From: Blastopirellula retiformator
GTDB lineage: Bacteria > Planctomycetota > Planctomycetia > Pirellulales > Pirellulaceae
NCBI RefSeq assembly: GCF_007859755.1
Contig: NZ_SJPF01000001.1
Span: 248,001-312,000, forward strand
Direction of reading: 5' to 3'
Length of the DNA: 64,000 bases
Positions 1 through 64,000 of the stretch are shown in pieces; within the stretch, counting starts at the first letter, position 1, and every line of letters starts with the position of its first letter. The notes beneath the pieces are model-generated. The model was not told the origin of the DNA. It searched no databases and saw only the letters and a program-made list of their open reading frames with translations. A program made the translations under genes and the position numbers.

Positions 1-303
1 GATGATTTGCTGTTTACGGTCACCGATGACGGCATCGCGGTCTGTCGCGAAACGGCGACCGGCGAGGTAGTATGGAAGGAACGGTTGGGAGGCAAGTTCA
101 AGGCGTCTCCCGTGGCGGTCAATGGACGGGTCTACTTCTTGAATACCGAAGGGCTGTGCAGCGTGTTAGCGGCCGATCGCGAGTTCCAGAAGTTGGCCGA
201 AAACAAGTTGGACGACGAGACGATCGCATCGCCGGCGATTTCCGATGGCTGCATCTACATCCGCGGCCGCAAGAATTTGTATTGCATCGGCAAAGCGCCA
301 TAA
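1..303 (+). CDS. PQQ-type beta-propeller protein, C-terminal end (partial)
   Basis: The frame is already open at base 1 and ends with TAA at 301-303, so only the last 100 residues are visible. They contain repeated propeller-blade strands: a TATGEVVWKERLGG unit, then SPVAVNGRVYFLN, then ASPAISDGCIYIRGRKNLYCIG. Blades of this kind occur in BamB-like proteins and quinoprotein dehydrogenases; in planctomycetes they are common in exported proteins of unknown ligand. No catalytic residue or cofactor site can be judged from the fragment. The STAS gene starts 11 bases downstream on the same strand, so the two may be cotranscribed. The family call is good, the function is open. Confidence 0.8.
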   Translation, partial: DDLLFTVTDDGIAVCRETATGEVVWKERLGGKFKASPVAVNGRVYFLNTEGLCSVLAADREFQKLAENKLDDETIASPAISDGCIYIRGRKNLYCIGKAP

Positions 304-314
304 GGGATATCCAC

Positions 315-689
315 GTGAACGAAAGCACATTGATGTTGTCCTCTCGCGAAGGGGACGTCGTAAAGGTCAAGCTCTTGCCGGTGGAGCTGCGCACGCCGGA
401 AGATTGCTACGATCTGCGGAACGAAATGATCGCCGCGTCGGACGGCTGCCGCGTCGTGCTGATTAACTTCGAGAACGTTACGTTCATGAGTAGCGTCGGT
501 CTCCTCTCCTTCCTCGGCCTCCGCCGAGCCGTCGCCGACCACGAAGTGCGGATCATCTTCTACAATCTCTGCGAGAACCTCAGCGCGATGTTGTCGCTTT
601 GCCGATTGATCTCCGACTCGCCCCACGCCAAGGCGCCCTTCGAGACCGCCGACAACGAAGCCGCCGCCATAGCCCTAGCAGTCCGTTGA
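315..689 (+). CDS. STAS-domain protein, anti-sigma factor antagonist type
   Basis: The product has 124 residues and is almost entirely one STAS domain, the fold of anti-sigma factor antagonists (SpoIIAA/RsbV), which usually act in the cytoplasm by binding an anti-sigma factor or serving as a partner-switch module. The strand VVLINFENVTFMSSVGLLSFL carries the Ser pair where such proteins are phosphorylated. The GTG start at 315 was chosen because an AAGGGA ribosome site lies just upstream and the beta-strand pattern begins there; a later ATG at 333 is less likely. The last residues (AVR) and the stop TGA at 687-689 are supplied by an inserted repeat element that starts at 679; without it the frame would end two codons after the insertion point as LAT-stop. 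No kinase or anti-sigma gene is adjacent. Confidence 0.8.
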   Translation: MNESTLMLSSREGDVVKVKLLPVELRTPEDCYDLRNEMIAASDGCRVVLINFENVTFMSSVGLLSFLGLRRAVADHEVRIIFYNLCENLSAMLSLCRLISDSPHAKAPFETADNEAAAIALAVR

Positions 690-797
690 TTTTCTCGACG
701 GACTGCGTGATCGCATGGATGCGAGCCGCGAAGAGCTACGCTCTGAGCCTGGCGAGGTTGGAAAATGCCACAAGGGCATTTTCCAACAGGCAGCTAG
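675..797 (+). mobile_element. MITE-like multi-hairpin element, copy 1 (115-base deletion form)
   Basis: The core at 679-793 is flanked on both sides by CTAG (675-678 and 794-797). It begins CAGTCCGTTGA and ends TCAACAGGCAG, imperfect terminal inverted repeats. Compared with the 149-base copies at 17094, 28310 and 56889, it lacks the central AAAATAGCGAC hairpin (about 34 bases). It is inserted inside the 3' end of the STAS gene. Confidence 0.8.
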
Positions 798-1154
798 CGA
801 CGTAAGCGGCGCAGGGCCGGCGTCGTTCTGCCGTAGGGTGGCTGCAGCAAGCGGAGAGAATCTAGCCATGCCATCCTCAAAAAAGATCATTCGCTTGCGC
901 AACCCACCTTGGATCGCGCTGCCTGAAGGTGGGTTGCGCAAGCGATTCAGGCGTCCGCTGATTGGATCGATTTCCGCGCTTGCTCCACCCACTCTACGTT
1001 TCGGCCGCGTCGACCCTTCTTCAGCTCCAGGCGCCGAGTTGTCTATTTCCCTTTCGGCTCTTAAAATCATAAAGTGATGCGAAAAAGCGAGCCCTCTGTC
1101 AAAATAGGGGGAATCTGGCTCGAAGTGAGCCAATAGTAACAAGTTAGGAACGCC
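690..1154. other. Intergenic region without a gene
   Basis: This 465-base stretch holds the remainder of element copy 1 and a perfect inverted repeat at 891-945. I see no coding frame with a credible start and codon use. The last 80 bases should contain the sufS promoter, but no box is convincing. Confidence 0.5.
891..945. repeat. Perfect 20-base inverted repeat
   Basis: The arm at 891-910 (TCGCTTGCGCAACCCACCTT) is the exact reverse complement of 926-945, with a 15-base loop. No T-run follows, so it is not a standard terminator. A related ACCCACCTT/AAGGTGGGT pair occurs near 38797-38870, which suggests a dispersed intergenic repeat. Confidence 0.8.
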
Positions 1155-2402
1155 ATGACGGTTGCCTCCCAGCAAACCGAGAAGCTTGACATCGACGCTA
1201 TCCGGGCTGATTTTCCGATCCTGCACCAACAAGTGCATGAAAAACCGCTGGTTTATCTCGATAACGCCGCCTCGTCACAGAAACCGCGTCAGGTGCTCGA
1301 CGCGCTGCGGGAGGTCGACGAGCGTTATTACGCCAACGTCCACCGAGGCGGCCACCAACTGAGCAACGAGGCGACGTCGCTGTACGAAGAATCGCGGGAA
1401 GCGGCTCGGCGGTTCCTGGGGGCTCGGTCGACCAAGGAGGTGATCTTCACCTATGGGACGACCTCATCGATCAACACCGTCGCCCATGCTTGGGGCGGGG
1501 CCAACCTGTCGGCCGGCGATGAGATCCTGCTGACCGAGATGGAGCATCACTCCAATCTCGTTCCGTGGCAACAAATCGCGCAGCGGACCGGCGCCAAGAT
1601 CAAGGCGCTGCCGGTCACGCCCGATGGACTGCTCGACCTCGACCAACTGCCGAACCTACTGAGCGAACGAACCAAGATCGTCGCCTTCTCGGCCGCGTCC
1701 AACGTGCTGGGGACGATCAATCCGGTCGAAGAGATCGTTCGCCAGGCGCATGGGGTTGGGGCACTCACCTTGGTCGACGCCGCTCAGGCCGCACCGCATA
1801 AGCCAATCGACGTGACGGAGTGGGACGCGGACTTCGTCGCCCTCAGCGCACACAAGATGGTCGGCCCCTCGGGCGTCGGCATCTTGTACGGCAAACAAGC
1901 GTTGCTGGAAGCGATGCCCCCATTCCTGGGCGGCGGCAGCATGATTGATACCGTCACGATCGATAGCTTTACCCCAGCGCTGCTGCCGGCGAAGTTTGAA
2001 GCCGGCACGCCGCCAATCACCGGTGCGATCGCTTTTAAAGCGGCGATCGAGTATCTAGAGCAAATCGGCCTAAGCAACATCCTGGCGCACGAACAAATGC
2101 TGGCCGAGCATGCGCATCAGCTGATGGCCGACATTCCTGGTTTGAAGATCCTCGGCCCTGATCCGCAGCAGAAGGCAGGCATCGTCAGCTTTACCGTCGA
2201 CGGCGTCAGTCCCAGCGATATCGGCATGATGATCGACACCGCCGGCGTGGCGATCCGGGCAGGCCATCACTGCGCCATGCCGCTGCATGCCAAGTTCGGC
2301 ATTGCGTCGAGCGCCCGGGCAAGCTTCTACGTCTACAACACGCGGGAAGAGGTGGAGACGTTCGTGACGGCGCTTCGCAAAGTGCTGATGATCTTGGGGT
2401 AA
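1155..2402 (+). CDS. sufS: SufS-type cysteine desulfurase
   Basis: This 415-residue protein is a PLP-dependent class V aminotransferase-fold enzyme that removes sulfur from L-cysteine as a persulfide for iron-sulfur cluster assembly. Seen in the sequence: the N-terminal FPIL and VYLDNAASSQKP motifs, the EMEHHSNLVPW segment, the PLP lysine K234 in SAHKMVGPSG, and the catalytic cysteine C373 in RAGHHCAMPLH, placed and spaced as in group II (SufS/CsdA) enzymes. Length matches the family (about 405-415). The ATG at 1155 precedes the conserved IRADFPIL by 17 residues, the usual distance. No sufBCD, sufE or sufU lies in the window, so the gene stands apart from a suf operon. CsdA-type activity cannot be excluded. 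Confidence 0.95.
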   Translation: MTVASQQTEKLDIDAIRADFPILHQQVHEKPLVYLDNAASSQKPRQVLDALREVDERYYANVHRGGHQLSNEATSLYEESREAARRFLGARSTKEVIFTYGTTSSINTVAHAWGGANLSAGDEILLTEMEHHSNLVPWQQIAQRTGAKIKALPVTPDGLLDLDQLPNLLSERTKIVAFSAASNVLGTINPVEEIVRQAHGVGALTLVDAAQAAPHKPIDVTEWDADFVALSAHKMVGPSGVGILYGKQALLEAMPPFLGGGSMIDTVTIDSFTPALLPAKFEAGTPPITGAIAFKAAIEYLEQIGLSNILAHEQMLAEHAHQLMADIPGLKILGPDPQQKAGIVSFTVDGVSPSDIGMMIDTAGVAIRAGHHCAMPLHAKFGIASSARASFYVYNTREEVETFVTALRKVLMILG

Positions 2403-2412
2403 TCGATTTCCA

Positions 2413-2596
2413 GGTTAGCCGCGAAAGCTCCGCTTTCGCGGCGGCGCAGCCGCAGGAAGCATCTATTTGAGGTCGGAAGAATCGCGAAGGCTTCGATCTC
2501 GCATAAGCTAGGACGACCGCCGTTGTATCGCACGCCGCGGGCTGATGCTTCCTGCCAACTTCGTCGGCCCCGAAAGCACAGCTTTCGCGGCTAACC
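2413..2596. repeat. Inverted-repeat element bounded by GGTTAGCC/GGCTAACC
   Basis: The element begins 10 bases after the sufS stop. It runs from GGTTAGCC (2413-2420) to GGCTAACC (2589-2596), with subterminal AGGAAGCATC (near 2453) and GATGCTTCCT (near 2543) facing each other and CGAAAGCT/AGCTTTCG arms at both ends. The same arrangement recurs at 38687-38999, so this is a dispersed non-coding family. Confidence 0.65.
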
Positions 2597-2612
2597 AGTC
2601 GCCGGGCGCTAG

Positions 2613-2942
2613 TCACGTCTTCGGCAGCGTCTGCACAAACTTAAAGGCCCGGTCGGTCCAATCTTTGACGGCTTCGAAATGGACGAGCCCTGGCTCTTCG
2701 ACCACGACCCAGCCCCGCATCGGGCGCCCGGTGAAGTCGAACTCGCGGACGTTCTCCTCCTGAAGCGCCTCTTCATAGGCGTCGAGTCCAACGCGGACCA
2801 TTAGGCGATCGCGCGAGACGCCGACGACCATGTTGCCGTGATGCAAGAACGCGATCCCGCCGAACATCTTCTTTTCGGTGATGCCGCGGCGGCGCTGCAA
2901 GAGTCCGCGAACGCGCGACGCGAGTTGTTCGTCATACGGCAT
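2613..2942 (-). CDS. TfoX N-terminal-domain protein
   Basis: The 109-residue product matches the short, stand-alone TfoX N-terminal domain: DEQLASRVRGLL at the start, the conserved TEKKMFGGIAFL motif, a GNMVVGV strand, and RDRLMVRVG. In Haemophilus the full TfoX/Sxy regulates competence; short single-domain forms like this are widespread, often annotated as TfoX/Sxy family, and have no settled role. It lies 27 bases downstream of the DinB-like gene on the same strand and is likely cotranscribed with it. The C-terminal Sxy domain is absent, so a competence role is not supported. Confidence 0.85.
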   Translation of the reverse strand: MPYDEQLASRVRGLLQRRRGITEKKMFGGIAFLHHGNMVVGVSRDRLMVRVGLDAYEEALQEENVREFDFTGRPMRGWVVVEEPGLVHFEAVKDWTDRAFKFVQTLPKT

Positions 2943-2969
2943 GGATTCCCCTTTTTGCGCCGGCGGCGT

Positions 2970-3467
2970 CTAACGAAAGATCGGTTTGCGGCCGAGCGCT
3001 TTGCGAATGTCGCAGAGCTGCCCGCGATGATTCCACCAATGGCTGACCAAGATCGACAGGCCAACCGCCCGATTCTTGAAGATGTCTGACTGGCCCTCGG
3101 GCGGTGATAGGCAAGGGGAATCGAGATCGTCGTCCTGTTGCGTGCCGAGCCAGGCCAACGTCCGATCCCGGGCCGGGCGGAAGTTGGTAGCGACTTCGTC
3201 CCAGCTGGGGTAGTAGTCGGGATCTTCCTGCGGTTGGCTGCCGGGGCCAAAGATCGGAGCCCAAGCGTCAAGCTCATTCGGAACGTCGAGCAGGTACTGC
3301 CGTGCGACCAGCCCTTCGCAAAAGGTGAGGTGTCCGAAAATCCAGAGAGCATGATTGCCGCCGGGGGACGCTGCAGCGAGGGGAGTCTCGCGGAGATCCT
3401 CGAAAATCGGCATCGTCAAGGTTTCGGTCAGTTCGATGCTGTTGCGAAGAAGATCGACGGCTCGCAT
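2970..3467 (-). CDS. DinB-family four-helix protein
   Basis: This 165-residue protein has the DinB/YfiT pattern: four amphipathic helices with spaced histidines able to form a metal site, seen in GGNHALWIFGHL and in SHWWNHRGQL near the C-terminus. Family members include thiol-dependent transferases (with bacillithiol or mycothiol) and many uncharacterised proteins. The gene precedes the TfoX-like gene in the same direction. A BshC-like gene lies 2 kb away (5592-7181), so a low-molecular-weight-thiol link is possible but only an inference. The ATG at 3467 gives a normal length and starts directly at the first helix. Confidence 0.8.
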   Translation of the reverse strand: MRAVDLLRNSIELTETLTMPIFEDLRETPLAAASPGGNHALWIFGHLTFCEGLVARQYLLDVPNELDAWAPIFGPGSQPQEDPDYYPSWDEVATNFRPARDRTLAWLGTQQDDDLDSPCLSPPEGQSDIFKNRAVGLSILVSHWWNHRGQLCDIRKALGRKPIFR

Positions 3468-3627
3468 AGGTTGTGGGCTCTGGAGAGGAGAAACAAGGGA
3501 GATTGCCGCTGACGATACGGCAGCAAGCTACTATCATCTCACAATCGCGGAGGGGAAAAAAGCTGATAAGCCGCTTGGATTTTCGCGCAATCCAGAAGAG
3601 AATCGCCGACTAGAAACGAGCCGCCTG

Positions 3628-4164
3628 ATGAAACTCGCCATTCGCAGCCTGATCGCCTTGTTGGTGTTGATCGCCATCCCGTTCTTTGTTGCGCTCTTCA
3701 CGGCCCGCGAGATTACGGTGACGCGGCAGATTGTGATTGATCGTCCCAAGTCGGAGGTTTTCGACTACATCAAGCTGCTGCGCAACCAAGAGAGGTTCAG
3801 CCTCTGGGGAACGCTCCCCGGCGAGCGGGAGGTGATGATCACAGGAGAAGATGGCGAGCAGGGCGCCGTGATTGCCTGGAAGAGCGACGACGCCAACATC
3901 GGCGCCGGCGAGCAGGAGATCACCGGCATCAAGCCGACCTCACGAGTCGACTTCTTGATTAGCTACAGCAAGCCATACCAGATGACCGACTCGGCCTACA
4001 TGCAGACCGACGATATCTACGACGACCAAACGCAGGTCACCTCGACCTACATCACGACGATGAACTACCCGACGAACCTGTTTCTGGTCTTCGCCAAAGA
4101 GATGATCGGCGACCAGGTCGAGATCAGCCTCGAACGACTGAAACGGAATCTGGAAGAGCAATAG
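3628..4164 (+). CDS. SRPBCC (START-like) family protein with N-terminal membrane anchor
   Basis: The product has 178 residues. Residues 1-25 form one hydrophobic segment with a basic start (MKLAIRSL, then leucine/isoleucine-rich), a membrane anchor or uncleaved signal. The rest follows the SRPBCC pattern of polyketide cyclase/START-like proteins: TVTRQIVIDRPKSEVFDYI, then a strand-rich middle (GAVIAWKSDD, EQEITGI) and a long C-terminal helix. Such folds bind hydrophobic ligands; no ligand can be named. The frame is open further upstream, but the ATG at 3628 places the membrane segment at the N-terminus and the upstream part has poor codon use. No clear operon partner is present. Confidence 0.8.
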   Translation: MKLAIRSLIALLVLIAIPFFVALFTAREITVTRQIVIDRPKSEVFDYIKLLRNQERFSLWGTLPGEREVMITGEDGEQGAVIAWKSDDANIGAGEQEITGIKPTSRVDFLISYSKPYQMTDSAYMQTDDIYDDQTQVTSTYITTMNYPTNLFLVFAKEMIGDQVEISLERLKRNLEEQ

Positions 4165-4189
4165 GAATTAAATCTTGGCCTGGCGCCAC

Positions 4190-5548
4190 CTAAATGGCCG
4201 AGGCGTCTTCTAGCGGCGGGAACCACAGTGGCAGCATCTTCAGAGCCGCGCTGGCGGCGTCGGTCGCCATCTTGGTCGACGCGAACAGATCACCGCGCTC
4301 CAGCGCTTGCGGCACATTCAGATCGCCGCACAGAAAACGAACCAAGTTGTTTTGCGTCAGGCGAATGAAGCTGCGGCCCAGCTTGCCGTCGCTCAGCGAA
4401 CCGCTCCGCTCGGTGAAGTGGAGCGAGTGCTTTTCCCCTTCGACATGCAGACCAAGATCGCACGGCAGCGGATAGCCGACTTTGGCCAGGTTGGCCCGGA
4501 ATCGCTCGGCATGCTCGGCCAGCGTTTGCAGCGGATGACGCCAACGAACCATCACAGTGGTATTGGAGAGAGGACGCTGCGGCGGCGCGGCGCTGCGAAC
4601 GGCGCGGTGCAGCGGGTCAGCGGCCGGGGCGTGATAGTAAATGATTCGTTGATCCCGTTCCATGGCGTCGCCGCAGATCCGCCGCAGCAGTTCGGCCGAA
4701 ACGTCTTCGCGGCCCGGAGCGGCGACCGTTTCCAGGATTTGCCCGCCCCCGGTCATCGCATAACCGACGATCCGCGAGTCGTCGTCGAGCGCCAGCTTGT
4801 TGCCGCCGTCGATCGCCACGTAGAGTTGTTGAAAGCCGCGACGATCGAGCAGCCACCGCCACTGCTCACGCGTCCGGACCGACGCGCCCAGCAGATCGGC
4901 AAAGCGGCGCTCGTACAGCGACGTCAGTCCAGCGAATTCTACTTGGCGATAAAGGCGAATTGAAAGCCGCGTCGGTTCGCTTGGCTCGTCTTCCCAATTG
5001 CGAGTCGGCCGGGGCCGCTGCATGCTGGCCAAAACCTGTGCGGGGTCGCCATGGCTGCGGGTCTGCGGCGACAGCGCCGTCCAGCCGCGTCGCGCCAGGA
5101 ATTCAGCCGAGTCGGCCCGGTAGACGGCGCATTCGGCGCCGCATCGCTGTAGTTCTGCGTCAACTTCGGCCAATAGCTGGGTGGCGATTCCGCGGCCGCG
5201 AAACTCGGGCGCGGTCGCTAGTTCGTCGACATGCAGCGTCGTGGCGATCCGGTCGGCGAAGCGGGTCTTACGGCGGATCACCCGGACGTGCCCGACGATC
5301 TGCCCATCCGCTTTGCAGACGATGCGTTGGCCGGGGTCGTAACCAGGCCGCTCTTGTTCGATATGGAATTCGTTTTCGCTAGGACGCAGCAAGGCGCGCT
5401 GCATCATCTCGAAGATCGGAAAGGAGTCTCCTTGCGTCGCGCGGCTGATGACAAGCGTCGACGTACGAGCGGAGCGACCACCAAGAGTTTGGATCGACTT
5501 CGTAAGAGGCGAGGTATGAACCGCGCACATGGGCCGGACTCCCTTCAA
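4190..5548 (-). CDS. Eis-like GNAT N-acetyltransferase
   Basis: The 452-residue protein has an N-terminal GNAT domain (about 32-170) with the acetyl-CoA loop RGRGIATQLL at 117-126 and the preceding strand DELATAPEF. A second GNAT-like half follows, and the C-terminal 100 residues end in LCGDLNVPQALERGDLF, resembling the sterol-carrier-like C-terminal domain of Eis/YkkB enhanced-intracellular-survival proteins. This three-part order and the length suit the Eis family, which acetylates amines such as aminoglycosides or polyamines; the substrate here is unknown. An alternative ATG lies at 5530. It is the last gene of a minus-strand run with the glycosyltransferase and BshC-like genes (gaps of 43 and 31 bases), so one transcript is likely. 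Confidence 0.75.
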   Translation of the reverse strand: MKGVRPMCAVHTSPLTKSIQTLGGRSARTSTLVISRATQGDSFPIFEMMQRALLRPSENEFHIEQERPGYDPGQRIVCKADGQIVGHVRVIRRKTRFADRIATTLHVDELATAPEFRGRGIATQLLAEVDAELQRCGAECAVYRADSAEFLARRGWTALSPQTRSHGDPAQVLASMQRPRPTRNWEDEPSEPTRLSIRLYRQVEFAGLTSLYERRFADLLGASVRTREQWRWLLDRRGFQQLYVAIDGGNKLALDDDSRIVGYAMTGGGQILETVAAPGREDVSAELLRRICGDAMERDQRIIYYHAPAADPLHRAVRSAAPPQRPLSNTTVMVRWRHPLQTLAEHAERFRANLAKVGYPLPCDLGLHVEGEKHSLHFTERSGSLSDGKLGRSFIRLTQNNLVRFLCGDLNVPQALERGDLFASTKMATDAASAALKMLPLWFPPLEDASAI

Positions 5549-5591
5549 GCAACGGACAATTCCCTTTGTTCAGCTCACGCTTTCCATTAAC

Positions 5592-7181
5592 TTAAGGGGC
5601 GGCGGCGCTCAGGTCCAGTAGCAAAGTTCGCAAACTTTTTTCGGGGAAGAGGCAAAAGGGATACTCGCGAGAGAACGCGATCGTGTCGTTGCGCACCGCG
5701 CGTTTGCTTTGCGAAAGCTCTTTCGCAAGCGCCGCGCGCTGCTGTTCGACGGCCGGCTGCAGCGCGCTGTTGATCCCCTCTAGCGCGCGGTGTCGCTCGG
5801 CCAATTGCGGCGACCCGTCCTCGGCCAACCACCGTTGTTTTTCTGCGACAAGCTGGGCAATTTCGGCCGGCTGCTGGCCAGCGCCCAGATGACGGTCAGG
5901 ATTGAACCGCAAATCGCGCATTGTGCGCGCGATCTGCGCCACGTCGTCTGCGTCGGTTCGCGTGCGAGCAATCGGCAGGTGAACGGTCGCCGTCGCCGCG
6001 ACGATTGGCGGTGGGTTCACGCCAAAGAACCGAGCCACAATCAGGTCTGTTACCTGATCGTATTTGGCCCCGCCGATCCCATGAATGAACAGATCGGAAA
6101 GCGCCAGCCGGGCATACATGGTGGTCAGCAATGCGCGCGGCCGCAATGTCACCTTGGACTGTAGCGCAGTCAGGGCCGAAATCGCCCCGTCGACATCGGT
6201 CGGAATTTTTAAATCGACATCGCCCCGATCGGTCAAACGCAAGCCTGACGAAGTCGCCGCGACGAACAGACCGCGCCGCTGCGGGTTTGCCTTCGTCCAG
6301 ATCCAAAGGGGCGTTTCGACCAAGTCGCCCGCTTGCTCAAGATGGGGCGCCGGGTGATTGGCGCTCCGAATCTTGTGCAGCTGGCGGTACTCGTCGATCG
6401 CACCGTTATAAACCGCGCGAAAGGAGGGCGCATCCTGCCACAACCGTAGGGCGAACCGTAGGAACGACTCGGTGCTGTAAACCTGGCTCAGCGGAACTTC
6501 CAGCGTTTGCAGGCCCCAATCGGCCTCTAACTGATGCCGGGCCTGGGCGAAACAGCGGCCGATGTTGTCGGTCGACTCGGCCGCCGCCAACACCTGGGGC
6601 CACAGCGTTTCGATCAGGGGCTGATCGACCAAGGGGCGAATCGCCGCGGCGGCTGCGGCGCCAAACTGGGCGAACGTATCGCGGTTAAGAATCGTCCGCT
6701 CTTCCCAGGCGATCGGCGGCGACGCATCGTCAAACGGAATACGGCGCTGGCTCCAGGCGCCGTCGGCGTCGACCTCGGGCAATGCGATCGCCGGGCTGGC
6801 GACAATGTCGTTGTCGACGATCAGGTTGATCGGCGTCGCTTCGGCGCCCTGGCTGACCGAGTGCAGCAGGAAGTTCTTGAACCAGACGCCGGGGTGAAAC
6901 AGGCCCGGCTGATGCCCCGCCATGACGATCGGGGCGTCGCTGTCCGGCAGGTCGAACTTCGGACGATAGGCGAACGTGTAACCGCTGGCGAGCGCGATCA
7001 GTTCGCGTCGCGCTTGTTGCGACAGCTCGGCGAGCGAGAGGCCGCAGACGTCGATTGCTGCGGCGTCCGTTCGGATGGACGTGAGCAGTGCGATCGCTTC
7101 GGCGGCGGTCGGATCGATCAAGGCCGAGCCGCTGGTCCGCGGGGCGCGAAGCGGGCGATACTCGAGTTCGGCAGGCGTCAT
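5592..7181 (-). CDS. Conserved protein with BshC-like features
   Basis: The product has 529 residues, no signal peptide and no membrane segment. I do not recognise it with certainty. Two segments resemble BshC, the putative cysteine-adding enzyme of bacillithiol synthesis: MAGHQPGLFHPGVWFKNF near residue 86 (BshC has a GQQAGLxTGPxYT motif) and RPRALLTTMYARL...SDLFIHGIGGAKYDQ near 360 (BshC: RPLYQDxLLP...GGPGEIAY). A glutamine/alanine-rich helical region near 440-500 suits the BshC coiled coil. No bshA or bshB is adjacent, although a glycosyltransferase lies just upstream in the operon. BshC itself is about 540 residues. Function should be treated as unproven. Confidence 0.45.
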   Translation of the reverse strand: MTPAELEYRPLRAPRTSGSALIDPTAAEAIALLTSIRTDAAAIDVCGLSLAELSQQARRELIALASGYTFAYRPKFDLPDSDAPIVMAGHQPGLFHPGVWFKNFLLHSVSQGAEATPINLIVDNDIVASPAIALPEVDADGAWSQRRIPFDDASPPIAWEERTILNRDTFAQFGAAAAAAIRPLVDQPLIETLWPQVLAAAESTDNIGRCFAQARHQLEADWGLQTLEVPLSQVYSTESFLRFALRLWQDAPSFRAVYNGAIDEYRQLHKIRSANHPAPHLEQAGDLVETPLWIWTKANPQRRGLFVAATSSGLRLTDRGDVDLKIPTDVDGAISALTALQSKVTLRPRALLTTMYARLALSDLFIHGIGGAKYDQVTDLIVARFFGVNPPPIVAATATVHLPIARTRTDADDVAQIARTMRDLRFNPDRHLGAGQQPAEIAQLVAEKQRWLAEDGSPQLAERHRALEGINSALQPAVEQQRAALAKELSQSKRAVRNDTIAFSREYPFCLFPEKSLRTLLLDLSAAAP

Positions 7182-7212
7182 TCTTCGTGCGGGTTGGAGG
7201 ATTCGTAGAAGG

Positions 7213-7950
7213 TTAGCCCCCCAGCGAAATCGCCGCGTCTCCCACGCCGCATTCGCCGCGAGCCATCGTCCGGTCGAGCACCAAGTGATAATAGTTCAAC
7301 CGCGTCGTACCATCGTCGAGCGCGCCGCCGAACGAACGCTTTTCGTCCAGGTAAACCAGCGGCACCGGCAACTCAATCACGCTGAGCCCAGCGCGAGCCG
7401 CTTCGACCCACAGCTCCAGCGGCATGGCGTAGCCAAACTCAGTCACCGGCAGTTGGCTGATGGCGTCGACGCGATACGCTTTGAAGCCGCAAAAGGCGTC
7501 GGTCAGCTGATAGCCGAGCCGCTGATTGATTTCGGCGGTCAGCAACTGGTTGATCCAGCGACGCTCGGCCGGCGGTTCGCTGTCCCCTTCGTATTGTTTC
7601 AGATAGCGGCTTCCCGAAACGATGTCGACATTTTGGCAAGCGGCGACAAATCGCGGAATCCGTTGCGGCTCGTGCTGCCCATCGCAGTCGATGGTGACGA
7701 TGATGTCGTAGTTCTCGGCCGCCGCGTAGTCGAACGCCGTCTTCAGCGCCGCGCCGTATCCTCGGTTCTTGGCGTGGGTGACGACCTGAATATCGCTACG
7801 CTCGGCCAACAGCTCGGCGGTTCCGTCGGACGAACCGTCGTCGACCACCAGAATATCGCTGCTGTACCGGGCAACTTCGTCCAGAACCGAGTGGACGGTT
7901 CCACGTTCGTTAAACACCGGCAGCGCGGTCAGAGCACGAGGCGACTTCAT
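7213..7950 (-). CDS. Family 2 glycosyltransferase (dolichyl/polyprenyl-phosphate sugar synthase type)
   Basis: The 245-residue GT-A protein has PVFNERGTV at the N-terminus, the nucleotide-binding ILVVDDGSSDGT, KNRGYGAAL, and the metal-binding TIDCDGQHEP (DxD-like). It ends without membrane segments, as soluble DPM1-like enzymes do. These transfer a sugar from a nucleotide donor to polyprenyl phosphate or another acceptor. SGSRYL and DAFCGFKAYR motifs support the polyprenyl-phosphate mannosyl/glucosyl group. The ATG at 7950 was preferred over in-frame upstream starts because a GGAAG ribosome site lies six bases before it. It is first in a likely operon with the two genes downstream; the donor and acceptor cannot be told. 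Confidence 0.85.
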   Translation of the reverse strand: MKSPRALTALPVFNERGTVHSVLDEVARYSSDILVVDDGSSDGTAELLAERSDIQVVTHAKNRGYGAALKTAFDYAAAENYDIIVTIDCDGQHEPQRIPRFVAACQNVDIVSGSRYLKQYEGDSEPPAERRWINQLLTAEINQRLGYQLTDAFCGFKAYRVDAISQLPVTEFGYAMPLELWVEAARAGLSVIELPVPLVYLDEKRSFGGALDDGTTRLNYYHLVLDRTMARGECGVGDAAISLGG

Positions 7951-8210
7951 CGTTGCTTCCATCAACAGCAGGGACCGAAAATCAAACAACCCATGCTACG
8001 CTGCAAGCCATGGATAAGCAACGCTTTGGGGGCAGCGGCGGCAATCCGTAACATGTTATCCAACCGGAAGATACCGCCCGCTGAGCGGATCTTTCCCCTT
8101 TCGATGCCGCAGGCCCGCCAGGGTTGCAAACGAGGGCCAAGAAAGCAGAAAACCCCCGAAGAAGTTGGGGAAATCGTTGCAGACTTCTCTAGGTATCCGC
8201 TTCGAGTCGC

Positions 8211-9023
8211 TTACTTAAGCAGCGTAATCGGATCAGTCTCCCGCTCGCTGGCCCAGCATTTCAGATCGGGGAAGTCGGTCGTCAGTTGGTCGGCCAGGGT
8301 TTCCAGGGCGAAGCGTTCGCTGGCGTAATGGCCGACCAGCACTAGGGCGACGCCTTGCGCTTTCGCTTCGAGCGAGGTGTGGAAGTTGGTTTCGCCCAGC
8401 AGCAGACAATCGCAGCCGAGCCTGATCGCCGTGCCGAGAAACTCGCCGGCGGCGCCGCAGGCGACCGCTGGTTGGGCGACCGATTGCTGGGGATCGCCGA
8501 CAGCCTGAACGTAGTCGATCTGCAGGAACTCGCGGACCACGCCGGCAAACTGAGCCAGCGTCAGCGGAGCGGCCAGCTTGCCGTAGCGCCCAGCGCCCAG
8601 CGGGGCCATCGCCGGATTGTCGGCCGGCTTGAGCGGCGTGATCTCGGCAAAGCCAAGCCCGGCGGCCAGCTGCTGATTGATGCCGGCGGCGGCCGAGTCG
8701 AACGCCGTGTGCGGGCTATAGATCGCCACGCCGGCGGTGATCAGGCGAAGCAGCATTCGCCCCACCGTATCGTCGGCCGTAATTCGCTTGACCGCGCGAA
8801 AAGGAAGGGGATGATGAGCGACAATCATCTGGGCGCCTTGAGAGAGCGCCTCGTCCACCACTTCCGGCGTAATCGTCAGGCAGGTCATCAAATGACTGAC
8901 CGGCGCCGCGCGATCGCCGACCAAAAGGCCGACGTTGTCCCAAGATTCCGCCAAGGCGGTCGGGGCGAACTGATCAAGGAAGCGGCAGATTTGATCGACG
9001 GTAAGCGAGGTGGAACTGGTCAT
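8211..9023 (-). CDS. Nif3-like dinuclear metal-centre protein
   Basis: This 270-residue protein matches the Nif3/YbgI family (also named GTP cyclohydrolase 1 type 2 homologs). Visible are the N-terminal AESWDNVGLLVGD, the paired-histidine metal motif MIVAHHPLPFRAVKRI, YSPHTAFDSAAAGIN, and the C-terminal LVGHYASERFALETL that supplies further metal ligands. The family forms toroidal hexamers with two metals per subunit and its physiological substrate is unsettled. Length is typical of the short form without the inserted PII-like domain. A spacer of 260 bases separates it from the glycosyltransferase gene downstream; no operon partner is evident. Confidence 0.9.
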   Translation of the reverse strand: MTSSTSLTVDQICRFLDQFAPTALAESWDNVGLLVGDRAAPVSHLMTCLTITPEVVDEALSQGAQMIVAHHPLPFRAVKRITADDTVGRMLLRLITAGVAIYSPHTAFDSAAAGINQQLAAGLGFAEITPLKPADNPAMAPLGAGRYGKLAAPLTLAQFAGVVREFLQIDYVQAVGDPQQSVAQPAVACGAAGEFLGTAIRLGCDCLLLGETNFHTSLEAKAQGVALVLVGHYASERFALETLADQLTTDFPDLKCWASERETDPITLLK

Positions 9024-9086
9024 GCGGGGGACGTTTCGTGAAAGGCGTTCGTCGGACGCCTGTATCGTAACACGAAACGCGAACGG

Positions 9087-10100
9087 CTACTTCCCGAGCG
9101 GCGTGACCCAGATCATGGCATGTCCCGCTTCGTCGACCTTGATCTCTAGCGTCAGCTTCGCCTGAAAGAGAATTGTGTCGAGCAACTTCTTGTAGAAGGT
9201 CCGCCGCGCGGGGAATTTGACGTTTTCGGTTGCGATATCAATTCGTTTGGCGGTGATGCCGTTGTGATCCCACAAGAGCGGCAGTTTCACCCGGGCGGCG
9301 ATCGCTTCGGTCGCTTCCTGCACCGGGATGTCGGCGATCTCGACTTCCAGGTATTGGAACATCGTCGGCGCGACTTGGCCGGGATTGCCGTCTGGCGCCC
9401 AACCGACTGGCCATGGCTTTTTGGCGTCGCGGGCGTCGACGATATGCAATTCGACCTGGCCGCCGGCCTTGCGGCGCGGAACCATCGCCAAGCCCAACGG
9501 ACGAACCATCGCCGCGACGGCGGTTCCGCAGCTGACCAGTTCCAATTCGTCAAGCACTTCGCCTTGTCGCATGCGGGCGACGACGCTGGGCGCGGCGCGG
9601 AACTCGATGTTGATCCGCTGATTGATCCGCTGCATCGTTTCAAACGCGGTCGTCCCTTTCGTTTTGGCGCCGACTGGCGGGGCCAGCTTGTCGAACAGGG
9701 CGATGAACTCTTTTGACGTCAGGCCGAAGACGCTCTCGTGGCGCTGCAGCTCTTGCTTGCCGCCGGCCCGCACTTTGGCGAGCCAGGCCCGCATCCCGGC
9801 GACGTCGTTGATGCGAAATTGTCCGCCGGGGGTGATCAGCACTTCGCGGGGCGTGAGCAGCGCCACGACGTGGTAGTTGCCGGCGCCTTTGTCGTTGACC
9901 GCGGTCGCATCGCCGCTGACGCCAGCGCGGAGACGAACGTCATCGAAGCCGGCCGACTGCAGCGCTTGAACCCATTTATGCGTCGACGTGACGGCGACCC
10001 CTTTTTCGGTCGCGACCTCCAGCGTGACGCGGCCCGCTTGGGCGACGTGCGCGGAGCCGAGCAGGACGAGAATCGTCAATACAATGCGAAACATCGGCAT
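9087..10100 (-). CDS. Exported protein of unknown function
   Basis: The 337-residue product starts with a clear signal peptide (MFRIVLTILVLLGSAHVAQAG, cleavage expected after AQA). The ATG at 10100 or the one at 10094 is chosen because both put the signal at the N-terminus. The mature part has a GRVTLEVATEKG start, a RVxLPLLWDHNGI segment and a C-terminal ILFQAKLTLEIKVDEAGHAMIWVTPLGK strand pair, reminiscent of secretin/STN-like or DUF-type domains repeated in planctomycete exported proteins. I cannot assign a family. It probably acts in the periplasm. The next gene downstream is the Nif3 protein, 63 bases away. Confidence 0.7.
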   Translation of the reverse strand: MPMFRIVLTILVLLGSAHVAQAGRVTLEVATEKGVAVTSTHKWVQALQSAGFDDVRLRAGVSGDATAVNDKGAGNYHVVALLTPREVLITPGGQFRINDVAGMRAWLAKVRAGGKQELQRHESVFGLTSKEFIALFDKLAPPVGAKTKGTTAFETMQRINQRINIEFRAAPSVVARMRQGEVLDELELVSCGTAVAAMVRPLGLAMVPRRKAGGQVELHIVDARDAKKPWPVGWAPDGNPGQVAPTMFQYLEVEIADIPVQEATEAIAARVKLPLLWDHNGITAKRIDIATENVKFPARRTFYKKLLDTILFQAKLTLEIKVDEAGHAMIWVTPLGK

Positions 10101-10177
10101 ATCCAGCGAAAATAGCGAAGCGATACTGCCGAATTGTAGCACGCCGCGGCGCCATGACCGACGATTTTGTCAGGCCG

Positions 10178-11038
10178 TTACAGTTCGCTCAGCGAGTCCC
10201 ATTCGGCCCAGATCGCCAGTCCAACCGCCACGCCGCAGACAATCGCGGGAACCAAGATCCGCAGCAGCACGCCGACGAAACCGGGCCGATCGGCAATTGG
10301 CTTTGCCTGTGACAGCCAGAGCGCCAGCGGCGCGAGCGGGGGCAGAGCATAAGCGAGCAGCGGCACGTCGCTGAATGATTGCGACTTGGCGACCAGCAAG
10401 TAGCCCGCCGACAGCACCGTCGCCGGAAGCGCGGCGCCGGCGAAGGTTGGTTTGTCTTTGAAGAAGGTCGCTACCAGGGCGATGCCCACCGCCGCCGCCA
10501 TGCCGATCGCTTCGATCTGCATCAGTGTGGCGGTGCCGGAGAGGAAGACGATCAGGACGCCGGCGGCAATCGACGCGGCGACGACCGCCGGAAGCAGCGG
10601 TCCCGTCAGCCGACGAGCCAACAGGTCAATCGCCAGGGCGATCAGCATCACGTAGATCGGCCAACCGATCAAAAGGCTCATGCGGGATGGTTCCAGATCG
10701 TCGTACGTGGGTGCGACAAACCAGGCGATCACCCAGGCAGTCGCTCCGTACAGCAGCGCCCGCTCTAGCAGCGAAACTCCCTCGGCGGCCGAAATAGATC
10801 CGACGAGCGCGGCCAGCGCTAATGCATAGGGCATCCAGTGCCAATGCTGGGTCGGCTGCCATGGCGCCAGATTCATCAGCGCAGAGCCAGCGGCGAAACC
10901 GACGACCAGCGCCAGGCTCGCCGGCCAGCGCTCTCGGATTTTCTCCGAGAGAAACCGGCTGGCGATCCAATAGCAGACGGCGGCGACTAATAGCGGCGTC
11001 GCCAATCCGTACAGCGCTTCTTGAGGCGTAATCGGCAC
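10178..11038 (-). CDS. Polytopic membrane protein of unknown function
   Basis: This 286-residue protein is hydrophobic throughout, with about eight to nine predicted transmembrane helices separated by short loops (LSEKIRERWP, WQPTQHWHWMPY, FFKDKPTFA, SQAKPIADRPG). A helix near residue 110 is preceded by a tryptophan-rich stretch. No transporter or enzyme motif is visible. Its start lies only 4 bases after the stop of the YceI lipoprotein gene (11043), so the two are translationally close and share a transcript. The role is unknown. Confidence 0.65.
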   Translation of the reverse strand: MPITPQEALYGLATPLLVAAVCYWIASRFLSEKIRERWPASLALVVGFAAGSALMNLAPWQPTQHWHWMPYALALAALVGSISAAEGVSLLERALLYGATAWVIAWFVAPTYDDLEPSRMSLLIGWPIYVMLIALAIDLLARRLTGPLLPAVVAASIAAGVLIVFLSGTATLMQIEAIGMAAAVGIALVATFFKDKPTFAGAALPATVLSAGYLLVAKSQSFSDVPLLAYALPPLAPLALWLSQAKPIADRPGFVGVLLRILVPAIVCGVAVGLAIWAEWDSLSEL

Positions 11039-11042
11039 GGGC

Positions 11043-11726
11043 TTACTTCGCCTTCACCGAGATCGTCATCGCCACTTCCTTTTCGACTTTGCCGTCACCG
11101 TAGGTCATACCGAACTCGGTGCGGTCGATCATGAACTCGGCGGTCATTTCGCCGCCGGCGACTTTGGCGGGGAAAGTGATCGACTTGGTTTCGCCCAGCA
11201 GCGTCAGGTCGCCGGTGACCTTGAACATGCCTGGCTCGGTCGCTTCGATGCCAGTCGACTTGAACGTGGCGGTCGGAAACTCGCGGACGTTGAAGAAGTC
11301 GACGCTCTTCAGGTGATCGGTCAGCTTCTCGATGTCGGTCGTTAGCGACGCGGTCTTGATTTCGACGCTGATCTCACGCGGGTTCTGTTCGGCGAGCGTG
11401 GCGACGCCGGAGAACTCGCCGAACTTGCCGGTCCGCGGATCAGGCTTGTCGCCGCTGTGGGTGCCGACGAACTGGATCAGCGTGTTTTCCGGGGTCAGCT
11501 TGACCTCTCCGTCGAGCGAACCAGTCGGCGCGGCGGCGGGAGTCTCGGTTGCGGTTTCCATCGGGGTAGCGGCGGGCGGAGCGGACGAGCCCTTTTCGGG
11601 CATCGAGATCTCTACCGTTTCAGCCACGGCGGTTTCTTCTTCCGGCGCGTCGACATTGGCGCTCTTGGCTTCGCAGCCGATCAGCGCGGCGGCGGACAAC
11701 AGCAACATCCATAGGGTTCGAGACAT
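11043..11726 (-). CDS. YceI-family lipoprotein
   Basis: The product has 227 residues. Residues 1-18 form a lipoprotein signal (MSRTLWMLLLSAAALIGC) with the lipobox LIGC. An acidic Ala/Pro/Thr linker (residues 20-70) leads to a YceI lipocalin-like domain: TPENTLIQFVGTH, GKFGEFSGVATL, the SVEIKTASLTTDIEKLTDHLKS block and FPTATFKST. YceI proteins bind isoprenoid-like lipids in the periplasm. The ATG at 11726 was chosen because it begins the signal peptide; the longer open frame upstream has none. The linker probably spans from the membrane. It is upstream of, and nearly overlapping with, the polytopic membrane protein gene. Confidence 0.88.
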   Translation of the reverse strand: MSRTLWMLLLSAAALIGCEAKSANVDAPEEETAVAETVEISMPEKGSSAPPAATPMETATETPAAAPTGSLDGEVKLTPENTLIQFVGTHSGDKPDPRTGKFGEFSGVATLAEQNPREISVEIKTASLTTDIEKLTDHLKSVDFFNVREFPTATFKSTGIEATEPGMFKVTGDLTLLGETKSITFPAKVAGGEMTAEFMIDRTEFGMTYGDGKVEKEVAMTISVKAK

Positions 11727-11899
11727 GTCTTGTTTCCTGGTTGGAGAAGGGTTGGGTTGGGAATTGCGGCCGCACGGCGCAAGCGAACAAGGAAGGCCGG
11801 CCCCGTCCGACGACCGCGCAGTGCGCCTTACAGGGCCAACCTTGTCGTTCATTCTAGGCTTTGCGCGGCGACGCCGCTATTGAACTTAAGGGGTCTGCG

Positions 11900-12271
11900 T
11901 TAACCCAAATAGGGCTGCAGCAGATCCTTGGTTTCCGGTTTTTGCAGCGAGAGCTTGCCAAAGCCTTGGACGGCCCCCTCCGATTTGGCCAGCTGCTGAT
12001 GCTCTTCGTAGTTGGTGATCAACATCGTCGGGACGCTGGCCAGGGCGTCGTCGGCCTTGATCTGTTTGATCACTTCGAGTCCGTCGGTGTAGTCGCGATC
12101 GAGCTTACGATTGACCAGCACCAGGTCGATCTGGTCGCGACGGAGGATTTCGAGCGTATCTTCCGGCCCATCGGCTTGCAGCACCTTGGCGTCAAAGGTG
12201 CGTTCGATGAACGATTTGATCGAGCTATAGTCGGGGCCGCAGTTGCCCACGTCGAGAACTTTTTTGGTCAT
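11900..12271 (-). CDS. Degenerate receiver-domain protein
   Basis: The 123-residue protein has the length and strand/helix pattern of a single CheY-like receiver: KKVLDVGN, then DLVLVNRKLD, VPTMLITNYEE and a late LQKPE. The acidic pocket after strand 1 is missing (VGNCGPD instead of xDDD), and the phospho-acceptor aspartate after strand 3 is asparagine (VLVNRKLD). Thr after strand 4 and a Lys-Pro near the end are kept. It should therefore not be phosphorylated in the ordinary way and may be a scaffold or a constitutively shaped regulator. No kinase gene is adjacent; the downstream neighbour is the YceI gene, and the propeller operon lies upstream. Confidence 0.7.
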   Translation of the reverse strand: MTKKVLDVGNCGPDYSSIKSFIERTFDAKVLQADGPEDTLEILRRDQIDLVLVNRKLDRDYTDGLEVIKQIKADDALASVPTMLITNYEEHQQLAKSEGAVQGFGKLSLQKPETKDLLQPYLG

Positions 12272-12315
12272 GGCTTGGCAGCCGCGCTACAGCGGCGGAA
12301 ATTGGCGGAAGAAAG

Positions 12316-12354
12316 AAACAAGCGAGAAGGAGCAGTCGTCCTTCTCGCTTGTTT
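12316..12354 (-). terminator. Rho-independent terminator of the propeller operon
   Basis: A 16-base perfect stem, AAACAAGCGAGAAGGA with its reverse complement at 12339-12354 and a 7-base loop, lies 43 bases after the minus-strand gene stop. Read on the minus strand the stem is followed by a T-rich tract. Confidence 0.8.
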
Positions 12355-12396
12355 GGATGTCGCATTGCGGTCGGCGGTTACCCGCCAAGTCGCGGT

Positions 12397-14127
12397 TTAC
12401 TCGTCTTCCGCCGCGATCGCGAACAGGTGCGTCTTGTTGGCGATGTACAGCACGCCATTGGCGACGATCGGGGTCGAGTAGACCGAGTTGCCCATGGTGA
12501 TCTCGTTGATCGGCTCGGCGTCGTCCGGATCGGCCGACAGCTTGAAGACGCAGACGTCGCCATCTTCGTCGCCGATGTAAACGTGATCATTGACGATTAA
12601 CGGCGAGCCCCACGCGGCGGCCAGCATGTCGTAGGTCCAGTGCCGCTTGCCGGTTTGGGCGTCCAGGCAATGGAACAGACCGCTGAAGTCCGAGATGTAG
12701 AGGATGTCGTCTTTGATCGCGACCGTGCCGATGCTGCGGTGCATCGTCTCTTCAAAGCTGATGCGACCGTCGCCGTCGAAGTCTTCGCCGGCGTAGTGCC
12801 AGAGGACGGCGCTGTTGGGGTTGTCGACCGCCGCTTCGCCATCTTCCGGATTGACCGCCTGGATGCGGCGATGCGGCAGCGGCACGCGAGTGCTCCCTTC
12901 GACCTTCATCGCCAACTGCGGGCTGACGTCGCCGCGCTTGGTCGGGTCGATGCACCAAAGGTGGCCTTCGCCTTCGCCATGTTCTGGGTCTTGGCCAACC
13001 GCCACGTAGACCTTGCCGTCGTAGACGACTGGGGTAGCGATAATGTTGTTGCGAGTGCCGCGACCGCCGATGACCCACTTCGATTCTTTCGGGTTACCGT
13101 CAAACTTCCACAGCAGTTCCGGCTTGCCGTCCTTGCCGCGGTCAGCCTTGAAAGAGTAGACCCAGCCGTCGCCGCCGGCGAACAGCACTTGCGGCACGCC
13201 GCCCAGTTCGGCGACCGTCGGGCTCGACCATTGGCCGTGCAGGATGTTTTCGCCCGGCGAACCGTCGGTCCAGAGGACTTCGCCGGTGTTCTTGTCCATC
13301 GCGATGAAGCTGGGAGCGTCGGGCGAGGGCAAGACGATGTGCGATTCGTCGACGCCGTTGGACGTGTTGACGAACAGAATATCGCCGAGCGCCGTGATCG
13401 AGCACGAGCACATGTTGTGCTGCGAGACGCCCAGCTTGTCCATCATGTTATAGACCCAGATGACGTCCGCTTCGTTCTTGTCGGTCAGCTTCTCTTCGGT
13501 GTAGGGACCGTCGTTTTCGCCGTCGTAGAAACCTTCGACGTCCAGGCAGCGAACTTCGCCGCGGCTAGTGACGAACCACAGACGGTTCCCCTCGACATAC
13601 GGAGCGCAGCAGATCCCTTGCAGCGGCCAGTCATGGACGCGGCCGGTCGACAGCTTTTCGCTCGAGTGTTGCCAGAGGAAGTCGCCTGTCTCTTCGTCGT
13701 AGCAAACGAGGACGCCCAGATCGACGTCGGACGGGTAACGCGAGAGCAGGCCGCTGCTGTTGTTGGTGCCGACAAACACTTTGCCCGAGGCGACGACCGG
13801 GTTGCCGTACGATTGGCTGCCGAGCTTGGCGACCCACTTGATGTTCTCGGCTTTGGACGAATCCCACTGGCCGGTCTTACGATCAAAGCGGCCGATGTTC
13901 CAATCGGTCGGAATGTTGGTCGCAACCGGGACGTTGTTGCGCAGCGAGTTGCCGCCCCACATCGGCCAGTCCTTGGTCGGTTCCGATTTCTCGGAAGACA
14001 TGGGCTGAGCGATGCCGGGGACCGGTTCGGCGTCCACCTTCTTTTCCGGCAAGAGCGTCGCGACGATTGCGCCCAGGATCCAGGCGCCGATGACGGCCAG
14101 CAGTGACAGGAAGGGCTTGTTTTGCAT
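12397..14127 (-). CDS. PQQ-type beta-propeller protein, membrane-anchored
   Basis: The 576-residue protein starts with a hydrophobic anchor (LSLLAVIGAWILGAIVATLL). Propeller blades fill the rest, with repeated GkVfvGT, DeeTGdfLW, SPTVAELGG and YISDFSGLFHCLDAQTGKRHW units; eight blades are likely. The domain resembles BamB and PQQ-dependent dehydrogenases, but no disulfide-ring or PQQ-ligand pattern is obvious. It probably faces the periplasm and may bind protein or polysaccharide. It follows the 868-residue propeller gene by 69 bases on the same strand, and a strong terminator closes the unit. Role unknown. Confidence 0.8.
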   Translation of the reverse strand: MQNKPFLSLLAVIGAWILGAIVATLLPEKKVDAEPVPGIAQPMSSEKSEPTKDWPMWGGNSLRNNVPVATNIPTDWNIGRFDRKTGQWDSSKAENIKWVAKLGSQSYGNPVVASGKVFVGTNNSSGLLSRYPSDVDLGVLVCYDEETGDFLWQHSSEKLSTGRVHDWPLQGICCAPYVEGNRLWFVTSRGEVRCLDVEGFYDGENDGPYTEEKLTDKNEADVIWVYNMMDKLGVSQHNMCSCSITALGDILFVNTSNGVDESHIVLPSPDAPSFIAMDKNTGEVLWTDGSPGENILHGQWSSPTVAELGGVPQVLFAGGDGWVYSFKADRGKDGKPELLWKFDGNPKESKWVIGGRGTRNNIIATPVVYDGKVYVAVGQDPEHGEGEGHLWCIDPTKRGDVSPQLAMKVEGSTRVPLPHRRIQAVNPEDGEAAVDNPNSAVLWHYAGEDFDGDGRISFEETMHRSIGTVAIKDDILYISDFSGLFHCLDAQTGKRHWTYDMLAAAWGSPLIVNDHVYIGDEDGDVCVFKLSADPDDAEPINEITMGNSVYSTPIVANGVLYIANKTHLFAIAAEDE

Positions 14128-14196
14128 AACAGCTCCGAAAACTCTATGGGTAGGCTTATAATCTAAGGGGGGAAAGAACGTCAGGCCGCGCGGCGA

Positions 14197-16803
14197 CTAG
14201 TTGTCGTTGGGCGTGACCGTCACGTTGTCGATGTACAACTCGGCGTTGGTCGCCTTGCCGAAGAAGCCAGGGCTGCCGTCGCGGTTGGGGATGGTGTCCT
14301 CGCCGACGATGGTCCAGTCGGACGGTTCGGCTTCGTCCTTCTTCCAGACCTTGCCCCGAACGACGGCGATATCGCCTTCGTTGGAAACCTGCAGCTTCAT
14401 CACGTACCAGTCGTCCGCTTCCATCTCAAACGGAAGCGACTTGGCCATCCGCATCTGGGTCACCCAGCTGCGAACCTGCATCGTCTTGTCGTTGCCGTTG
14501 AGCACGAACTGATAACCTTGGGCGATCAAGCCGATGTCAGGCAGTTGGCCATCCTCGGTCTTGGCCGCTTTGACGTCGGCCTGAATCGTGTAGTCGTGCA
14601 GCTCGGGGCTGCTCATCCACGATTGGCTGCGGGTACCCTTCGGAATGGTCGTGATCTTGACCATCGCCTGACTGCCGTCGATCTCGCGAATGACGTGACG
14701 ATAGCGGGCGCCGACCCAAGTGATCGGCGGTTGGCCGGCGCCGGTGGCCGGATCCAAGGCGATATCGTCGAAGTTGAAGCTCCAGGGAAGGTTCGGAATC
14801 GTGCGAATCCGGGCTTCGCTGCTCACTTCGTCCAATTTGGCCGTAACGGTCGTTGCGGTGTGGGCGTCGCTCGTTTCGGCAGTGTACAGTCCGTTGGCGT
14901 CGATCTTGCCGGGGCCGGTCAGTTCAAACTTGACGCCGCTGAGGTCAGCGTCGAGCTTTTCGCCCAGCTTGTTGTAGGCGACGACGTCGAACTGCTGCGA
15001 TTGGCCAGGCTTCAGCAGCAGCTCACACGGAGTCACTTGCAGCTGAGCGATCTCGGGATTGTCGCTGACAGGAGCTTCCGGGGTCACCGGAGGCAGGCCT
15101 TTGAAACCTTTTTCTTTGGTCGGATCTTCCAGGCAGTAGATGCCGGCCGAGGTCGGCACGTAGATCAGGCCTTGAGCGCAGATCGGCGAGCCGTTGACTT
15201 CGCCATCGCGGAATCGGCCCTTGTTGAGAATCTCCAGCGAGCCGTCTTCTTGCGGCTCGAGGATCGCCCAGTTGCCGTTGGTTTCAAACGCGTAGATCTT
15301 GCCGTCGGCGTAGAGCGGGTTGGACCGCATGGCCCGGCCGATCGCCACGCGGCGACCAACCGGTTCGCCGGTCTTGGCGTCAAAGCCAAAGACCTTGCCG
15401 GCGTCGTTGAAGGCGTAGACGTAATCGTTGACCTTCAGCAGAGTGCTTTTGCCCATCATGATTTCGGGCTGTTGCCAGATCAGGCCTTTGCCGGTGATGT
15501 CGCCGGTCATGTCGCCTTTGATCGCGGCGACGTTCCCCATGAACGACGAGATGTCGCCCAGGTTCTCTTCGCTATGACCGACATAGACGACGTCGCCGTC
15601 GACGGTTGGCGAAGCGTTGATGCCGCGCATCGACATGTTGTAGTGCCAGATCTCTTTACCCGTACGGGGCTGCAGCGCCCAGAAGGCGCCGTCGCCCGAG
15701 CCGAAGACCATCGCCTTTTGACCGTTAAGCGTGGCGATGACCGGGGCGCTGTAAGTGGTGTCATCCGGCAGCAGACGGGTTCCTTCGAACCAGATCATTT
15801 CGCCGGTGTTCTTGTCGAACGCCATGAAGCGATGGGCCGGCTTGGCCATGTCGCCCCAGCCGATCACGACGGCGCTGATGATGACCAGATCTTCAAAGAC
15901 GATCGGGAAATTGGTGCGGCCGCCATAGGTCGACAGCAGACCATACTCTTCGTGCAGCTTATGAACCCATTCGGTCTTGCCGGTTTCGGCGTCGATGCAC
16001 TGGAAGTGACCGCAGACCCCCAGGGCGTAGATCTTGCCGTTGGTCGGATCGCCGACGACGGCCGACCAGCCGACTCGTTCGACCGGCACGTCCGACAGGT
16101 AAACGTTGAAGCGATTCTCCCAGAGGAACTCGCCAGTTTGGGCGTCGAGGCAAACGACCCGTTCTCCTTCACGCTTGGTCCCTTGTTCGGCGGGGCACAG
16201 CGTGTAAAGCTTGCCATTCATCACGATCGGCGTGCTGCGGGAGCCGAACTCTTCGGCGAACCATTTGACGTTGCTTCCTTCGCCCCCTTCGGCATCGAAG
16301 TCGTCAAGCAGGCCGGTCGCTTGCGAGTGACCGTTGAACTGCGGGCCGCGGACATACGTCCAATCTTGCGGATCGGCTTCGCCGGCCGGCTTGGCGTCGG
16401 TGGCGACATGCGCGGTCGCTTCCGCTTCTTCAACCGGGGCGGCGGCGGAAGCTTCCGCTGCTGGCGCCGCTTTCATTTCTGCCCCATCTTCCTTCGCCGG
16501 AGCAGCGCCCGAGGCGCCAATGCTCTCGGAAATCGGTTCCGGCTTCGCGGCGACCGCTGCTTCCGATTTCATCTCGCTAGCAGAGGACGCTTCGGCGGCG
16601 GGCTTCTCCGCTTCCGGCTGCATCGCCTCTTCGGCGTGCTCTTCTCCCTCGTGCTCATGATCGTGGTCGGCGTGATCATGGTCATGATCATGTTCGCCAG
16701 ACGTATTACTAGGCGTGGGAGTCGTAGTGGCGGGCGGGGTGCAGCCGAAGATCGCGAGGGCCGCAATTACTAGTAGGAGAGAGAGACTGGAAGTCTTCGT
16801 CAT
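14197..16803 (-). CDS. Lipoprotein with His/Asp-rich linker and PQQ-type beta-propeller
   Basis: The 868-residue product begins with a lipoprotein signal (SLSLLLVIAALAIFGC) starting at the ATG at 16803. Next comes a histidine/aspartate run of alternating D and H with EHEGEEH (about residues 35-60), able to bind divalent metals, then an Ala/Glu/Pro-rich linker to residue 145. From there propeller blades follow (WTYVRGPQFNGHS, GKLYTLCPAEQ, LDAQTGEFLW, GWSAVVGDP and similar), and the last 250 residues form beta-rich domains, including VTPNDN at the end. It is the upstream gene of a two-gene unit with 12397-14127. The metal-binding segment is a clear sequence fact; its use is not known. Confidence 0.8.
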   Translation of the reverse strand: MTKTSSLSLLLVIAALAIFGCTPPATTTPTPSNTSGEHDHDHDHADHDHEHEGEEHAEEAMQPEAEKPAAEASSASEMKSEAAVAAKPEPISESIGASGAAPAKEDGAEMKAAPAAEASAAAPVEEAEATAHVATDAKPAGEADPQDWTYVRGPQFNGHSQATGLLDDFDAEGGEGSNVKWFAEEFGSRSTPIVMNGKLYTLCPAEQGTKREGERVVCLDAQTGEFLWENRFNVYLSDVPVERVGWSAVVGDPTNGKIYALGVCGHFQCIDAETGKTEWVHKLHEEYGLLSTYGGRTNFPIVFEDLVIISAVVIGWGDMAKPAHRFMAFDKNTGEMIWFEGTRLLPDDTTYSAPVIATLNGQKAMVFGSGDGAFWALQPRTGKEIWHYNMSMRGINASPTVDGDVVYVGHSEENLGDISSFMGNVAAIKGDMTGDITGKGLIWQQPEIMMGKSTLLKVNDYVYAFNDAGKVFGFDAKTGEPVGRRVAIGRAMRSNPLYADGKIYAFETNGNWAILEPQEDGSLEILNKGRFRDGEVNGSPICAQGLIYVPTSAGIYCLEDPTKEKGFKGLPPVTPEAPVSDNPEIAQLQVTPCELLLKPGQSQQFDVVAYNKLGEKLDADLSGVKFELTGPGKIDANGLYTAETSDAHTATTVTAKLDEVSSEARIRTIPNLPWSFNFDDIALDPATGAGQPPITWVGARYRHVIREIDGSQAMVKITTIPKGTRSQSWMSSPELHDYTIQADVKAAKTEDGQLPDIGLIAQGYQFVLNGNDKTMQVRSWVTQMRMAKSLPFEMEADDWYVMKLQVSNEGDIAVVRGKVWKKDEAEPSDWTIVGEDTIPNRDGSPGFFGKATNAELYIDNVTVTPNDN

Positions 16804-17089
16804 GGGTGAATACCTGCAGAGTTCTGCTGTTCGGGCTGGGCAAGCGGTAGGGATCGCTCTGTTTAGGATACGCCGTCTGAGGTCGCCGGGCAACTGATAG
16901 CTGAAGGCCGCCGCAAACGGCAAAACCAAGAATTCAATAGACTTACGCCGACGAAGTGGGGATTTTGGCAGAGAAAATTGGCGTCAGCGTGATTTGTTTC
17001 ACAACGTCGGAGGGGGAAAGCCCCACATTGGCCGCCAAAAAACTTGGGAAGTTTTGCCGCAACCGAGCCGCCAATCGTAAAACCAGCAG

Positions 17090-17246
17090 CTAGCAATCCG
17101 TTGATTTTCTCAACGGGCTGCTGGATCGCAGGGATGCGATCCCAAAATAGCGACGTAAGTCGTTATTTTGCGAGCCGCGAAGAGCTATGCTTTGAGCCTG
17201 GCGAGGTTGGAAAATGCCACGAGGGCATTTTTCAACAGGCAGCTAG
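17090..17246 (+). mobile_element. MITE-like multi-hairpin element, copy 2 (complete, 149 bases)
   Basis: The 149-base core at 17094-17242 lies between CTAG at 17090-17093 and CTAG at 17243-17246. Hairpins seen: AATCCGTTGA with TCAACGGGCTG, GATCGCA...TGCGATC, AAAATAGCGAC with GTCGTTATTTT, and AAAATGCCA with GGCATTTTT. The right CTAG contains the TAG stop of the minus-strand cupin gene. Confidence 0.85.
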
Positions 17247-17608
17247 TCGTCAAACCACTCGTCGCTGGGGTCAAACTTCGGATAGACGATGTTCAGGATC
17301 TTCATCTGCCCGATCGCCCTGTGCCGCGTGCCGGGGCGAATCATCACCAGCATGCCGGGCTTCAGGTCAATCCGGGCGTCATCCAGCTGCATTTGCGCGT
17401 CTTCGGCACACTCGAGGATGTAATACGTCTCGGTCAGGCGCTTGTGGTAGTGCAGCTTGGCGTCGGTCGAGATCTCGGTCAGGTGAATCGTGCCGGGATA
17501 GTCGGCCACCTCGGCCAGTCCGCGGCGGGCGGTTCCGCACGGGCAAGGGACTCCGGGAAGCGCCGCCAGGTGGACGACTTCGTAGCCTGAGGTGGAACTG
17601 GCGGACAT
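17243..17608 (-). CDS. Cupin-domain protein
   Basis: The 121-residue protein is a single small cupin: TIHLTEISTDAKLHYHKRLTETYYILE carries the first motif (H-x-H and the glutamate in TETYYILE), and LKPGMLVMIRPGTRHRAIG the second. Such proteins bind a metal and range from isomerases to sensors. The N-terminus holds a CPCG motif (VPCPCGTARR) that may bind a metal or simply be structural. The TAG stop lies inside the CTAG that borders element copy 2, so the gene's 3' end is the element's insertion point; the stop is kept. No operon partner is near. Confidence 0.8.
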   Translation of the reverse strand: MSASSTSGYEVVHLAALPGVPCPCGTARRGLAEVADYPGTIHLTEISTDAKLHYHKRLTETYYILECAEDAQMQLDDARIDLKPGMLVMIRPGTRHRAIGQMKILNIVYPKFDPSDEWFDD

Positions 17609-18256
17609 AAACTACTCCGAATGACCGGCGAGCGGCGAACATGAATGAATCACGGAAGATTTCCGCTGATTATTTTAGCTAACCGGCGCCGCCGCTTCCA
17701 GTTCGTACAAAGGCCCCAATCGCGGGAGGCGCAGGCGTGAAGCTGCGGTGAGTTTGCGGCCTGCGTTTGCTTTGCCGCCCTGCGGCTGGCCCGATAATCG
17801 TTAAGGTTTTCCAGGTCTCTGGAGGCGTTAAATCTTGCGCTACAGGATAGGTAAACCAAGTTGCGGAAATTGACTTCGATCGGTAAAGCGGCATTGATTC
17901 GCAGGCCGATACCGTGATCTGGCGACCGAAATTCGATCGCCGTGCTGAAGTCCCTCTCGCGGAGAAAGAGGGCACGTTAACTCTCGGCATGGAGAGATCG
18001 AGTCACGGGAAGACTCGACCGAAGTTAGCGGTCAATATTTTGTGTGGACTGTAGGAGCTTAGCAAGCTTCCTGAACAAGGTCCGACTGACGCTCCCACAC
18101 TTACCCGTCGTTTCAACGGTCCCGCCTGTTGATGTGATGTTGTAAGCGAACACTCGCGGCGTGGGAGTCGCACACCGTGACTGTTCACGCGAGCGCCGGC
18201 CAAGTGACGGACTGCGAGCGGGCCCACAGTACTAACGCATTAGGAGACGTTGCTCG
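17609..18256. other. Long gene-free leader region upstream of the cysteine-rich gene
   Basis: About 650 bases lack any open frame with credible start and codon use. Several short dyads are visible, for example GTGGGAGCGTCAGTCGG against CTCCCAC segments (18075-18170) and CTCTCGCGGAGAAAGAG (17955-17971). A TATTTT box occurs near 18033. The end carries a clear AGGAGA ribosome site 9 bases before the ATG at 18257. A long structured leader or a small RNA is possible; no named RNA family is recognised. Confidence 0.4.
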
Positions 18257-19222
18257 ATGAAACTGAATCTTGTTGTGGGAACGATGTTGGTTGCGCTGAT
18301 GTGTAGCCAATCGTTTGCCGCCGGTCTGCTGAACCAGATGCTCGGCGGTGGCTGTGGCTGCTCGACCTCGTGCTGCCAAACGCCAAAATGTTGCACTCCG
18401 GCCCCGCGCTGCTGTGCTCCTCAACCGACTTGCTGTGCTCCGGCGCCGGCCACGTGCTGTGCCCCTGAGCCGACCTGCTGTGCTCCGGAACCGTCCTGCT
18501 GCGAACCGGTCAGCTGCTGCTCGAAAAAGTGCTGCTCGCCGCTGCGTGACGCTCTGAAGAACCTGTTCTGCTGCAAGAAGAGCTGTGGCTCGTCGTGCGG
18601 TTGCGACACCGGTTGCTGCTCGGTCGAACCGACCTGCTGTGCTCCGGAAGCCGCTTGCTGCGAACCTTCCTGCTGTGCCCCGGAAGCCACCTGCTGTGCT
18701 CCGGAAGCTTGCGGTTGCGATAGCGGTTGCGGAAGCAGCTGCGGTTCGTGCTGCGGCAAGAAGAAGTGCGGTCTGCTGGACGGCCTCTTCTGCCACAAGA
18801 AGAAGAGCTGCTGTGGCGGTTGCGATAGCTGCTGCTCGGTCGAACCGACCTGCTGTGCCCCGGAAGCCACCTGCTGTGCTCCGGAAGCCTGCGGTTGCGA
18901 CGGCGGCTGCGATATGGGTTGCGGTTGCGACACCTCGTGCGGCGGTTGCGCCCCGAAGTGCTGCTCGTGCACCCCGATCCGCGACGCCATCAAGCGTCTG
19001 TTCTGCTGCAAGAAGAGCTGCTGTGGCTCGTCCTGCGGTTGTGACGCCAGCTGCGGCGGATGCACCAGCTGTGGCGGATGCAGCAGCTGCGGCAGCACCA
19101 GCGCCCCGATGTCGCCGATCCCGGCTGACGATTCGGCCGCTCCGATGCCGCCGGCTCCGGTTCCGGCCGACAGCATGACGTTTGTCCCGGCTCGCCGTCG
19201 TCTGGCCAGCAACGTTCGCTAA
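18257..19222 (+). CDS. Exported cysteine-rich repeat protein
   Basis: The 321-residue protein has a signal peptide (MKLNLVVGTMLVALMCSQSFAA). The mature part is about one-quarter cysteine, arranged in many copies of TCCAPE, CCSKKCC, CGSSCGC and SCCGKKKC-like units, with two similar halves: the SCCGKKKCGLLDGLF and CTPIRDAIKRLFCCKKSCC blocks resemble the earlier CSPLRDALKNLFCCKKSC block. The C-terminal 45 residues are Pro/Ala-rich (APMPPAPVPADS). Cysteine density this high suggests a metal store or a disulfide-linked structural protein at the cell surface. I know of no matching characterised family. A strong ribosome site and a perfect terminator frame it, so it is probably well expressed and monocistronic. 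Confidence 0.8.
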   Translation: MKLNLVVGTMLVALMCSQSFAAGLLNQMLGGGCGCSTSCCQTPKCCTPAPRCCAPQPTCCAPAPATCCAPEPTCCAPEPSCCEPVSCCSKKCCSPLRDALKNLFCCKKSCGSSCGCDTGCCSVEPTCCAPEAACCEPSCCAPEATCCAPEACGCDSGCGSSCGSCCGKKKCGLLDGLFCHKKKSCCGGCDSCCSVEPTCCAPEATCCAPEACGCDGGCDMGCGCDTSCGGCAPKCCSCTPIRDAIKRLFCCKKSCCGSSCGCDASCGGCTSCGGCSSCGSTSAPMSPIPADDSAAPMPPAPVPADSMTFVPARRRLASNVR

Positions 19223-19259
19223 GCTTCGGCTCAGTGAGCACTAGCTAAGAACTGAAAAG

Positions 19260-19289
19260 CCTGGTTGGAGAAATCCAACCAGGTTTTTT
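19260..19289 (+). terminator. Rho-independent terminator after the cysteine-rich gene
   Basis: A perfect 10-base stem (CCTGGTTGGA, loop GAAA, TCCAACCAGG) is followed by six T residues, 37 bases after the stop. Confidence 0.9.
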
Positions 19290-19307
19290 CATGCGCTAGC
19301 CGCTTCA

Positions 19308-19976
19308 TTACCCTTGGAACTGCCGCTGCACTTCCGCGTCCGACAACACCACCATCCCCCAGATCGCAAACGGCATCACAAAGATGCAGCAAAGTCCCGA
19401 AGAGCAGGGGAGCAGCGCCAAAATGAAGCCCGCCCACGCCAACGCGTACGTCCGCAGCTGACTGGCGTTGTACAGCGCAAACAACGTGAACGCGTTGAAG
19501 ATCAGCACAATGCCGCTGCCGATCAGATTGCCGATTATCTCGGCCGGATCGCGCTGATTGGGGCCAGCCGCCAGCATGACGACGTTCATCACCAGGCCCA
19601 GCACCATCAACACCAACATTATCCCCAGCAGCGACATGCAGACGATCGCCGGCACCGCCAACTTTCCTTTGGCGGCCTCAAACCCGCCGGGGCCGGGCCG
19701 GCCGGCGTCCGACGCGGTGTATGGAGACGCATACGGATTCGCTTCGCCTTGCGGCTGCGAAGGGGACGCCTGCGAGTACGGATTGCCAGAGTCTTGCGCC
19801 GCGCCTCCATATGACGATCCGGAAGGGGAGTCGGAGAAGACGTTGCCCGCCGGCGGCGGTCCGCCGGGGATCGGCTGCACGGCCGAGCAATGGGGGCACT
19901 TCGTCCGTTTTCCTTCATTCCCGTCGGGGACGCGAATCTGTTGTTTGCAAACCTGGCAAGCGAATTCAATCGGCAT
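19308..19976 (-). CDS. Zinc-ribbon membrane protein, paralog 1 of 4
   Basis: The 222-residue product begins MPIEFACQVCKQQIRV and has a four-cysteine zinc ribbon, CxxC...CPHC, in residues 7-32. A Pro/Ser/Gly/Tyr-rich linker (about 35-95) leads to four transmembrane segments, ending with the shared motif CIFVMPFAIWG. The same layout recurs in the next three minus-strand genes, so this is the downstream-most member of a four-gene tandem family. The ribbon is probably cytoplasmic, the linker flexible. The start at 19976 is chosen because MPIEF is shared by three of the paralogs. Function is unknown. Confidence 0.75.
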   Translation of the reverse strand: MPIEFACQVCKQQIRVPDGNEGKRTKCPHCSAVQPIPGGPPPAGNVFSDSPSGSSYGGAAQDSGNPYSQASPSQPQGEANPYASPYTASDAGRPGPGGFEAAKGKLAVPAIVCMSLLGIMLVLMVLGLVMNVVMLAAGPNQRDPAEIIGNLIGSGIVLIFNAFTLFALYNASQLRTYALAWAGFILALLPCSSGLCCIFVMPFAIWGMVVLSDAEVQRQFQG

Positions 19977-20103
19977 CGGCGTAACTTCAAAGATGGTCAA
20001 GAGCGTTCGGCGCGGCCCTCAATCGCCGCGATGTGACTAATGTAAGCCGCCGCTAGCCAAAGTGCTAGCGCTGCGGCGAGGTCCGTTGATTGCGGCGATC
20101 AGC

Positions 20104-20796
20104 TCACCGGAATTGCGCTTTTCCTTCCGGCAGGCACAGCAGCACAATCGCCCAAATGCCAGCGGTAAAGCCGAGAATCGCCAGCAGCAACGTTGGGCAG
20201 TTGCTGATCGCGCCGCACGGAATCATCCCCAGCAGCACGCCGACCCACGCCATCGTGTACGACTTGCGAAACAGCACGGTGATCAAAAATCCGATCGCCG
20301 CGATGCTCAAGATTGAACCAATTCCGCACGCCGAGGCCAAACTGATCCACACCACCGCCTGATCGGCCGCATCCGCGGGATTAGGAGGGCTGACCAGCAT
20401 GAAAATGGCGAACCCCGTCAAAAGGACTGACAACAATAGGTTGACCGCCTGGGCGACCAAGATGATCGCCACCGGCACCGTCAGCAGCACCTTGGCCGTT
20501 TGCTCGGTCATTCCGCCGCCGGTCGGCGCCCGATAGTCGGAGGACGTCGAAGCGGACGCACTGGGCGATTGGTAAGGGTTGGCCGTGTTCTCGGCAAATG
20601 GATTCGGCTCTTCCGCAGCCAACGGCCGGGTCGTAACCGGCTCTGGCGGCGGCAACGGCGGCTCTTCTGGCGCCACTTCAGGCGTCGGGATCCGCTGCAC
20701 ATGGCCGCAGCCGGGGCATTTTACCTTCTTGCCGGCCGAGTCGTCCGGCACGCGCAGTTTCTTGGGGCACTCAGTACAAAGGAACTCGATCGGCAT
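20104..20796 (-). CDS. Zinc-ribbon membrane protein, paralog 2 of 4
   Basis: The 230-residue protein starts MPIEFLCTECPKKLRV and carries ribbon cysteines CTEC...CPGCGHVQRIP (residues 7-33). An acidic Pro/Glu-rich linker (LAAEEPNPFAEN) leads to NPYQSP, a motif also seen in paralogs 1 and 4. Four membrane segments follow, with ...IPCGAISNC and the terminal GIWAIVLLCLPEG in place of the FAIWG motif. About 130 bases separate it from its neighbour paralog. Its C-terminal part is the most divergent of the set. Confidence 0.75.
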   Translation of the reverse strand: MPIEFLCTECPKKLRVPDDSAGKKVKCPGCGHVQRIPTPEVAPEEPPLPPPEPVTTRPLAAEEPNPFAENTANPYQSPSASASTSSDYRAPTGGGMTEQTAKVLLTVPVAIILVAQAVNLLLSVLLTGFAIFMLVSPPNPADAADQAVVWISLASACGIGSILSIAAIGFLITVLFRKSYTMAWVGVLLGMIPCGAISNCPTLLLAILGFTAGIWAIVLLCLPEGKAQFR

Positions 20797-20890
20797 CGAA
20801 ACGGCATTCCACCAAAAGCGAACAGGAAGAGGAGTTAGCCAAGTCTAAGTCGCGCCGCCGGTAAACTCCACTGTAATCTTGCCGCGGCGA

Positions 20891-21505
20891 CTAACGGCGG
20901 AAGTGGGACGAAATCCGACGGTCCGCCAACAGTACGATCCCCCAAATGGCGAACGGAATGCCGAGCACGCAAAACAGCGACGCGCCGCACGGCGTCATTG
21001 CCAGCACCAGGCCGATCCACGCCCAGACCCGGTTGTGGAGGGTCCGAAAGTGAATTAACCCTTTCATCATCACCGCGGTTACACCGACCGTCAGCCCACC
21101 GAACAGCATCGAAAACGCCGCTCCTACCGCCGTCAGGTTGGCCGGCGGCGCGAACATTAGCTGCAACGTCCACACGACCACCGACACCGTGTTCACCGTC
21201 ATCGCCAGGATCGCCACAAAAAACAGGGCCGTCCCCGGCGTCGAGATCCGGTGCCGCACCTCGACCAGCGACAAGCTCTCGGGCGGCGGAACCGCCGCCG
21301 CGGCGACTGCCGGAAGGGGCTCTTCGCGCCAGGGCCCGTTGTTGGTTTCTCGCAGTCGCAGTTCCGGCTCTGGCGCTGGTTTTGCCGCTGGCTGCGGCAC
21401 CCGCTCGGCCGATTGGCACTTCGGGCAGCGCACCATCTTGCCTGCCAACGGGTCAGGCACACGAAATTTCGTAGAGCATTGGCTGCAAGCGAATTCGATC
21501 GGCAT
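20891..21505 (-). CDS. Zinc-ribbon membrane protein, paralog 3 of 4
   Basis: The 204-residue product begins MPIEFACSQCSTKFRV with ribbon cysteines CSQC...CPKCQSAERVP (7-33). The linker is shorter and Pro/Ala/Glu-rich. Four membrane segments end with MTPCGASLFCVLGIPFAIWGIVLL, a closer match to paralogs 1 and 4. The ATG at 21505 is used because the MPIEF start is shared; a longer frame upstream has no homologous extension. Confidence 0.75.
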   Translation of the reverse strand: MPIEFACSQCSTKFRVPDPLAGKMVRCPKCQSAERVPQPAAKPAPEPELRLRETNNGPWREEPLPAVAAAAVPPPESLSLVEVRHRISTPGTALFFVAILAMTVNTVSVVVWTLQLMFAPPANLTAVGAAFSMLFGGLTVGVTAVMMKGLIHFRTLHNRVWAWIGLVLAMTPCGASLFCVLGIPFAIWGIVLLADRRISSHFRR

Positions 21506-21645
21506 TCGCGACTGTCCCAACCGCAACCGGTCGAAGTTAGTTAGCCAGCGGGCGCTCGCCAAATGACAAGTCGCCCACGGGGCAATGGTTTCTTCGTTGC
21601 GCCTGGCCGGGTCTTGGGCCAAAAACCAGTCCGACGAAAAACGGG

Positions 21646-22293
21646 TTAGCTATGAAAACTCGACTTGATCTGCGGGTCGTTCATCTGAATCAATCCCCAA
21701 ATCGCAAAGGGAATAGCGAGAACGCAAAGGACCGAAGTTCCGCACGGCAGCATCGACAACACCAGCCCTGTCTGCGCGGAGCCGCTGTCGTCCAGCCGCA
21801 CGAAACTGAGCAAACCTGTGAACGTGTAATAAATGCAGGCCAACCCGAGCAGTCCGCCGATGCCGCCGCCGACTACGTTGAACTTGCCGGCACTGATCAG
21901 CAAGATGACAAGCCCGATCTCCGCCACCACGCGCAAGACCACCAGCGTCAACAAGACCATGCCTGGGATCAAGACGCGCTGCGAAGCGGGCGTTACGCTT
22001 CGTTTTTTCTTTCCACCCGAGCCCCCGGTCGCTGCAGGGGACTGAAATGGATTGGGACTGGACGGCAGAGCCGTTCCAGCCGTTTGGCTCCAAAAGTCGT
22101 CGTCATCCTTCGCTTTGACCTGGTAGTCGATCTGCGGTTCCGGCTCGGGATCAGGCAACAGATCCGCTTCGATTTGCGGACTGGGGATCTGCCCAATCGT
22201 CTTGCACTTTGGACAACGGACCTTCTTGCCCGCCATCTTTTCATCGACTTTGAATTTGGCCGCACAGCTACCGCACGTGAATACGATCGGCAT
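21646..22293 (-). CDS. Zinc-ribbon membrane protein, paralog 4 of 4
   Basis: The 215-residue protein starts MPIVFTCGSCAAKFKV with ribbon cysteines CGSC...CPKCKTIGQIP. An acidic linker contains DDDDFW and SPNPFQSP. Four membrane segments end in MLPCGTSVLCVLAIPFAIWG. It is the first gene of the minus-strand row. Spacing between the four genes is 95-140 bases, enough for each to have its own promoter. Confidence 0.75.
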   Translation of the reverse strand: MPIVFTCGSCAAKFKVDEKMAGKKVRCPKCKTIGQIPSPQIEADLLPDPEPEPQIDYQVKAKDDDDFWSQTAGTALPSSPNPFQSPAATGGSGGKKKRSVTPASQRVLIPGMVLLTLVVLRVVAEIGLVILLISAGKFNVVGGGIGGLLGLACIYYTFTGLLSFVRLDDSGSAQTGLVLSMLPCGTSVLCVLAIPFAIWGLIQMNDPQIKSSFHS

Positions 22294-22500
22294 TCCGGAC
22301 TCCCCCAAACTATTGACGATTCACCCAGTTGAGCGCCTCTTTCTCTGATGCTAATACCGTAGAGGGGTATCATCGGGGTACTAGTCTATTTAGGTCAACA
22401 GCGATCGTCTATCCGTTGTCTTCCAATTTCCCCAATTCGTTGACCCTGTTAAGATGAATGGTCATTTGCGACGGCAAGGAACCAAACAAGCAAGGCAGGG

Positions 22501-24507
22501 ATGGGCAGCTACTCGGTAAACGACATTTTGGGTCCCGACGGCAGTATCGCTCGGCGTTTACCTCGCTACGAACTTCGCCAGCAGCAGCTCGACATGGCCG
22601 ATGCGGTCGCCGCGGCGATCGAAAACAAGCGGCATTTGATCGTCGAGGCCGGCACCGGCGTCGGCAAAAGCTTCGCCTATCTGGTCCCTGCGATCTTGGC
22701 GGTCGGCCAAGAGCCGCGGGACGAAGAGGAAGATCGCCCCCGGCGGATCATCGTCTCGACCCACACCATCGCCCTGCAAGAGCAGCTGATCCAAAAAGAC
22801 CTGCCGCTGCTCAACAGCGTGATCCCGCTCGAGTTCACCGCGGTGCTGGCCAAGGGGCGCGGCAACTATCTCAGCAAACGCCGCATGGGCGCGGCCCTCA
22901 GTCGGACCAAAACGCTGTTCGCCAAAGATGAAGAAGAGCATCAGCTCGACCACATCCGCACCTGGTCGAAGGAGACCAGCGACGGCTCGCTGAGCGATCT
23001 GGAGTTTCGCCCGCTCGGTTCGGTTTGGGACGAAGTCCATAGCGACAGCGGCAATTGCCTGGGCCGCAACTGTCCCAGCTACAACGACTGCTTTTACTAC
23101 AAGGCTCGCCGCCGCGTTCAAAACGCCCAGATCATCATCGTCAATCACGCCCTCTTCTTCAGCGACCTGGCGCTCCGCCGCAGCGGCGTCAATCTGTTGC
23201 CGAAGTACGACGCGGTGATCTTTGACGAAGCCCACACCATCGAGTCGGTCGCCGGCGATCACCTCGGGCTTTCGATCACCTCGGCCCAGATCGACTACAC
23301 CCTCAACAAGCTGTTCAACGACCGCACCAACAAAGGGCTGTTGATGCACCATGGACTGACCGAAGCGATGCAGCAGGTCGTCCATTGCCAATTCCGGGCA
23401 CAGCAGTTCTTCACCGAGATCGACGCTTGGCTCGCAGAGAACCCGCAGTCGAGCGGCCGCGTCCGCGACGCCGAGCTGGTCCCCAACGTGTTGACGCCGG
23501 CGCTGGCCAAGTTGGCCGCCCAGGTCAAAAACGCCGGCGAAGATATGAACGACGATAGTCAACGGCAAGACCTCACCTCGATGAGCGATCGGCTCTACTT
23601 GTTGGCGGATGGGATCGAAAGCTGGCGCACCCAAAAAATCGAAGACGCCGTCTACTGGGTCGAAAGCAGCCAACAGCGCGGCCCCTATCGTCGCGTCAAG
23701 TTGTCGGCCGCCCCGGTCGACGTTGGCCCGGCGCTGCGAAGCGAACTGTTTCAAGCGGTCGACAGCGTCATCATGACCAGCGCCACGTTGGCGGTCGGCG
23801 GCGGAAACTCGTTCGACTTCTTCAAGTCGCGGGTTGGTTTGACGAAAAGCGAAACGTTCTCGCTCGGCTCTCCGTTCGACTACTCCGAACAAGCGAAGCT
23901 GATTTTGGTCAACGAAATGCCCGACCCCAGCGACCGCAAGAACTACGACAAGGCGGTCGTCGAAATGATCCGGCGGTATGTCGCCCGGACGCAAGGTCGG
24001 GCGTTTGTCCTATTTACCAGCTACGAAATGCTCCGCTGGGCCGCCAGTTCGCTCACCCGCTGGCTGTCGCAAGAAGGAATCGAACTGTTCAGCCAGTCGG
24101 ACGGCATGCCGCGCAGCGTGATGGTCGAAAAGTTCAAGCAGTCCGAAAAGGCGGTTCTCTTCGGCACCGACAGCTTCTGGCAAGGAGTCGACGTCCCCGG
24201 TGACGCCCTGCAAAACGTGATCATCACTAAGCTTCCTTTTAGCGTGCCTGACCAACCGCTCTTACAAGCTCGGCTCGAGCGGATCAAAGAGCAAGGAGGC
24301 CAACCGTTCGGCCAGTACCAACTGCCCGAAGCGGTGATCAAACTCCGCCAAGGTTTCGGCCGCCTGATCCGCACCCAAGAAGACTCCGGCATCGTCGTGA
24401 TCCTCGATCCGCGGGTCAAAACCAAGAGCTACGGAAAAGTCTTCCTGAAGTCGCTCCCCGACTGCCCGATCGTCAACGAAAGCTACAAAGGAGGAGCGTT
24501 CGCCTAA
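22501..24507 (+). CDS. dinG: DinG/XPD-like ATP-dependent DNA helicase
   Basis: The 668-residue protein is a superfamily 2, DinG-group helicase. Motif I is EAGTGVGKS (residues 49-57), motif Ia ISTHT-like IIVSTHTIALQEQL, and motif II is VIFDEAHTIE near 240. C-terminal motifs include AVLFGTDSFWQGVDVPGD and a terminal QGFGRLIRTQ. DinG-type helicases unwind DNA 5' to 3' and resolve R-loops or D-loops. In XPD/DinG proteins four cysteines hold a 4Fe-4S cluster; here only three are present (GNCLGRNCPSYNDC, about 186-197), and the first, normally in a KGRxNYLC segment, is serine (KGRGNYLS, about 118-125). The cluster may be missing or altered. The ATG at 22501 has an upstream AAGGCAGGG site. Confidence 0.88.
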   Translation: MGSYSVNDILGPDGSIARRLPRYELRQQQLDMADAVAAAIENKRHLIVEAGTGVGKSFAYLVPAILAVGQEPRDEEEDRPRRIIVSTHTIALQEQLIQKDLPLLNSVIPLEFTAVLAKGRGNYLSKRRMGAALSRTKTLFAKDEEEHQLDHIRTWSKETSDGSLSDLEFRPLGSVWDEVHSDSGNCLGRNCPSYNDCFYYKARRRVQNAQIIIVNHALFFSDLALRRSGVNLLPKYDAVIFDEAHTIESVAGDHLGLSITSAQIDYTLNKLFNDRTNKGLLMHHGLTEAMQQVVHCQFRAQQFFTEIDAWLAENPQSSGRVRDAELVPNVLTPALAKLAAQVKNAGEDMNDDSQRQDLTSMSDRLYLLADGIESWRTQKIEDAVYWVESSQQRGPYRRVKLSAAPVDVGPALRSELFQAVDSVIMTSATLAVGGGNSFDFFKSRVGLTKSETFSLGSPFDYSEQAKLILVNEMPDPSDRKNYDKAVVEMIRRYVARTQGRAFVLFTSYEMLRWAASSLTRWLSQEGIELFSQSDGMPRSVMVEKFKQSEKAVLFGTDSFWQGVDVPGDALQNVIITKLPFSVPDQPLLQARLERIKEQGGQPFGQYQLPEAVIKLRQGFGRLIRTQEDSGIVVILDPRVKTKSYGKVFLKSLPDCPIVNESYKGGAFA

Positions 24508-24559
24508 ATAGTAGCCCGAGTGCGCAAGCTGAGGGAATCCGCCCGCAAGCCAACAAACC

Positions 24560-25145
24560 GGACCACAGCCCGCACGTTTTTTTGATCCCCCATCCCCGTA
24601 GGGTCCGCTGTGCGGACCAAGAACCTGCCCCAACGCCCGTTTGGCAAACAACCCCAACCGGACCGCCACGTTCCAAAATTTCCGAACTGCCAAACAGCCC
24701 GCATCTTCATCAGCCCCATCGGGGCGATCTAATAGCGGCGCCGTTTGTCGGTTCGTATCCTGCGATGGACTGGACCGATGGTTTGCATTTTTTTGCTGGC
24801 CGATGTCGATCGGACCGCAGCGCACGTTTTTTTGATCCCCCATCCGCGTAGGGTCCGCTGTGCGGACCAAGAACCTGCCGAGTCGCCCATTTGGCAAACA
24901 ACCCCAACCGGACCGCCACGTTCCAAAATTTTCGAATTGCCAAACACAGCCCGCATCTTCATCAGCCCATCGGGGCGATCTAATAGCGGCGCCGTTTATT
25001 GGTTTGTATCCTGCGATGGACTGGACCGATGGTTTGCATTTTTTTGCTGGCCGACGTCGATCGGACTGGACCGCAGTGCACGTTTTTTTCGAGCCCCCAT
25101 CCCCGTAGGGTCCGCTGTGCGGACCAAGAGCCTGCTGGCTCGGTC
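24560..25145. repeat. Tandem repeat of about 252 bases, 2.3 copies
   Basis: Units start at 24560, 24812 and 25068 (spacings 252 and 256 bases); the third is cut off after about 78 bases. Each holds GGACC.CAG, GCACGTTTTTTT, a GTAGGGTCCGCTGTGCGGACC palindromic stretch, and CATCGGGGCGATCTAATAG. It lies between dinG and the AAA ATPase gene and shows no coding frame. Confidence 0.85.
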
Positions 25146-25206
25146 ATTTGGCGCCCGTTGCTCATGCTTGTTGAGCAGGTTCGTGGTCCGCACAGCGGAC
25201 CCTACG
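25104..25206. repeat. Inverted repeat around the ATPase gene end
   Basis: CGTAGGGTCCGCTGTGCGGACC at 25104-25125 is repeated in reverse complement at 25185-25206. The right arm belongs to the 3' end of the AAA ATPase gene and is an inverted piece of the tandem repeat. Confidence 0.8.
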
Positions 25207-26442
25207 ACTGGATCGCTCCGTTTCATTTTTTTCGTTCTCCGGCGGCAACGTATATCGCTTGAGCGTCGAATGGGGGTCTTTCGGCATCTCGACGATCTTC
25301 CCGGCCGTCATCATCCGGTCCCAGGTCGGGCCGAACTTGCTGCCGCTCATGCCGCTGTTGCTGCGGATGTTGTATTTGCAGAGGCCGCTTTCGCCAGCAT
25401 CGATTAGGACGCGGCGGAGTTGGGACTCGAGCTTTTCGAACTTCACGTCTTCTTTCGCCTGCTTCGCGGCGGCTTCGATCTCGGTCGCTTCCCGAAGAGT
25501 GACGTTCCAGCGCCGGCCTCCTTCATCGGTCAGTTTACCCTCGTCGATATCAACGCCCCACTCGCCACCTTGCCCAGCGTAGCCGCCGATCGACAGCCAG
25601 AGTTTGTGCTTTCCGCTACCCGACTCAAACGCTTCGCGACGGTTCACCAATAACCACTGCTGGGCGAAGTCGAGACTGCCGGCCAAGATCGAGGCGTCGA
25701 GTTTGCTTGGCTTCATTTCTTTGCGAGTTTGCACGCAGAGAATCGGCGTGGCGCCAGCTTTCGAAATGGTTTTCACCAGCGTTCGAATCGCTTCGGCCTG
25801 CTTGCGTTTGTTGGTGGAACCGAGCTTCAGTGGATCGATCACGACGACTTCTAGTTCAAACTTCTCGATCCACTTCTGCAAGCTCTCGAGGTTCTCCGGA
25901 GCTGCCGGCTCCTCGACCGCCATGAACCACTGCAGGTTGTCGAGCGTTGGGTTTTCCTCCCGGGCAGCGCTCCACCGGACCGCCAAGTCGGCGAGCTGCG
26001 ATTGCTTGTTGTCGGCGCCAACAAAGCCGACGCGGAACACTTTTTCAGCGGCGAACTCTCCCAAAAACTTGCCGCCGGTCGCGAGCGCCGCGCAGAGATC
26101 GACCGCCAGCGACGACTTTAATGTCTTGCTCGGGCCAACGATCACCGCCGGTTCGTTCTTGGTGAGCAAATTCGGGAAGAGCCACGCCTGCGGCTTTCGC
26201 TCGGCGAGCATTTCGGCAGTCGAGAGCGTGCGATGCGTCTCTTTCGCCTCATCACCGCCGCCAACGTCGATGCGGAAGAAGTCAATATCTTTGGAAGCGG
26301 AATCGTCACTGGTCAGCGCGTCGAGCCGCTCGATGATTTTCGTTCGGTCGGCGGCGAGTTGTTCGGCAGTTTCCTTCGCTCGCAGCTCTTTCCGCAACTG
26401 ACGCATCCGGGTTTGAAACTTCTGAATTCGGGCTCGGCGCAT
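25162..26442 (-). CDS. AAA-family ATPase (RepA/DnaB-like, replication or phage type)
   Basis: The 426-residue protein has a P-loop ATPase domain: Walker A VGPSKTLKSSLAVDL (about 109-123), the Walker B strand VVVIDPLKLGS near 220, and a TRKEM arginine region. This is the RecA-like fold of RepA-type and phage Sf6-type initiator/helicase proteins. An N-terminal basic coiled segment (MRRARIQKFQTRMRQLRKELRAK) precedes it, and a C-terminal winged-helix-like part contains IRSNSGMSGSKFG. The last about 12 residues (RCADHEPAQQA) read into a repeat, so the native end is probably earlier. The ATG at 26442 has an AAGGGA site eight bases upstream. It lies in repeat-rich DNA and may derive from a plasmid or phage. 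Confidence 0.7.
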   Translation of the reverse strand: MRRARIQKFQTRMRQLRKELRAKETAEQLAADRTKIIERLDALTSDDSASKDIDFFRIDVGGGDEAKETHRTLSTAEMLAERKPQAWLFPNLLTKNEPAVIVGPSKTLKSSLAVDLCAALATGGKFLGEFAAEKVFRVGFVGADNKQSQLADLAVRWSAAREENPTLDNLQWFMAVEEPAAPENLESLQKWIEKFELEVVVIDPLKLGSTNKRKQAEAIRTLVKTISKAGATPILCVQTRKEMKPSKLDASILAGSLDFAQQWLLVNRREAFESGSGKHKLWLSIGGYAGQGGEWGVDIDEGKLTDEGGRRWNVTLREATEIEAAAKQAKEDVKFEKLESQLRRVLIDAGESGLCKYNIRSNSGMSGSKFGPTWDRMMTAGKIVEMPKDPHSTLKRYTLPPENEKNETERSSRRVRCADHEPAQQA

Positions 26443-26477
26443 GAGATTTCCCTTGGTTTGTGAAAACAAAATCTGAA

Positions 26478-26592
26478 TGCCACTGGCCTTCCGCCAGTGT
26501 CTTCCGTGAATCCGTATCCAGCTCCATACTTCGACCGCGTCACTTCGATCTGAAGAGCACTGGCGCCCGGTGGGAAGTTGGTTCGCTCAGCG
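26478..26592. repeat. Direct repeat, copy A
   Basis: Starts TGCCACTGGCCTTCCGCCAG and ends GGTTCGCTCAGCG. Copy B (26779-26908) shares almost the whole sequence but carries 15 extra bases near the middle. The stem CACTGGCC/GGCCAGTG can fold. Confidence 0.8.
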
Positions 26593-26973
26593 CGCAGGGA
26601 GGGCCATCAGCGACCTGCGTGCTTCGGAAAATTCGCCTTGCCGCCATGCAGGGCGCGAAGAATTTTGGCTCGGCGGGCGATTGATCAGGCACCCGCAACT
26701 TTAAGGGGTGTAGTGTACGAAATGCCAGGCAGGTTTGCAAGCCTTTTTTGACGCTTCGTAGGCCCTGGGTAGGCTGGGTGCCACTGGCCTTCAGCCAGTG
26801 TCTTCCGTGAATCGATATCCAGCTCCGTACTTCAACCGCGTCACTTCGATCATAAAGAGCACTTGCTGAAGGCCAGTGGCGCCCGGTGGGAAGTTGGTTC
26901 GCTCAGCGGACCCTACGCGGGAGGTGGTGTTGGCCGTTTTCGGGTCTCGGCTTTCCGCTTTTCTTCGGGGCGT
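26593..26973. repeat. Gene-free region with direct repeat copy B (26779-26908)
   Basis: Copy B begins TGCCACTGGCCTTCAGCCAG and ends GGTTCGCTCAGCG, matching copy A at 26478. The part between the copies (26593-26778) shows no credible coding frame. The stop of the exported nuclease gene follows at 26974. Confidence 0.7.
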
Positions 26974-28266
26974 TTATTTCCGTTTCAAATTCGTAATAAA
27001 CTTGCCGGGCTCGACGTCATCTTGGGTGTAGCGAACTTCGTCGATGACGTTGCCGTCGGGATCGACCAGGCGTAGTTCGTCGCCGCGGTTGCTGAGCCAG
27101 GCTTCGCCGGGGTGGTGGATTGTGATGGCGGAGCAGGGGGGGATCTCGCCGGTGAGCTTGATGTTGCCGCCGTCGTCGTCGGTCAGCCGCCAACCGTCGA
27201 GCTTGAGCGGTCGGGTCGAACTGCTGGCCAACACGACCGCCTCGTTGCCGTCATCCTTAGAATACGGATCGGGCAGCACCGCCAAGATTTGCAGGTCGCT
27301 GGGCTGTTGCGGACTGGGGCGCGGCCTTGTGGGGGCGACCGACATCGCCGCCGGGGCTCCACCTTCGTCGTCATCGGCGCCGATCACGATCTGCGTCGAG
27401 ACGAGGTAATGGTCGGAAAGTTTCTGCTCGAACTCGCGGCGGTTGTTGGCGACGAGGACTGCCTGGCGGGAGTTGGCGAATTCTTGTTGATCTTTGGGGA
27501 CGAAGATCCGATCGAACGGCGCGTTGTTGACGTGGGTGTTTTGGTCGGCGGCGTTGAGATCGCGGAAGCCGGCCTGGGCGAACTTCTTGGCGCCAGGCTC
27601 TTGGGCCGAGAGCATGTTGCTGTCGCCGATCAGCACGATGTCGTCATCCCCAAAGGCGGCTTTGATCTTGGGAAGTTCGACCACCAAGGCGCTTGCTTCG
27701 GCGGCGCGATGCTTGGCCATCTCGCGGGAGGCGCCGCCGTAGTTCGATTTCATATGGAGCGGGACGAGTACGAAGTCGGTCTTTCCTTCGCCGGCCGAAA
27801 ACTTGACCGCGTGCGGCTGACGGTCCCAGGTGTAATAGTTGTCTCCCAGCAGATCGACCGGCTCGATCCGCATTGCCCCGCCGACGCGGTGAACGCGGGC
27901 CTCATTCCAGGCGACGCCGGTCAGCTGATCCTCGGCGTACGGATCGCGTTTGGGGAAGAGTTCGTATTTCCAGTCGTTTCCCTGCTTCTTGTTGAGGATG
28001 GCGACGACCTGATCGAGCGTCTGATTGCCGACGCGATCATGCGCAGGATCGGTGTCGGAGATCTCCTGCAGGGCTAGAATGTCTACCCCAGAGGAGTTGA
28101 TCTCCGCCGCCAGGTCGGCTGGTTTCTGGGGATCCTGCTTGCGCATCTCCGGTTTGCCGAGCCACTCGATATTCCAGGAGCCGACTTGGAGAATTTCGGC
28201 CGATGCCGAGTTGCAAGCGCTTGTGCAGAAAAGATTTAGGGCGATCAGCAGAGAACAGGTCCGCAT
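26974..28266 (-). CDS. Exported endonuclease/exonuclease/phosphatase-fold protein with C-terminal lamin-tail domain
   Basis: The 430-residue product starts with a signal peptide (MRTCSLLIALNLFCTSACNSASA). The EEP domain follows: VGSWNIEWLG (Asn for metal), LALQEISD (Glu), VLVPLHMKSN, IGDSNML (Asp/Asn) and SDHYLV (Asp/His), the complete set of a metal-dependent phosphoesterase or nuclease. From about residue 300, LQILAVLPDPYSKDDGNE, VVLASSSTRPLKLDGWRL and DDDGG match a lamin-tail domain often found on secreted bacterial nucleases. The ATG at 28266 begins the signal. DNA or phospholipid could be the substrate. Element copy 3 lies upstream, starting 40 bases from the gene start. Confidence 0.85.
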   Translation of the reverse strand: MRTCSLLIALNLFCTSACNSASAEILQVGSWNIEWLGKPEMRKQDPQKPADLAAEINSSGVDILALQEISDTDPAHDRVGNQTLDQVVAILNKKQGNDWKYELFPKRDPYAEDQLTGVAWNEARVHRVGGAMRIEPVDLLGDNYYTWDRQPHAVKFSAGEGKTDFVLVPLHMKSNYGGASREMAKHRAAEASALVVELPKIKAAFGDDDIVLIGDSNMLSAQEPGAKKFAQAGFRDLNAADQNTHVNNAPFDRIFVPKDQQEFANSRQAVLVANNRREFEQKLSDHYLVSTQIVIGADDDEGGAPAAMSVAPTRPRPSPQQPSDLQILAVLPDPYSKDDGNEAVVLASSSTRPLKLDGWRLTDDDGGNIKLTGEIPPCSAITIHHPGEAWLSNRGDELRLVDPDGNVIDEVRYTQDDVEPGKFITNLKRK

Positions 28267-28305
28267 GCGGCTTCCTTTTGCGTTTTTTGAAACTTGCGAC
28301 TGCAT

Positions 28306-28462
28306 CTAGCAGTCCGTTGACTTTCTCGACGGACTGCGTGATCGCACGGATGCGATCCCAAAATAGCGACGTGAGTCGTTATTTTGCGAGCCGCGAAGAG
28401 CTACGCTCTGAGCCTGGCGAGGTTGGAAAATGCCACGATGGCATTTTTCAACAGGCAGTTAG
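28306..28462 (+). mobile_element. MITE-like multi-hairpin element, copy 3 (complete, 149 bases)
   Basis: The 149-base core 28310-28458 lies between CTAG (28306-28309) and TTAG (28459-28462). Hairpins include CAGTCCGT/ACGGACTG, GATCGCA/TGCGATC, AAAATAGCGAC/GTCGTTATTTT, AGAGC/GCTCT and AAAATGCCA/TGGCATTTT. It lies between divergently oriented genes, not on a stop codon; the two flanking tetranucleotides differ by one base. Confidence 0.85.
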
Positions 28463-28617
28463 AGCCTATCGTACGATCTACTAGTTTGTACGAAACTCAA
28501 CCATTATCGCCGGGTTAGATCGGAAAGATTTTATTTTCTACGGGTTTCTTCATCGAGGACTACTGTTTTTACCGTAGAATAAGCGGGTCATTGAGGATAA
28601 ATAAGGGCAAGCGCGAT

Positions 28618-29022
28618 ATGCCAAGACCAAAACAGACGACTCCGACGGCGGGCGAACTGGAGGTTCTGAAGGTTCTGTGGGAACGAGGGCCCTCGACCGT
28701 CCGGGACGTCATGAACGAATTAAACCAGACTCGGCCCCGGGCTTACACGTCGGTCATGAGTTTGATGAACGTGATGGCCGACAAGGGGCTGCTGGAGCGA
28801 AAGCCGGAAGGGCGCGCTTTTATCTACGAAGCGAAGCGGACTCGTGATAAAACACTAGGTGGAATTTTACACGACGTGCTCGGTCGTGCGTTTGGCGGTT
28901 CGGCGAGCAGCCTGGTCGCCCATTTGCTGGAAGAGTCGAAACCCTCCAGCGAAGAGTTAGACGCCATCCGCCGCACGCTCGCCCAGTATGAGGATACCGA
29001 CCAGCCGCCAGGAGATGGTTGA
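28618..29022 (+). CDS. BlaI/MecI-family transcriptional repressor
   Basis: The 134-residue protein is a winged-helix regulator of the BlaI/MecI/CopY family: TAGELEVLKVLWERGPSTVRDV is helix 1-2, and RAYTSVMSLMNVMADKGLLERKPEGRAFIYE is the recognition helix and wing. The C-terminal helices dimerise. In Staphylococcus such repressors are cleaved after a membrane M56 sensor detects beta-lactams; here the next gene is an M56 peptidase whose start codon shares the A of this gene's TGA stop, so the two are coupled. The ATG at 28618 is used because MPRPKQTTPT is a typical BlaI start. The regulated target is unknown. Confidence 0.92.
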   Translation: MPRPKQTTPTAGELEVLKVLWERGPSTVRDVMNELNQTRPRAYTSVMSLMNVMADKGLLERKPEGRAFIYEAKRTRDKTLGGILHDVLGRAFGGSASSLVAHLLEESKPSSEELDAIRRTLAQYEDTDQPPGDG

Positions 29023-30743
29023 TGATTTGGGAGCCCCTCTCCGACCCGATTTTCTTTCAGCTGACGATGGCGCTGATCCACTTTGTGTGGCAAGGGGCGC
29101 TGATCTGGCTGTTGTGGGTTGGCGCGATGCGCTATTCGGCCCGCCCCGAGACCCGCTATCTGGCCGGTGTCGTCGCGTTGTTTGCGTTGGCGGCCTGTCC
29201 GATTGTGACCGCCTGTCTGACGCCGCAACAACCGCCGGTCGTCATTGACGCAACGTCGCTGATCGCGGCGGCGGAGATTTCGGGAGAAGAAGTCGTTGAC
29301 GAGACTGGGCTGCTGACGGCGGGCCTTACCGAAGAATCGAACGCAGAAACCGCCGCCATGACCCCGGCCGATACGTCGTTGGGGGTGAACCTGGTCTATC
29401 GCTTTCAGCCGATCTTGCTGTCGGCCTGGTTGGTCGGCGTGCTGCTGTTTGGCGGGCGACTGATCTTCGCCTATGCGGCGACCGTGTGGCTGCGGACCGA
29501 AGGGGCCCGGCTCGAAAGTTCGATTCAAACGATCGCCGATCAGATCAGTCGCCGAATTGGCTTTTTGACGACGCCGGCGATCGGCGTCAGTTCGCGCATT
29601 GGCGAAGCGATGACCCTCGGCATTTTGCAGCCGATGGTGTTGTTGCCGACCGCCTGGCTGACCGAGCTTTCGCCCGACGTGCTGGAAGCGGTGATCGCGC
29701 ATGAGCTAGCCCACATTCGTCGCGGCGACTTATGGATCAATGCGGCGCAGCGGGTGATCGAAGCGTTGTTCTTCTATCATCCGGCGGTCTGGTGCATCTC
29801 GCGGCAGGTGCGCGTCGAGCGCGAATTTTGCTGCGACGAAATGGCGATTCTGGCGACCGGCCGGCGCGTGCAGTACGCCCAATCGCTAGAGCTTGTCGCC
29901 CGTCGGCAACTGGAACCCGCCGCCGCCGTGCTGGCCACCCCTTTTCTTGGAGATCGTACGATGAACTTGTTGAACCGCGTGCGGCACGCCCTGGGCATCG
30001 CCCCAGGCCCCGAGTCGGCCCGCTTGCTGCCGGTTGGAATTGCGTTGGTGGTCGTGCCGGTCGGTCTGTGGGTTGCGGTGGCGATGCTTTCTTCGCCGCG
30101 CGTGTTGGCCGACGATGATCGTCCCCACGAAGAGCGGGAGTTCTTGGATGAAGGGGAGTTCGGCTATGGCGCTCCGCCGCGGGGCGAACGCAATTTCGTC
30201 CGTCCGCCGCGACGTGAAGGCGAGCCTGGCTTCTTCGGTCCCCCCCCGCGGCGCGAAGGAGAGTTTGGTCCTCCGCCGCGACGTGAGGGAGATTTCGGCC
30301 CTCCGCCCCGTCGCGAAGGTGAAATGGCGCCTCATTCTCATCAGGAAATGATCGGCTTGCTGCGGGAAGAGATGCACATGCTGCGGAGAGAGATGCACAT
30401 GCTACGCGAAGAGATGCACATGCTGCGGATGCAGCACCGCATCAACAAGTTGGAAGGGGTCCCTCCCCGTGACAGCGACCGCCCACGACCGGAAGACATG
30501 CGTGACGGCGACCGCCCACGACCGGAAGACATGCGTGACGGCGACCGCCCACGACCGGAAGGCATGCGTTACGGTGACCGCCCACGTCCGGAAGGCATGC
30601 GTTACGGTGACCGCCCACGTCCGGAAGGTATGCGTGATGGTGACCGCCCACGACCGGAAGGTATGCGTGATGGTGACCGTCCACGACCGGAAGGCCCGCG
30701 TGATGGTGAGGCGGCGGCGGCGCCAAGTCCGTACATCGAGTAG
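29022..30743 (+). CDS. M56 (BlaR1/MecR1-like) membrane metallopeptidase with C-terminal repeat tail
   Basis: The 573-residue protein has membrane helices at both ends of the M56 domain and the zinc motif IAHELAHIRRGD (HELAH about residues 227-231) with a downstream ERE-type glutamate (VEREFCCDEMA). It resembles the sensor peptidase that inactivates BlaI. After the last helix (about 340-355) comes a tail: acidic/proline arms (EFGPPPRREG), three near-identical LREEMHML heptads, then seven 11-residue repeats of the DGDRPRPEGMR type. The usual penicillin-binding sensor domain is absent. The ATG at 29022 overlaps the BlaI stop. A BlaI-coupled peptidase with an unusual tail is thus seen; the signal is unknown. 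Confidence 0.85.
   Translation: MIWEPLSDPIFFQLTMALIHFVWQGALIWLLWVGAMRYSARPETRYLAGVVALFALAACPIVTACLTPQQPPVVIDATSLIAAAEISGEEVVDETGLLTAGLTEESNAETAAMTPADTSLGVNLVYRFQPILLSAWLVGVLLFGGRLIFAYAATVWLRTEGARLESSIQTIADQISRRIGFLTTPAIGVSSRIGEAMTLGILQPMVLLPTAWLTELSPDVLEAVIAHELAHIRRGDLWINAAQRVIEALFFYHPAVWCISRQVRVEREFCCDEMAILATGRRVQYAQSLELVARRQLEPAAAVLATPFLGDRTMNLLNRVRHALGIAPGPESARLLPVGIALVVVPVGLWVAVAMLSSPRVLADDDRPHEEREFLDEGEFGYGAPPRGERNFVRPPRREGEPGFFGPPPRREGEFGPPPRREGDFGPPPRREGEMAPHSHQEMIGLLREEMHMLRREMHMLREEMHMLRMQHRINKLEGVPPRDSDRPRPEDMRDGDRPRPEDMRDGDRPRPEGMRYGDRPRPEGMRYGDRPRPEGMRDGDRPRPEGMRDGDRPRPEGPRDGEAAAAPSPYIE
30471..30701 (+). repeat. Tandem 33-base repeat, seven units, within the M56 gene
   Basis: Each unit encodes an 11-residue DxDRPRPExMR motif. 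Units differ by single substitutions (S/G, D/Y, D/G, M/P). Repeats of 33 bases keep the frame, so copy number can change without a frameshift. Confidence 0.9.
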
Positions 30744-30770
30744 CCTTCGATCGCTTAGCCAAATCCAACC

Positions 30771-30798
30771 AGCCGAGTGCAGATTGCCTCGGCTTTTT
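30771..30798 (+). terminator. Terminator after the BlaI-M56 pair
   Basis: The stem AGCCGAG...CTCGGCT (7 bases, about 10-base loop) is followed by TTTTTT, 28 bases after the stop. Confidence 0.7.
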
Positions 30799-31057
30799 TC
30801 GTGCGCGGATGATTGGCGAGTTAAGCGACCTAGCTAGCTCTGCAAAAGCGAAAAAGCGCGCAATAGCGCGAACGGAGCGCGAAACTTTCCGCCGCCGGTT
30901 TGGTTAGATCAAACACAAGGCGAACGTCTTTGGAAACGGAAGAGCAGGGAAGCGAACGATTCTTCTTCGCCCCGCTACATCGCTTACCAAGGACCCGCTT
31001 ACTGTTTTTTGAACCTGGTTGCGCGGTTCGAAACTTATCATTGGAGTAGAGTTAGTT

Positions 31058-32416
31058 ATGGATTGGTTTGTGCGAATCGCCCCGTTGTCGCGTCCTGCGA
31101 TTGCCGCCGGCGCCTGTTTGTTCGGCACGCTTGGTTTCTCGTCGCTGGCGCTGGCCGCCGAGGCCCCGGTCGCTCCGTTGACGGCGGAAGAATTGGTGGC
31201 CGAAGACTACCAAGTCGCCTTCAAGCCCGGCCCCCGCGGCGACCAAAAGAAACAGAGCGACGCCCAGCCGGAACGTCGCGGCCATGGCAAGCCGGGCTCA
31301 CGCGGCGAGCATGGCGCCAAAGGCAAAGGCAAATCGGAACATCGCGGCCCGCGCCATGGTGATAAAGACCGCGGCGACAAGGGGCATGGCGATAAGGACC
31401 GCGCCGCGAAAGGTCACGGCGACAAAGGTCGCGGCGAACACCGTGGGCCAGGTCACGGCGAGATGGGAATGCACCGCCGGTTTGGCCCGAAGCCCGACTT
31501 TTCGAAGTTTGGCCGCTCGATGCACGGCCGGTCGCATCGCGGCTTCGATGGTCGAGGATTCGGCAAGCCCGAGATGAAGAAGCCTGACTTCTCGATGCAC
31601 GGCCGCTCGATGCCGGGGCCTTCGCGTCATGGTTTTGGTCCTGCTCGGGGCATGTCGATGCACCGCGGCTTTGAAGGACGCGGCTTTGCTGATCGCAGCT
31701 TCGGTCCTGGCCATGGCAAGCCCGAGATGAAAAAGCCAGACTTCGCCAAGAAGCCCGAGATGAAGCGCAGCGGCCCGGGGATGCCGGAAGGGATCAAAGA
31801 GCCGGCCGTGGCGATCCGCCGGTTGATGGCCGAAAACGCCTCGCTGAAGCGAAAGGTGGCCCGGCTCGAAAACGCCCTGAAGTCGGACAAGAAGCCGGGA
31901 GCGAAGAAGGACGCGCCGAAGAAGGAAGAAGCCAAGAAGGCAGGCGAAGGACGTCCCAGCTTCGCCGGTCCTCGCGGTCCGATGATGCGGGGCGGTTTCC
32001 CGTCGCGTGGCTTCGAAGGCCGCAGCTTTGAAGGTCGCGGCATGGAAGGACGCAGATTCGAGGGACGGGGAGGCTTTGAAGGTCGCGGTCCGATCGCTCG
32101 TGGTCCTCGCGGTCCGATGGATGGTCAGCGCGGCGAAGCTGGTCCGCGTGGTGAGCGTGGCCAACGTGGCGGTGATCGGGGTGAAGCGAGCCCGCGTGGT
32201 CGTCGTGACGGCGATCGTGGCGAAGCCGGCCCTCGCGGCCCGCGTGACGGCGAAGGTCGTCAGCGTGGCGGTGAGCGTGGTGAACGTGGTGGCGAACGGG
32301 GCGCCGAAGTCGAAGCCGACTCGCCGCAGCGGTTCGCGCTCGACACCAACGGCGACGGCATCATGGATGCCCCAGCGGTGATCGAAGCGCAAATCGCCGC
32401 TGTGGACGCAGAGTAA
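31058..32416 (+). CDS. Exported basic Gly/Arg/His-rich low-complexity protein
   Basis: The 452-residue product has a signal peptide (GACLFGTLGFSSLALAAE). The mature part is low-complexity and basic: HGDKDRGDKGHGDK repeats (residues 95-135), a GRSMHGRSHRGFDGRGF/KPEMKKPDF block, a short heptad helix (ENASLKRKVARLENAL, about 270-290), RGFEGRSFEGRGMEGRRFEG repeats, and collagen-like GxxGxx stretches (RGEAGPRGERGQRGG). Near the C-terminus DTNGDGIMD is a single EF-hand-like calcium loop. The start at 31058 begins the signal. It follows the BlaI-M56 pair but a terminator lies between. A surface or matrix role is plausible, not shown. Confidence 0.75.
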   Translation: MDWFVRIAPLSRPAIAAGACLFGTLGFSSLALAAEAPVAPLTAEELVAEDYQVAFKPGPRGDQKKQSDAQPERRGHGKPGSRGEHGAKGKGKSEHRGPRHGDKDRGDKGHGDKDRAAKGHGDKGRGEHRGPGHGEMGMHRRFGPKPDFSKFGRSMHGRSHRGFDGRGFGKPEMKKPDFSMHGRSMPGPSRHGFGPARGMSMHRGFEGRGFADRSFGPGHGKPEMKKPDFAKKPEMKRSGPGMPEGIKEPAVAIRRLMAENASLKRKVARLENALKSDKKPGAKKDAPKKEEAKKAGEGRPSFAGPRGPMMRGGFPSRGFEGRSFEGRGMEGRRFEGRGGFEGRGPIARGPRGPMDGQRGEAGPRGERGQRGGDRGEASPRGRRDGDRGEAGPRGPRDGEGRQRGGERGERGGERGAEVEADSPQRFALDTNGDGIMDAPAVIEAQIAAVDAE

Positions 32417-32430
32417 AGAAGTCGACTCGC

Positions 32431-32481
32431 CCAGTCGAGTAGACCAGTCGAGTAGACCAGTCGAGTAGACCCGTCGAGTAG
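32431..32481 (+). repeat. Short tandem repeat, 13-base unit, four copies
   Basis: Three exact copies of CCAGTCGAGTAGA and one partial variant follow the stop of the basic protein gene at 32416. No function is evident. Confidence 0.9.
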
Positions 32482-32512
32482 CAAATCTGTCCTGACCCGT
32501 CATGGGTTCCGC

Positions 32513-32547
32513 GAAGCCGAGTAGGCCCTTGCTCGGCTTCGTCTTTT
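32513..32547. terminator. Probable terminator between convergent genes
   Basis: GAAGCCGA...TCGGCTTC forms an 8-base stem (32513-32540) followed on the plus strand by GTCTTTTTC. It lies between the basic protein gene (plus) and the large unknown (minus), and could serve the plus-strand gene. Confidence 0.65.
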
Positions 32548-32555
32548 TCTTGCGA

Positions 32556-35500
32556 CTACTCTTCTTCGTCGTCGTACTCGTCATCGTCGCTGGCGTCGGT
32601 CAGCGACGTTTGCCAGGGGTCGATCTGGCTATGCAGGTGTTCGATGTCGAGCGTCTTTTGCGGGATGAAGTTCGCTTTCTGCTCTTCGTCGTCGCCGCCA
32701 AAATGACGTCGCCGTTCGATCTTCACCACTTCCGCTTCCAGGGCGACCAGCCAGGCGGGCACGTCCAGGCCGACGCCGCTCGGCTCTTCGACCAGCACGT
32801 CCGCTTCTTTGCGGAGCAGTTCAAAGGCGGTGTGCGTTTCGCCGCTCGCCTCTTCCATCGCCTGTTCGACCAGCGAGCAAACGCGATCGACCGCCAGCGG
32901 CTGTAAGAAGCGTTGGTGAATGCGGTCGGCGATCGTCGGCATCCGCATCGAGTACTTCTGCTGCAGTTCGCCCAAGTGACCGACAAACTTGTTCGCTTCG
33001 TCGCCAATCCGTTCGGCCAAGGCCCGCCGCCACAACTGGGCCGCTTCAGCATGGCCGCGACGCACTAGGATTTCATGGGCCAGCACGACCGGCTTCAGGT
33101 TCCACTCGATCCGCTCGTACATCGTCTGCAGACGGAGAAAATCGAGGAACATGTACAGCAGTTCGCCCCGGTCGCTTTGCGTGGTGGTGCTGTTGTAGTC
33201 GCGGTACTCGGGATAGTTTTCCAGCACCGCTTCCAGCGTCATCGTGATGCAGTCGATCGCGTTGCGCAGATCACGCTGGTCGGTCAGGGCGGTCACAAAG
33301 GCGGGCCATTCTTCTTCCGGCAGTTCGTTCTTGATCCGCTCGACCCAAACTTGGACCCCTTGGTGCAGGATCGACCGAATGTTGCCGCGGTTGAAGAAGT
33401 ACTGCGTAAACAGGTCGCCGCCGTAGGTTTCGATGAACGATTTCATCTGCGTCCAGCGGGGCTCGTCCTGGAACTTCTCGACCGCCGACAGTCGCAGCGT
33501 CCGGCTATGGTGCAGCCAGACGATCAGCATGTGCTGGGTGATCTGCTCCAGGCACTCGACCAGTTCGGTCTCGACGGTGCGGGTTTTTCGCTTACTCTTG
33601 GAGCCTGCCTTCCATTCTTTGGACGAGTCGGACAACGCGCTGACCAGCGCCGTGTAGGCCGCCTCGAACAGCGAATCGAACTCGGTCACGGCGCTCGGGC
33701 CGACCGGGTTGTCGCGTTCCATCGCCCGGGCCGTTTCCAGCAGTTGCCGCGAACGCTCAAACAGACCCAGCCGCGGCAGCCAGGCGAGCAGCTCGCGAAT
33801 GGCGCCTTGGCGAACGCGGGCCGCAACGATCTGCCCCGGGGCGCCACCTTTGCCGATCGGAATGTAGAGGAGCGGCTTGGAGGTGAGCGCTTCGATAAAC
33901 TCGTACCACGGGTCGCCTGTTTCGCCGACGCGATTGGCCAACAGCGACGTTAGCACCAGCACTCCTTGGCGATGTTCGTCGGCCAGCTCCGGCGGCAGTT
34001 GTTGGCTGAAGGTCAGCTCCTGTTGCGTGGTTCCTTCCATGCTGCGAACGGCGGCCGCTTCCAGCAATCGGGCAGAAGAGGCGGCGGCTGCGGCGGTGAT
34101 GATCGTCCGCTCCAGCACAAACTCTTTGATCGCTCGCTGCCGGTCAAAGTCGACCATCGATTGGTGATCGCCGGCCGGGCGAGGGAGCTGGTACTTGTGA
34201 ACCGTCGCCAGCAGTCGCAACAGACCGTCGAGGTTCGAAACGGCCCGCTCGCGCATTTCGATCAGCCGCTCGCCCACTTGTTCGCTGGGCGGTTGCGTGG
34301 CCGCTTCCATCGCCGTCAAACGCCACAGCCGGGCGATGCATTCCAGAAACAGCAGCCGCAGATTGACGCGGCGCGATTCGGCGTGCAGCTCTTCCTTGGT
34401 CTCTTCGGCCGAGGAGTCTCCTCCTTGGACGTCCCCCTCGACGCCGTCGTCGGTGCTGTCGACGTAGGTGACTTCTTCGTAGGCGGCGCCATACAGGTCT
34501 TCGTCGTCGCCATGCGGATCGGCGAACAAGGCGGCCAGATCGTCACTGGCGCCACTCTGCTTGCCGCCGGAGAGCCACGACGGCGGACCCCAATAGTCGG
34601 CGGCGTTCGCTTCCAGGAAGTCGAGCATCCGGCAAGCGAGCGTCCACCGCTTCTCGGCCGAGGTCTCGGCGCCCCGCATTCGCCGCATCCACTCGCGGGC
34701 GAGCGGAAAGAACGACGCTTCGCCCAGTTGCAGCGGCACATGATCGGCCCGCTCGAGCCAATGAATCAGCAGCGACAGCGACGCGACAAAATCGCTCCGC
34801 TCCAGCAGCGCCTCGATCACCAGGGCGTACGCCTTGGGCGAGTCGAACATCTCGGCGTGCGGCGCCCAAAAGCCGACGTCGCCGGTCGCAGCGCCACCTT
34901 GATGCCACAGTCGCAAAGCGGAAGCGACGTGCTGAGCGGCGTCAAACGCTTCGGCGGCGTTGATCGCTTCGACCGCCGAGACTTCATGGGCGGCGAACTT
35001 GCCCCACCACTCGCTGAACGTCGAGAATCGCTTCTCGATCTGGGCGGCCGCATCGGCGTCGTTAATCGCCGCCGCTTCGCTCCAGATCCGCGACATCAAG
35101 TTCATGATGATCTCGATCATCTGCAGCAGGTCGTCGACGCGGTGGTCGCGGACGCTGTTTTCGATCGATGGGAACAGGCTGAACTGCGCCTCAAAGCCGA
35201 GGATGTTCCACGGATCGACCAGTGCCCCGCAGGCGATGCCGCGATGGAGCCGATCGATGATCTTGTCGATATATTCAATCGCCGGCGCCAGTTCGCGTCG
35301 GTCGACCGCCTGGTTGGACAGGGTCACAAAGCAGACGATCCGGCAGCTCATCCGGGCCGAAGCGGTTGGCACCACGTCCACCTGGCGGCCTGCTTCTTCG
35401 GGATAACCCATCCGGGCGAACAGCTGCGCCAGGTGAACGTGCGCCAGTTGGCGAGCCCGGCGTTGGCTGAGGACGCCGTTAAGATGTTGCCGGGCGGCGC

Positions 35501-36560
35501 CAAACGGTTGGCGACGGACGATCGCCTCTTGTTGCAGCCGCTCGCCATGTTCGCCGGGGATCTTGTTGACCAGTTCGGCGTAAAAGCGATCGCGGTAGCC
35601 GGCGATTTGCGGCAACAGCTTGGCCAGCGTCACGTCGGAAGCGTACGAGTCAGGCCCGGTTCCCGAGATGCCGGCGCCCATCAGGATGACGCCTGCGAGA
35701 ACGGCGGCCGCTTCGACTTCCAGCTCTTCGATCGGGGCTTCCTGGCCTTCTTCGACCCGCCGCATCAGCGCGTCGAGGGTCACTTGCTGCACGACGAACC
35801 GGCGGTAGAAGCCGCTGTTGTCGATGTGATCGGGATCCCACTGGCCAAACTGGTAGTTGGGCCGCTTGTTGACCGGGTGATCGAAATCGTAGGCCCGCGG
35901 GTCGAAGGCGAGCTCTTCGAGCTTGTCGGGATCAAAGCAGGCGTCTTGCAGAATGTCGGGGCTGGTCGCCTGGATCAGTTCGAGCGCCTTGGTCGTCACT
36001 CGATAGTATCGCCCGCTCGAAACGCCGGCTCCGGCCAGAAAGATCGGCACCGGACGGCAGTACTCATGATCGTAGGGACGCATCCGCCGCGACTGCAGCG
36101 CGGCGATCGGGCGATGGCCGATATAGTCGTTCAGCTGATTGATGGCGCCGGCGCGGACTCGCTCGACTTCGTCCCATGGTCCGGCTTGCTGCAAGGTCGC
36201 CTCGGCGGCCCGGACGACGAAGAAGGGGAGCAGGATCGCTTCGTCGACCTGGTGGAACAGGAGATCGCGGTGGAACTCGAGGTAGCCGGGCAGGACATGC
36301 CCAAACAGGCAGTTGAGCACGCCGGCCGCTTGTTCGGTGTCGGCAAAGGCGGGAGAAGTGCCGGCCAGCCGGTTCAGCTCGGCTTGCAGCGCGTCTCCCA
36401 GGCGGGCCCAAGTGGGGCGCGAGCGGGGTTCTCCCGGGGCGACGGCGGCGAATAATTCGGCCAGCGCGGCGGCGAACTTCGGGTCATACGCTCCAGAAGA
36501 GAAGTTCAAATAGCCCAGCGTTTTTTCGATTTGAGTCGAGAATTGGCTCAACGAGGGCAT
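32556..36560 (-). CDS. Large protein of unknown function (1334 residues)
   Basis: The protein is cytoplasmic by appearance: no signal peptide and no membrane segment. It is alpha-helical, rich in Leu/Ala/Glu/Gln, with an acidic end (ASDDDEYDDEEE). Possible structural marks are a GRYYRVTTKALELIQATSPDIL segment near 200, an acidic low-complexity loop (DSTDDGVEGDVQGGDSSAEE) near 735, and a helical second half. I recognise no catalytic motif. The ATG at 36560 is preferred because it starts the first helix (MPSLSQFSTQIEKTL) and the upstream extension has no helix pattern. It is monocistronic and convergent with the basic protein gene. The length and uniform codon use argue it is real; a planctomycete-specific family is possible. 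Confidence 0.75.
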   Translation of the reverse strand: MPSLSQFSTQIEKTLGYLNFSSGAYDPKFAAALAELFAAVAPGEPRSRPTWARLGDALQAELNRLAGTSPAFADTEQAAGVLNCLFGHVLPGYLEFHRDLLFHQVDEAILLPFFVVRAAEATLQQAGPWDEVERVRAGAINQLNDYIGHRPIAALQSRRMRPYDHEYCRPVPIFLAGAGVSSGRYYRVTTKALELIQATSPDILQDACFDPDKLEELAFDPRAYDFDHPVNKRPNYQFGQWDPDHIDNSGFYRRFVVQQVTLDALMRRVEEGQEAPIEELEVEAAAVLAGVILMGAGISGTGPDSYASDVTLAKLLPQIAGYRDRFYAELVNKIPGEHGERLQQEAIVRRQPFGAARQHLNGVLSQRRARQLAHVHLAQLFARMGYPEEAGRQVDVVPTASARMSCRIVCFVTLSNQAVDRRELAPAIEYIDKIIDRLHRGIACGALVDPWNILGFEAQFSLFPSIENSVRDHRVDDLLQMIEIIMNLMSRIWSEAAAINDADAAAQIEKRFSTFSEWWGKFAAHEVSAVEAINAAEAFDAAQHVASALRLWHQGGAATGDVGFWAPHAEMFDSPKAYALVIEALLERSDFVASLSLLIHWLERADHVPLQLGEASFFPLAREWMRRMRGAETSAEKRWTLACRMLDFLEANAADYWGPPSWLSGGKQSGASDDLAALFADPHGDDEDLYGAAYEEVTYVDSTDDGVEGDVQGGDSSAEETKEELHAESRRVNLRLLFLECIARLWRLTAMEAATQPPSEQVGERLIEMRERAVSNLDGLLRLLATVHKYQLPRPAGDHQSMVDFDRQRAIKEFVLERTIITAAAAASSARLLEAAAVRSMEGTTQQELTFSQQLPPELADEHRQGVLVLTSLLANRVGETGDPWYEFIEALTSKPLLYIPIGKGGAPGQIVAARVRQGAIRELLAWLPRLGLFERSRQLLETARAMERDNPVGPSAVTEFDSLFEAAYTALVSALSDSSKEWKAGSKSKRKTRTVETELVECLEQITQHMLIVWLHHSRTLRLSAVEKFQDEPRWTQMKSFIETYGGDLFTQYFFNRGNIRSILHQGVQVWVERIKNELPEEEWPAFVTALTDQRDLRNAIDCITMTLEAVLENYPEYRDYNSTTTQSDRGELLYMFLDFLRLQTMYERIEWNLKPVVLAHEILVRRGHAEAAQLWRRALAERIGDEANKFVGHLGELQQKYSMRMPTIADRIHQRFLQPLAVDRVCSLVEQAMEEASGETHTAFELLRKEADVLVEEPSGVGLDVPAWLVALEAEVVKIERRRHFGGDDEEQKANFIPQKTLDIEHLHSQIDPWQTSLTDASDDDEYDDEEE

Positions 36561-36943
36561 GGGGTTCCGTTTCGATCTGGACCGGCGAACAAGGGCATTT
36601 TGATGCATGCCCAGACGGGCTGGAGGAGGACGTCCGACTGGCATTTGTGCGGCAGGAACCGCCGCAAACCCTTCATCCTAGGAAGACCCAGCCGGATGGT
36701 CTAGGCGACAGAGATGACCCAGGAACTGGTTTTTAGGTCGTAACCATAGATATATCAGGGGCTTGCGCGGTGTTGCGGCCCCTCCCACTCCACAGGACGA
36801 GGTGGAAAGTTGCCCCCTTTTCCGTGTCTTAACTCTCCTAGATTTCTCACTTTATCCGCGCTTCGCCTTCCGGCGTTGACTATGATAGAGATTGCTTATC
36901 CAACCCTCGCTCTGATGGTCTCGACTCACTTCTGAGGATTTCG
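36561..36943. other. Gene-free region between divergent genes
   Basis: This 383-base space separates the large minus-strand gene from the plus-strand propeller gene. Each would need its own promoter here. No open frame, repeat or hairpin of note was seen. Confidence 0.5.
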
Positions 36944-38572
36944 ATGACGCTCCGTTTTTTCCACTGTTTCGCCTCTGTCCTTCTCCTGCTGTCGGTTTCG
37001 TCACTGGCGCTGGCCCAAGGTCGCGCTGTGCTGCAAGACGCGCAGCTGCAGCAACTTGGGTTGCAGAAGACCTGGTCGACGCAGTTGCCGATCGGCGCCA
37101 AGGGCGCCAAGCTCAGCTCGCTGGCTCAGGCGATCAGCCCAGACGACATGCAGACCGTCTTCGAGGTGAAGCACCAAGGGCGCTCGACGATGTTCTCATC
37201 GCGCGATCTCAGTCCGTTTGGGAAGCCGCTGGGAGTCGAAGGAGCGAAAGCGAAGGCGGACCAGTTCGTCGCTCGCTTGGATCAATCGAAGGAAAAGCCG
37301 GAGCTGGTCGAACACCAAGTGCCGGAAGTCTTGCTGCTGGCGCAAAGCAGCTCGGGCGTGTTGACCGCGCTGGATGGTCAAACGGGACGTAAGCTGTGGT
37401 CGCAGTTGCCGGGCCAAGCGTTCTATCCGTCGCAAAAGGCGTCGGCCGACGCCAAGTATGTGGCGACGGTCAATGGTTTGACGCTTTACGTGCTGCATCG
37501 CGAAAATGGCGAGCTGTTCTGGAAGCGGAATCTGAGCGGTCCGCCGACCGCCGGGGCTGTCGTTGGCGATGGGCACATCTACGCTCCGCTGATGAATGGC
37601 ATTATCGAAATCTTTGATCTGCAAGACGCCACCAAGCCGGTCGGCCGTTTTCAATCGTACGGACAGATCTTCGCCAACCCGACCATTACCGAAGCGACCG
37701 TGATGTGGCCGACCAATCGCGGTTTCGTCTACGCCGGCAACTCGTTTGACGACAAGTTCCGTTACCGGATCGAAGCGACCGGCGAAGTGATCGCCTCGAC
37801 GACGCACCTGGCGCCGAGCCTGAACTTCTTCGCCACGACCAGCGGTTACGTCTATTGCATCTATCAGCGCGACGGCCGCATCGAATGGCGGCGTTCGTAT
37901 GGCGAACCGATCGTCGCGTCGGTCCCGGCGATCGACGACATCGCGTATGTCGTGCTGCAGCGCGGCGGCATGCACGCCGTCGAGGCTTACACCGGCAAAG
38001 AAATGTGGTACGTCCCCGGCGTCAGCCAGTTTTTGGCGGTCAGCGGCGAGTATGTCTATGTGCTCGACAAGAGCCAGCGGATCTTGAAGCTCGAAAAGGC
38101 GAGCGGCGCCCTGATGGGACAGCTGAGCGTTCGCGACTTCGACTACTTCTACACCAATCTCGAATCAGATCGACTCATCCTTGGCACCTTGTCGGGCGTC
38201 CTCTACGTCTTGCAGGAAACGGGCAAAGAATTCCCGCAGGTTCACATTCCGCTGAAGACCGGCGACGAAGAAGAAGTCCCGGCCGAAGAGGAAACCGAGA
38301 AGCCGGAAGAGCCGATGGAAGAGACGACCAAGCCGGCCGATGGCAATCCGTTTGGCGGCGGCGGAAATCCATTCGGCGGTGGCGGCGGCTCAAATCCGTT
38401 CGGCGGCGGCAACCCGTTTGGCGGCGGCTCGGGCGGCAATGACGCGTCCGGCGGATCCAGCGACAGCAGCAACCCGTTCGGTGGCGGCGGTGGGTCGAAT
38501 CCGTTTGGCGGCAGCAACCCGTTCGGCGGCGATGACTCGGGCGGAGCGATGGATAACCCGTTCGGCAACTAG
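36944..38572 (+). CDS. Exported PQQ-type beta-propeller protein with NPFGG-repeat tail
   Basis: The 542-residue protein starts with a signal peptide (HCFASVLLLLSVSSLALAQG). A propeller of about seven blades follows: LTALDGQTGRKLWSQLPG, LYVLHRENGELFWKR, GHIYAPLMNGIIEIFDL, GYVYCIYQRDGRIEWRR, HAVEAYTGKEMWYVPG, LKLEKASGALMGQL. After residue 435 an acidic segment (EEVPAEEETEKPEE) leads to a tail of NPFGGGGNPFGG repeats. Gly/Asn-rich tails of this kind may form flexible surface linkers. The ATG at 36944 directly begins the signal. A perfect stem-loop terminator follows. Function unknown. Confidence 0.8.
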   Translation: MTLRFFHCFASVLLLLSVSSLALAQGRAVLQDAQLQQLGLQKTWSTQLPIGAKGAKLSSLAQAISPDDMQTVFEVKHQGRSTMFSSRDLSPFGKPLGVEGAKAKADQFVARLDQSKEKPELVEHQVPEVLLLAQSSSGVLTALDGQTGRKLWSQLPGQAFYPSQKASADAKYVATVNGLTLYVLHRENGELFWKRNLSGPPTAGAVVGDGHIYAPLMNGIIEIFDLQDATKPVGRFQSYGQIFANPTITEATVMWPTNRGFVYAGNSFDDKFRYRIEATGEVIASTTHLAPSLNFFATTSGYVYCIYQRDGRIEWRRSYGEPIVASVPAIDDIAYVVLQRGGMHAVEAYTGKEMWYVPGVSQFLAVSGEYVYVLDKSQRILKLEKASGALMGQLSVRDFDYFYTNLESDRLILGTLSGVLYVLQETGKEFPQVHIPLKTGDEEEVPAEEETEKPEEPMEETTKPADGNPFGGGGNPFGGGGGSNPFGGGNPFGGGSGGNDASGGSSDSSNPFGGGGGSNPFGGSNPFGGDDSGGAMDNPFGN

Positions 38573-38640
38573 CGAACAACTTTGGGGCGGCGCGGCCGCG
38601 GCGGTGACGTTGCGACAGCGCTTCCCCAATCGGACGCCAG

Positions 38641-38668
38641 CGCCAGGCGAGGAGCCTGGCGTTTTTTT
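38641..38668 (+). terminator. Rho-independent terminator after the propeller gene
   Basis: CGCCAGGC, loop GAGGA, GCCTGGCG (8-base stem) followed by TTTTTTT, 69 bases after the stop. Confidence 0.9.
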
Positions 38669-38686
38669 GTTTCTTGATAGCGGCAC

Positions 38687-38999
38687 GGTTAGCCCTGATA
38701 GCTCTCGCTATCAGGGCCGACAAAGTCGGCAGGAGGCATCAGGCCGAGGATGGAATTGAAGCGGCGGACTGCGCTTGTCGTTGGAGCCTGACGTAAGGTG
38801 GGTGGAACAAGCGCCAGTGAGCCCGGCCCGACTCGGTCGATTCGATTCGCTTAAGTAACCCACCTTTCGCTGGCAAGCGCAGAGTTGGGTAGGCTGCGCT
38901 ACAACGCACTCTTTTCTCGTGCAGGTCCGGGCTCCAACGAGGATCGCCGTCCGCCGGTTGGGCGCCTATCTCGGCCTGATGCTTCCTACGGGGCTAACC
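38687..38999. repeat. Inverted-repeat element bounded by GGTTAGCC/GGCTAACC, second copy
   Basis: Starts GGTTAGCC (38687-38694) and ends GGCTAACC (38992-38999), with AGGAGGCATCAGGCC near the left end and GGCCTGATGCTTCCT near the right end facing each other. A first copy lies at 2413-2596. Two sub-hairpins (CTGATAGCT/GCTATCAG and GCCGAC/GTCGGC) are present. The middle carries an ACCCACCTT segment like that at 902. Confidence 0.65.
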
Positions 39000-39138
39000 A
39001 TTGGCTGGGCCGACAACCGCATCGGCAAAGCCACGCCCGATTTTCGCCAAGCTTGTCTTCCGCCGAGCGAATAGCTGTTGGTCGCTGGCATGCTGCGGAG
39101 AGTCTGCGTGCCTGACCTCGATGCGAAAGGAGCCGCCT

Positions 39139-39258
39139 GTGCGAAGTCGGATGATCTGTCTCGCTGGCCTGGTTGCTGGCGGTTCGCTTGTCGGATGCGA
39201 CCTGGAGCGCGAAAGTCGCTTACTCGGAGCGGCTCATCTGTGCGGCCTGCGTCTGTAG
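39139..39258 (+). CDS. Possible short lipoprotein (39 residues)
   Basis: The frame from the GTG at 39139 encodes a lipoprotein-like signal MRSRMICLAGLVAGGSLVGC with the lipobox LVGC, then only about 19 more residues. A strong AAAGGAG ribosome site lies 8 bases upstream. Small entericidin-like lipoproteins of 35-45 residues exist, but this has no characteristic match. It overlaps an opposite-strand frame (39220-39462) that also looks coding, so at most one may be real. Confidence 0.35.
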   Translation: MRSRMICLAGLVAGGSLVGCDLERESRLLGAAHLCGLRL

Positions 39259-39462
39259 CGCTTGAGACGCAAAGACGAGATCGATCTCGCCGAACCGCCG
39301 CGGCGGTTTCGGCGCCGGGGTCGCACTTGCGCGGAACCAATTCCACAGCTGGGGCCAGCGCGATTGCTTCTTGCCGTGAATGATCTTGAGGCTCTTAACC
39401 AGGCGGGCGATCTGCGTTGATGCGGGTCGCATCTCGCGGATTTCGATCAGATGGCGAGTCAA
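39220..39462 (-). CDS. Possible small hypothetical protein
   Basis: The 80-residue frame starts with ATG at 39462 (MTRHLIEIREMRPAS) and uses codons typical of neighbouring genes (mostly G or C at the third position). It contains LVKSLKIIHGKKQ and RWPQLWNWFRA, with a Pro-rich PAPKPPRRF stretch. It has no signal peptide and no recognised domain. Its 3' end overlaps the possible lipoprotein on the other strand by 39 bases. It may be real or a chance frame. Confidence 0.35.
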   Translation of the reverse strand: MTRHLIEIREMRPASTQIARLVKSLKIIHGKKQSRWPQLWNWFRASATPAPKPPRRFGEIDLVFASQALQTQAAQMSRSE

Positions 39463-39745
39463 AAGAAGGCTTTCCTTCGGCGAGTGCGAGACAAGAGAAG
39501 AGGATTTCTAACAATATACCGCAAATCCGTTCGCGCAAATCCCCGAATTGGGCGATTGCGGATTTCAGCATTTTTTTCGCCCGCTGCAGTGGGGCCTGAT
39601 TGGATATCAACCAGGTTCGATAGGAGTCGAGAAGCGGCCAGGAATTTTGTTTTCGGCACGGACATTGCTTAAGAAGTTCACCACGGATGTGCTGCTGCAA
39701 AACAACAAACCGACTTACGCATATCGATTTCAAGGAGTTCGAACC

Positions 39746-40255
39746 ATGAACGTTTCTCGACTTTCTCTCGCGTTGCTTCCGCTCGCTTTCGCGCCGCTGG
39801 GTTGTGCTCAACCGGTCGGGCAGGTTAGCGACCAAGGGGACTACAACTCTTAACACGAATCGACCGGCAACGAAGAAACCGCCGCCGATGAAAGGCCGAG
39901 CCTGGAAAAGCATGAAGTTCATCGCGAATCGATGGACGAGGCTCCGAGCGCCCCCGAAAAGACGGCCGAAAACGAAGCGGACAAGTCGGAAGCGACGCCG
40001 ACCGAAAGCGAAACTGCGAAGACTGAAGAAGCGGCGAAGACCGAGGAGATGGCGGCCGCCGAAGAGAAGCCGCAAACCGAAGAAGCGACCAAGGAAGAGT
40101 CGGCGGAAGAAAAGCAGGTTTCGACCGAAGAAGTGAAGCCGGAAGAAGTCGCCAATCAGCAAGAGGGCGCCTTCAAAGACGAATCGGAAGAGCAATCGGT
40201 TCACGTCGATCCGCCCCAATCGCAGCTCGAAGTTTCGCTCGCTTGCGTCAGCTGA
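39746..40255 (+). pseudogene. Acidic lipoprotein gene interrupted by an in-frame TAA
   Basis: The ATG at 39746 has an AAGGAG site 8 bases upstream. It encodes a lipoprotein signal (MNVSRLSLALLPLAFAPLGC, lipobox PLGC), then AQPVGQVSDQGDYNS and a TAA at 39851-39853. Past the stop, the same frame continues with no other stop to 40255 for 133 residues of a Glu/Ala/Lys/Thr-rich segment (HESTGNEETAADERPS, then DEAPSAPEKTAENEADK and similar). The acidic composition begins right after the stop, so this is one gene broken by a single nonsense change, or a sequencing error, or a recoded stop. A second independent start (ATG at 39932) lacks a ribosome site and signal. Confidence 0.75.
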
Positions 40256-40333
40256 AGGCCGAAAGTAACGGTCGTTGTCTCGCTTCGCAGTACTAACTGG
40301 CGCTCGGCGCCGTAACCGCCGAACTCCGCGTCG

Positions 40334-40374
40334 GGCCGCTGTCGTTTCTTCGGAAACGGCGGCGGCCTTTTTTT
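40334..40374 (+). terminator. Rho-independent terminator after the broken lipoprotein gene
   Basis: GGCCGCTGTCGTTTC, loop TTC, GGAAACGGCGGCGGCC (long stem with one or two mismatches) followed by TTTTTTT. Confidence 0.8.
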
Positions 40375-40396
40375 GTTGACGGGTTGTTATGTTCGC

Positions 40397-42178
40397 TTAT
40401 TGATCGGTCGTCTCGGCCGGGGCCGGTTCTGCTAGCGGCGGCGTCTCGGTTTCGCCCGACTCTTTCGATTCTTCCGCTGGTTCCTCCTCGACCGGGTCGG
40501 TCGGTAGCGAGTCACCCACTTGATCGAGGTTCCAGGGAAGAAAATCTTCGATCGATTTTTTTGGCAGCGGAAATCGAATCACCATATCCCAGTTTTGTGG
40601 CCTGAGCGGAGTCGCTGCAGCGATCCACTCGCCGCCGACGATCTCCCCGTCTTGCGATGCGCCGCCGTCGTCGATCCGATCGCGGCCGACGCTGTAGAGC
40701 AAGAAGCCAGGCGGACGCTTCGCGTAGCGCAGCTGCGCCGGAGCGTACGGATCTTTCAGTAGCGCCAGATCGATGCGCTTTTCCAGCGCCGCGAGCGCTT
40801 CCGGATAGTCGCCGTTCTCGAGCTTGTATCGCTCCAGCGCTACGGCCACCCGCGCTAGTTGCAGCTGCAGATTCAGTCGCTCTTCGGCGTAGACTGCCTG
40901 GGTGACGGTCGGCAGGATCAGTCCAGCCAGCACTTGCGCGACCATTTCGCCCCGGGCCCGTTGATTGAAGATAGCGCCGGCGATGTTGCCCGGGCTGGTG
41001 GCGCCTTCCACTTCGGCCGAAAGGTCGAGCTCTAACTGTTCGAGCGCCGCTTCGCGCTGCTCGAGATCATCGATCTCGGTCGTCGCTGCGATTCGGTCGT
41101 ACCAAACGTTCAGTCGCATCAACATCGCATTGCGATCGAACGGGGCGTACGAAAAGGCGCCAACCGCCGCGCCGCTCCCTCCCAGCATCTCGTTGGCGCC
41201 TGCTTTTTTCGTGCAGAAGGCGAGGGCCGCGTCGAGGCCGCCCAGCCGTTCCAACGTGTTGATCGACGGCGCCATCTCGTCAAACGGCGGCAGCGCGGCC
41301 AGGTACGCTTCGATCTCGGCCAACAGCGCCGCGTCGCACTGGCCGCTCGCCAAGAGTTGCGCCAGCGCATTGAGGGCGATGCCGCGGATGGCGTCGCAGA
41401 CCAGCGCCTCGATCAGAAAGCTCGGCTTCGAGCAACACCCGCTAAGCCGCAAACAAGTCTTGATATCTTGCCAGGCGTCCTGGGGACGCTGCTCGCCGAT
41501 CGCCAACATCGCCCGGGCCATCAACGCCCGGGCGACGTCGCGCTGATGCTGCACCGTCGGCAGTAGCGCGGCGAACAGGAACTCGTTCTTATTGGCCAGC
41601 AGCGTGGGAGAAGGGAGATAGTACTTCGGCCGCTCGTTCATCTCCTGCAGCTTGTCGAAGTGAGGCTGCTGCGCCTCGAACCAATCGGCCAGGTCGGGGA
41701 CTTGACCTCGCGTCCAGGGAACCTGCGTCACTTGAGCCATAATTTCGAACACTTCCGACGTGTCGAGCGGCTCGGCAGGCGCGGTACCTGGTTGCGGCGC
41801 CAGTTGGCCCAGTTGCCGGCCGACCTGGGCGCTAAGTTGGTCGTTGTACATCGACAGCATCCCATCGACCGGCGGCAACGGCATCTGCAGGGCGTCGCAA
41901 ACAAGCGCCTGTTGCTCGGGCGGAATGTCGCATGGCCAGGTCGCTTCCAGAAACGGGATCGCCGCGTTTTCCTCGGGCGAGACGTCTTGTCCCTGCATGT
42001 CGATAATCGCCTGCGAATAGTCGACCAGCCCATCCGACCGCAGCGGGCTCGTCAGGTAGGTCGTCTGCTTCGAGACGAGGATCGGCCCCGACGGACCCGC
42101 GACGATCCAGATCAACAGCAACACAACCAGCAGCGACACGCCGCCAAAAATCCAAAAGTAGAGAGTCGACTTTTTCAT
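40397..42178 (-). CDS. Tandem paralog family, member 1: anchored protein with pseudopilin-like C-terminus
   Basis: The 593-residue protein begins MKKSTLYFWIFGG with one membrane anchor (residues 7-28), then PSGPILVSKQTTYLTSPL and the family block NAAIPFLEATWP. Middle features shared with the three neighbours are PFDRNAMLMRLNVWYDRI and RARGEMVAQVLAG. The C-terminal third reads LQLARVAVALERYKLENGDYPEALAAL, then LKDPYAPAQLRYAKRPPGFLLYSVGRDRIDDGG. This order (exposed helix, then YP, DP-Y, and YSVGxD-xDDGG) resembles the globular part of GspG-type pseudopilins. The tail is acidic and Pro/Glu-rich. It is the last gene of the row; function unknown. Confidence 0.75.
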   Translation of the reverse strand: MKKSTLYFWIFGGVSLLVVLLLIWIVAGPSGPILVSKQTTYLTSPLRSDGLVDYSQAIIDMQGQDVSPEENAAIPFLEATWPCDIPPEQQALVCDALQMPLPPVDGMLSMYNDQLSAQVGRQLGQLAPQPGTAPAEPLDTSEVFEIMAQVTQVPWTRGQVPDLADWFEAQQPHFDKLQEMNERPKYYLPSPTLLANKNEFLFAALLPTVQHQRDVARALMARAMLAIGEQRPQDAWQDIKTCLRLSGCCSKPSFLIEALVCDAIRGIALNALAQLLASGQCDAALLAEIEAYLAALPPFDEMAPSINTLERLGGLDAALAFCTKKAGANEMLGGSGAAVGAFSYAPFDRNAMLMRLNVWYDRIAATTEIDDLEQREAALEQLELDLSAEVEGATSPGNIAGAIFNQRARGEMVAQVLAGLILPTVTQAVYAEERLNLQLQLARVAVALERYKLENGDYPEALAALEKRIDLALLKDPYAPAQLRYAKRPPGFLLYSVGRDRIDDGGASQDGEIVGGEWIAAATPLRPQNWDMVIRFPLPKKSIEDFLPWNLDQVGDSLPTDPVEEEPAEESKESGETETPPLAEPAPAETTDQ

Positions 42179-42263
42179 AGCGCACGCGGTAGGGAGGAGA
42201 GGACGAAGCGAGAAGATGAGCGCGATTCTAACAGCGCGGCGACGGGGGGCCAACGATTGGGGG

Positions 42264-43955
42264 TTATTCGTTGGCGACGTCCGAATCTTGGTCTTCCCAA
42301 TCAAACTCCTCTTCCGGCGGCAGGTTCCAGGGGAAGAAGTCGGTGATTGATTGTTCTGGCAGTGGCAAACGAATCACCAGGTCTCCTTGGATGGAGGATT
42401 CGTTGGGATTGTCGAGCGCCCAGTCGCCATGGACGATCTTGCCTTCGCTCGAGTTCCCACCGTCATCCGTCCCATCGGGACCAATAGCGTAAAGTAAAAA
42501 GCCGGGTGGCCGCCGCTGATATTGCATCGGCTTTCCAGTGTGGGGATCGATCAGCAACGCGGGGTTGATCTTGTCGGCCAGCGCCGCCAAGTCGGCGGGG
42601 TAGTTGCCGTGCTCGACCTGGTAACGCTGAATCGCAACCGCAACGCGAAGCAATTGCAGCTGGGCGTTTTTCTCTTGCTCAATCCAAACCGCTTGCCCAG
42701 CGGCGGGAATCATCAGACCGCCGAGTAACTTCGCCACGAGTTCTCCACGAACCTGGCGGCTGAACAGCGCGCTGCCCAGTTCACCTGCCGAATTGGAAAT
42801 TTCGACCTCCGCTTCGAGTTGATCATTAAATCGCCGAACCGCCTCACGGCAAGCAAACGGCCCTTCGACTTCAAGCGCTGCGGCGAGTTGGTCGTACCAG
42901 GCGTTCAATCGAATCAACATCACGTTTTGATCGAAAGGAGCCCCTTCGATTAGGCCATAGCCATCGATCGTCGGCGCCTTGCCGTCAACGTCATGCAGCA
43001 TATGGACGGCTGAGTCGAGCGTCGTCAGCCGATCCACCACGCAGATTGAAGCCGGCAGTTCGTGGAGCGGCTTAAGCTTCGCCAAGAACGACTCCATTTC
43101 GTCCAGCAGCTGCGCGTTGCAATCGCCGCTGGCCAGTAGCGTCGTCAAAGCGACATAGGCTTGGGCGCGAGTCGAATAGGAGTAGAGCGTGACTCTCGTG
43201 TTGTCAGGTTGGTTGCGACAGCGTGAGAGGGCGAACAGCGTTTTGATCGCTTCCCACGCATCGGCCGGACGGCGTTCCCCAATCGCCAACATGGCCCGCA
43301 CTTTCAAGACGTCAGCCGGATCACGCAGGTTCGAGAGCACAGGATTGTCAGCCGCCAGCAATCCTTCGCGCTCGTCGTCGAGCAAGTCGGGCGATGGCAG
43401 GAAGAACTTCGGCCTCTCCTGGATCGCGCGTAGCTCGGCGAGATGCGGTTGCTGCGCTTCGATCCACTTGGCCAACGCAGGCAGTTGCCCCCGCAACCAA
43501 GGTACTTGCGTCGTCTTCAGCAGGATCGTAGTGACTTTGGTATCGTCCGCATCCAAGTCGACGTAATCGGGATGCGATTGGCCGATCGTATTCAGCTCGT
43601 TCGCAACCAACTGTTGGACTTCTTCGTCAAACAACGCTCCCATCCCAGCGCTCTCCGGCAGTGGCATGCCAATCGCCTCACAGACCAACTGCTGCTGTTC
43701 CGGTTCCAGCCCGGCTGGCCAGATTGCCGTCAGCAGCGGGATCGCGGCGTTCTCTTCCGGGGTGACCCCTTCGCCTTGCAGGTCAACAATCGCCTGCTCG
43801 TAATCGACCATTCCATTGGCGTCGATCGGCTCGGTCAGGTAAGTCGAATCGCGACCGACCACGATCGGACCAGCCGGGGCGAAGATGAGCCAGGCCAGCG
43901 ACATCAAGGTCAACAGCGTGACCACGCCAATGCCAATGAGAAGCTTCTTTTTCAT
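42264..43955 (-). CDS. Tandem paralog family, member 2
   Basis: The 563-residue protein starts MKKKLLIGIGVVTLL with one anchor helix and shares the family blocks: AGPIVVGRDSTYLTEPI, VDYEQAIVDLQGEGVTPEENAAIPLL, PFDQNVMLIRLNAWYDQL, VRGELVAKLLGGLMIPA. The C-terminal part is LQLLRVAVAIQRYQVEHGNY, then DPHTGKPMQYQRRPPGFLLYAIGPDGTDDGG, and an acidic tail. It follows member 3 with a 184-base space that contains an inverted-repeat element. Role unknown. Confidence 0.75.
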   Translation of the reverse strand: MKKKLLIGIGVVTLLTLMSLAWLIFAPAGPIVVGRDSTYLTEPIDANGMVDYEQAIVDLQGEGVTPEENAAIPLLTAIWPAGLEPEQQQLVCEAIGMPLPESAGMGALFDEEVQQLVANELNTIGQSHPDYVDLDADDTKVTTILLKTTQVPWLRGQLPALAKWIEAQQPHLAELRAIQERPKFFLPSPDLLDDEREGLLAADNPVLSNLRDPADVLKVRAMLAIGERRPADAWEAIKTLFALSRCRNQPDNTRVTLYSYSTRAQAYVALTTLLASGDCNAQLLDEMESFLAKLKPLHELPASICVVDRLTTLDSAVHMLHDVDGKAPTIDGYGLIEGAPFDQNVMLIRLNAWYDQLAAALEVEGPFACREAVRRFNDQLEAEVEISNSAGELGSALFSRQVRGELVAKLLGGLMIPAAGQAVWIEQEKNAQLQLLRVAVAIQRYQVEHGNYPADLAALADKINPALLIDPHTGKPMQYQRRPPGFLLYAIGPDGTDDGGNSSEGKIVHGDWALDNPNESSIQGDLVIRLPLPEQSITDFFPWNLPPEEEFDWEDQDSDVANE

Positions 43956-43976
43956 ACAGACTTTCAGGGTGATTCT

Positions 43977-44135
43977 GGTAGGTCAGGCCTTGGCCTGATG
44001 ATGTTCGACACGAAATTTGCGCCACGCCAAATGGGCGTATTGATAGACTTGCGGGTGCCGTCGCCACGAAGACGTGGCAACGGCACCCATGCGAAATCGT
44101 CTCGCGGGGCATCGTCAGGCCGAGGCCTGACCTAC
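43977..44135. repeat. Inverted-repeat element GTCAGGCC family, copy 1
   Basis: The region opens GGTAGGTCAGGCCTTGGCC and closes with CGTCAGGCCGAGGCCTGACC, near-perfect inverted arms of about 20 bases. Inside is a second hairpin, GGGTGCCGT...ACGGCACCC, near 44055-44090. A similar pair borders 46060-46141. Confidence 0.65.
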
Positions 44136-44139
44136 TTGG

Positions 44140-45873
44140 CTATTCGTCCTCAAGCGGCGGATCTTGCTCTTCCAGCATTTCCTGAAACTCGGGATCGTCG
44201 CGCCAAGCCTTGTTGCGATGCACTTCTTCTTCAAGCTCCGTCAGCAGCGGCGGTCGTTTGAGCAGGGGGAAGCGCAAGACCATGTCGCCGTCCGGAAAGA
44301 TGCTCACCCCTTCCTCGTCGACCCATTCGCCGTCGATGACGTCTCCCCACGGAGAGCTTCCCTCGTCATCGATCCGATTGCTGAACAAGCTGTAGAGCAA
44401 GTAGCCCGGCTCACGGCGGTCATATCGCAGCGGCCCGGGCGCATAAGGATCGATCAGCAATTGGGGGTCGATCTGATCGCCAAGCTGGTCGAGCGAATCG
44501 GGATAGTCCCCCTGTTCCAGCTTCCATTTTTCCAGCTTCACCGCGACCCGCAGCAGTTGCAATTGGATGTTGACTCGCTCCTCGGCCGCGCCGACTTGCA
44601 TGACCGCCGGCAAGAGAAGGGCGCCCATCAACCGAGCGATCGCTTCTCCCCGCGCCCGTTGACTGAAGAGAGCGGCCGCAATATTGCCAGGCGACTTGAA
44701 CTCTTCTCCGATCTCCTGGATCTCAACGGTCACCTGGCCGATCGCCGCTTCGCGCTCGGTCAGGTCCTCGATCGCCAGCGCCTCGGTCATTTGATCGTAC
44801 CACTCGTTTAAACGAACAAGCATGATGTTGCGATCAAAGGGGACATTCGCCAGCGCCCCGATCGGGTTTTCCCCTTCAAAGAACTCCTGGGCGGCGACCG
44901 GGTCGGTGCTGATGACGATCGCCGCATCCAGCCCCATGAATCGCTCGGTCGTGTCGATCGCCGTCGCCATTTCGTTCATCGGCCCCAGGGCGGCGAGATG
45001 CTTGTCGATCTCCGTTAGCAACTGGGCGTCGCACTGGCCGCTATTCAGTAGCGCTTGGAGTGCGCTATTGGCGACGCCTCGCAGGGCAATGCCGTGTAGC
45101 AGTTCGACCAACATGCCCGGGCGCGAATGGCGATCGCTGAGAGTGAAAACGGTCTTGATATCTTCCCATGCGTGCTCTGGTTGGTTTTCGCCGATCCGCA
45201 AGTTAGCCCGGGCCAGCAGCACCCGCTGCGTATCACGCTGTGTCATGACCGTAGGCAAATCGCAGGCGAACAGATAGCTTTTCTTCGTTCGCAGCAGCGT
45301 TGGCGAAGGGAGAAAGAACCGAGGGCGATCATTCATCTCGTGCAGTTTATCGAGATGTACTGCCTGCTCGTCGAGCCAAGCAGCCAGCGGTGGAAGTTGC
45401 TGACGCGTCCAGGGAGCCAAAGCGGCGATCAGGACGTCCAAGGCATCCGCGTCCGTCAGGGGATCAAGGTCGCCAGCGGCAACTTCGCCGGCGAAGTTTT
45501 GGTTGAGCCAGGCGAGAATCGTGCTCTTGTTGGCTTCGCCGGTATAGGCAGGCAACCCAGGCGCCTCCGGCATCGGCATCTGCAGGGCGTCGCAGACCAA
45601 TGGCTGATCCTCGGGGGCGATTCCGGCTGGCCAGGTTGCCTGCAGATAAGGAATCGCCGCGTTCTGCTCGGGCGTGACGCCGTTCCCCTGCATCTCCAGG
45701 ATCGCCTGATGGTAGTCAACCAGGCCATTCTTGCTGAGCGGCTCGGTCAGATGGGTCGTCTGCTTCGAGACGACAATCGGCCCCGAAGGCCCGGCGACGA
45801 TCCAAATCAGAATCGCCAGAGACAGCAATACAATGCCGCCGATAATCGCATAGGTGAGCGTCTTCTTTTTCAT
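44140..45873 (-). CDS. Tandem paralog family, member 3
   Basis: The 577-residue protein starts at the ATG at 45873, MKKKTLTYAIIGGIVLL, chosen because it begins the anchor helix and matches the starts of members 1 and 2. Family blocks: GPIVVSKQTTHLTEPL, NAAIPYLQATWPAGI, CDALQMPMPEAP, PFDRNIMLVRLNEWYDQM, RARGEAIARLMGALLLPA. The C-terminal part runs LQLLRVAVKLEKWKLEQGDYPDSL, then LLIDPYAPGPLRYDRREPGYLLYS with RIDDEG. It is the nearest relative of member 1. The frame extends further upstream without homology. Confidence 0.75.
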   Translation of the reverse strand: MKKKTLTYAIIGGIVLLSLAILIWIVAGPSGPIVVSKQTTHLTEPLSKNGLVDYHQAILEMQGNGVTPEQNAAIPYLQATWPAGIAPEDQPLVCDALQMPMPEAPGLPAYTGEANKSTILAWLNQNFAGEVAAGDLDPLTDADALDVLIAALAPWTRQQLPPLAAWLDEQAVHLDKLHEMNDRPRFFLPSPTLLRTKKSYLFACDLPTVMTQRDTQRVLLARANLRIGENQPEHAWEDIKTVFTLSDRHSRPGMLVELLHGIALRGVANSALQALLNSGQCDAQLLTEIDKHLAALGPMNEMATAIDTTERFMGLDAAIVISTDPVAAQEFFEGENPIGALANVPFDRNIMLVRLNEWYDQMTEALAIEDLTEREAAIGQVTVEIQEIGEEFKSPGNIAAALFSQRARGEAIARLMGALLLPAVMQVGAAEERVNIQLQLLRVAVKLEKWKLEQGDYPDSLDQLGDQIDPQLLIDPYAPGPLRYDRREPGYLLYSLFSNRIDDEGSSPWGDVIDGEWVDEEGVSIFPDGDMVLRFPLLKRPPLLTELEEEVHRNKAWRDDPEFQEMLEEQDPPLEDE

Positions 45874-46149
45874 ACCAGGTTCGCGAGGAGCGTGAGCAGA
45901 GAGAATCGGGAACGCCTGAGATTCTACCATCCCCAAGCCAGCTACGCACAATTCTTATCTGCGCTTATCTGCGGTTTAAAAAGTAGGCAGAGTTTTGAAC
46001 CGCAGATGAGCGCAGATTTTCGCAGATGGGAAGAGGCAAGAATCGAGGATGGGCGTTCCGGTAGGCCTTGGCCTGACGTGGGAGGGCAGTGTCGATTGAC
46101 GACATCGTCGCGCAGGGCATCGTCAGGCCGAGGCCTGACCTTCCATTTC
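45874..46149. repeat. Intergenic region with two inverted repeats (45954-46028 and 46060-46141)
   Basis: The first pair is ATCTGCGCTTATCTGCGG against CCGCAGATGAGCGCAGAT (arms of about 17-18 bases). The second opens GGTAGGCCTTGGCCTGACG and closes CGTCAGGCCGAGGCCTGACC, related to the element at 43977-44135. No coding frame is seen. ATCTGCG words recur near 48175-48210. Confidence 0.65.
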
Positions 46150-47787
46150 TCATCGGCGAACACCTGCGGTTTGCTCTTCCAGGCGGGGCCCCATTGCTCG
46201 CAGTTCTTTCTCGAGCTGCGACTTGAAGCTGGGCCCTGGGGTCGCCAGGTAGACGTCTTGGTTGGGCAGCCGTTCTGACGGCGGGTCGAAGGCGGGGGCG
46301 TCGCCCGTCAGATGTCGCTTTAGCTCGTCGGTGCGGTTTTCAAACAGGCTGTAGAGGAGATAGCCCTGAGGATACAGCCGGTATTGAAGGGCGTCTTGCG
46401 TTTGCGGATCGCGGGCCAGTTGCGACTCGATCGCGGGGCAAAGCTGCGGCGGGTAGTCGCCGGTTTGATCGCGGTATTGTTCGAGCTGGATGGCGACTCG
46501 CAACAGATGCAGGCTGGTATTGGTGCGCGACTCGACGATGCCAACTTGCATGACTGACGGTAGAAAGACGAAGGTGGTGCTGTCGGCCGCCCGTTTGCCG
46601 GCGGCCGATAGTTGGACCGCCCCCACTAGATTGCCAACCAGCGTCCGCGGCGCCGTGGCGGCGGAGAACTCGGCTTCGAGCTGTTTGAGCGCCGGGCGGC
46701 GCTTCATGCGCTGTGGATCTTCCAGGATCTCGGTGATCCGGTCAAAGTTTTCGTTCAGTCGGGTCGCCATCATCGCCGCGTCAAGCGTCGGAAAATCGAC
46801 CGCGTTGCCGCCCAGTTCGGTGGCGCCGCGGATCGACGCATCGAGCGTCACCAGGCGTTCGTACTCTTTGACGGCGGTCGGGACCAGATCAAATGGGGCC
46901 GTTGCGGTGACGTGCCGTTCGATCTCGGCCAGCAGTGGGCCGTCGCACTGACCGCTGGCGATCAGCGTATGGGTCACGGCGATCGCCCGTTCGCGGATTG
47001 AATAGCAGGCGTTCAGTTCGATCAACGACGGCAGCTGCGGACGCAAGAGGCTGAGCGCGTAGATCAAACGAACGTCGCGCCACGCCGCTTTCGGCTCGTG
47101 CTTTCCTAAGCGGTACATCGCCCGAATCGAGAGCGCTTCGGACAGCGTGCGCAGCGCCTGATTGGCGGGCGTCCGGATCGACGTCAGCTCTTCTCGCGGA
47201 TAGTCGACCAGCAGGATCATGGGGTAATAGAAGCTCGTCTTCCCCTCGATCTGTTGCACATGATCGAGATGGGGCGTCTCCGCTTCGACCCAGGCGGCGA
47301 GCGGGGGAAACTGGTCGTCGGTCCAGGGAGCGTCGCCAGCCGCCAGCAGCAAGTTGCGAATCCGCGTCGGGAAGGAATCGTCGTCCGCCTGACGCGCCTC
47401 GTCTTGCTCGGCCAGCCATTCTCGAAACGGCGGCGCCTGATCGGGTTCGTACGGCATCTGCAAGCCAGGCGACGTCGGCACGTCAAACTCCATCTCGCGG
47501 CAGATGGTGCTCCATTGCTCGGCTGGCATGTTGCAGGGCCAAGTTGCCTGTAGAAACGGAATGGCGGCGTTGTTCTGCGGCGTCGCGTCTCCTTTGCGCC
47601 GCTCGAGCACCGCAAGGGCGTAATTAACGTGACCGTTGGGCAATAAGGGCTCGATCAAGTAAGTCGTCTGCGGCGAGACCGGCACTTTCTCGGATGATTG
47701 CCAGCAATACCAGCTGACGCCAGCGATCACCAGTAGTACGATCAGCCCCTGCAGCAACAGCGAATGAATGAGCGATCTTGCCCTCAT
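46150..47787 (-). CDS. Tandem paralog family, member 4
   Basis: The 545-residue protein is the most divergent of the four. It begins MRARSLIHSLLLQGLIVLLV (anchor), then VPVSPQTTYLIEPLLPNGHV, NNAAIPFLQATWPCNM, and DAAMMATRLNENFDRI in place of PFDRNxMLxRLN. The C-terminal part has SLHLLRVAIQLEQYRDQTGDYP and LARDPQTQDALQYRLYPQGYLLYSLF, lacking the DDGG end. It is the first gene of the row. Its 5' region of 490 bases holds no other gene. Confidence 0.7.
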   Translation of the reverse strand: MRARSLIHSLLLQGLIVLLVIAGVSWYCWQSSEKVPVSPQTTYLIEPLLPNGHVNYALAVLERRKGDATPQNNAAIPFLQATWPCNMPAEQWSTICREMEFDVPTSPGLQMPYEPDQAPPFREWLAEQDEARQADDDSFPTRIRNLLLAAGDAPWTDDQFPPLAAWVEAETPHLDHVQQIEGKTSFYYPMILLVDYPREELTSIRTPANQALRTLSEALSIRAMYRLGKHEPKAAWRDVRLIYALSLLRPQLPSLIELNACYSIRERAIAVTHTLIASGQCDGPLLAEIERHVTATAPFDLVPTAVKEYERLVTLDASIRGATELGGNAVDFPTLDAAMMATRLNENFDRITEILEDPQRMKRRPALKQLEAEFSAATAPRTLVGNLVGAVQLSAAGKRAADSTTFVFLPSVMQVGIVESRTNTSLHLLRVAIQLEQYRDQTGDYPPQLCPAIESQLARDPQTQDALQYRLYPQGYLLYSLFENRTDELKRHLTGDAPAFDPPSERLPNQDVYLATPGPSFKSQLEKELRAMGPRLEEQTAGVRR

Positions 47788-48276
47788 CGGTCTACCCTCT
47801 GATCGTCAGAGTGAAACAGCGACGCCTGGAACCCTTTAGCAGATACGGCGTCGCCCATCTCGATCGATTGCGCGGTAAGCGAACTCGATCGGTTCGCAGG
47901 TAGTTCGCTGCGGCCATCCCTATCTTGTCCCCAATCGTGCAAAAAAATGCCAGCAACTGGTCAAAGTCGGCTCGGCTATCTACGAGACGAGCGATCCAGC
48001 GGGACCGTTTCGAAAAGAAGCGGAAAGGAAAAGAAGGTTCGCCGGGCGAAGTATCGGCAGGGGTGTACTAGAGGTTTGAACGGAGGTTGAAACATGGGGA
48101 AAGGGTGCCATGGCCACGGCCTTGCGTGGCCATGAATGCGGTTAGCGATCCTTTTAACGCCTGACCTAAATCTTTCAATCTGCGTAAATCTGCGACCATC
48201 TGCGGTTCAAGAACGAAAAGGGCCCTCCTAGTCGAAACTAGCAGGGCCGTATTTTTAAGGTTTTGATCGTAATCGC
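47788..48276. other. Intergenic region with small repeats and a terminator
   Basis: The space contains a hairpin near 48108-48133 (ATGGCCACG...CGTGGCCAT), ATCTGCG words near 48175-48210, and a stem-loop at 48221-48248 likely to serve carB. No credible coding frame was found; the promoter of family member 4 should lie in the first 100 bases. Confidence 0.5.
48221..48248 (-). terminator. Probable carB terminator
   Basis: The stem GGCCCTCCTAGT...ACTAGCAGGGCC (12 bases, one mismatch, loop CGAA) lies 29 bases after the minus-strand carB stop, followed on that strand by CCTTTTCG. Confidence 0.7.
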
Positions 48277-51543
<3,267 letters not shown>

Positions 51544-51766
51544 GGCGTCCCAGTTCTGTTGAAAAAGACAAAGTGGGAAAGTTTGCTCCACCCTCTAGGG
51601 GCGGCGGTTTGGGAGTAAAATCCCTCCAATTTAACCCCAGGAAAGAGTTGGGTACAAGCGGGAGGAGCAGGGTAATTTCGCTAGAATTGCTGCGAAGCGC
51701 CCGAAGTTGATTCTCGCTCTGTTCTGGTCGACGTAACGGCTCGCCCGAACGATCATCGAAAGGTGC

Positions 51767-51814
51767 GATCGCATCCGTGCGATCACGCAGTCCGTCGAGA
51801 AGATCAACGGACTG
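51767..51814 (-). mobile_element. MITE-like element fragment
   Basis: The segment GATCGCATCCGTGCGATC followed by CAGTCCGTCGAGAAGATCAACGGACTG matches the end of the 149-base element that contains its GATCGCA hairpin and outer hairpin. The other two-thirds is absent. It lies about 60 bases upstream of the tag gene. Confidence 0.75.
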
Positions 51815-51872
51815 CCAAGTCACGCGCATCCGCTGACGCAAAGCGGAACAACGCCAACAGAGGATCGATTCT

Positions 51873-52439
51873 GTGCCAAAACGATGTTCATGGGCCGACA
51901 GCCATCCACTGCTGGCCGAGTATCACGACCAAGAGTGGGGCGTGCCCGAGTACGACAGTCGCGCCCTGTGGGAAAAACTGTCGCTCGACGGCTTTCAGGC
52001 GGGGCTGTCGTGGCTGACGATCTTGCGCAAACGAGATGCATTTCGCGCAGCGTTTGCCGACTTCGATCCAGAAAAAGTGGCTCGATTCGGCAAGCGAGAC
52101 GTCAATCGCCTGCTGAAAAACGCCGAGATCGTCCGGTCACGGGCCAAGATCGAAGCGACCATTCAGGGCGCGCGAGTTTATTTGGCGATGCAAGAGGCGG
52201 GGGACGACTTCTCGACGTTCGTCTGGAACCTGGCCGGCGGAAAGCCAACTCGCAACACCAGCGGCGTCGTCCCGGCGAAGACGCCATTGTCCGAGTCGAT
52301 CTCCAAAACGCTCAAGCAGCAGGGCTTCAAGTTCTGCGGGCCGGTGATCGTGTATGCCTGGATGCAGGCGACCGGAATCGTTAACGATCACACCGTCGAT
52401 TGTTTTCGCCGTAGGGCGGTTGCGAAGGAAAAACGTTAA
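51873..52439 (+). CDS. tag: DNA-3-methyladenine glycosylase I
   Basis: The 188-residue protein matches Tag: RCSWADSHPLLAEYHDQEWGVPEYDSRALWE, FQAGLSWLTILRKRDAFRAAF, RNxAEIVRSRAKI, FSTFVWNL and the C-terminal GPVIVYAWMQATGIVNDH with the zinc-binding cysteine/histidine pattern. It removes 3-methyladenine from alkylated DNA in base excision repair. The GTG start at 51873 is used because MPKRCSWAD aligns with the family start and an AGAGGA ribosome site lies upstream. It diverges from carB, with a repeat fragment between. Confidence 0.93.
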   Translation: MPKRCSWADSHPLLAEYHDQEWGVPEYDSRALWEKLSLDGFQAGLSWLTILRKRDAFRAAFADFDPEKVARFGKRDVNRLLKNAEIVRSRAKIEATIQGARVYLAMQEAGDDFSTFVWNLAGGKPTRNTSGVVPAKTPLSESISKTLKQQGFKFCGPVIVYAWMQATGIVNDHTVDCFRRRAVAKEKR

Positions 52440-52867
52440 TCCTCCGCTACTCACATGGCAATTCTGGCAGAAGGGGTGTCATTGTCGCCTTCAGGTGGGC
52501 AAAATCTTGATTGCGGGCACCATTCTTCGCCTGGCAAACCGTGGCGGTTGCGGTGTTTATGCAGAAACGCGGTTTGTTGATTTCTGGACGAAAATGGATC
52601 ATAAACGGGCTATTTGTCCCAGTTTTGATCCTCATCTCCCTTAACCGGTAGAAAAGGGCGGGTTGTAAGAATTTCAAGAATTATGGCGCCGGACCGTTTA
52701 ATTCCCCCCACGTTGTACTTATAACGGAGTACATAGGTCACAGGATGAGGGCAAGCGCGGGCCACAGACCTCCCTGAAACCTCCCCAGGTTGACTCACAC
52801 CTCGGCGATCGGACGGAACACCGACGTCTCAGGCAAACCTCCTCACATCGGGCAAGCAGTCATCGCC
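52440..52867. other. Gene-free region upstream of the dockerin-type gene
   Basis: About 430 bases hold no repeat and no open frame with convincing codon use. The coding frame of the following gene is open from 52790 but the first 26 codons do not look like a signal or domain. The promoter should lie here; no box is certain. Confidence 0.45.
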
Positions 52868-54367
52868 ATGCGGCGAATTCACCGCGGAAATACTCTGCGT
52901 CTGCGACGTCTCTACGTACGTCGTGAGGCATCGATTGAGTCGCTCGAAACCCGGGCGATGCTCGCCGCCGATTTTTCTTCGGAAATGGAGATTGGCGCCG
53001 ACCAATGGGGCCCAACTTTCTTGGCTCGCGACGCTGATACAGCTTTGCCCCCGCGATCTGGCGGCTTTCTGCTGGAAGGGGAAGACGTTGTCGATCCGCC
53101 AGCCGGCGATCCTCCGCTTGCTGACCCGCCGCCGGTTCTGCTGCACTTCTCGGTCGTCACCGATCCGACCCAGTTTGACGATGCGGCGCTTGGCGCCGTA
53201 GAGCAACTGCCCGAGAGCATGCTGCACACGCACGAGTGGGATCGGTACTACGTCGAAGTTTGGGTCGAAGCTGGCGAACAAATCAACGATCTCTCGGTCG
53301 ACTTGAACTACGAGACCGAGATTACGAGCCCGCGTCATGTGACGTTTGGTCCCGCCTTTGCCGATGGCAACTACGCCGTTGACGATGACTTGGGCGAGTT
53401 GCGCAACATCGCGGCGCACATCGCTTTGCCGCCGCCGCAGGATACTGGAACCGCCGGCGCTGGCGACCCAGGCGCAGGCGACGAAGCCGCCGACGACTTG
53501 GTCCTGTTTGCCCGCATCGAGTTTGGCGCCAGCGAGCTGCGCGACAACGTGCGGTTGGACTTGGCGACCGGAACCGTCGGACCGCATTCGCTTGAGCTGG
53601 ACATGGTTCGTAGCGACGCCACGACGCTGGATGGACAGCTGCTGGACGTTCGCCCCGCGGTGAAGCCTGATTTTGGCCTGGTGCCGGTCATCTATGACCT
53701 GGACGACGATCAGGCGGTTTCGCTGGTCGACTTGCAGCTGATGATTCGCTCGCTGGGCAAAGATGCCAGCGCCCCCAACGGCCAGCTCGATTGGTACGCC
53801 GACTTCAACAAGGACTATTCGGTATCGCTGGTCGATCTCAACTTTATGGTTCGCAGCATTGGCCGTAGTTGGCGAAACGAAGACATCGAGTTTCCCAGCA
53901 ACTATCCGGAAGCCTGGATTCCAGAGCCGGACGACGGCTCGGGCGGTGGGGGAACCGGCGGACCAGGCGGAACCGATCCTGGCGACGGCGAAAAAGATCC
54001 GCCTGAGGATCCGCCGCTGAAGTTCGTGCCGATCGATGTCGGCGGCAACATGCTCGCGCCCGATCCGGCGATGATCTTGGCTCTGCAGGCGATCTTGCAG
54101 GCCGAGATCGTCTTCCCGATTGGTTTCGACTTCACCCTGCTGCAGGGAAGCGTTTCTTATTCCGACGGGGATGGCGACGGCGACAAAGAGACGATGCTCG
54201 AGATCGAGGTCGACGATCAGCTGTTCGAGACCGAAATCGAGATCGAGATCATGAACGAATTGATCGATACCGATCAGTTGTGGTCTGATTGGTCTGGCGC
54301 TATCAGTAGCTACTTTGGCGAAGCGATTGCTGACCTGAAGGACCTGTTTCTCAGCGACGAAGACTAG
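52868..54367 (+). CDS. Exported protein with LEPR-like motif and dockerin-type calcium repeats
   Basis: The 499-residue product starts MRRIHRGNTLRLRRLYVRRE followed by SIESLETRAMLAAD. A basic segment and SLExRxML are characteristic of planctomycete exported proteins (LEPR-xLL type). The mid-part is beta-rich; near 275-340 two dockerin-like helices-plus-loops are visible: YDLDDDQAVSLVDLQLMIRSLG and YADFNKDYSVSLVDLNFMVRSIG, each with a DxDxD-type calcium loop. A Gly/Pro/Asp-rich linker and an acidic beta-strand domain (DGDGDGDKETMLEIEVDDQ) follow. A TTG start 26 codons earlier is possible but less likely. Confidence 0.75.
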   Translation: MRRIHRGNTLRLRRLYVRREASIESLETRAMLAADFSSEMEIGADQWGPTFLARDADTALPPRSGGFLLEGEDVVDPPAGDPPLADPPPVLLHFSVVTDPTQFDDAALGAVEQLPESMLHTHEWDRYYVEVWVEAGEQINDLSVDLNYETEITSPRHVTFGPAFADGNYAVDDDLGELRNIAAHIALPPPQDTGTAGAGDPGAGDEAADDLVLFARIEFGASELRDNVRLDLATGTVGPHSLELDMVRSDATTLDGQLLDVRPAVKPDFGLVPVIYDLDDDQAVSLVDLQLMIRSLGKDASAPNGQLDWYADFNKDYSVSLVDLNFMVRSIGRSWRNEDIEFPSNYPEAWIPEPDDGSGGGGTGGPGGTDPGDGEKDPPEDPPLKFVPIDVGGNMLAPDPAMILALQAILQAEIVFPIGFDFTLLQGSVSYSDGDGDGDKETMLEIEVDDQLFETEIEIEIMNELIDTDQLWSDWSGAISSYFGEAIADLKDLFLSDED

Positions 54368-54529
54368 CGGTAGATCGCCAGTCGACCGTCATGTTGGGGA
54401 GTTCGCTCCGCGCTTGCGCTCACGGGTGTGGATGCCAGCAAGTCGCCCCAATTTTCGGCTTTCCCCGCTTCGTGCAACTCAATGCGGCAGATAGACTTTA
54501 GCAAGCTTGGTTTTGCAGCATGAGGGTGA

Positions 54530-56176
54530 ATGGGTTTGATGGACCAGTCCGAAGAGTTTCGGCGTTTACGCCGTTCGGATTCGATTCTGCGCACGACGAT
54601 CGCTCGGCTTGGCGATCAGTCAGGAGTTCCCTATTTGCAATCGCTGGTCGCTTCGCTGGGGGCCGGATTTGATTGCAAGTTGGCGCTGGTCGGTCGCGTA
54701 CTGAAGCATGAGCCGACCAAGGTGCAGGTCGCCGCTCGCTGGCAGCGGGACGAAGTGGAACTGGACGACTTTCGGATTTACGATCTGCAGGAAACGCCAT
54801 GCGCGCAGATCGTCCAGAATCGCCTGGCGATTTTTCCGCAACACGTACAAACGCGGTTTCCGAATGTGGCGCTGCTGCAGGAGCTGGACTTCGAGAGCTA
54901 CGCTGGGGCCCCGCTGACCGACTCGCACGGAAACGTCATCGGTCTAATCGCGCTGCTCGACGACAAGCCGATGTGTGAAGAAGAGATGGTTGCGTCTCTG
55001 CTGCAGCTGTTCGCTTCCGGTGCGGGGAAAGAGCTGGAGCGACAATCGACCGAGTCGGAGCTAGAGGAAAACGAACGCCAAATGCAGATGCTGGTCAACC
55101 TATCGAGCGACGTGGTGTGGGATTGGGACATCGTCGCCGACAAGCTGTCGTTATCCGATCGCTTGTACGAAATCTTGGGTTATGAAAACGACGCTTTTGA
55201 ATCGACCCGCGACGCGATCCATCGGCTGATGCATCCAGACGATCTGGCCTACCATGGCGTCTGGCTGAAGGACTTTCTGGCCCATGGCGATAGCAAGTAT
55301 TCGCACGAGTGGCGGCTGTTGGCCCAGGACGGCGTTTACCGTTGGTTTCGATCGTCCGGCACAATCTTTCGTACGCCGCAAGGAACGCCATCGCGAATGA
55401 TCGGCGTGCTCAGCGACGTCTCTGAGGCGAAAGCGGCGGAACAAGAACGCGAGCGCCTGATCCGTCAGTTGGAGCTCAAGAACGACGAACTCGAACGTTT
55501 CACCTACACCATCTCGCACGAGCTTCGCAGTCCGCTGGTCACGCTCAGCGGTTTTGTCGGCTTGCTGCAAGAAGACCTGCAGCGGGACGACGCGGACGCC
55601 GTCGACGCCGACTGCGGCGAGATCATGACGGCGGTTCGCAAGATGGACGCGCTGCTGGACAACCTGCTAGAGCTATCGCGGCTGGGCCGAGTTTGTAACC
55701 CGCACGAAGCGATCCCGCTGCACGAACTAGTCGAAGAGTCGCTGACGCTGCTGCAGTCGCGCATTGAAAGCGCCGGCATCGAAGTGGTGGTTAAAGACCC
55801 GCTGCCGATCATCGGCGGCGATCGGGTTCGCTGGCAGCAGGTCTTCCAGAACCTGTTGGAGAACGCGGTCAAATATCGGAGCCCCGCGAGCCCGCGGATT
55901 GAAGTTGGCGCGATCACCGGCAAGAATCGTCCGCCGACAATCTATGTGCAGGACAATGGAATCGGCATCGAGCCGAAGTTTCATCAGCGGGTGTTTGGGC
56001 TGTTTGAAAAGCTCGACCCGCGGTCGGAAGGAACCGGCGTCGGCCTGGCGCTAGTCCAGCGGATCGTCGAGCTGCAAGGCGGCCGCATCTGGCTCGATTC
56101 GCCCGGCAAAGGGAAGGGCTCGACGTTCTACATCGTGTTGGCGAGCGACGGCGGGGCCCTGGTCGAGACCTTCTAG
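54530..56176 (+). CDS. GAF-PAS sensor histidine kinase
   Basis: The 548-residue protein has no membrane segment. A GAF domain covers about 30-165, a PAS domain about 185-300 (VVWDWDIVADKLSLSDRLYEILGY, IHRLMHPDDL, YSHEWRLLAQDG, MIGVLSDVSEAKAAE), then HisKA with the phospho-acceptor His about 330 in TISHELRSPLVTL, and a HATPase_c with NLLENAVKYRSP (N box), DNGIGIEPKFHQRVFGLFEKLD (G1/F) and GTGVGLALVQRI (G2). It would sense a soluble signal and phosphorylate an unlinked response regulator; none is adjacent. Either ATG at 54530 or 54539 is possible. Confidence 0.92.
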   Translation: MGLMDQSEEFRRLRRSDSILRTTIARLGDQSGVPYLQSLVASLGAGFDCKLALVGRVLKHEPTKVQVAARWQRDEVELDDFRIYDLQETPCAQIVQNRLAIFPQHVQTRFPNVALLQELDFESYAGAPLTDSHGNVIGLIALLDDKPMCEEEMVASLLQLFASGAGKELERQSTESELEENERQMQMLVNLSSDVVWDWDIVADKLSLSDRLYEILGYENDAFESTRDAIHRLMHPDDLAYHGVWLKDFLAHGDSKYSHEWRLLAQDGVYRWFRSSGTIFRTPQGTPSRMIGVLSDVSEAKAAEQERERLIRQLELKNDELERFTYTISHELRSPLVTLSGFVGLLQEDLQRDDADAVDADCGEIMTAVRKMDALLDNLLELSRLGRVCNPHEAIPLHELVEESLTLLQSRIESAGIEVVVKDPLPIIGGDRVRWQQVFQNLLENAVKYRSPASPRIEVGAITGKNRPPTIYVQDNGIGIEPKFHQRVFGLFEKLDPRSEGTGVGLALVQRIVELQGGRIWLDSPGKGKGSTFYIVLASDGGALVETF

Positions 56177-56197
56177 CAGCAGCAAGCCGACGCTCGA

Positions 56198-56410
56198 TTA
56201 ATAGTGGGGCGGCCGCTCTTCGTCCGGATTGCGTTTCTCCGCCATTTGCTCGCGAACGTCGCGTAGTTCGGTAGAGAAGCGCTGGCAGAACTTGGTTAAC
56301 GCCTCCAATTGTCTACTTTGCTCGGTCACAACCTGGTTGAGTAGGCGGACCGTTTCTTCCAGGTGGGTGATGACTTCTTCAAGGTTCGTGGTACGCTTTT
56401 CTACGTTCAT
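56198..56410 (-). CDS. SlyX-like coiled-coil protein
   Basis: The 70-residue protein is a single coiled coil with heptad spacing (EEVITHLEETVRLLNQVVTEQSRQLEALTKF) and ends PPHY, the hallmark C-terminus of SlyX. SlyX proteins are short, conserved and of unknown function. The ATG at 56410 (MNVEKRT) gives a typical length; an earlier ATG adds MALP. It is convergent with the histidine kinase gene. Confidence 0.75.
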   Translation of the reverse strand: MNVEKRTTNLEEVITHLEETVRLLNQVVTEQSRQLEALTKFCQRFSTELRDVREQMAEKRNPDEERPPHY

Positions 56411-56687
56411 CGGTAGGGCCAAATATTCTGGTAGCGGCGTCTTTTTCGCCCATCTGTGAGATTGCCGAGGCCTGTATGGAAATCGGCAGAGTCTTCGTAA
56501 GTTGAAGATTCCTCGTGAAAAAGATAACCTACCAGCGGTCCAGGTGTCGATGTTAGATAAAGTGGTTTTCTTTCTTTACGGGGGAGCCCGACTAACGGTA
56601 TATTTGCCGTTTTGTAGTGCTATGATTGAGTGACATCGCTCCAGATTCTGCGGGGCGTTTCTTTGATTTTTGAAAGCGCCAATCGCA

Positions 56688-56888
56688 ATGCCAGTTGAAG
56701 TTTTGCCACGACGAGATGCCGGCAAGAAGATCACCAAGTTAGATCGCAAGACGGCGTCGCTGCTCTCGCTCTACTCGCGGATGCCAAACTCTCGCCGCGC
56801 CGCCAAGTACGAGCAATACGCCAGAGAATTGAGCAATAACAAGGTCGCGTTGCAGATTCTGCAAAGTTTGAAGAACGCCTGCTCTTAG
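56688..56888 (+). CDS. Small conserved-looking protein of unknown function
   Basis: The 66-residue product (MPVEVLPRRDAGKKITKL) is basic, helical and short, with KTASLLSLYSRMPNSRRAAKYEQYARELSNN. It has no membrane segment and no recognised domain. Its stop codon TAG (56886-56888) is part of the TTAG that borders element copy 4, so the element sits exactly on its 3' end. The codon use is like that of neighbours. The ATG at 56688 was preferred to a TTG 6 codons earlier. Confidence 0.6.
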   Translation: MPVEVLPRRDAGKKITKLDRKTASLLSLYSRMPNSRRAAKYEQYARELSNNKVALQILQSLKNACS

Positions 56889-57041
56889 CTGCCTGTTGAA
56901 AAATGCCCTCGTGGCATTTTTCAACCTCGCCAGGCTCAGAGCATAGCTCTTCGCGGCTCGCAAAATAACGACTTACGTCGTTATTTTGGGATCGCATCCG
57001 TGCGATCACGCAGTCCGTCGAGAAAATCAACGGACTGTTAG
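56885..57041 (-). mobile_element. MITE-like multi-hairpin element, copy 4 (complete, 149 bases)
   Basis: The 149-base core at 56889-57037 is in the opposite orientation to copies 1-3 and lies between TTAG (56885-56888) and TTAG (57038-57041). Identical TTAG tetranucleotides here, versus CTAG at other copies, show that the tetranucleotide belongs to the target, not to the element. The left TTAG holds the upstream gene's stop codon. Confidence 0.85.
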
Positions 57042-57065
57042 CTTCTGGGAAAACGGGAGCGTATC

Positions 57066-59273
57066 TTAAATGCGGACGTGATGAATTCCGGATAGCGCGA
57101 GCGTCTTGCCGCCGGAATTGAAGATCGTCGACTCACGACGACTTCGCCCAAACGCATCATACTGGCCCGGGTCGTTCAAGATGCTCAGGCTCAGCAGCGT
57201 TCCCGAGGCGTCAACCGGAAGCTCGACTTCGCGAGTTCCATCTTTAGGCGATCTCCAGAGGGCGATCGCACGGTCACGTCGTTTTTCGCCATTGATCGGT
57301 TGGCTTAGGTTGGCCATTCCCAGACTGGTGAAGGTCAGGACCGAGCAGCCGGGGTCGTCGGCAAAGCCAAGGGCATAGCGGGCCGCCCAACGACTGGCGA
57401 TTTGCGGCCCGTCGGCAAGCAGGCAGATCAAGAGGTGGGGCCCGACCGCGCGGATCACGTCGCCGATCGGGTCGGACTGTGCCAGGTCTTCGCAAATGAG
57501 TACGGCGATCGTGATCCCTTGCGCCAAGCGAATGAAGTTGATCCGGCGGCGCGGGATCAACGTGTTCTCTTCCCATTCATGGTTCATGTCGAGCATGCGT
57601 CCTAAGCCATACTGGGCGACCTGGCTACGGCTCAAGACCCAACGGTGATGCTTGTGCTGATCGACCTCATCCATAGCCCAGACAAACTGATAGTCTTTGA
57701 TCAACGTCAGTCGAGCAAGATTTTCACTGAAGCCTCCCGAGGTTCCGTTCACCAATCCGCGGATCACGAACCGAGGTCGGTCGTCGCTGTGGGGCGCGAT
57801 GATTTCGTGCATCAGCTCATAGTCTTGCGACACGTCGATCGCCATCTCCGGAAAAACGATTCCATCGATCGACCCACACTGCTCGCGACAGGCCGCCATC
57901 ATTCTCGTCAGGCGATGAAAATGATCGACGGTGAAAATCTGGGGACGATACTCAAAATGACGCAGATTCGGCCGACGAAAGGAAGTTGGGAATTGAGCGT
58001 CTTCGGGGACAGGCTCGAAATTGACAGGTAGCACGCGGTCGGGCCAAGGGACCAGCAATAGCGATAGATTGAAGTCGGTTTCGCCGGCCATCTGCGAGCG
58101 AGCGGTGTCGCAGGTCAGCAACGGGTGAACTTCGCCGGGGCGCAACAACGCCAAGTTGTGCGAGAGAGAACGAATGGTCATGCCTGACTTGGGCGTGTTA
58201 AATTTGGGAACGACCATGCCTCGTTTCGAGCGAATGTTTTTGCACAACGTGGAGGGGAGTTCCTCTTGGGAACGAGCGAAGAGCCACTCTTCGACATCCC
58301 AATAAAAATTGAGCCGCGATTGGTCGCCAGCTTCCCCGTTGTTTTTTTGAGCTTCCGGTATATTCAGCCCCAGGTCTTGGCACGCTTCGTCGGCGATCGC
58401 AGCCAAGGTCAGCAAGATTCGCGTCAGGTAAAATCCGACCGCCCATTCAAAGAGGCGAAGGGTCTTAATGCAGAGGAAGTGAGAGTCGACCTTGGGGTTC
58501 CTAAGATTCTTAAACAGATTCTTCCAACCTGCGCCGATGTCGGTCGCTCGGGCATGTTTCGAGAGGGCGGAGGAGAAGCGAATCATCGCCTTCTTCGCCG
58601 TTTCAAAATCATCACCATGAAGCGCGCGTTCGTCGTTTCCAGCCGTCTGTTGAAAGGCGACGGTCTCGTCGCGCAACAGCTTCAGATTTTTCTCCGGTTT
58701 AAAGAACTCGCGGACCATCAAGAAAGTATCGCGAACGAACGAAGCGTTGCCGCTTTCTTCACTCTTGATGCTGGGAAAGTACGATTCGATGATTCCATAT
58801 TCGTCATCGGAGCCGCTCAAGGACTCTAGCAACGGCCGGTAAAGCCGTGACAGTCGCCAGGTATTGAAGAGGTACAATTCGTCCGTCATCTGCTTCAACG
58901 GCGACAGTTGTTTCCGATTCTTGCGAATGTTGAACGAACCAAGGATTCCGTTGTCAGGGTCTTTCTGATACGTCTTGAGCCAATCAATGGCGATTTCGCG
59001 GACCCATTTCTCCCATTGAACGTTTTGCTTCGCTCCTCTTCCTCCCGAGCCTTGCGCTATTGCCGGTTGTTCAAACGGCCAATCATGCGCCGCCAAGAGA
59101 TAGGCGCCCGAGTTTTGCAGCAGTCGCATCGAAACGGCAAACGCGTCTGGGGGCCACTCGAGCAAGAGACTGTACTTCTTCGACTCGTCGGTCGGCCCGA
59201 TCAAGAAATTGACGATGTCGCCGATCGTGGTGAAGTTCGGATTCTCACCCGAAGTATTTCCGTCGCTGGCCAT
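57066..59273 (-). CDS. Unknown protein with C-terminal nitrilase-like (carbon-nitrogen hydrolase) domain
   Basis: The 735-residue protein has no signal peptide or membrane segment. Residues 1-400 are helical with no recognised domain; they contain LLLEWPPDAFAVSMRLLQNSGAYLL near 36-60. From about 405 the pattern is nitrilase-like: GIVFPEMAID with E476, QHKHHRWVL with K541, and IAVLICEDLAQS with C594, a candidate Glu-Lys-Cys triad spaced as in the superfamily; ICED recalls the amidase domain of glutamine-dependent NAD synthetase. The last 100 residues continue the fold. It may cleave an amide or nucleotide-linked substrate. The neighbours are transketolase and element copy 4. I cannot name a known protein with this layout. 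Confidence 0.6.
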   Translation of the reverse strand: MASDGNTSGENPNFTTIGDIVNFLIGPTDESKKYSLLLEWPPDAFAVSMRLLQNSGAYLLAAHDWPFEQPAIAQGSGGRGAKQNVQWEKWVREIAIDWLKTYQKDPDNGILGSFNIRKNRKQLSPLKQMTDELYLFNTWRLSRLYRPLLESLSGSDDEYGIIESYFPSIKSEESGNASFVRDTFLMVREFFKPEKNLKLLRDETVAFQQTAGNDERALHGDDFETAKKAMIRFSSALSKHARATDIGAGWKNLFKNLRNPKVDSHFLCIKTLRLFEWAVGFYLTRILLTLAAIADEACQDLGLNIPEAQKNNGEAGDQSRLNFYWDVEEWLFARSQEELPSTLCKNIRSKRGMVVPKFNTPKSGMTIRSLSHNLALLRPGEVHPLLTCDTARSQMAGETDFNLSLLLVPWPDRVLPVNFEPVPEDAQFPTSFRRPNLRHFEYRPQIFTVDHFHRLTRMMAACREQCGSIDGIVFPEMAIDVSQDYELMHEIIAPHSDDRPRFVIRGLVNGTSGGFSENLARLTLIKDYQFVWAMDEVDQHKHHRWVLSRSQVAQYGLGRMLDMNHEWEENTLIPRRRINFIRLAQGITIAVLICEDLAQSDPIGDVIRAVGPHLLICLLADGPQIASRWAARYALGFADDPGCSVLTFTSLGMANLSQPINGEKRRDRAIALWRSPKDGTREVELPVDASGTLLSLSILNDPGQYDAFGRSRRESTIFNSGGKTLALSGIHHVRI

Positions 59274-59602
59274 GGTCGCCCCATCAAATGCGTCGCTGTT
59301 GATGCACCGGAATGAGGCATTCTAAAGCAGTAGTTCCTGGTGGTAAAGAAAATCTGGCCAAACTGAGCATTTGAACATTTGTGGGCCTTAAGCGGCGATA
59401 ATCAGCCGTTTTCGTGACCATTAAGGTCCAAAGAAAGCCTTCTTTTGGCGGGTTCGGCGTCGTTGACGCTTTGCTTTCAAGCTCGGTACAATGGCCGGTT
59501 TGCGATAGAGCTGCGCGATTGTGCGCTCCTCTCGCCGCTGCGGCCGCAATTGATTGCCGGCGGTCGCTTCTTATTTTACCGTTACGCGAGAATTGAAGCC
59601 GA

Positions 59603-61645
59603 ATGTCCGTATCAACGACCAGCATCGAACAGCTTACGATCAACGCCATCCGCACTTTGTCGATGGACGCCGTCCAAGCAGCCAATAGCGGTCACCCCGG
59701 TACGCCGATGGCCCTGGCGCCGGTCGCCTACACGTTGTGGTCGAACCATCTTAGTTACGATCCCAACTATCCTCGTTGGGCGGGTCGCGATCGCTTCGTC
59801 TTGTCGTGCGGTCACGCTTCGATGCTGATCTACTCGCTGCTGCACCTGGCCGGCGTGAAGAAGGCGGACGGCAGCGACGAACTGTCGGTCAAGATCGATG
59901 ACATCAAGAACTTCCGCCAGCTGCACAGCCCTTGCGCCGGACACCCCGAAAGCTACGAAGTCACCGGCATCGAGACGACCACCGGTCCGCTGGGCCAGGG
60001 CGTCGCCACCAGCGTCGGCATGGCGATGGCCGCCGAGTTTGAGAAAACCCGCTACAACCGCGAAGGTCATGACGTCTTTGGTTACGACGTCTACGCCTTG
60101 TGCAGCGACGGCGACCTGATGGAAGGGGTCTCGACCGAAGCCGCGTCGGTCGCCGGTCACCTGAAACTGTCGAACCTCTGCTGGATCTACGATGACAACC
60201 ACATCACGATCGAAGGAGATACCGACCTGGCGTTCAGCGAAGATGTCGGCAAAAAGTTTGAAGGTCTGGGCTGGCACGTCGTCAAAGTGGACGACGCCAA
60301 CAACCTGGGTTTGCTCAACGCCGCCTTCGATTCGTTCAAGGCGACCACCGACAAGCCGACCTTGATCATCGTCCGCAGCATCATCGCCTGGGGCGCGCCG
60401 ACGATGGCCAACACCCACGGCGCTCACGGCGCTCCGCTGGGCGAAGCCGAAATCGCCGCCACCAAGGAAGTTTACGGCTGGACCTACGACAAGTTTGTCG
60501 TGCCGACCGAAACGACCGATCACTTCACCGCAACAATGGGCGCTCGCGGCGAGTCGGCTCGCACCGATTGGGAAGCGAAGTTCGCCGCCTACGAAAAGGC
60601 GTTCCCGGCCGAAGCGAACGAGTGGAAGCAGATCATGTCGGGCGAACTGCCGACCGAGTGGGACGCCGAGCTGCCGGTGTTCGAGACCGACGCCAAGGGC
60701 GTCGCCTCGCGGGCTTCCGGCGGCAAGGTCCTGAACGCGATCGCCAAGAGCGTGCCGAGCATGCTGGGCGGTTCGGCCGACCTTGAGCCGTCGACCAAAA
60801 CCGGTTTGAAGTTCCCGGGCGCCGGCTTCTTCCTGGCTGACGACCATAGCGGCCGCAACATGCACTTCGGCATTCGCGAACATTCGATGGCCTCGATCGC
60901 CAACGGCTTGTGCCTGTCGGGCTATCGTCCGTTCGTGTCGACCTTTTTCGTCTTCAGCGATTACCTGCGTCCGGCGCTGCGTCTGTCGGCGATCATGGAA
61001 TTGCCGGTCATGTACATCTTCACGCACGACTCGATCGGCGTCGGCGAAGATGGCCCGACCCACCAACCGGTCGAACACCTCGCCGCCCTGCGAGCGATCC
61101 CGAACGTCGCCATCTTCCGCCCGGGCGATGCGAACGAAGTTTCGCAGTCGTACAAGGCGGCGATGGAGCTGACCGATCGCCCGTCGATCATGGTTCTGAC
61201 CCGTCAAAACCTGCCGACGCTCGATCGCGAAAAGTACGCCTGTGCGACTGGCGCGGCTCGCGGCGGTTATGTGCTGGCCGATTGCAGCGGTACGCCGGAA
61301 GTGATTTTGATGGCGACCGGCAGCGAACTGTCGCTGGCCGTCGAAGCGTACGAAACGCTGACCGCCGACGGCGTGAAGGCCCGCCTGGTGAGCATGCCGT
61401 GCGTCGAATTGTTTGAGTTGCAGGATGACGACTACAAGAAGAGCGTCCTGCCGTGCGACGTCGCCGCTCGCGTGGCGGTCGAAGCGGGCGTCGCCCAGTC
61501 GTGGGATCGTTACCTCGGTTTCCGCGGCAAGTTTGTCGGCATGAAGAGCTTTGGCGCCAGCGCCCCGGCCAACGAGCTGTTCCCGTACTTCGGGATTACG
61601 GCCGAGAAAGTGGTCGAAGCGGCGAAGGCTTCGATCGCCGGCTAA
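59603..61645 (+). CDS. tkt: Transketolase
   Basis: The 680-residue protein has the full transketolase pattern: AANSGHPGTPMALAPVAYTLW, RDRFVLSCGHASMLIYSLLHL, the thiamine pyrophosphate motif GDGDLMEGVS...WIYDDNHITIEG, the middle domain (MHFGIREHSMASIANGL, THDSIGVGEDGPTHQPVEHL) and a C-terminal domain ending SFGASAPANELFPYFG. It moves two-carbon ketol units in the pentose phosphate pathway. The ATG at 59603 lies directly before the conserved IEQLTINAIRTLS. The TAA stop (61643-61645) lies at the border of element fragment 5. The gene is monocistronic. Confidence 0.96.
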   Translation: MSVSTTSIEQLTINAIRTLSMDAVQAANSGHPGTPMALAPVAYTLWSNHLSYDPNYPRWAGRDRFVLSCGHASMLIYSLLHLAGVKKADGSDELSVKIDDIKNFRQLHSPCAGHPESYEVTGIETTTGPLGQGVATSVGMAMAAEFEKTRYNREGHDVFGYDVYALCSDGDLMEGVSTEAASVAGHLKLSNLCWIYDDNHITIEGDTDLAFSEDVGKKFEGLGWHVVKVDDANNLGLLNAAFDSFKATTDKPTLIIVRSIIAWGAPTMANTHGAHGAPLGEAEIAATKEVYGWTYDKFVVPTETTDHFTATMGARGESARTDWEAKFAAYEKAFPAEANEWKQIMSGELPTEWDAELPVFETDAKGVASRASGGKVLNAIAKSVPSMLGGSADLEPSTKTGLKFPGAGFFLADDHSGRNMHFGIREHSMASIANGLCLSGYRPFVSTFFVFSDYLRPALRLSAIMELPVMYIFTHDSIGVGEDGPTHQPVEHLAALRAIPNVAIFRPGDANEVSQSYKAAMELTDRPSIMVLTRQNLPTLDREKYACATGAARGGYVLADCSGTPEVILMATGSELSLAVEAYETLTADGVKARLVSMPCVELFELQDDDYKKSVLPCDVAARVAVEAGVAQSWDRYLGFRGKFVGMKSFGASAPANELFPYFGITAEKVVEAAKASIAG

Positions 61646-61717
61646 CTGCCTGTTGAAAAATGCCATCGTGGCATTTTCCAACCTCGCCGGGCTCAGAGCA
61701 TCGCTCTTCGCAGCTCG
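61641..61717 (-). mobile_element. MITE-like element, partial copy 5
   Basis: CTAA at 61641-61644 (containing the stop of tkt) is followed by CTGCCTGTTGA, the AAAATGCCA hairpin and part of the AGAGC hairpin, then the match stops near 61717. The opposite end is missing, so this is a decayed copy. Confidence 0.75.
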
Positions 61718-61738
61718 TACAATCGTCAATACCCGAAG

Positions 61739-61768
61739 ATCCTCGGCCTCTGCCGAGGATTTTTTTTT
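61739..61768 (+). terminator. Rho-independent terminator after transketolase
   Basis: ATCCTCGGC, loop CTCT, GCCGAGGAT (9-base perfect stem) and eight T residues, about 95 bases after the stop and downstream of the element fragment. Confidence 0.9.
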
Positions 61769-61884
61769 CGTGCAATTCACACGCACTTTTCGCCAAGCGC
61801 CAAATCGGCGGCTAGATTCTAAGTGACGGTTATAGGAGACAGTCAAACAATTTCCCCTCATTTGTTACCGGGAGTACGCGTCAC

Positions 61885-62466
61885 ATGTCCGAAGTACCAA
61901 ATCTGCCGCCTGAAATTCGCCACGAACTGCACGAGCTACGCAAAGAATGGTGGTGGTTTCTGCTGCTGGGCGTCGGTCTGATCGTTCTGGGGCTGTTCGC
62001 TTTGGGCGCCAGCTTCATCACTTCGCTGGCGGTGGTCGTCTTCTTTGGCTTGCTGTTGGTGGTTGGCGGCGCCGTGCAGATCGCCAGTGCGTTCTGGGCG
62101 GGTCGTTGGAGCGGGATGCTGCTCTCGATGCTGCTCGGTATCTTTTACGTCGTGACCGGTATGCTGATGATCGACGCCCCGATCGAGGCGATGCAGGCGA
62201 TCGTGCTGTTGATCGCCGCCTTTTTGATCGTTGGCGGCCTGTTCCGGATTGTGGCGGCCTTGTCGGTTCGCTTTCCGGCCTGGGGCTGGCAGTTGCTTTC
62301 TGGCGCCGTCAGCGTGATTTTGGGCTTGATGATCAACAAAGGCTGGCCCGATAACTCGGTTTTCATCATTGGCTTGTTCCTGGGGATCGAGTTGATCTTC
62401 AGCGGCTGGTACTGGGTGATGCTGTCGATCGGCGTCCGCAGTCTGCCCGAAAGCTACGATGGCTAA
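61885..62466 (+). CDS. HdeD/DUF308-type membrane protein
   Basis: The 193-residue protein has six hydrophobic helices arranged in two-helix units: EWWWFLLLGVGLIVLGLFAL, SLAVVVFFGLLLVVGGAVQIA, SGMLLSMLLGIFYVVTGMLM and so on. It opens with a short basic-acidic N-terminus. The family (HdeD, acid resistance, DUF308) is common and its members are mostly of unknown role. It starts at 61885, preceded by a GGGAG site (61872). A terminator follows at 62512. Confidence 0.85.
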   Translation: MSEVPNLPPEIRHELHELRKEWWWFLLLGVGLIVLGLFALGASFITSLAVVVFFGLLLVVGGAVQIASAFWAGRWSGMLLSMLLGIFYVVTGMLMIDAPIEAMQAIVLLIAAFLIVGGLFRIVAALSVRFPAWGWQLLSGAVSVILGLMINKGWPDNSVFIIGLFLGIELIFSGWYWVMLSIGVRSLPESYDG

Positions 62467-62511
62467 TCCATCTGCAGCGGCTGACCGGAAAGTCCGCCTG
62501 TAGCGATTGTG

Positions 62512-62540
62512 ACGGCGTCGCCCTTGCGCGACGCCGTTTT
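62512..62540 (+). terminator. Probable terminator after the HdeD-like gene
   Basis: ACGGCGTCG...CGACGCCGT (9-base stem, 8-base loop) followed by a short T-run (TTT), 46 bases after the stop. Confidence 0.6.
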
Positions 62541-62707
62541 GCTGCGCCTGCGGAAGGCCGTTGTTGCCGGAAATCATCAGTCTCGAAACCGCACGCCGGC
62601 GAATGACGACCTAACCTATAGAAGCGTAGACGAATTTGCGCATTGAGACTCGAGGCGGTCGCTTCCTGGGCCGAAGCGCCGAGTCACCCCAGTCCTGTCG
62701 TGGAATC

Positions 62708-64000
62708 ATGGAAGACGGAAATCCCCAAGTACGTAGCTCTCCCCTGGAAGACCTGGCGACTGCCATTGGTCGCCAGCATGAACGTGCGAGATCGGTCTTG
62801 TCCGAACGTCGCCAGTCTCTGGAGCAGATCGAGAGCCGAATTCTTCAGCAATTGAAGTCGGTCACCGATGGATTGCAGCTGAAAGAACAGACGCTCGCCA
62901 ACGAACAGGGCGAGGTTTCGCAATCGGCCCAACAGCTGCAAAGCGACTCTGCGGCCCTCTCCGCCTCGGTGGCGGCATTCCAGAAAGAGCAAGCCGATTG
63001 GCAGGCCGAATGCCGACGTCGCGAACAAGAGCAGCAGAATCGCCAACAGCAGCTGAGCGAACTGGCGACGCAACTGACCGAACGCGAGCAAGCGCTGGAG
63101 CAGCGGCAGCAACAATTTTCCGAGCAATGCGGCGAGTCGGGCGAACTGCAGAAGTCGCTGGCCGAGGCCAACGCCCGGGCCGATGACCTGCAAGCCAAGC
63201 TGAACCAGTCCGAACATGAAATCGGCCGCATTCGCGCCGACGCCGAAAGCCGCTCCGAAGGCCTTCAGACGAAGCTGCAGCAGGTCGAGCAGGAAGTGGC
63301 CCGCGTCAATCAAGAGGCGGACGGGCTCCGTAGCGATCGCGACGCTCATGTGGCCCAGCGTGATCGTTTGACGGCCGACTGCAATTCGCTGCGGTCCGAG
63401 CTGGAAATTGCTCGCGGCGCCGCGACTCAAGCCGAGACGAAACAAACCGAGTTGGCGGGTCTGCTCGAACAGATGCAGGCCGAACTGGCGAACCTCAACA
63501 CCGAGGTGACCGCCGCCAACTCGCAGCGCGACGATTACCGCCGTCAGGCGGAAGAGATGCAAAGTCGCGTCACGCAATTGGAAGCCGATGCCGAGTCGCT
63601 GAAAGCCGAGCTGGAAACCTTACGTGCGGCGTCGACCGCTGAAGCGCAACAGGCGGGCGATCTTTCCGCTAAACTGGCGACCGCCGAAAAGTCGCTGGCC
63701 GACAAAACGGCGGAAGCAGGCGACTTGGCCGCGCAACTCGCCGCGCTGCGGGATCGAGAAGCCGCAGCGACGACGGCTCAGCAGCAAGCTCAAGAGACGC
63801 TGGCGGCCAAAGAGGCCGAGCTGGCCGCTTTGAGTGAGCAGCTGACCGCCGCCCAGTCCGACACTTTCGCCCACGATCAACTGGCGGAAACCTTGCACGC
63901 CATCGAGGCGGAACGGGACGAACTGCGTCAGCAATTGGACAATCGGGACAGCGAGCGAACAGGGCTGAACGATGAAGCCGACAAGCTGCGGATCGAAAAC
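62708..64000 (+). CDS. Long coiled-coil protein, N-terminal part (runs off the window)
   Basis: The frame from the ATG at 62708 stays open to base 64000, with no stop inside the window, so at least 431 residues are encoded. It starts MEDGNPQVRSSPLEDLATAI. From about residue 25 the sequence is a nearly continuous heptad-repeat coiled coil rich in Glu/Gln/Ala/Leu with EQTLANEQGEVSQSAQQLQ and many LExDAESLKAELETL units. No cysteine pairs, no signal peptide and no membrane segment are visible. It may be an SMC-like or cytoskeletal-type filament protein; the C-terminal part decides. An antisense open frame over it is a codon-use shadow. Confidence 0.8.
   Translation, partial: MEDGNPQVRSSPLEDLATAIGRQHERARSVLSERRQSLEQIESRILQQLKSVTDGLQLKEQTLANEQGEVSQSAQQLQSDSAALSASVAAFQKEQADWQAECRRREQEQQNRQQQLSELATQLTEREQALEQRQQQFSEQCGESGELQKSLAEANARADDLQAKLNQSEHEIGRIRADAESRSEGLQTKLQQVEQEVARVNQEADGLRSDRDAHVAQRDRLTADCNSLRSELEIARGAATQAETKQTELAGLLEQMQAELANLNTEVTAANSQRDDYRRQAEEMQSRVTQLEADAESLKAELETLRAASTAEAQQAGDLSAKLATAEKSLADKTAEAGDLAAQLAALRDREAAATTAQQQAQETLAAKEAELAALSEQLTAAQSDTFAHDQLAETLHAIEAERDELRQQLDNRDSERTGLNDEADKLRIEN

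Follow-up and report, generated by a model that had tools for sequence, protein, structure and literature searches.

The window, the whole 64,000-nucleotide stretch of DNA that was analysed, carries three 149-bp copies, one 115-bp internal-deletion form and two end fragments of a short repeat (Table 1). All of them lie at or within a few bases of the places given in the original prediction, and the flanks that it reported for the copies at 17094, 28310, 56889 and 679 are as claimed. The repeat has imperfect terminal inverted repeats (CAGTCCGTTGA / CTGCCTGTTGA) and contains no transposase gene; being short and present in many copies, it has the makeup of a MITE. A search of the window with a core 25-mer, allowing up to 3 mismatches, gave 5 matches versus 0 in 100 shuffles. 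The gene that ends in the target site of the copy at 17094 is putatively cupin-like, judging by its sequence.

Table 1. Positions of the repeat, its flanks and its predicted hairpins in the window
Feature	Position	Strand	Remark
149-bp copy	17094..17242	+	left end CAATCCGTTGA, right end TCAACAGGCAG
Left target duplication, CTAG	17090..17093	none	single CTAG at the empty site of congener G015
Right target duplication, CTAG	17243..17246	none	doubles as the TAG stop of the minus-strand gene 17243-17608
121-aa gene ending in the target site of the 17094 copy	17243..17608	-	
Hairpin 1	17094..17120	+	left terminal repeat paired with an inverted copy of itself
Hairpin 2	17124..17141	+	GATCGCA/TGCGATC
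Hairpin 3	17143..17170	+	CAAAATAGCGAC/GTCGTTATTTTG
Hairpin 4	17174..17202	+	internal loop at tandem G-A positions
Hairpin 5	17206..17236	+	3' arm includes inner part of right terminal repeat; loop region is the site of an IS4-family element in three other copies
149-bp copy	28310..28458	+	flanks CTAG/TTAG; empty in 3/3 congeners
149-bp copy	56889..57037	-	flanks CTAA/CTAA in element orientation (TTAG/TTAG on the window plus strand)
115-bp internal-deletion form	679..793	+	flanks CTAG/CTAG
Right-end fragment	61646..61723	-	
Left-end fragment	51764..51814	-	

The host genome (6.20 Mb, 10 contigs, 97.3% complete) was searched throughout for the core 25-mer, again with up to 3 mismatches. This yielded 302 matches, with 0 in the reversed control; were every match full length, the repeat would make up about 0.7% of the sequence. 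Copies were read around most of the first 100 of the 302 listed places and at further loci of this genome, and a copy was counted as two-ended when both 11-base ends (up to 2 mismatches each) and the core motif were present. The 93 two-ended copies read comprise 84 of 149 bp, 5 of 115 bp and 4 of other lengths. Mean identity to the consensus is 96.9% over the 84 full-length copies, 77 of which are distinct. Two subfamilies are distinguished by four linked positions, reading GAGT in 51 of the 84 and AGTG in 26. The initial listing held 369 candidates in the host genome versus 16-21 in each congener. In the congeners G015, G078 and G093, a DNA search that scored at most the best 14 candidates found 5, 5 and 2 matches, and a covariance model that scored at most the best 10 found 6, 5 and 3.

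Several other repeats were seen along the way. At L013 (1144-1200), the left MITE end CTAGCAGTCCGTTGATTTTTTCAACGG is followed immediately by a GACAGAAAAGGGGACGGGGGTC hairpin, with a Y1_Tnp gene nearby; hairpin 1 seems to have been invaded or replaced by a different repeat. About 10 kb of contig C2 (266800-276700; L004, L007, L010, L014, L018, L023) holds five Y1_Tnp matches and an ISAs1-like copy, three of these matches lying in near-identical copies (L004, L007 and L010, 96-98% DNA identity). In the window, 24577-25206 and 26473-26927 contain repeats that include GTAGGGTCCGCTGTGCGGACC palindromes and recur at intervals of about 250-300 bp, and a frame at 18257-19222 has many cysteine-rich repeats and perhaps encodes a surface or structural protein.

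Target duplications and insertion in stop codons

Equal tetramers flank 69 of the 93 two-ended copies, compared with a mean of 17.4 and a maximum of 29 in 5000 shuffles; the flanks of the other 24 are unequal, as decay gives. The equal pairs read CTAG (24), TTAG (18), CTAA (13), ATAG (5), GTAG (3), TTAA (3) and three others. Non-palindromic TTAG/CTAA flanks are repeated directly 31 times and inversely 0 times, indicating that they are true target duplications and not the guide tetranucleotides of REP pairs. Most of the tetramers agree with the YTAR target that had been predicted, but ATAG and GTAG widen the target to NTAR overall.

The window from 14000 to 31000 is collinear with the three congeners, and the two sites compared, 17094 and 28310, are empty in all of them. 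At 17094, the single CTAG present in G015 identifies the tetramer as the target; there it serves the cupin-like gene as its stop codon. G078 and G093 read TTAC. At 28310, neither CTAG nor TTAG is kept in the three congeners. Flank statistics and empty sites thus bear out the predicted MITE with 4-bp target duplications. The original prediction was to fall if relatives carried the same sequence at the same loci or if the tetranucleotides were an invariant part of the repeat, and neither was found at the sites compared. Judged by its sequence, the repeat can be classed as a non-autonomous DNA transposon, a MITE. Among 25 model-found relatives, one per genome, an equal TA-centred tetramer occurs in 7 (L191, L192, L198, L203, L204, L206 and L217), where 3.0 are expected and shuffles also reach 7, which weakly suggests duplication outside the genus.

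In 30 of 64 copies, these being the duplication-bearing ones with enough flank, the duplicated tetramer provides the stop codon for a frame that stays open over 100 codons or more. The other such sites within 300 bp served as local controls and lie in a stop codon in 76 of 474 cases (16%; Fisher p 1.1e-7). With frames of 200 codons the counts are 15 of 64 insertions versus 33 of 474 control sites; such long frames are not gene calls, and the control sites were scored identically. With TAG and TAA contained in the target, stop codons are hit by many insertions. A frame runs out into the left end of the MITE in 13 cases and into the right end in 18, with both in one copy, so that neither an orientation preference nor a strand-specific 3'-UTR role shows. 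In the copy at 679-793, the first bases of the element supply the last codons and the TGA stop of a frame at 72-689. A terminator scan of 16900-17400 called no terminator-like site, and a terminator role is therefore not claimed. The enrichment itself is plain, and it may reflect that the duplication rebuilds the stop, so that insertions in stop codons would be harmless and survive. Stop codons in the target, rebuilt by the duplication, would offer a mobile element a clean route to harmlessness.

A chain of five hairpins

About five stem-loops per copy had been predicted, and RNA folding of 28310-28458 gives such stem-loops, with a folding energy of -72.7 kcal/mol (z -8.0) for the plus strand versus -58.4 kcal/mol (z -5.5) for the complement. 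The chain is seen in most single folds; the exceptions are L158, L165 and a few more. Over 25 sequences from this and other genomes, 88.2% of the cells of the five-hairpin structure are paired, compared with 81.6% in shuffled and 33-41% in slid controls, the slid comparison favouring the structure because it was drawn from the window copy. Changes on both sides of a pair number 105, versus 33.3 in shuffled alignments, and fall on 20 of the 56 pairs. Further pair types number 52, which is not exceptional, as 59 of 500 shuffles reach this value. These pair counts are lowered in alignment A2, where hairpin 2 stands one column off in the four G003 sequences. RNAalifold without a supplied structure found 35 pairs, 15 of them with a both-side change, and missed hairpin 2. 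Compensatory changes thus appear to keep the five hairpins across the order. Because the terminal repeats form part of hairpins 1 and 5, some of the covariation there may track the ends; hairpins 2-4 hold no terminal repeat and have no such reason to covary. Rfam 15 covariance models gave 0 matches up to E = 1 on 17050-17290, and a known structured RNA family was rejected on this ground.

Within the host genome, the 77 distinct copies contain pair variants off the Watson-Crick consensus that comprise 17 G-U, 14 A-C, 25 other and 2 Watson-Crick types, and these resemble near-neutral decay. Widely shared variants occur in five pairs. Four of them (4-24, 9-19, 57-70 and 117-139) stay standard pairs on the plus strand, none being A-C, and the fifth, the loop-closing pair 126-130, reads A-T in 38 copies and A-G in 39. 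The pattern suggests, short of proof, that the structure matters in multiplying copies and not in resident ones.

We tentatively propose that the hairpin chain may be a selected part of the transposon, as structured RNA or as single-stranded DNA, which decides which copies amplify or are tolerated. The MITE would then act as a mobile gene end, structured in advance, which inserts in stop codons and keeps the stop, and selection on the chain would make it a transposon with a conserved RNA or DNA fold, beyond its ends alone. A possible, if doubtful, alternative is that the compensatory changes come from palindrome-correcting mutation by template switching and not from structural selection. It would fit the close-to-neutral look of the pair variants in the 77 copies and the terminal repeats in hairpins 1 and 5, which may track the evolution of the ends, but it leaves aside the standard plus-strand pairs at four of the five shared variants, the better folding of the plus strand and the conservation of partly unpaired stretches such as GCGAGCC.

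Candidate helper insertion sequence

Transposases of the host genome were listed by their PF01609, PF01797 and PF05598 matches. Only one of the PF01609 families examined has MITE-like ends, namely L039 (PF05598 + PF01609), which terminates on its 3' side in TTCAACGGGCTG, followed directly by CTAG. L039 is 5'-truncated and lacks the N-terminal part present in its relatives, and its only other copy in this genome is a fragment; no intact helper was seen there. The frame just upstream of L039 is presumably IS3-like, judging by its sequence. Copies of ISAs1, IS1380 (L038) and IS1182 (L037) were rejected as the parent because their ends differ.

An autonomous relative with matching ends was found in related genomes. 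Intact elements of this helper type are 1.40-1.54 kb long, encode a PF05598 + PF01609 protein and have the ends CAGCCCGTTGA. When equal flanks were made a condition, 14 of 31 helper loci (L121-L151) showed paired GTTGA-type ends, 12 of these having CAGCCCGTTGA on either side, and L138 showed a GTGG-type pair. Where both ends were located, the flanks are equal in 15 of 20 loci and unequal in L123, L125, L126, L133 and L151. The equal flanks read CTAG, TTAG, CTAA, TTAA and also ATAG, in agreement with the YTAR duplication of IS5. The end of L132 matches the left end of the MITE at 18 of 20 bases, and that of L147 matches the right end at 17 of 19. Eight full-length helper proteins scored best in NCBIfam against the IS1182 model NF033551 (185-218 bits, cut-off 270) and next best against the IS5 model NF033581 (92-124 bits, cut-off 140), and four partial proteins gave the same verdict. 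Scores below both curated cut-offs place the helper between IS5 and IS1182, in neither curated family.

The ends of the two partners differ together in f8, one family of the host order, where helper ends and MITE ends both read CAG..CGTGG. Helper ends, read at L121-L151 and L249-L277, have GTGG instead of GTTG in 9 of 9 distinct f8 loci; outside f8, an end is visible in 24 of 27 distinct loci and reads GTTGA or GTTTA, L135 also giving stray matches. Among the f8 MITEs, L216 and L217 carry GTGG on either side and L212 has it on the left alone, its right end being CAGCCGTTGGCC, and in genome G124 CAGCCCGTGGCC occurs in both helper and MITE. Ends could be listed for 18 of the 25 MITE loci outside f8. 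They read GTTG at both ends in 13 of the 18 and at one end in 4 (L200, L205, L207 and L211, the other end of L207 being GTGG), and L204 has GGGG at both ends and GTTG at none. The f8 members are 119 bp long and also fold into hairpins. At L212 (genome G278), two such 119-bp elements stand head to tail, 4 bases apart.

Relatives of L039 were found in 25 of 296 genomes of the host order with the single protein (E <= 1e-60), and the helper profile (E <= 1e-40) found 35 of 296, the host genome included; G024 carries one such element six times. The MITE was detected by covariance model (E <= 1e-6) in 32 of 296 genomes, spread over nine families of the order, and this count is a lower bound because only the best ten candidates were scored per genome under stricter filters. 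Both partners occur together in 9 genomes versus 3.8 expected (p 0.006, phylogeny not corrected). The helper had no match at E <= 1e-40 in 23 of the 32 MITE-bearing genomes; MITE-rich genomes that lack it include G003, G055, G062 and G037. Twelve of these, chosen for lacking the helper, were searched again at E <= 0.001 and none was found; the search of the 296 genomes serves as the positive control of the profile. Two explanations fit these counts: a faster gain and loss of the helper than of the MITE, or the action of a more distant transposase in many genomes.

It is unlikely, in our estimate, that the MITE is moved by a different transposase outside the IS5/IS1182-like family. Such a mover would account for the helper-free genomes and the lone truncated copy in the host, where the transposase listing covers three Pfam families only, but the ends and the target match the IS5/IS1182-like family, MITE and helper ends show a joint difference in f8, and the other PF01609 families examined in the host genome have no such ends. 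MITEs commonly outlive their helper. The predicted IS5-like mobiliser therefore holds as to matching ends, YTAR-like flanks and family-matched ends, and gives way in that the transposase falls under the IS5 and IS1182 cut-offs; its supposed location elsewhere in the genome comes down to one 5'-truncated copy and a fragment, no intact copy having been found.

The model that we consider highly probable on comparative sequence evidence is a MITE with an NTAR duplication that would be moved in trans by an IS5/IS1182-like transposase, inserting harmlessly in stop codons and maintaining its hairpin chain. The MITE ends would be recognised in trans by the DDE transposase of the IS5/IS1182-like insertion sequence. 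The element would be cut and then joined to NTAR targets, mostly YTAR, with a 4-bp stagger. Insertions in stop codons would survive, presumably since the duplication restores the stop. As the least certain step, which we nevertheless prefer, the hairpin chain might make new copies tolerable or amplifiable by providing a structured 3' end in either orientation.

Comparison with known systems

REP/BIME repeats with RAYT (GTAG repeats) are noted in Planctomycetes in an excerpt of PMC3733652, and they resemble the present repeat in having hairpins beside a TA-containing tetranucleotide. It is very improbable that the repeat is itself of the REP/BIME type, in which a Y1 (RAYT/IS200-like) transposase would be the mover and the tetranucleotide would serve as a fixed guide by each hairpin. 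The genome has 21 Y1_Tnp matches, and a hairpin adjoins the tetranucleotide at each end of the element; such guides, however, would be fixed and inverted, whereas the TTAG/CTAA flanks are direct, site-specific and vary from copy to copy in step, and the empty site of 17094 in G015 keeps one CTAG, as a target does. A REP/RAYT origin was rejected on the orientation of the flanks.

An IS4-family element of 1551 bp with the ends CAATACYGTTCGGCACG was found in four copies in the host genome. Three of them (L033, L035 and L036) share the 9-bp target CCCTCGTGG within hairpin 5 of the MITE, its two sides differing by one base at L033, and the fourth (L034) lies elsewhere with its own 9-bp duplication GGACGGGGG; the element appears to target the MITE hairpin. 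The 1.7-kb composites at L033 and L035, in which MITE ends flank the IS4-family transposase gene, are most improbable as the autonomous parent, and the IS4-family element was rejected in this role, as it is nested in hairpin 5, where it shows ends of its own (CAATACYGTTCGG) and a separate 9-bp duplication, and has a copy elsewhere. The composites may still have moved as units at a later stage. IS1397-like elements insert into REP hairpins. The IS4-family element similarly enters the loop region of a repeated hairpin, but it belongs to a different IS family and its target is a MITE hairpin.

The MITE and its helper share a 4-bp YTAR-like duplication with the IS5 group, for which an excerpt of PMC10359306 gives the target motif YTAR. 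They differ in that NTAR is also used, the transposase scores under the NCBIfam IS5 cut-offs and the ends are CAGCCCGTTGA. The IS1182 family provides the best NCBIfam match of the helper and has the DUF772 + DDE_Tnp_1 layout in common with it, but the helper stays under the 270-bit cut-off and a true IS1182 copy in this genome (L037, 334 bits) has different ends.

The bcr1 element of the Bacillus cereus group is likewise MITE-like with a conserved stem-loop structure, its size being given as 167 and 147 (excerpt of PMC2267715), and it often lies in UTRs or operon intergenic regions (excerpt of PMC3446304). The title of a work cited by PMC2267715/PMC3446304 calls it B. cereus group-specific, whereas the present MITE family occurs in nine families of an order. 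The host of bcr1 is unrelated. The ends and target of bcr1 also differ from those of the present MITE. An earlier description of this MITE was not found among the titles, abstract openings and excerpts of open-licence papers that were searched, including an excerpt of PMC10969869.

In our judgement, the MITE would work like a passenger of the IS5 group, with a helper that is IS5/IS1182-like while scoring below either curated cut-off. Stop-codon placement, co-differing ends and a conserved hairpin chain make it more than one further copy of a known element, namely an order-wide planctomycete MITE family that seems tied to a helper transposase type by ends differing together in one host family.
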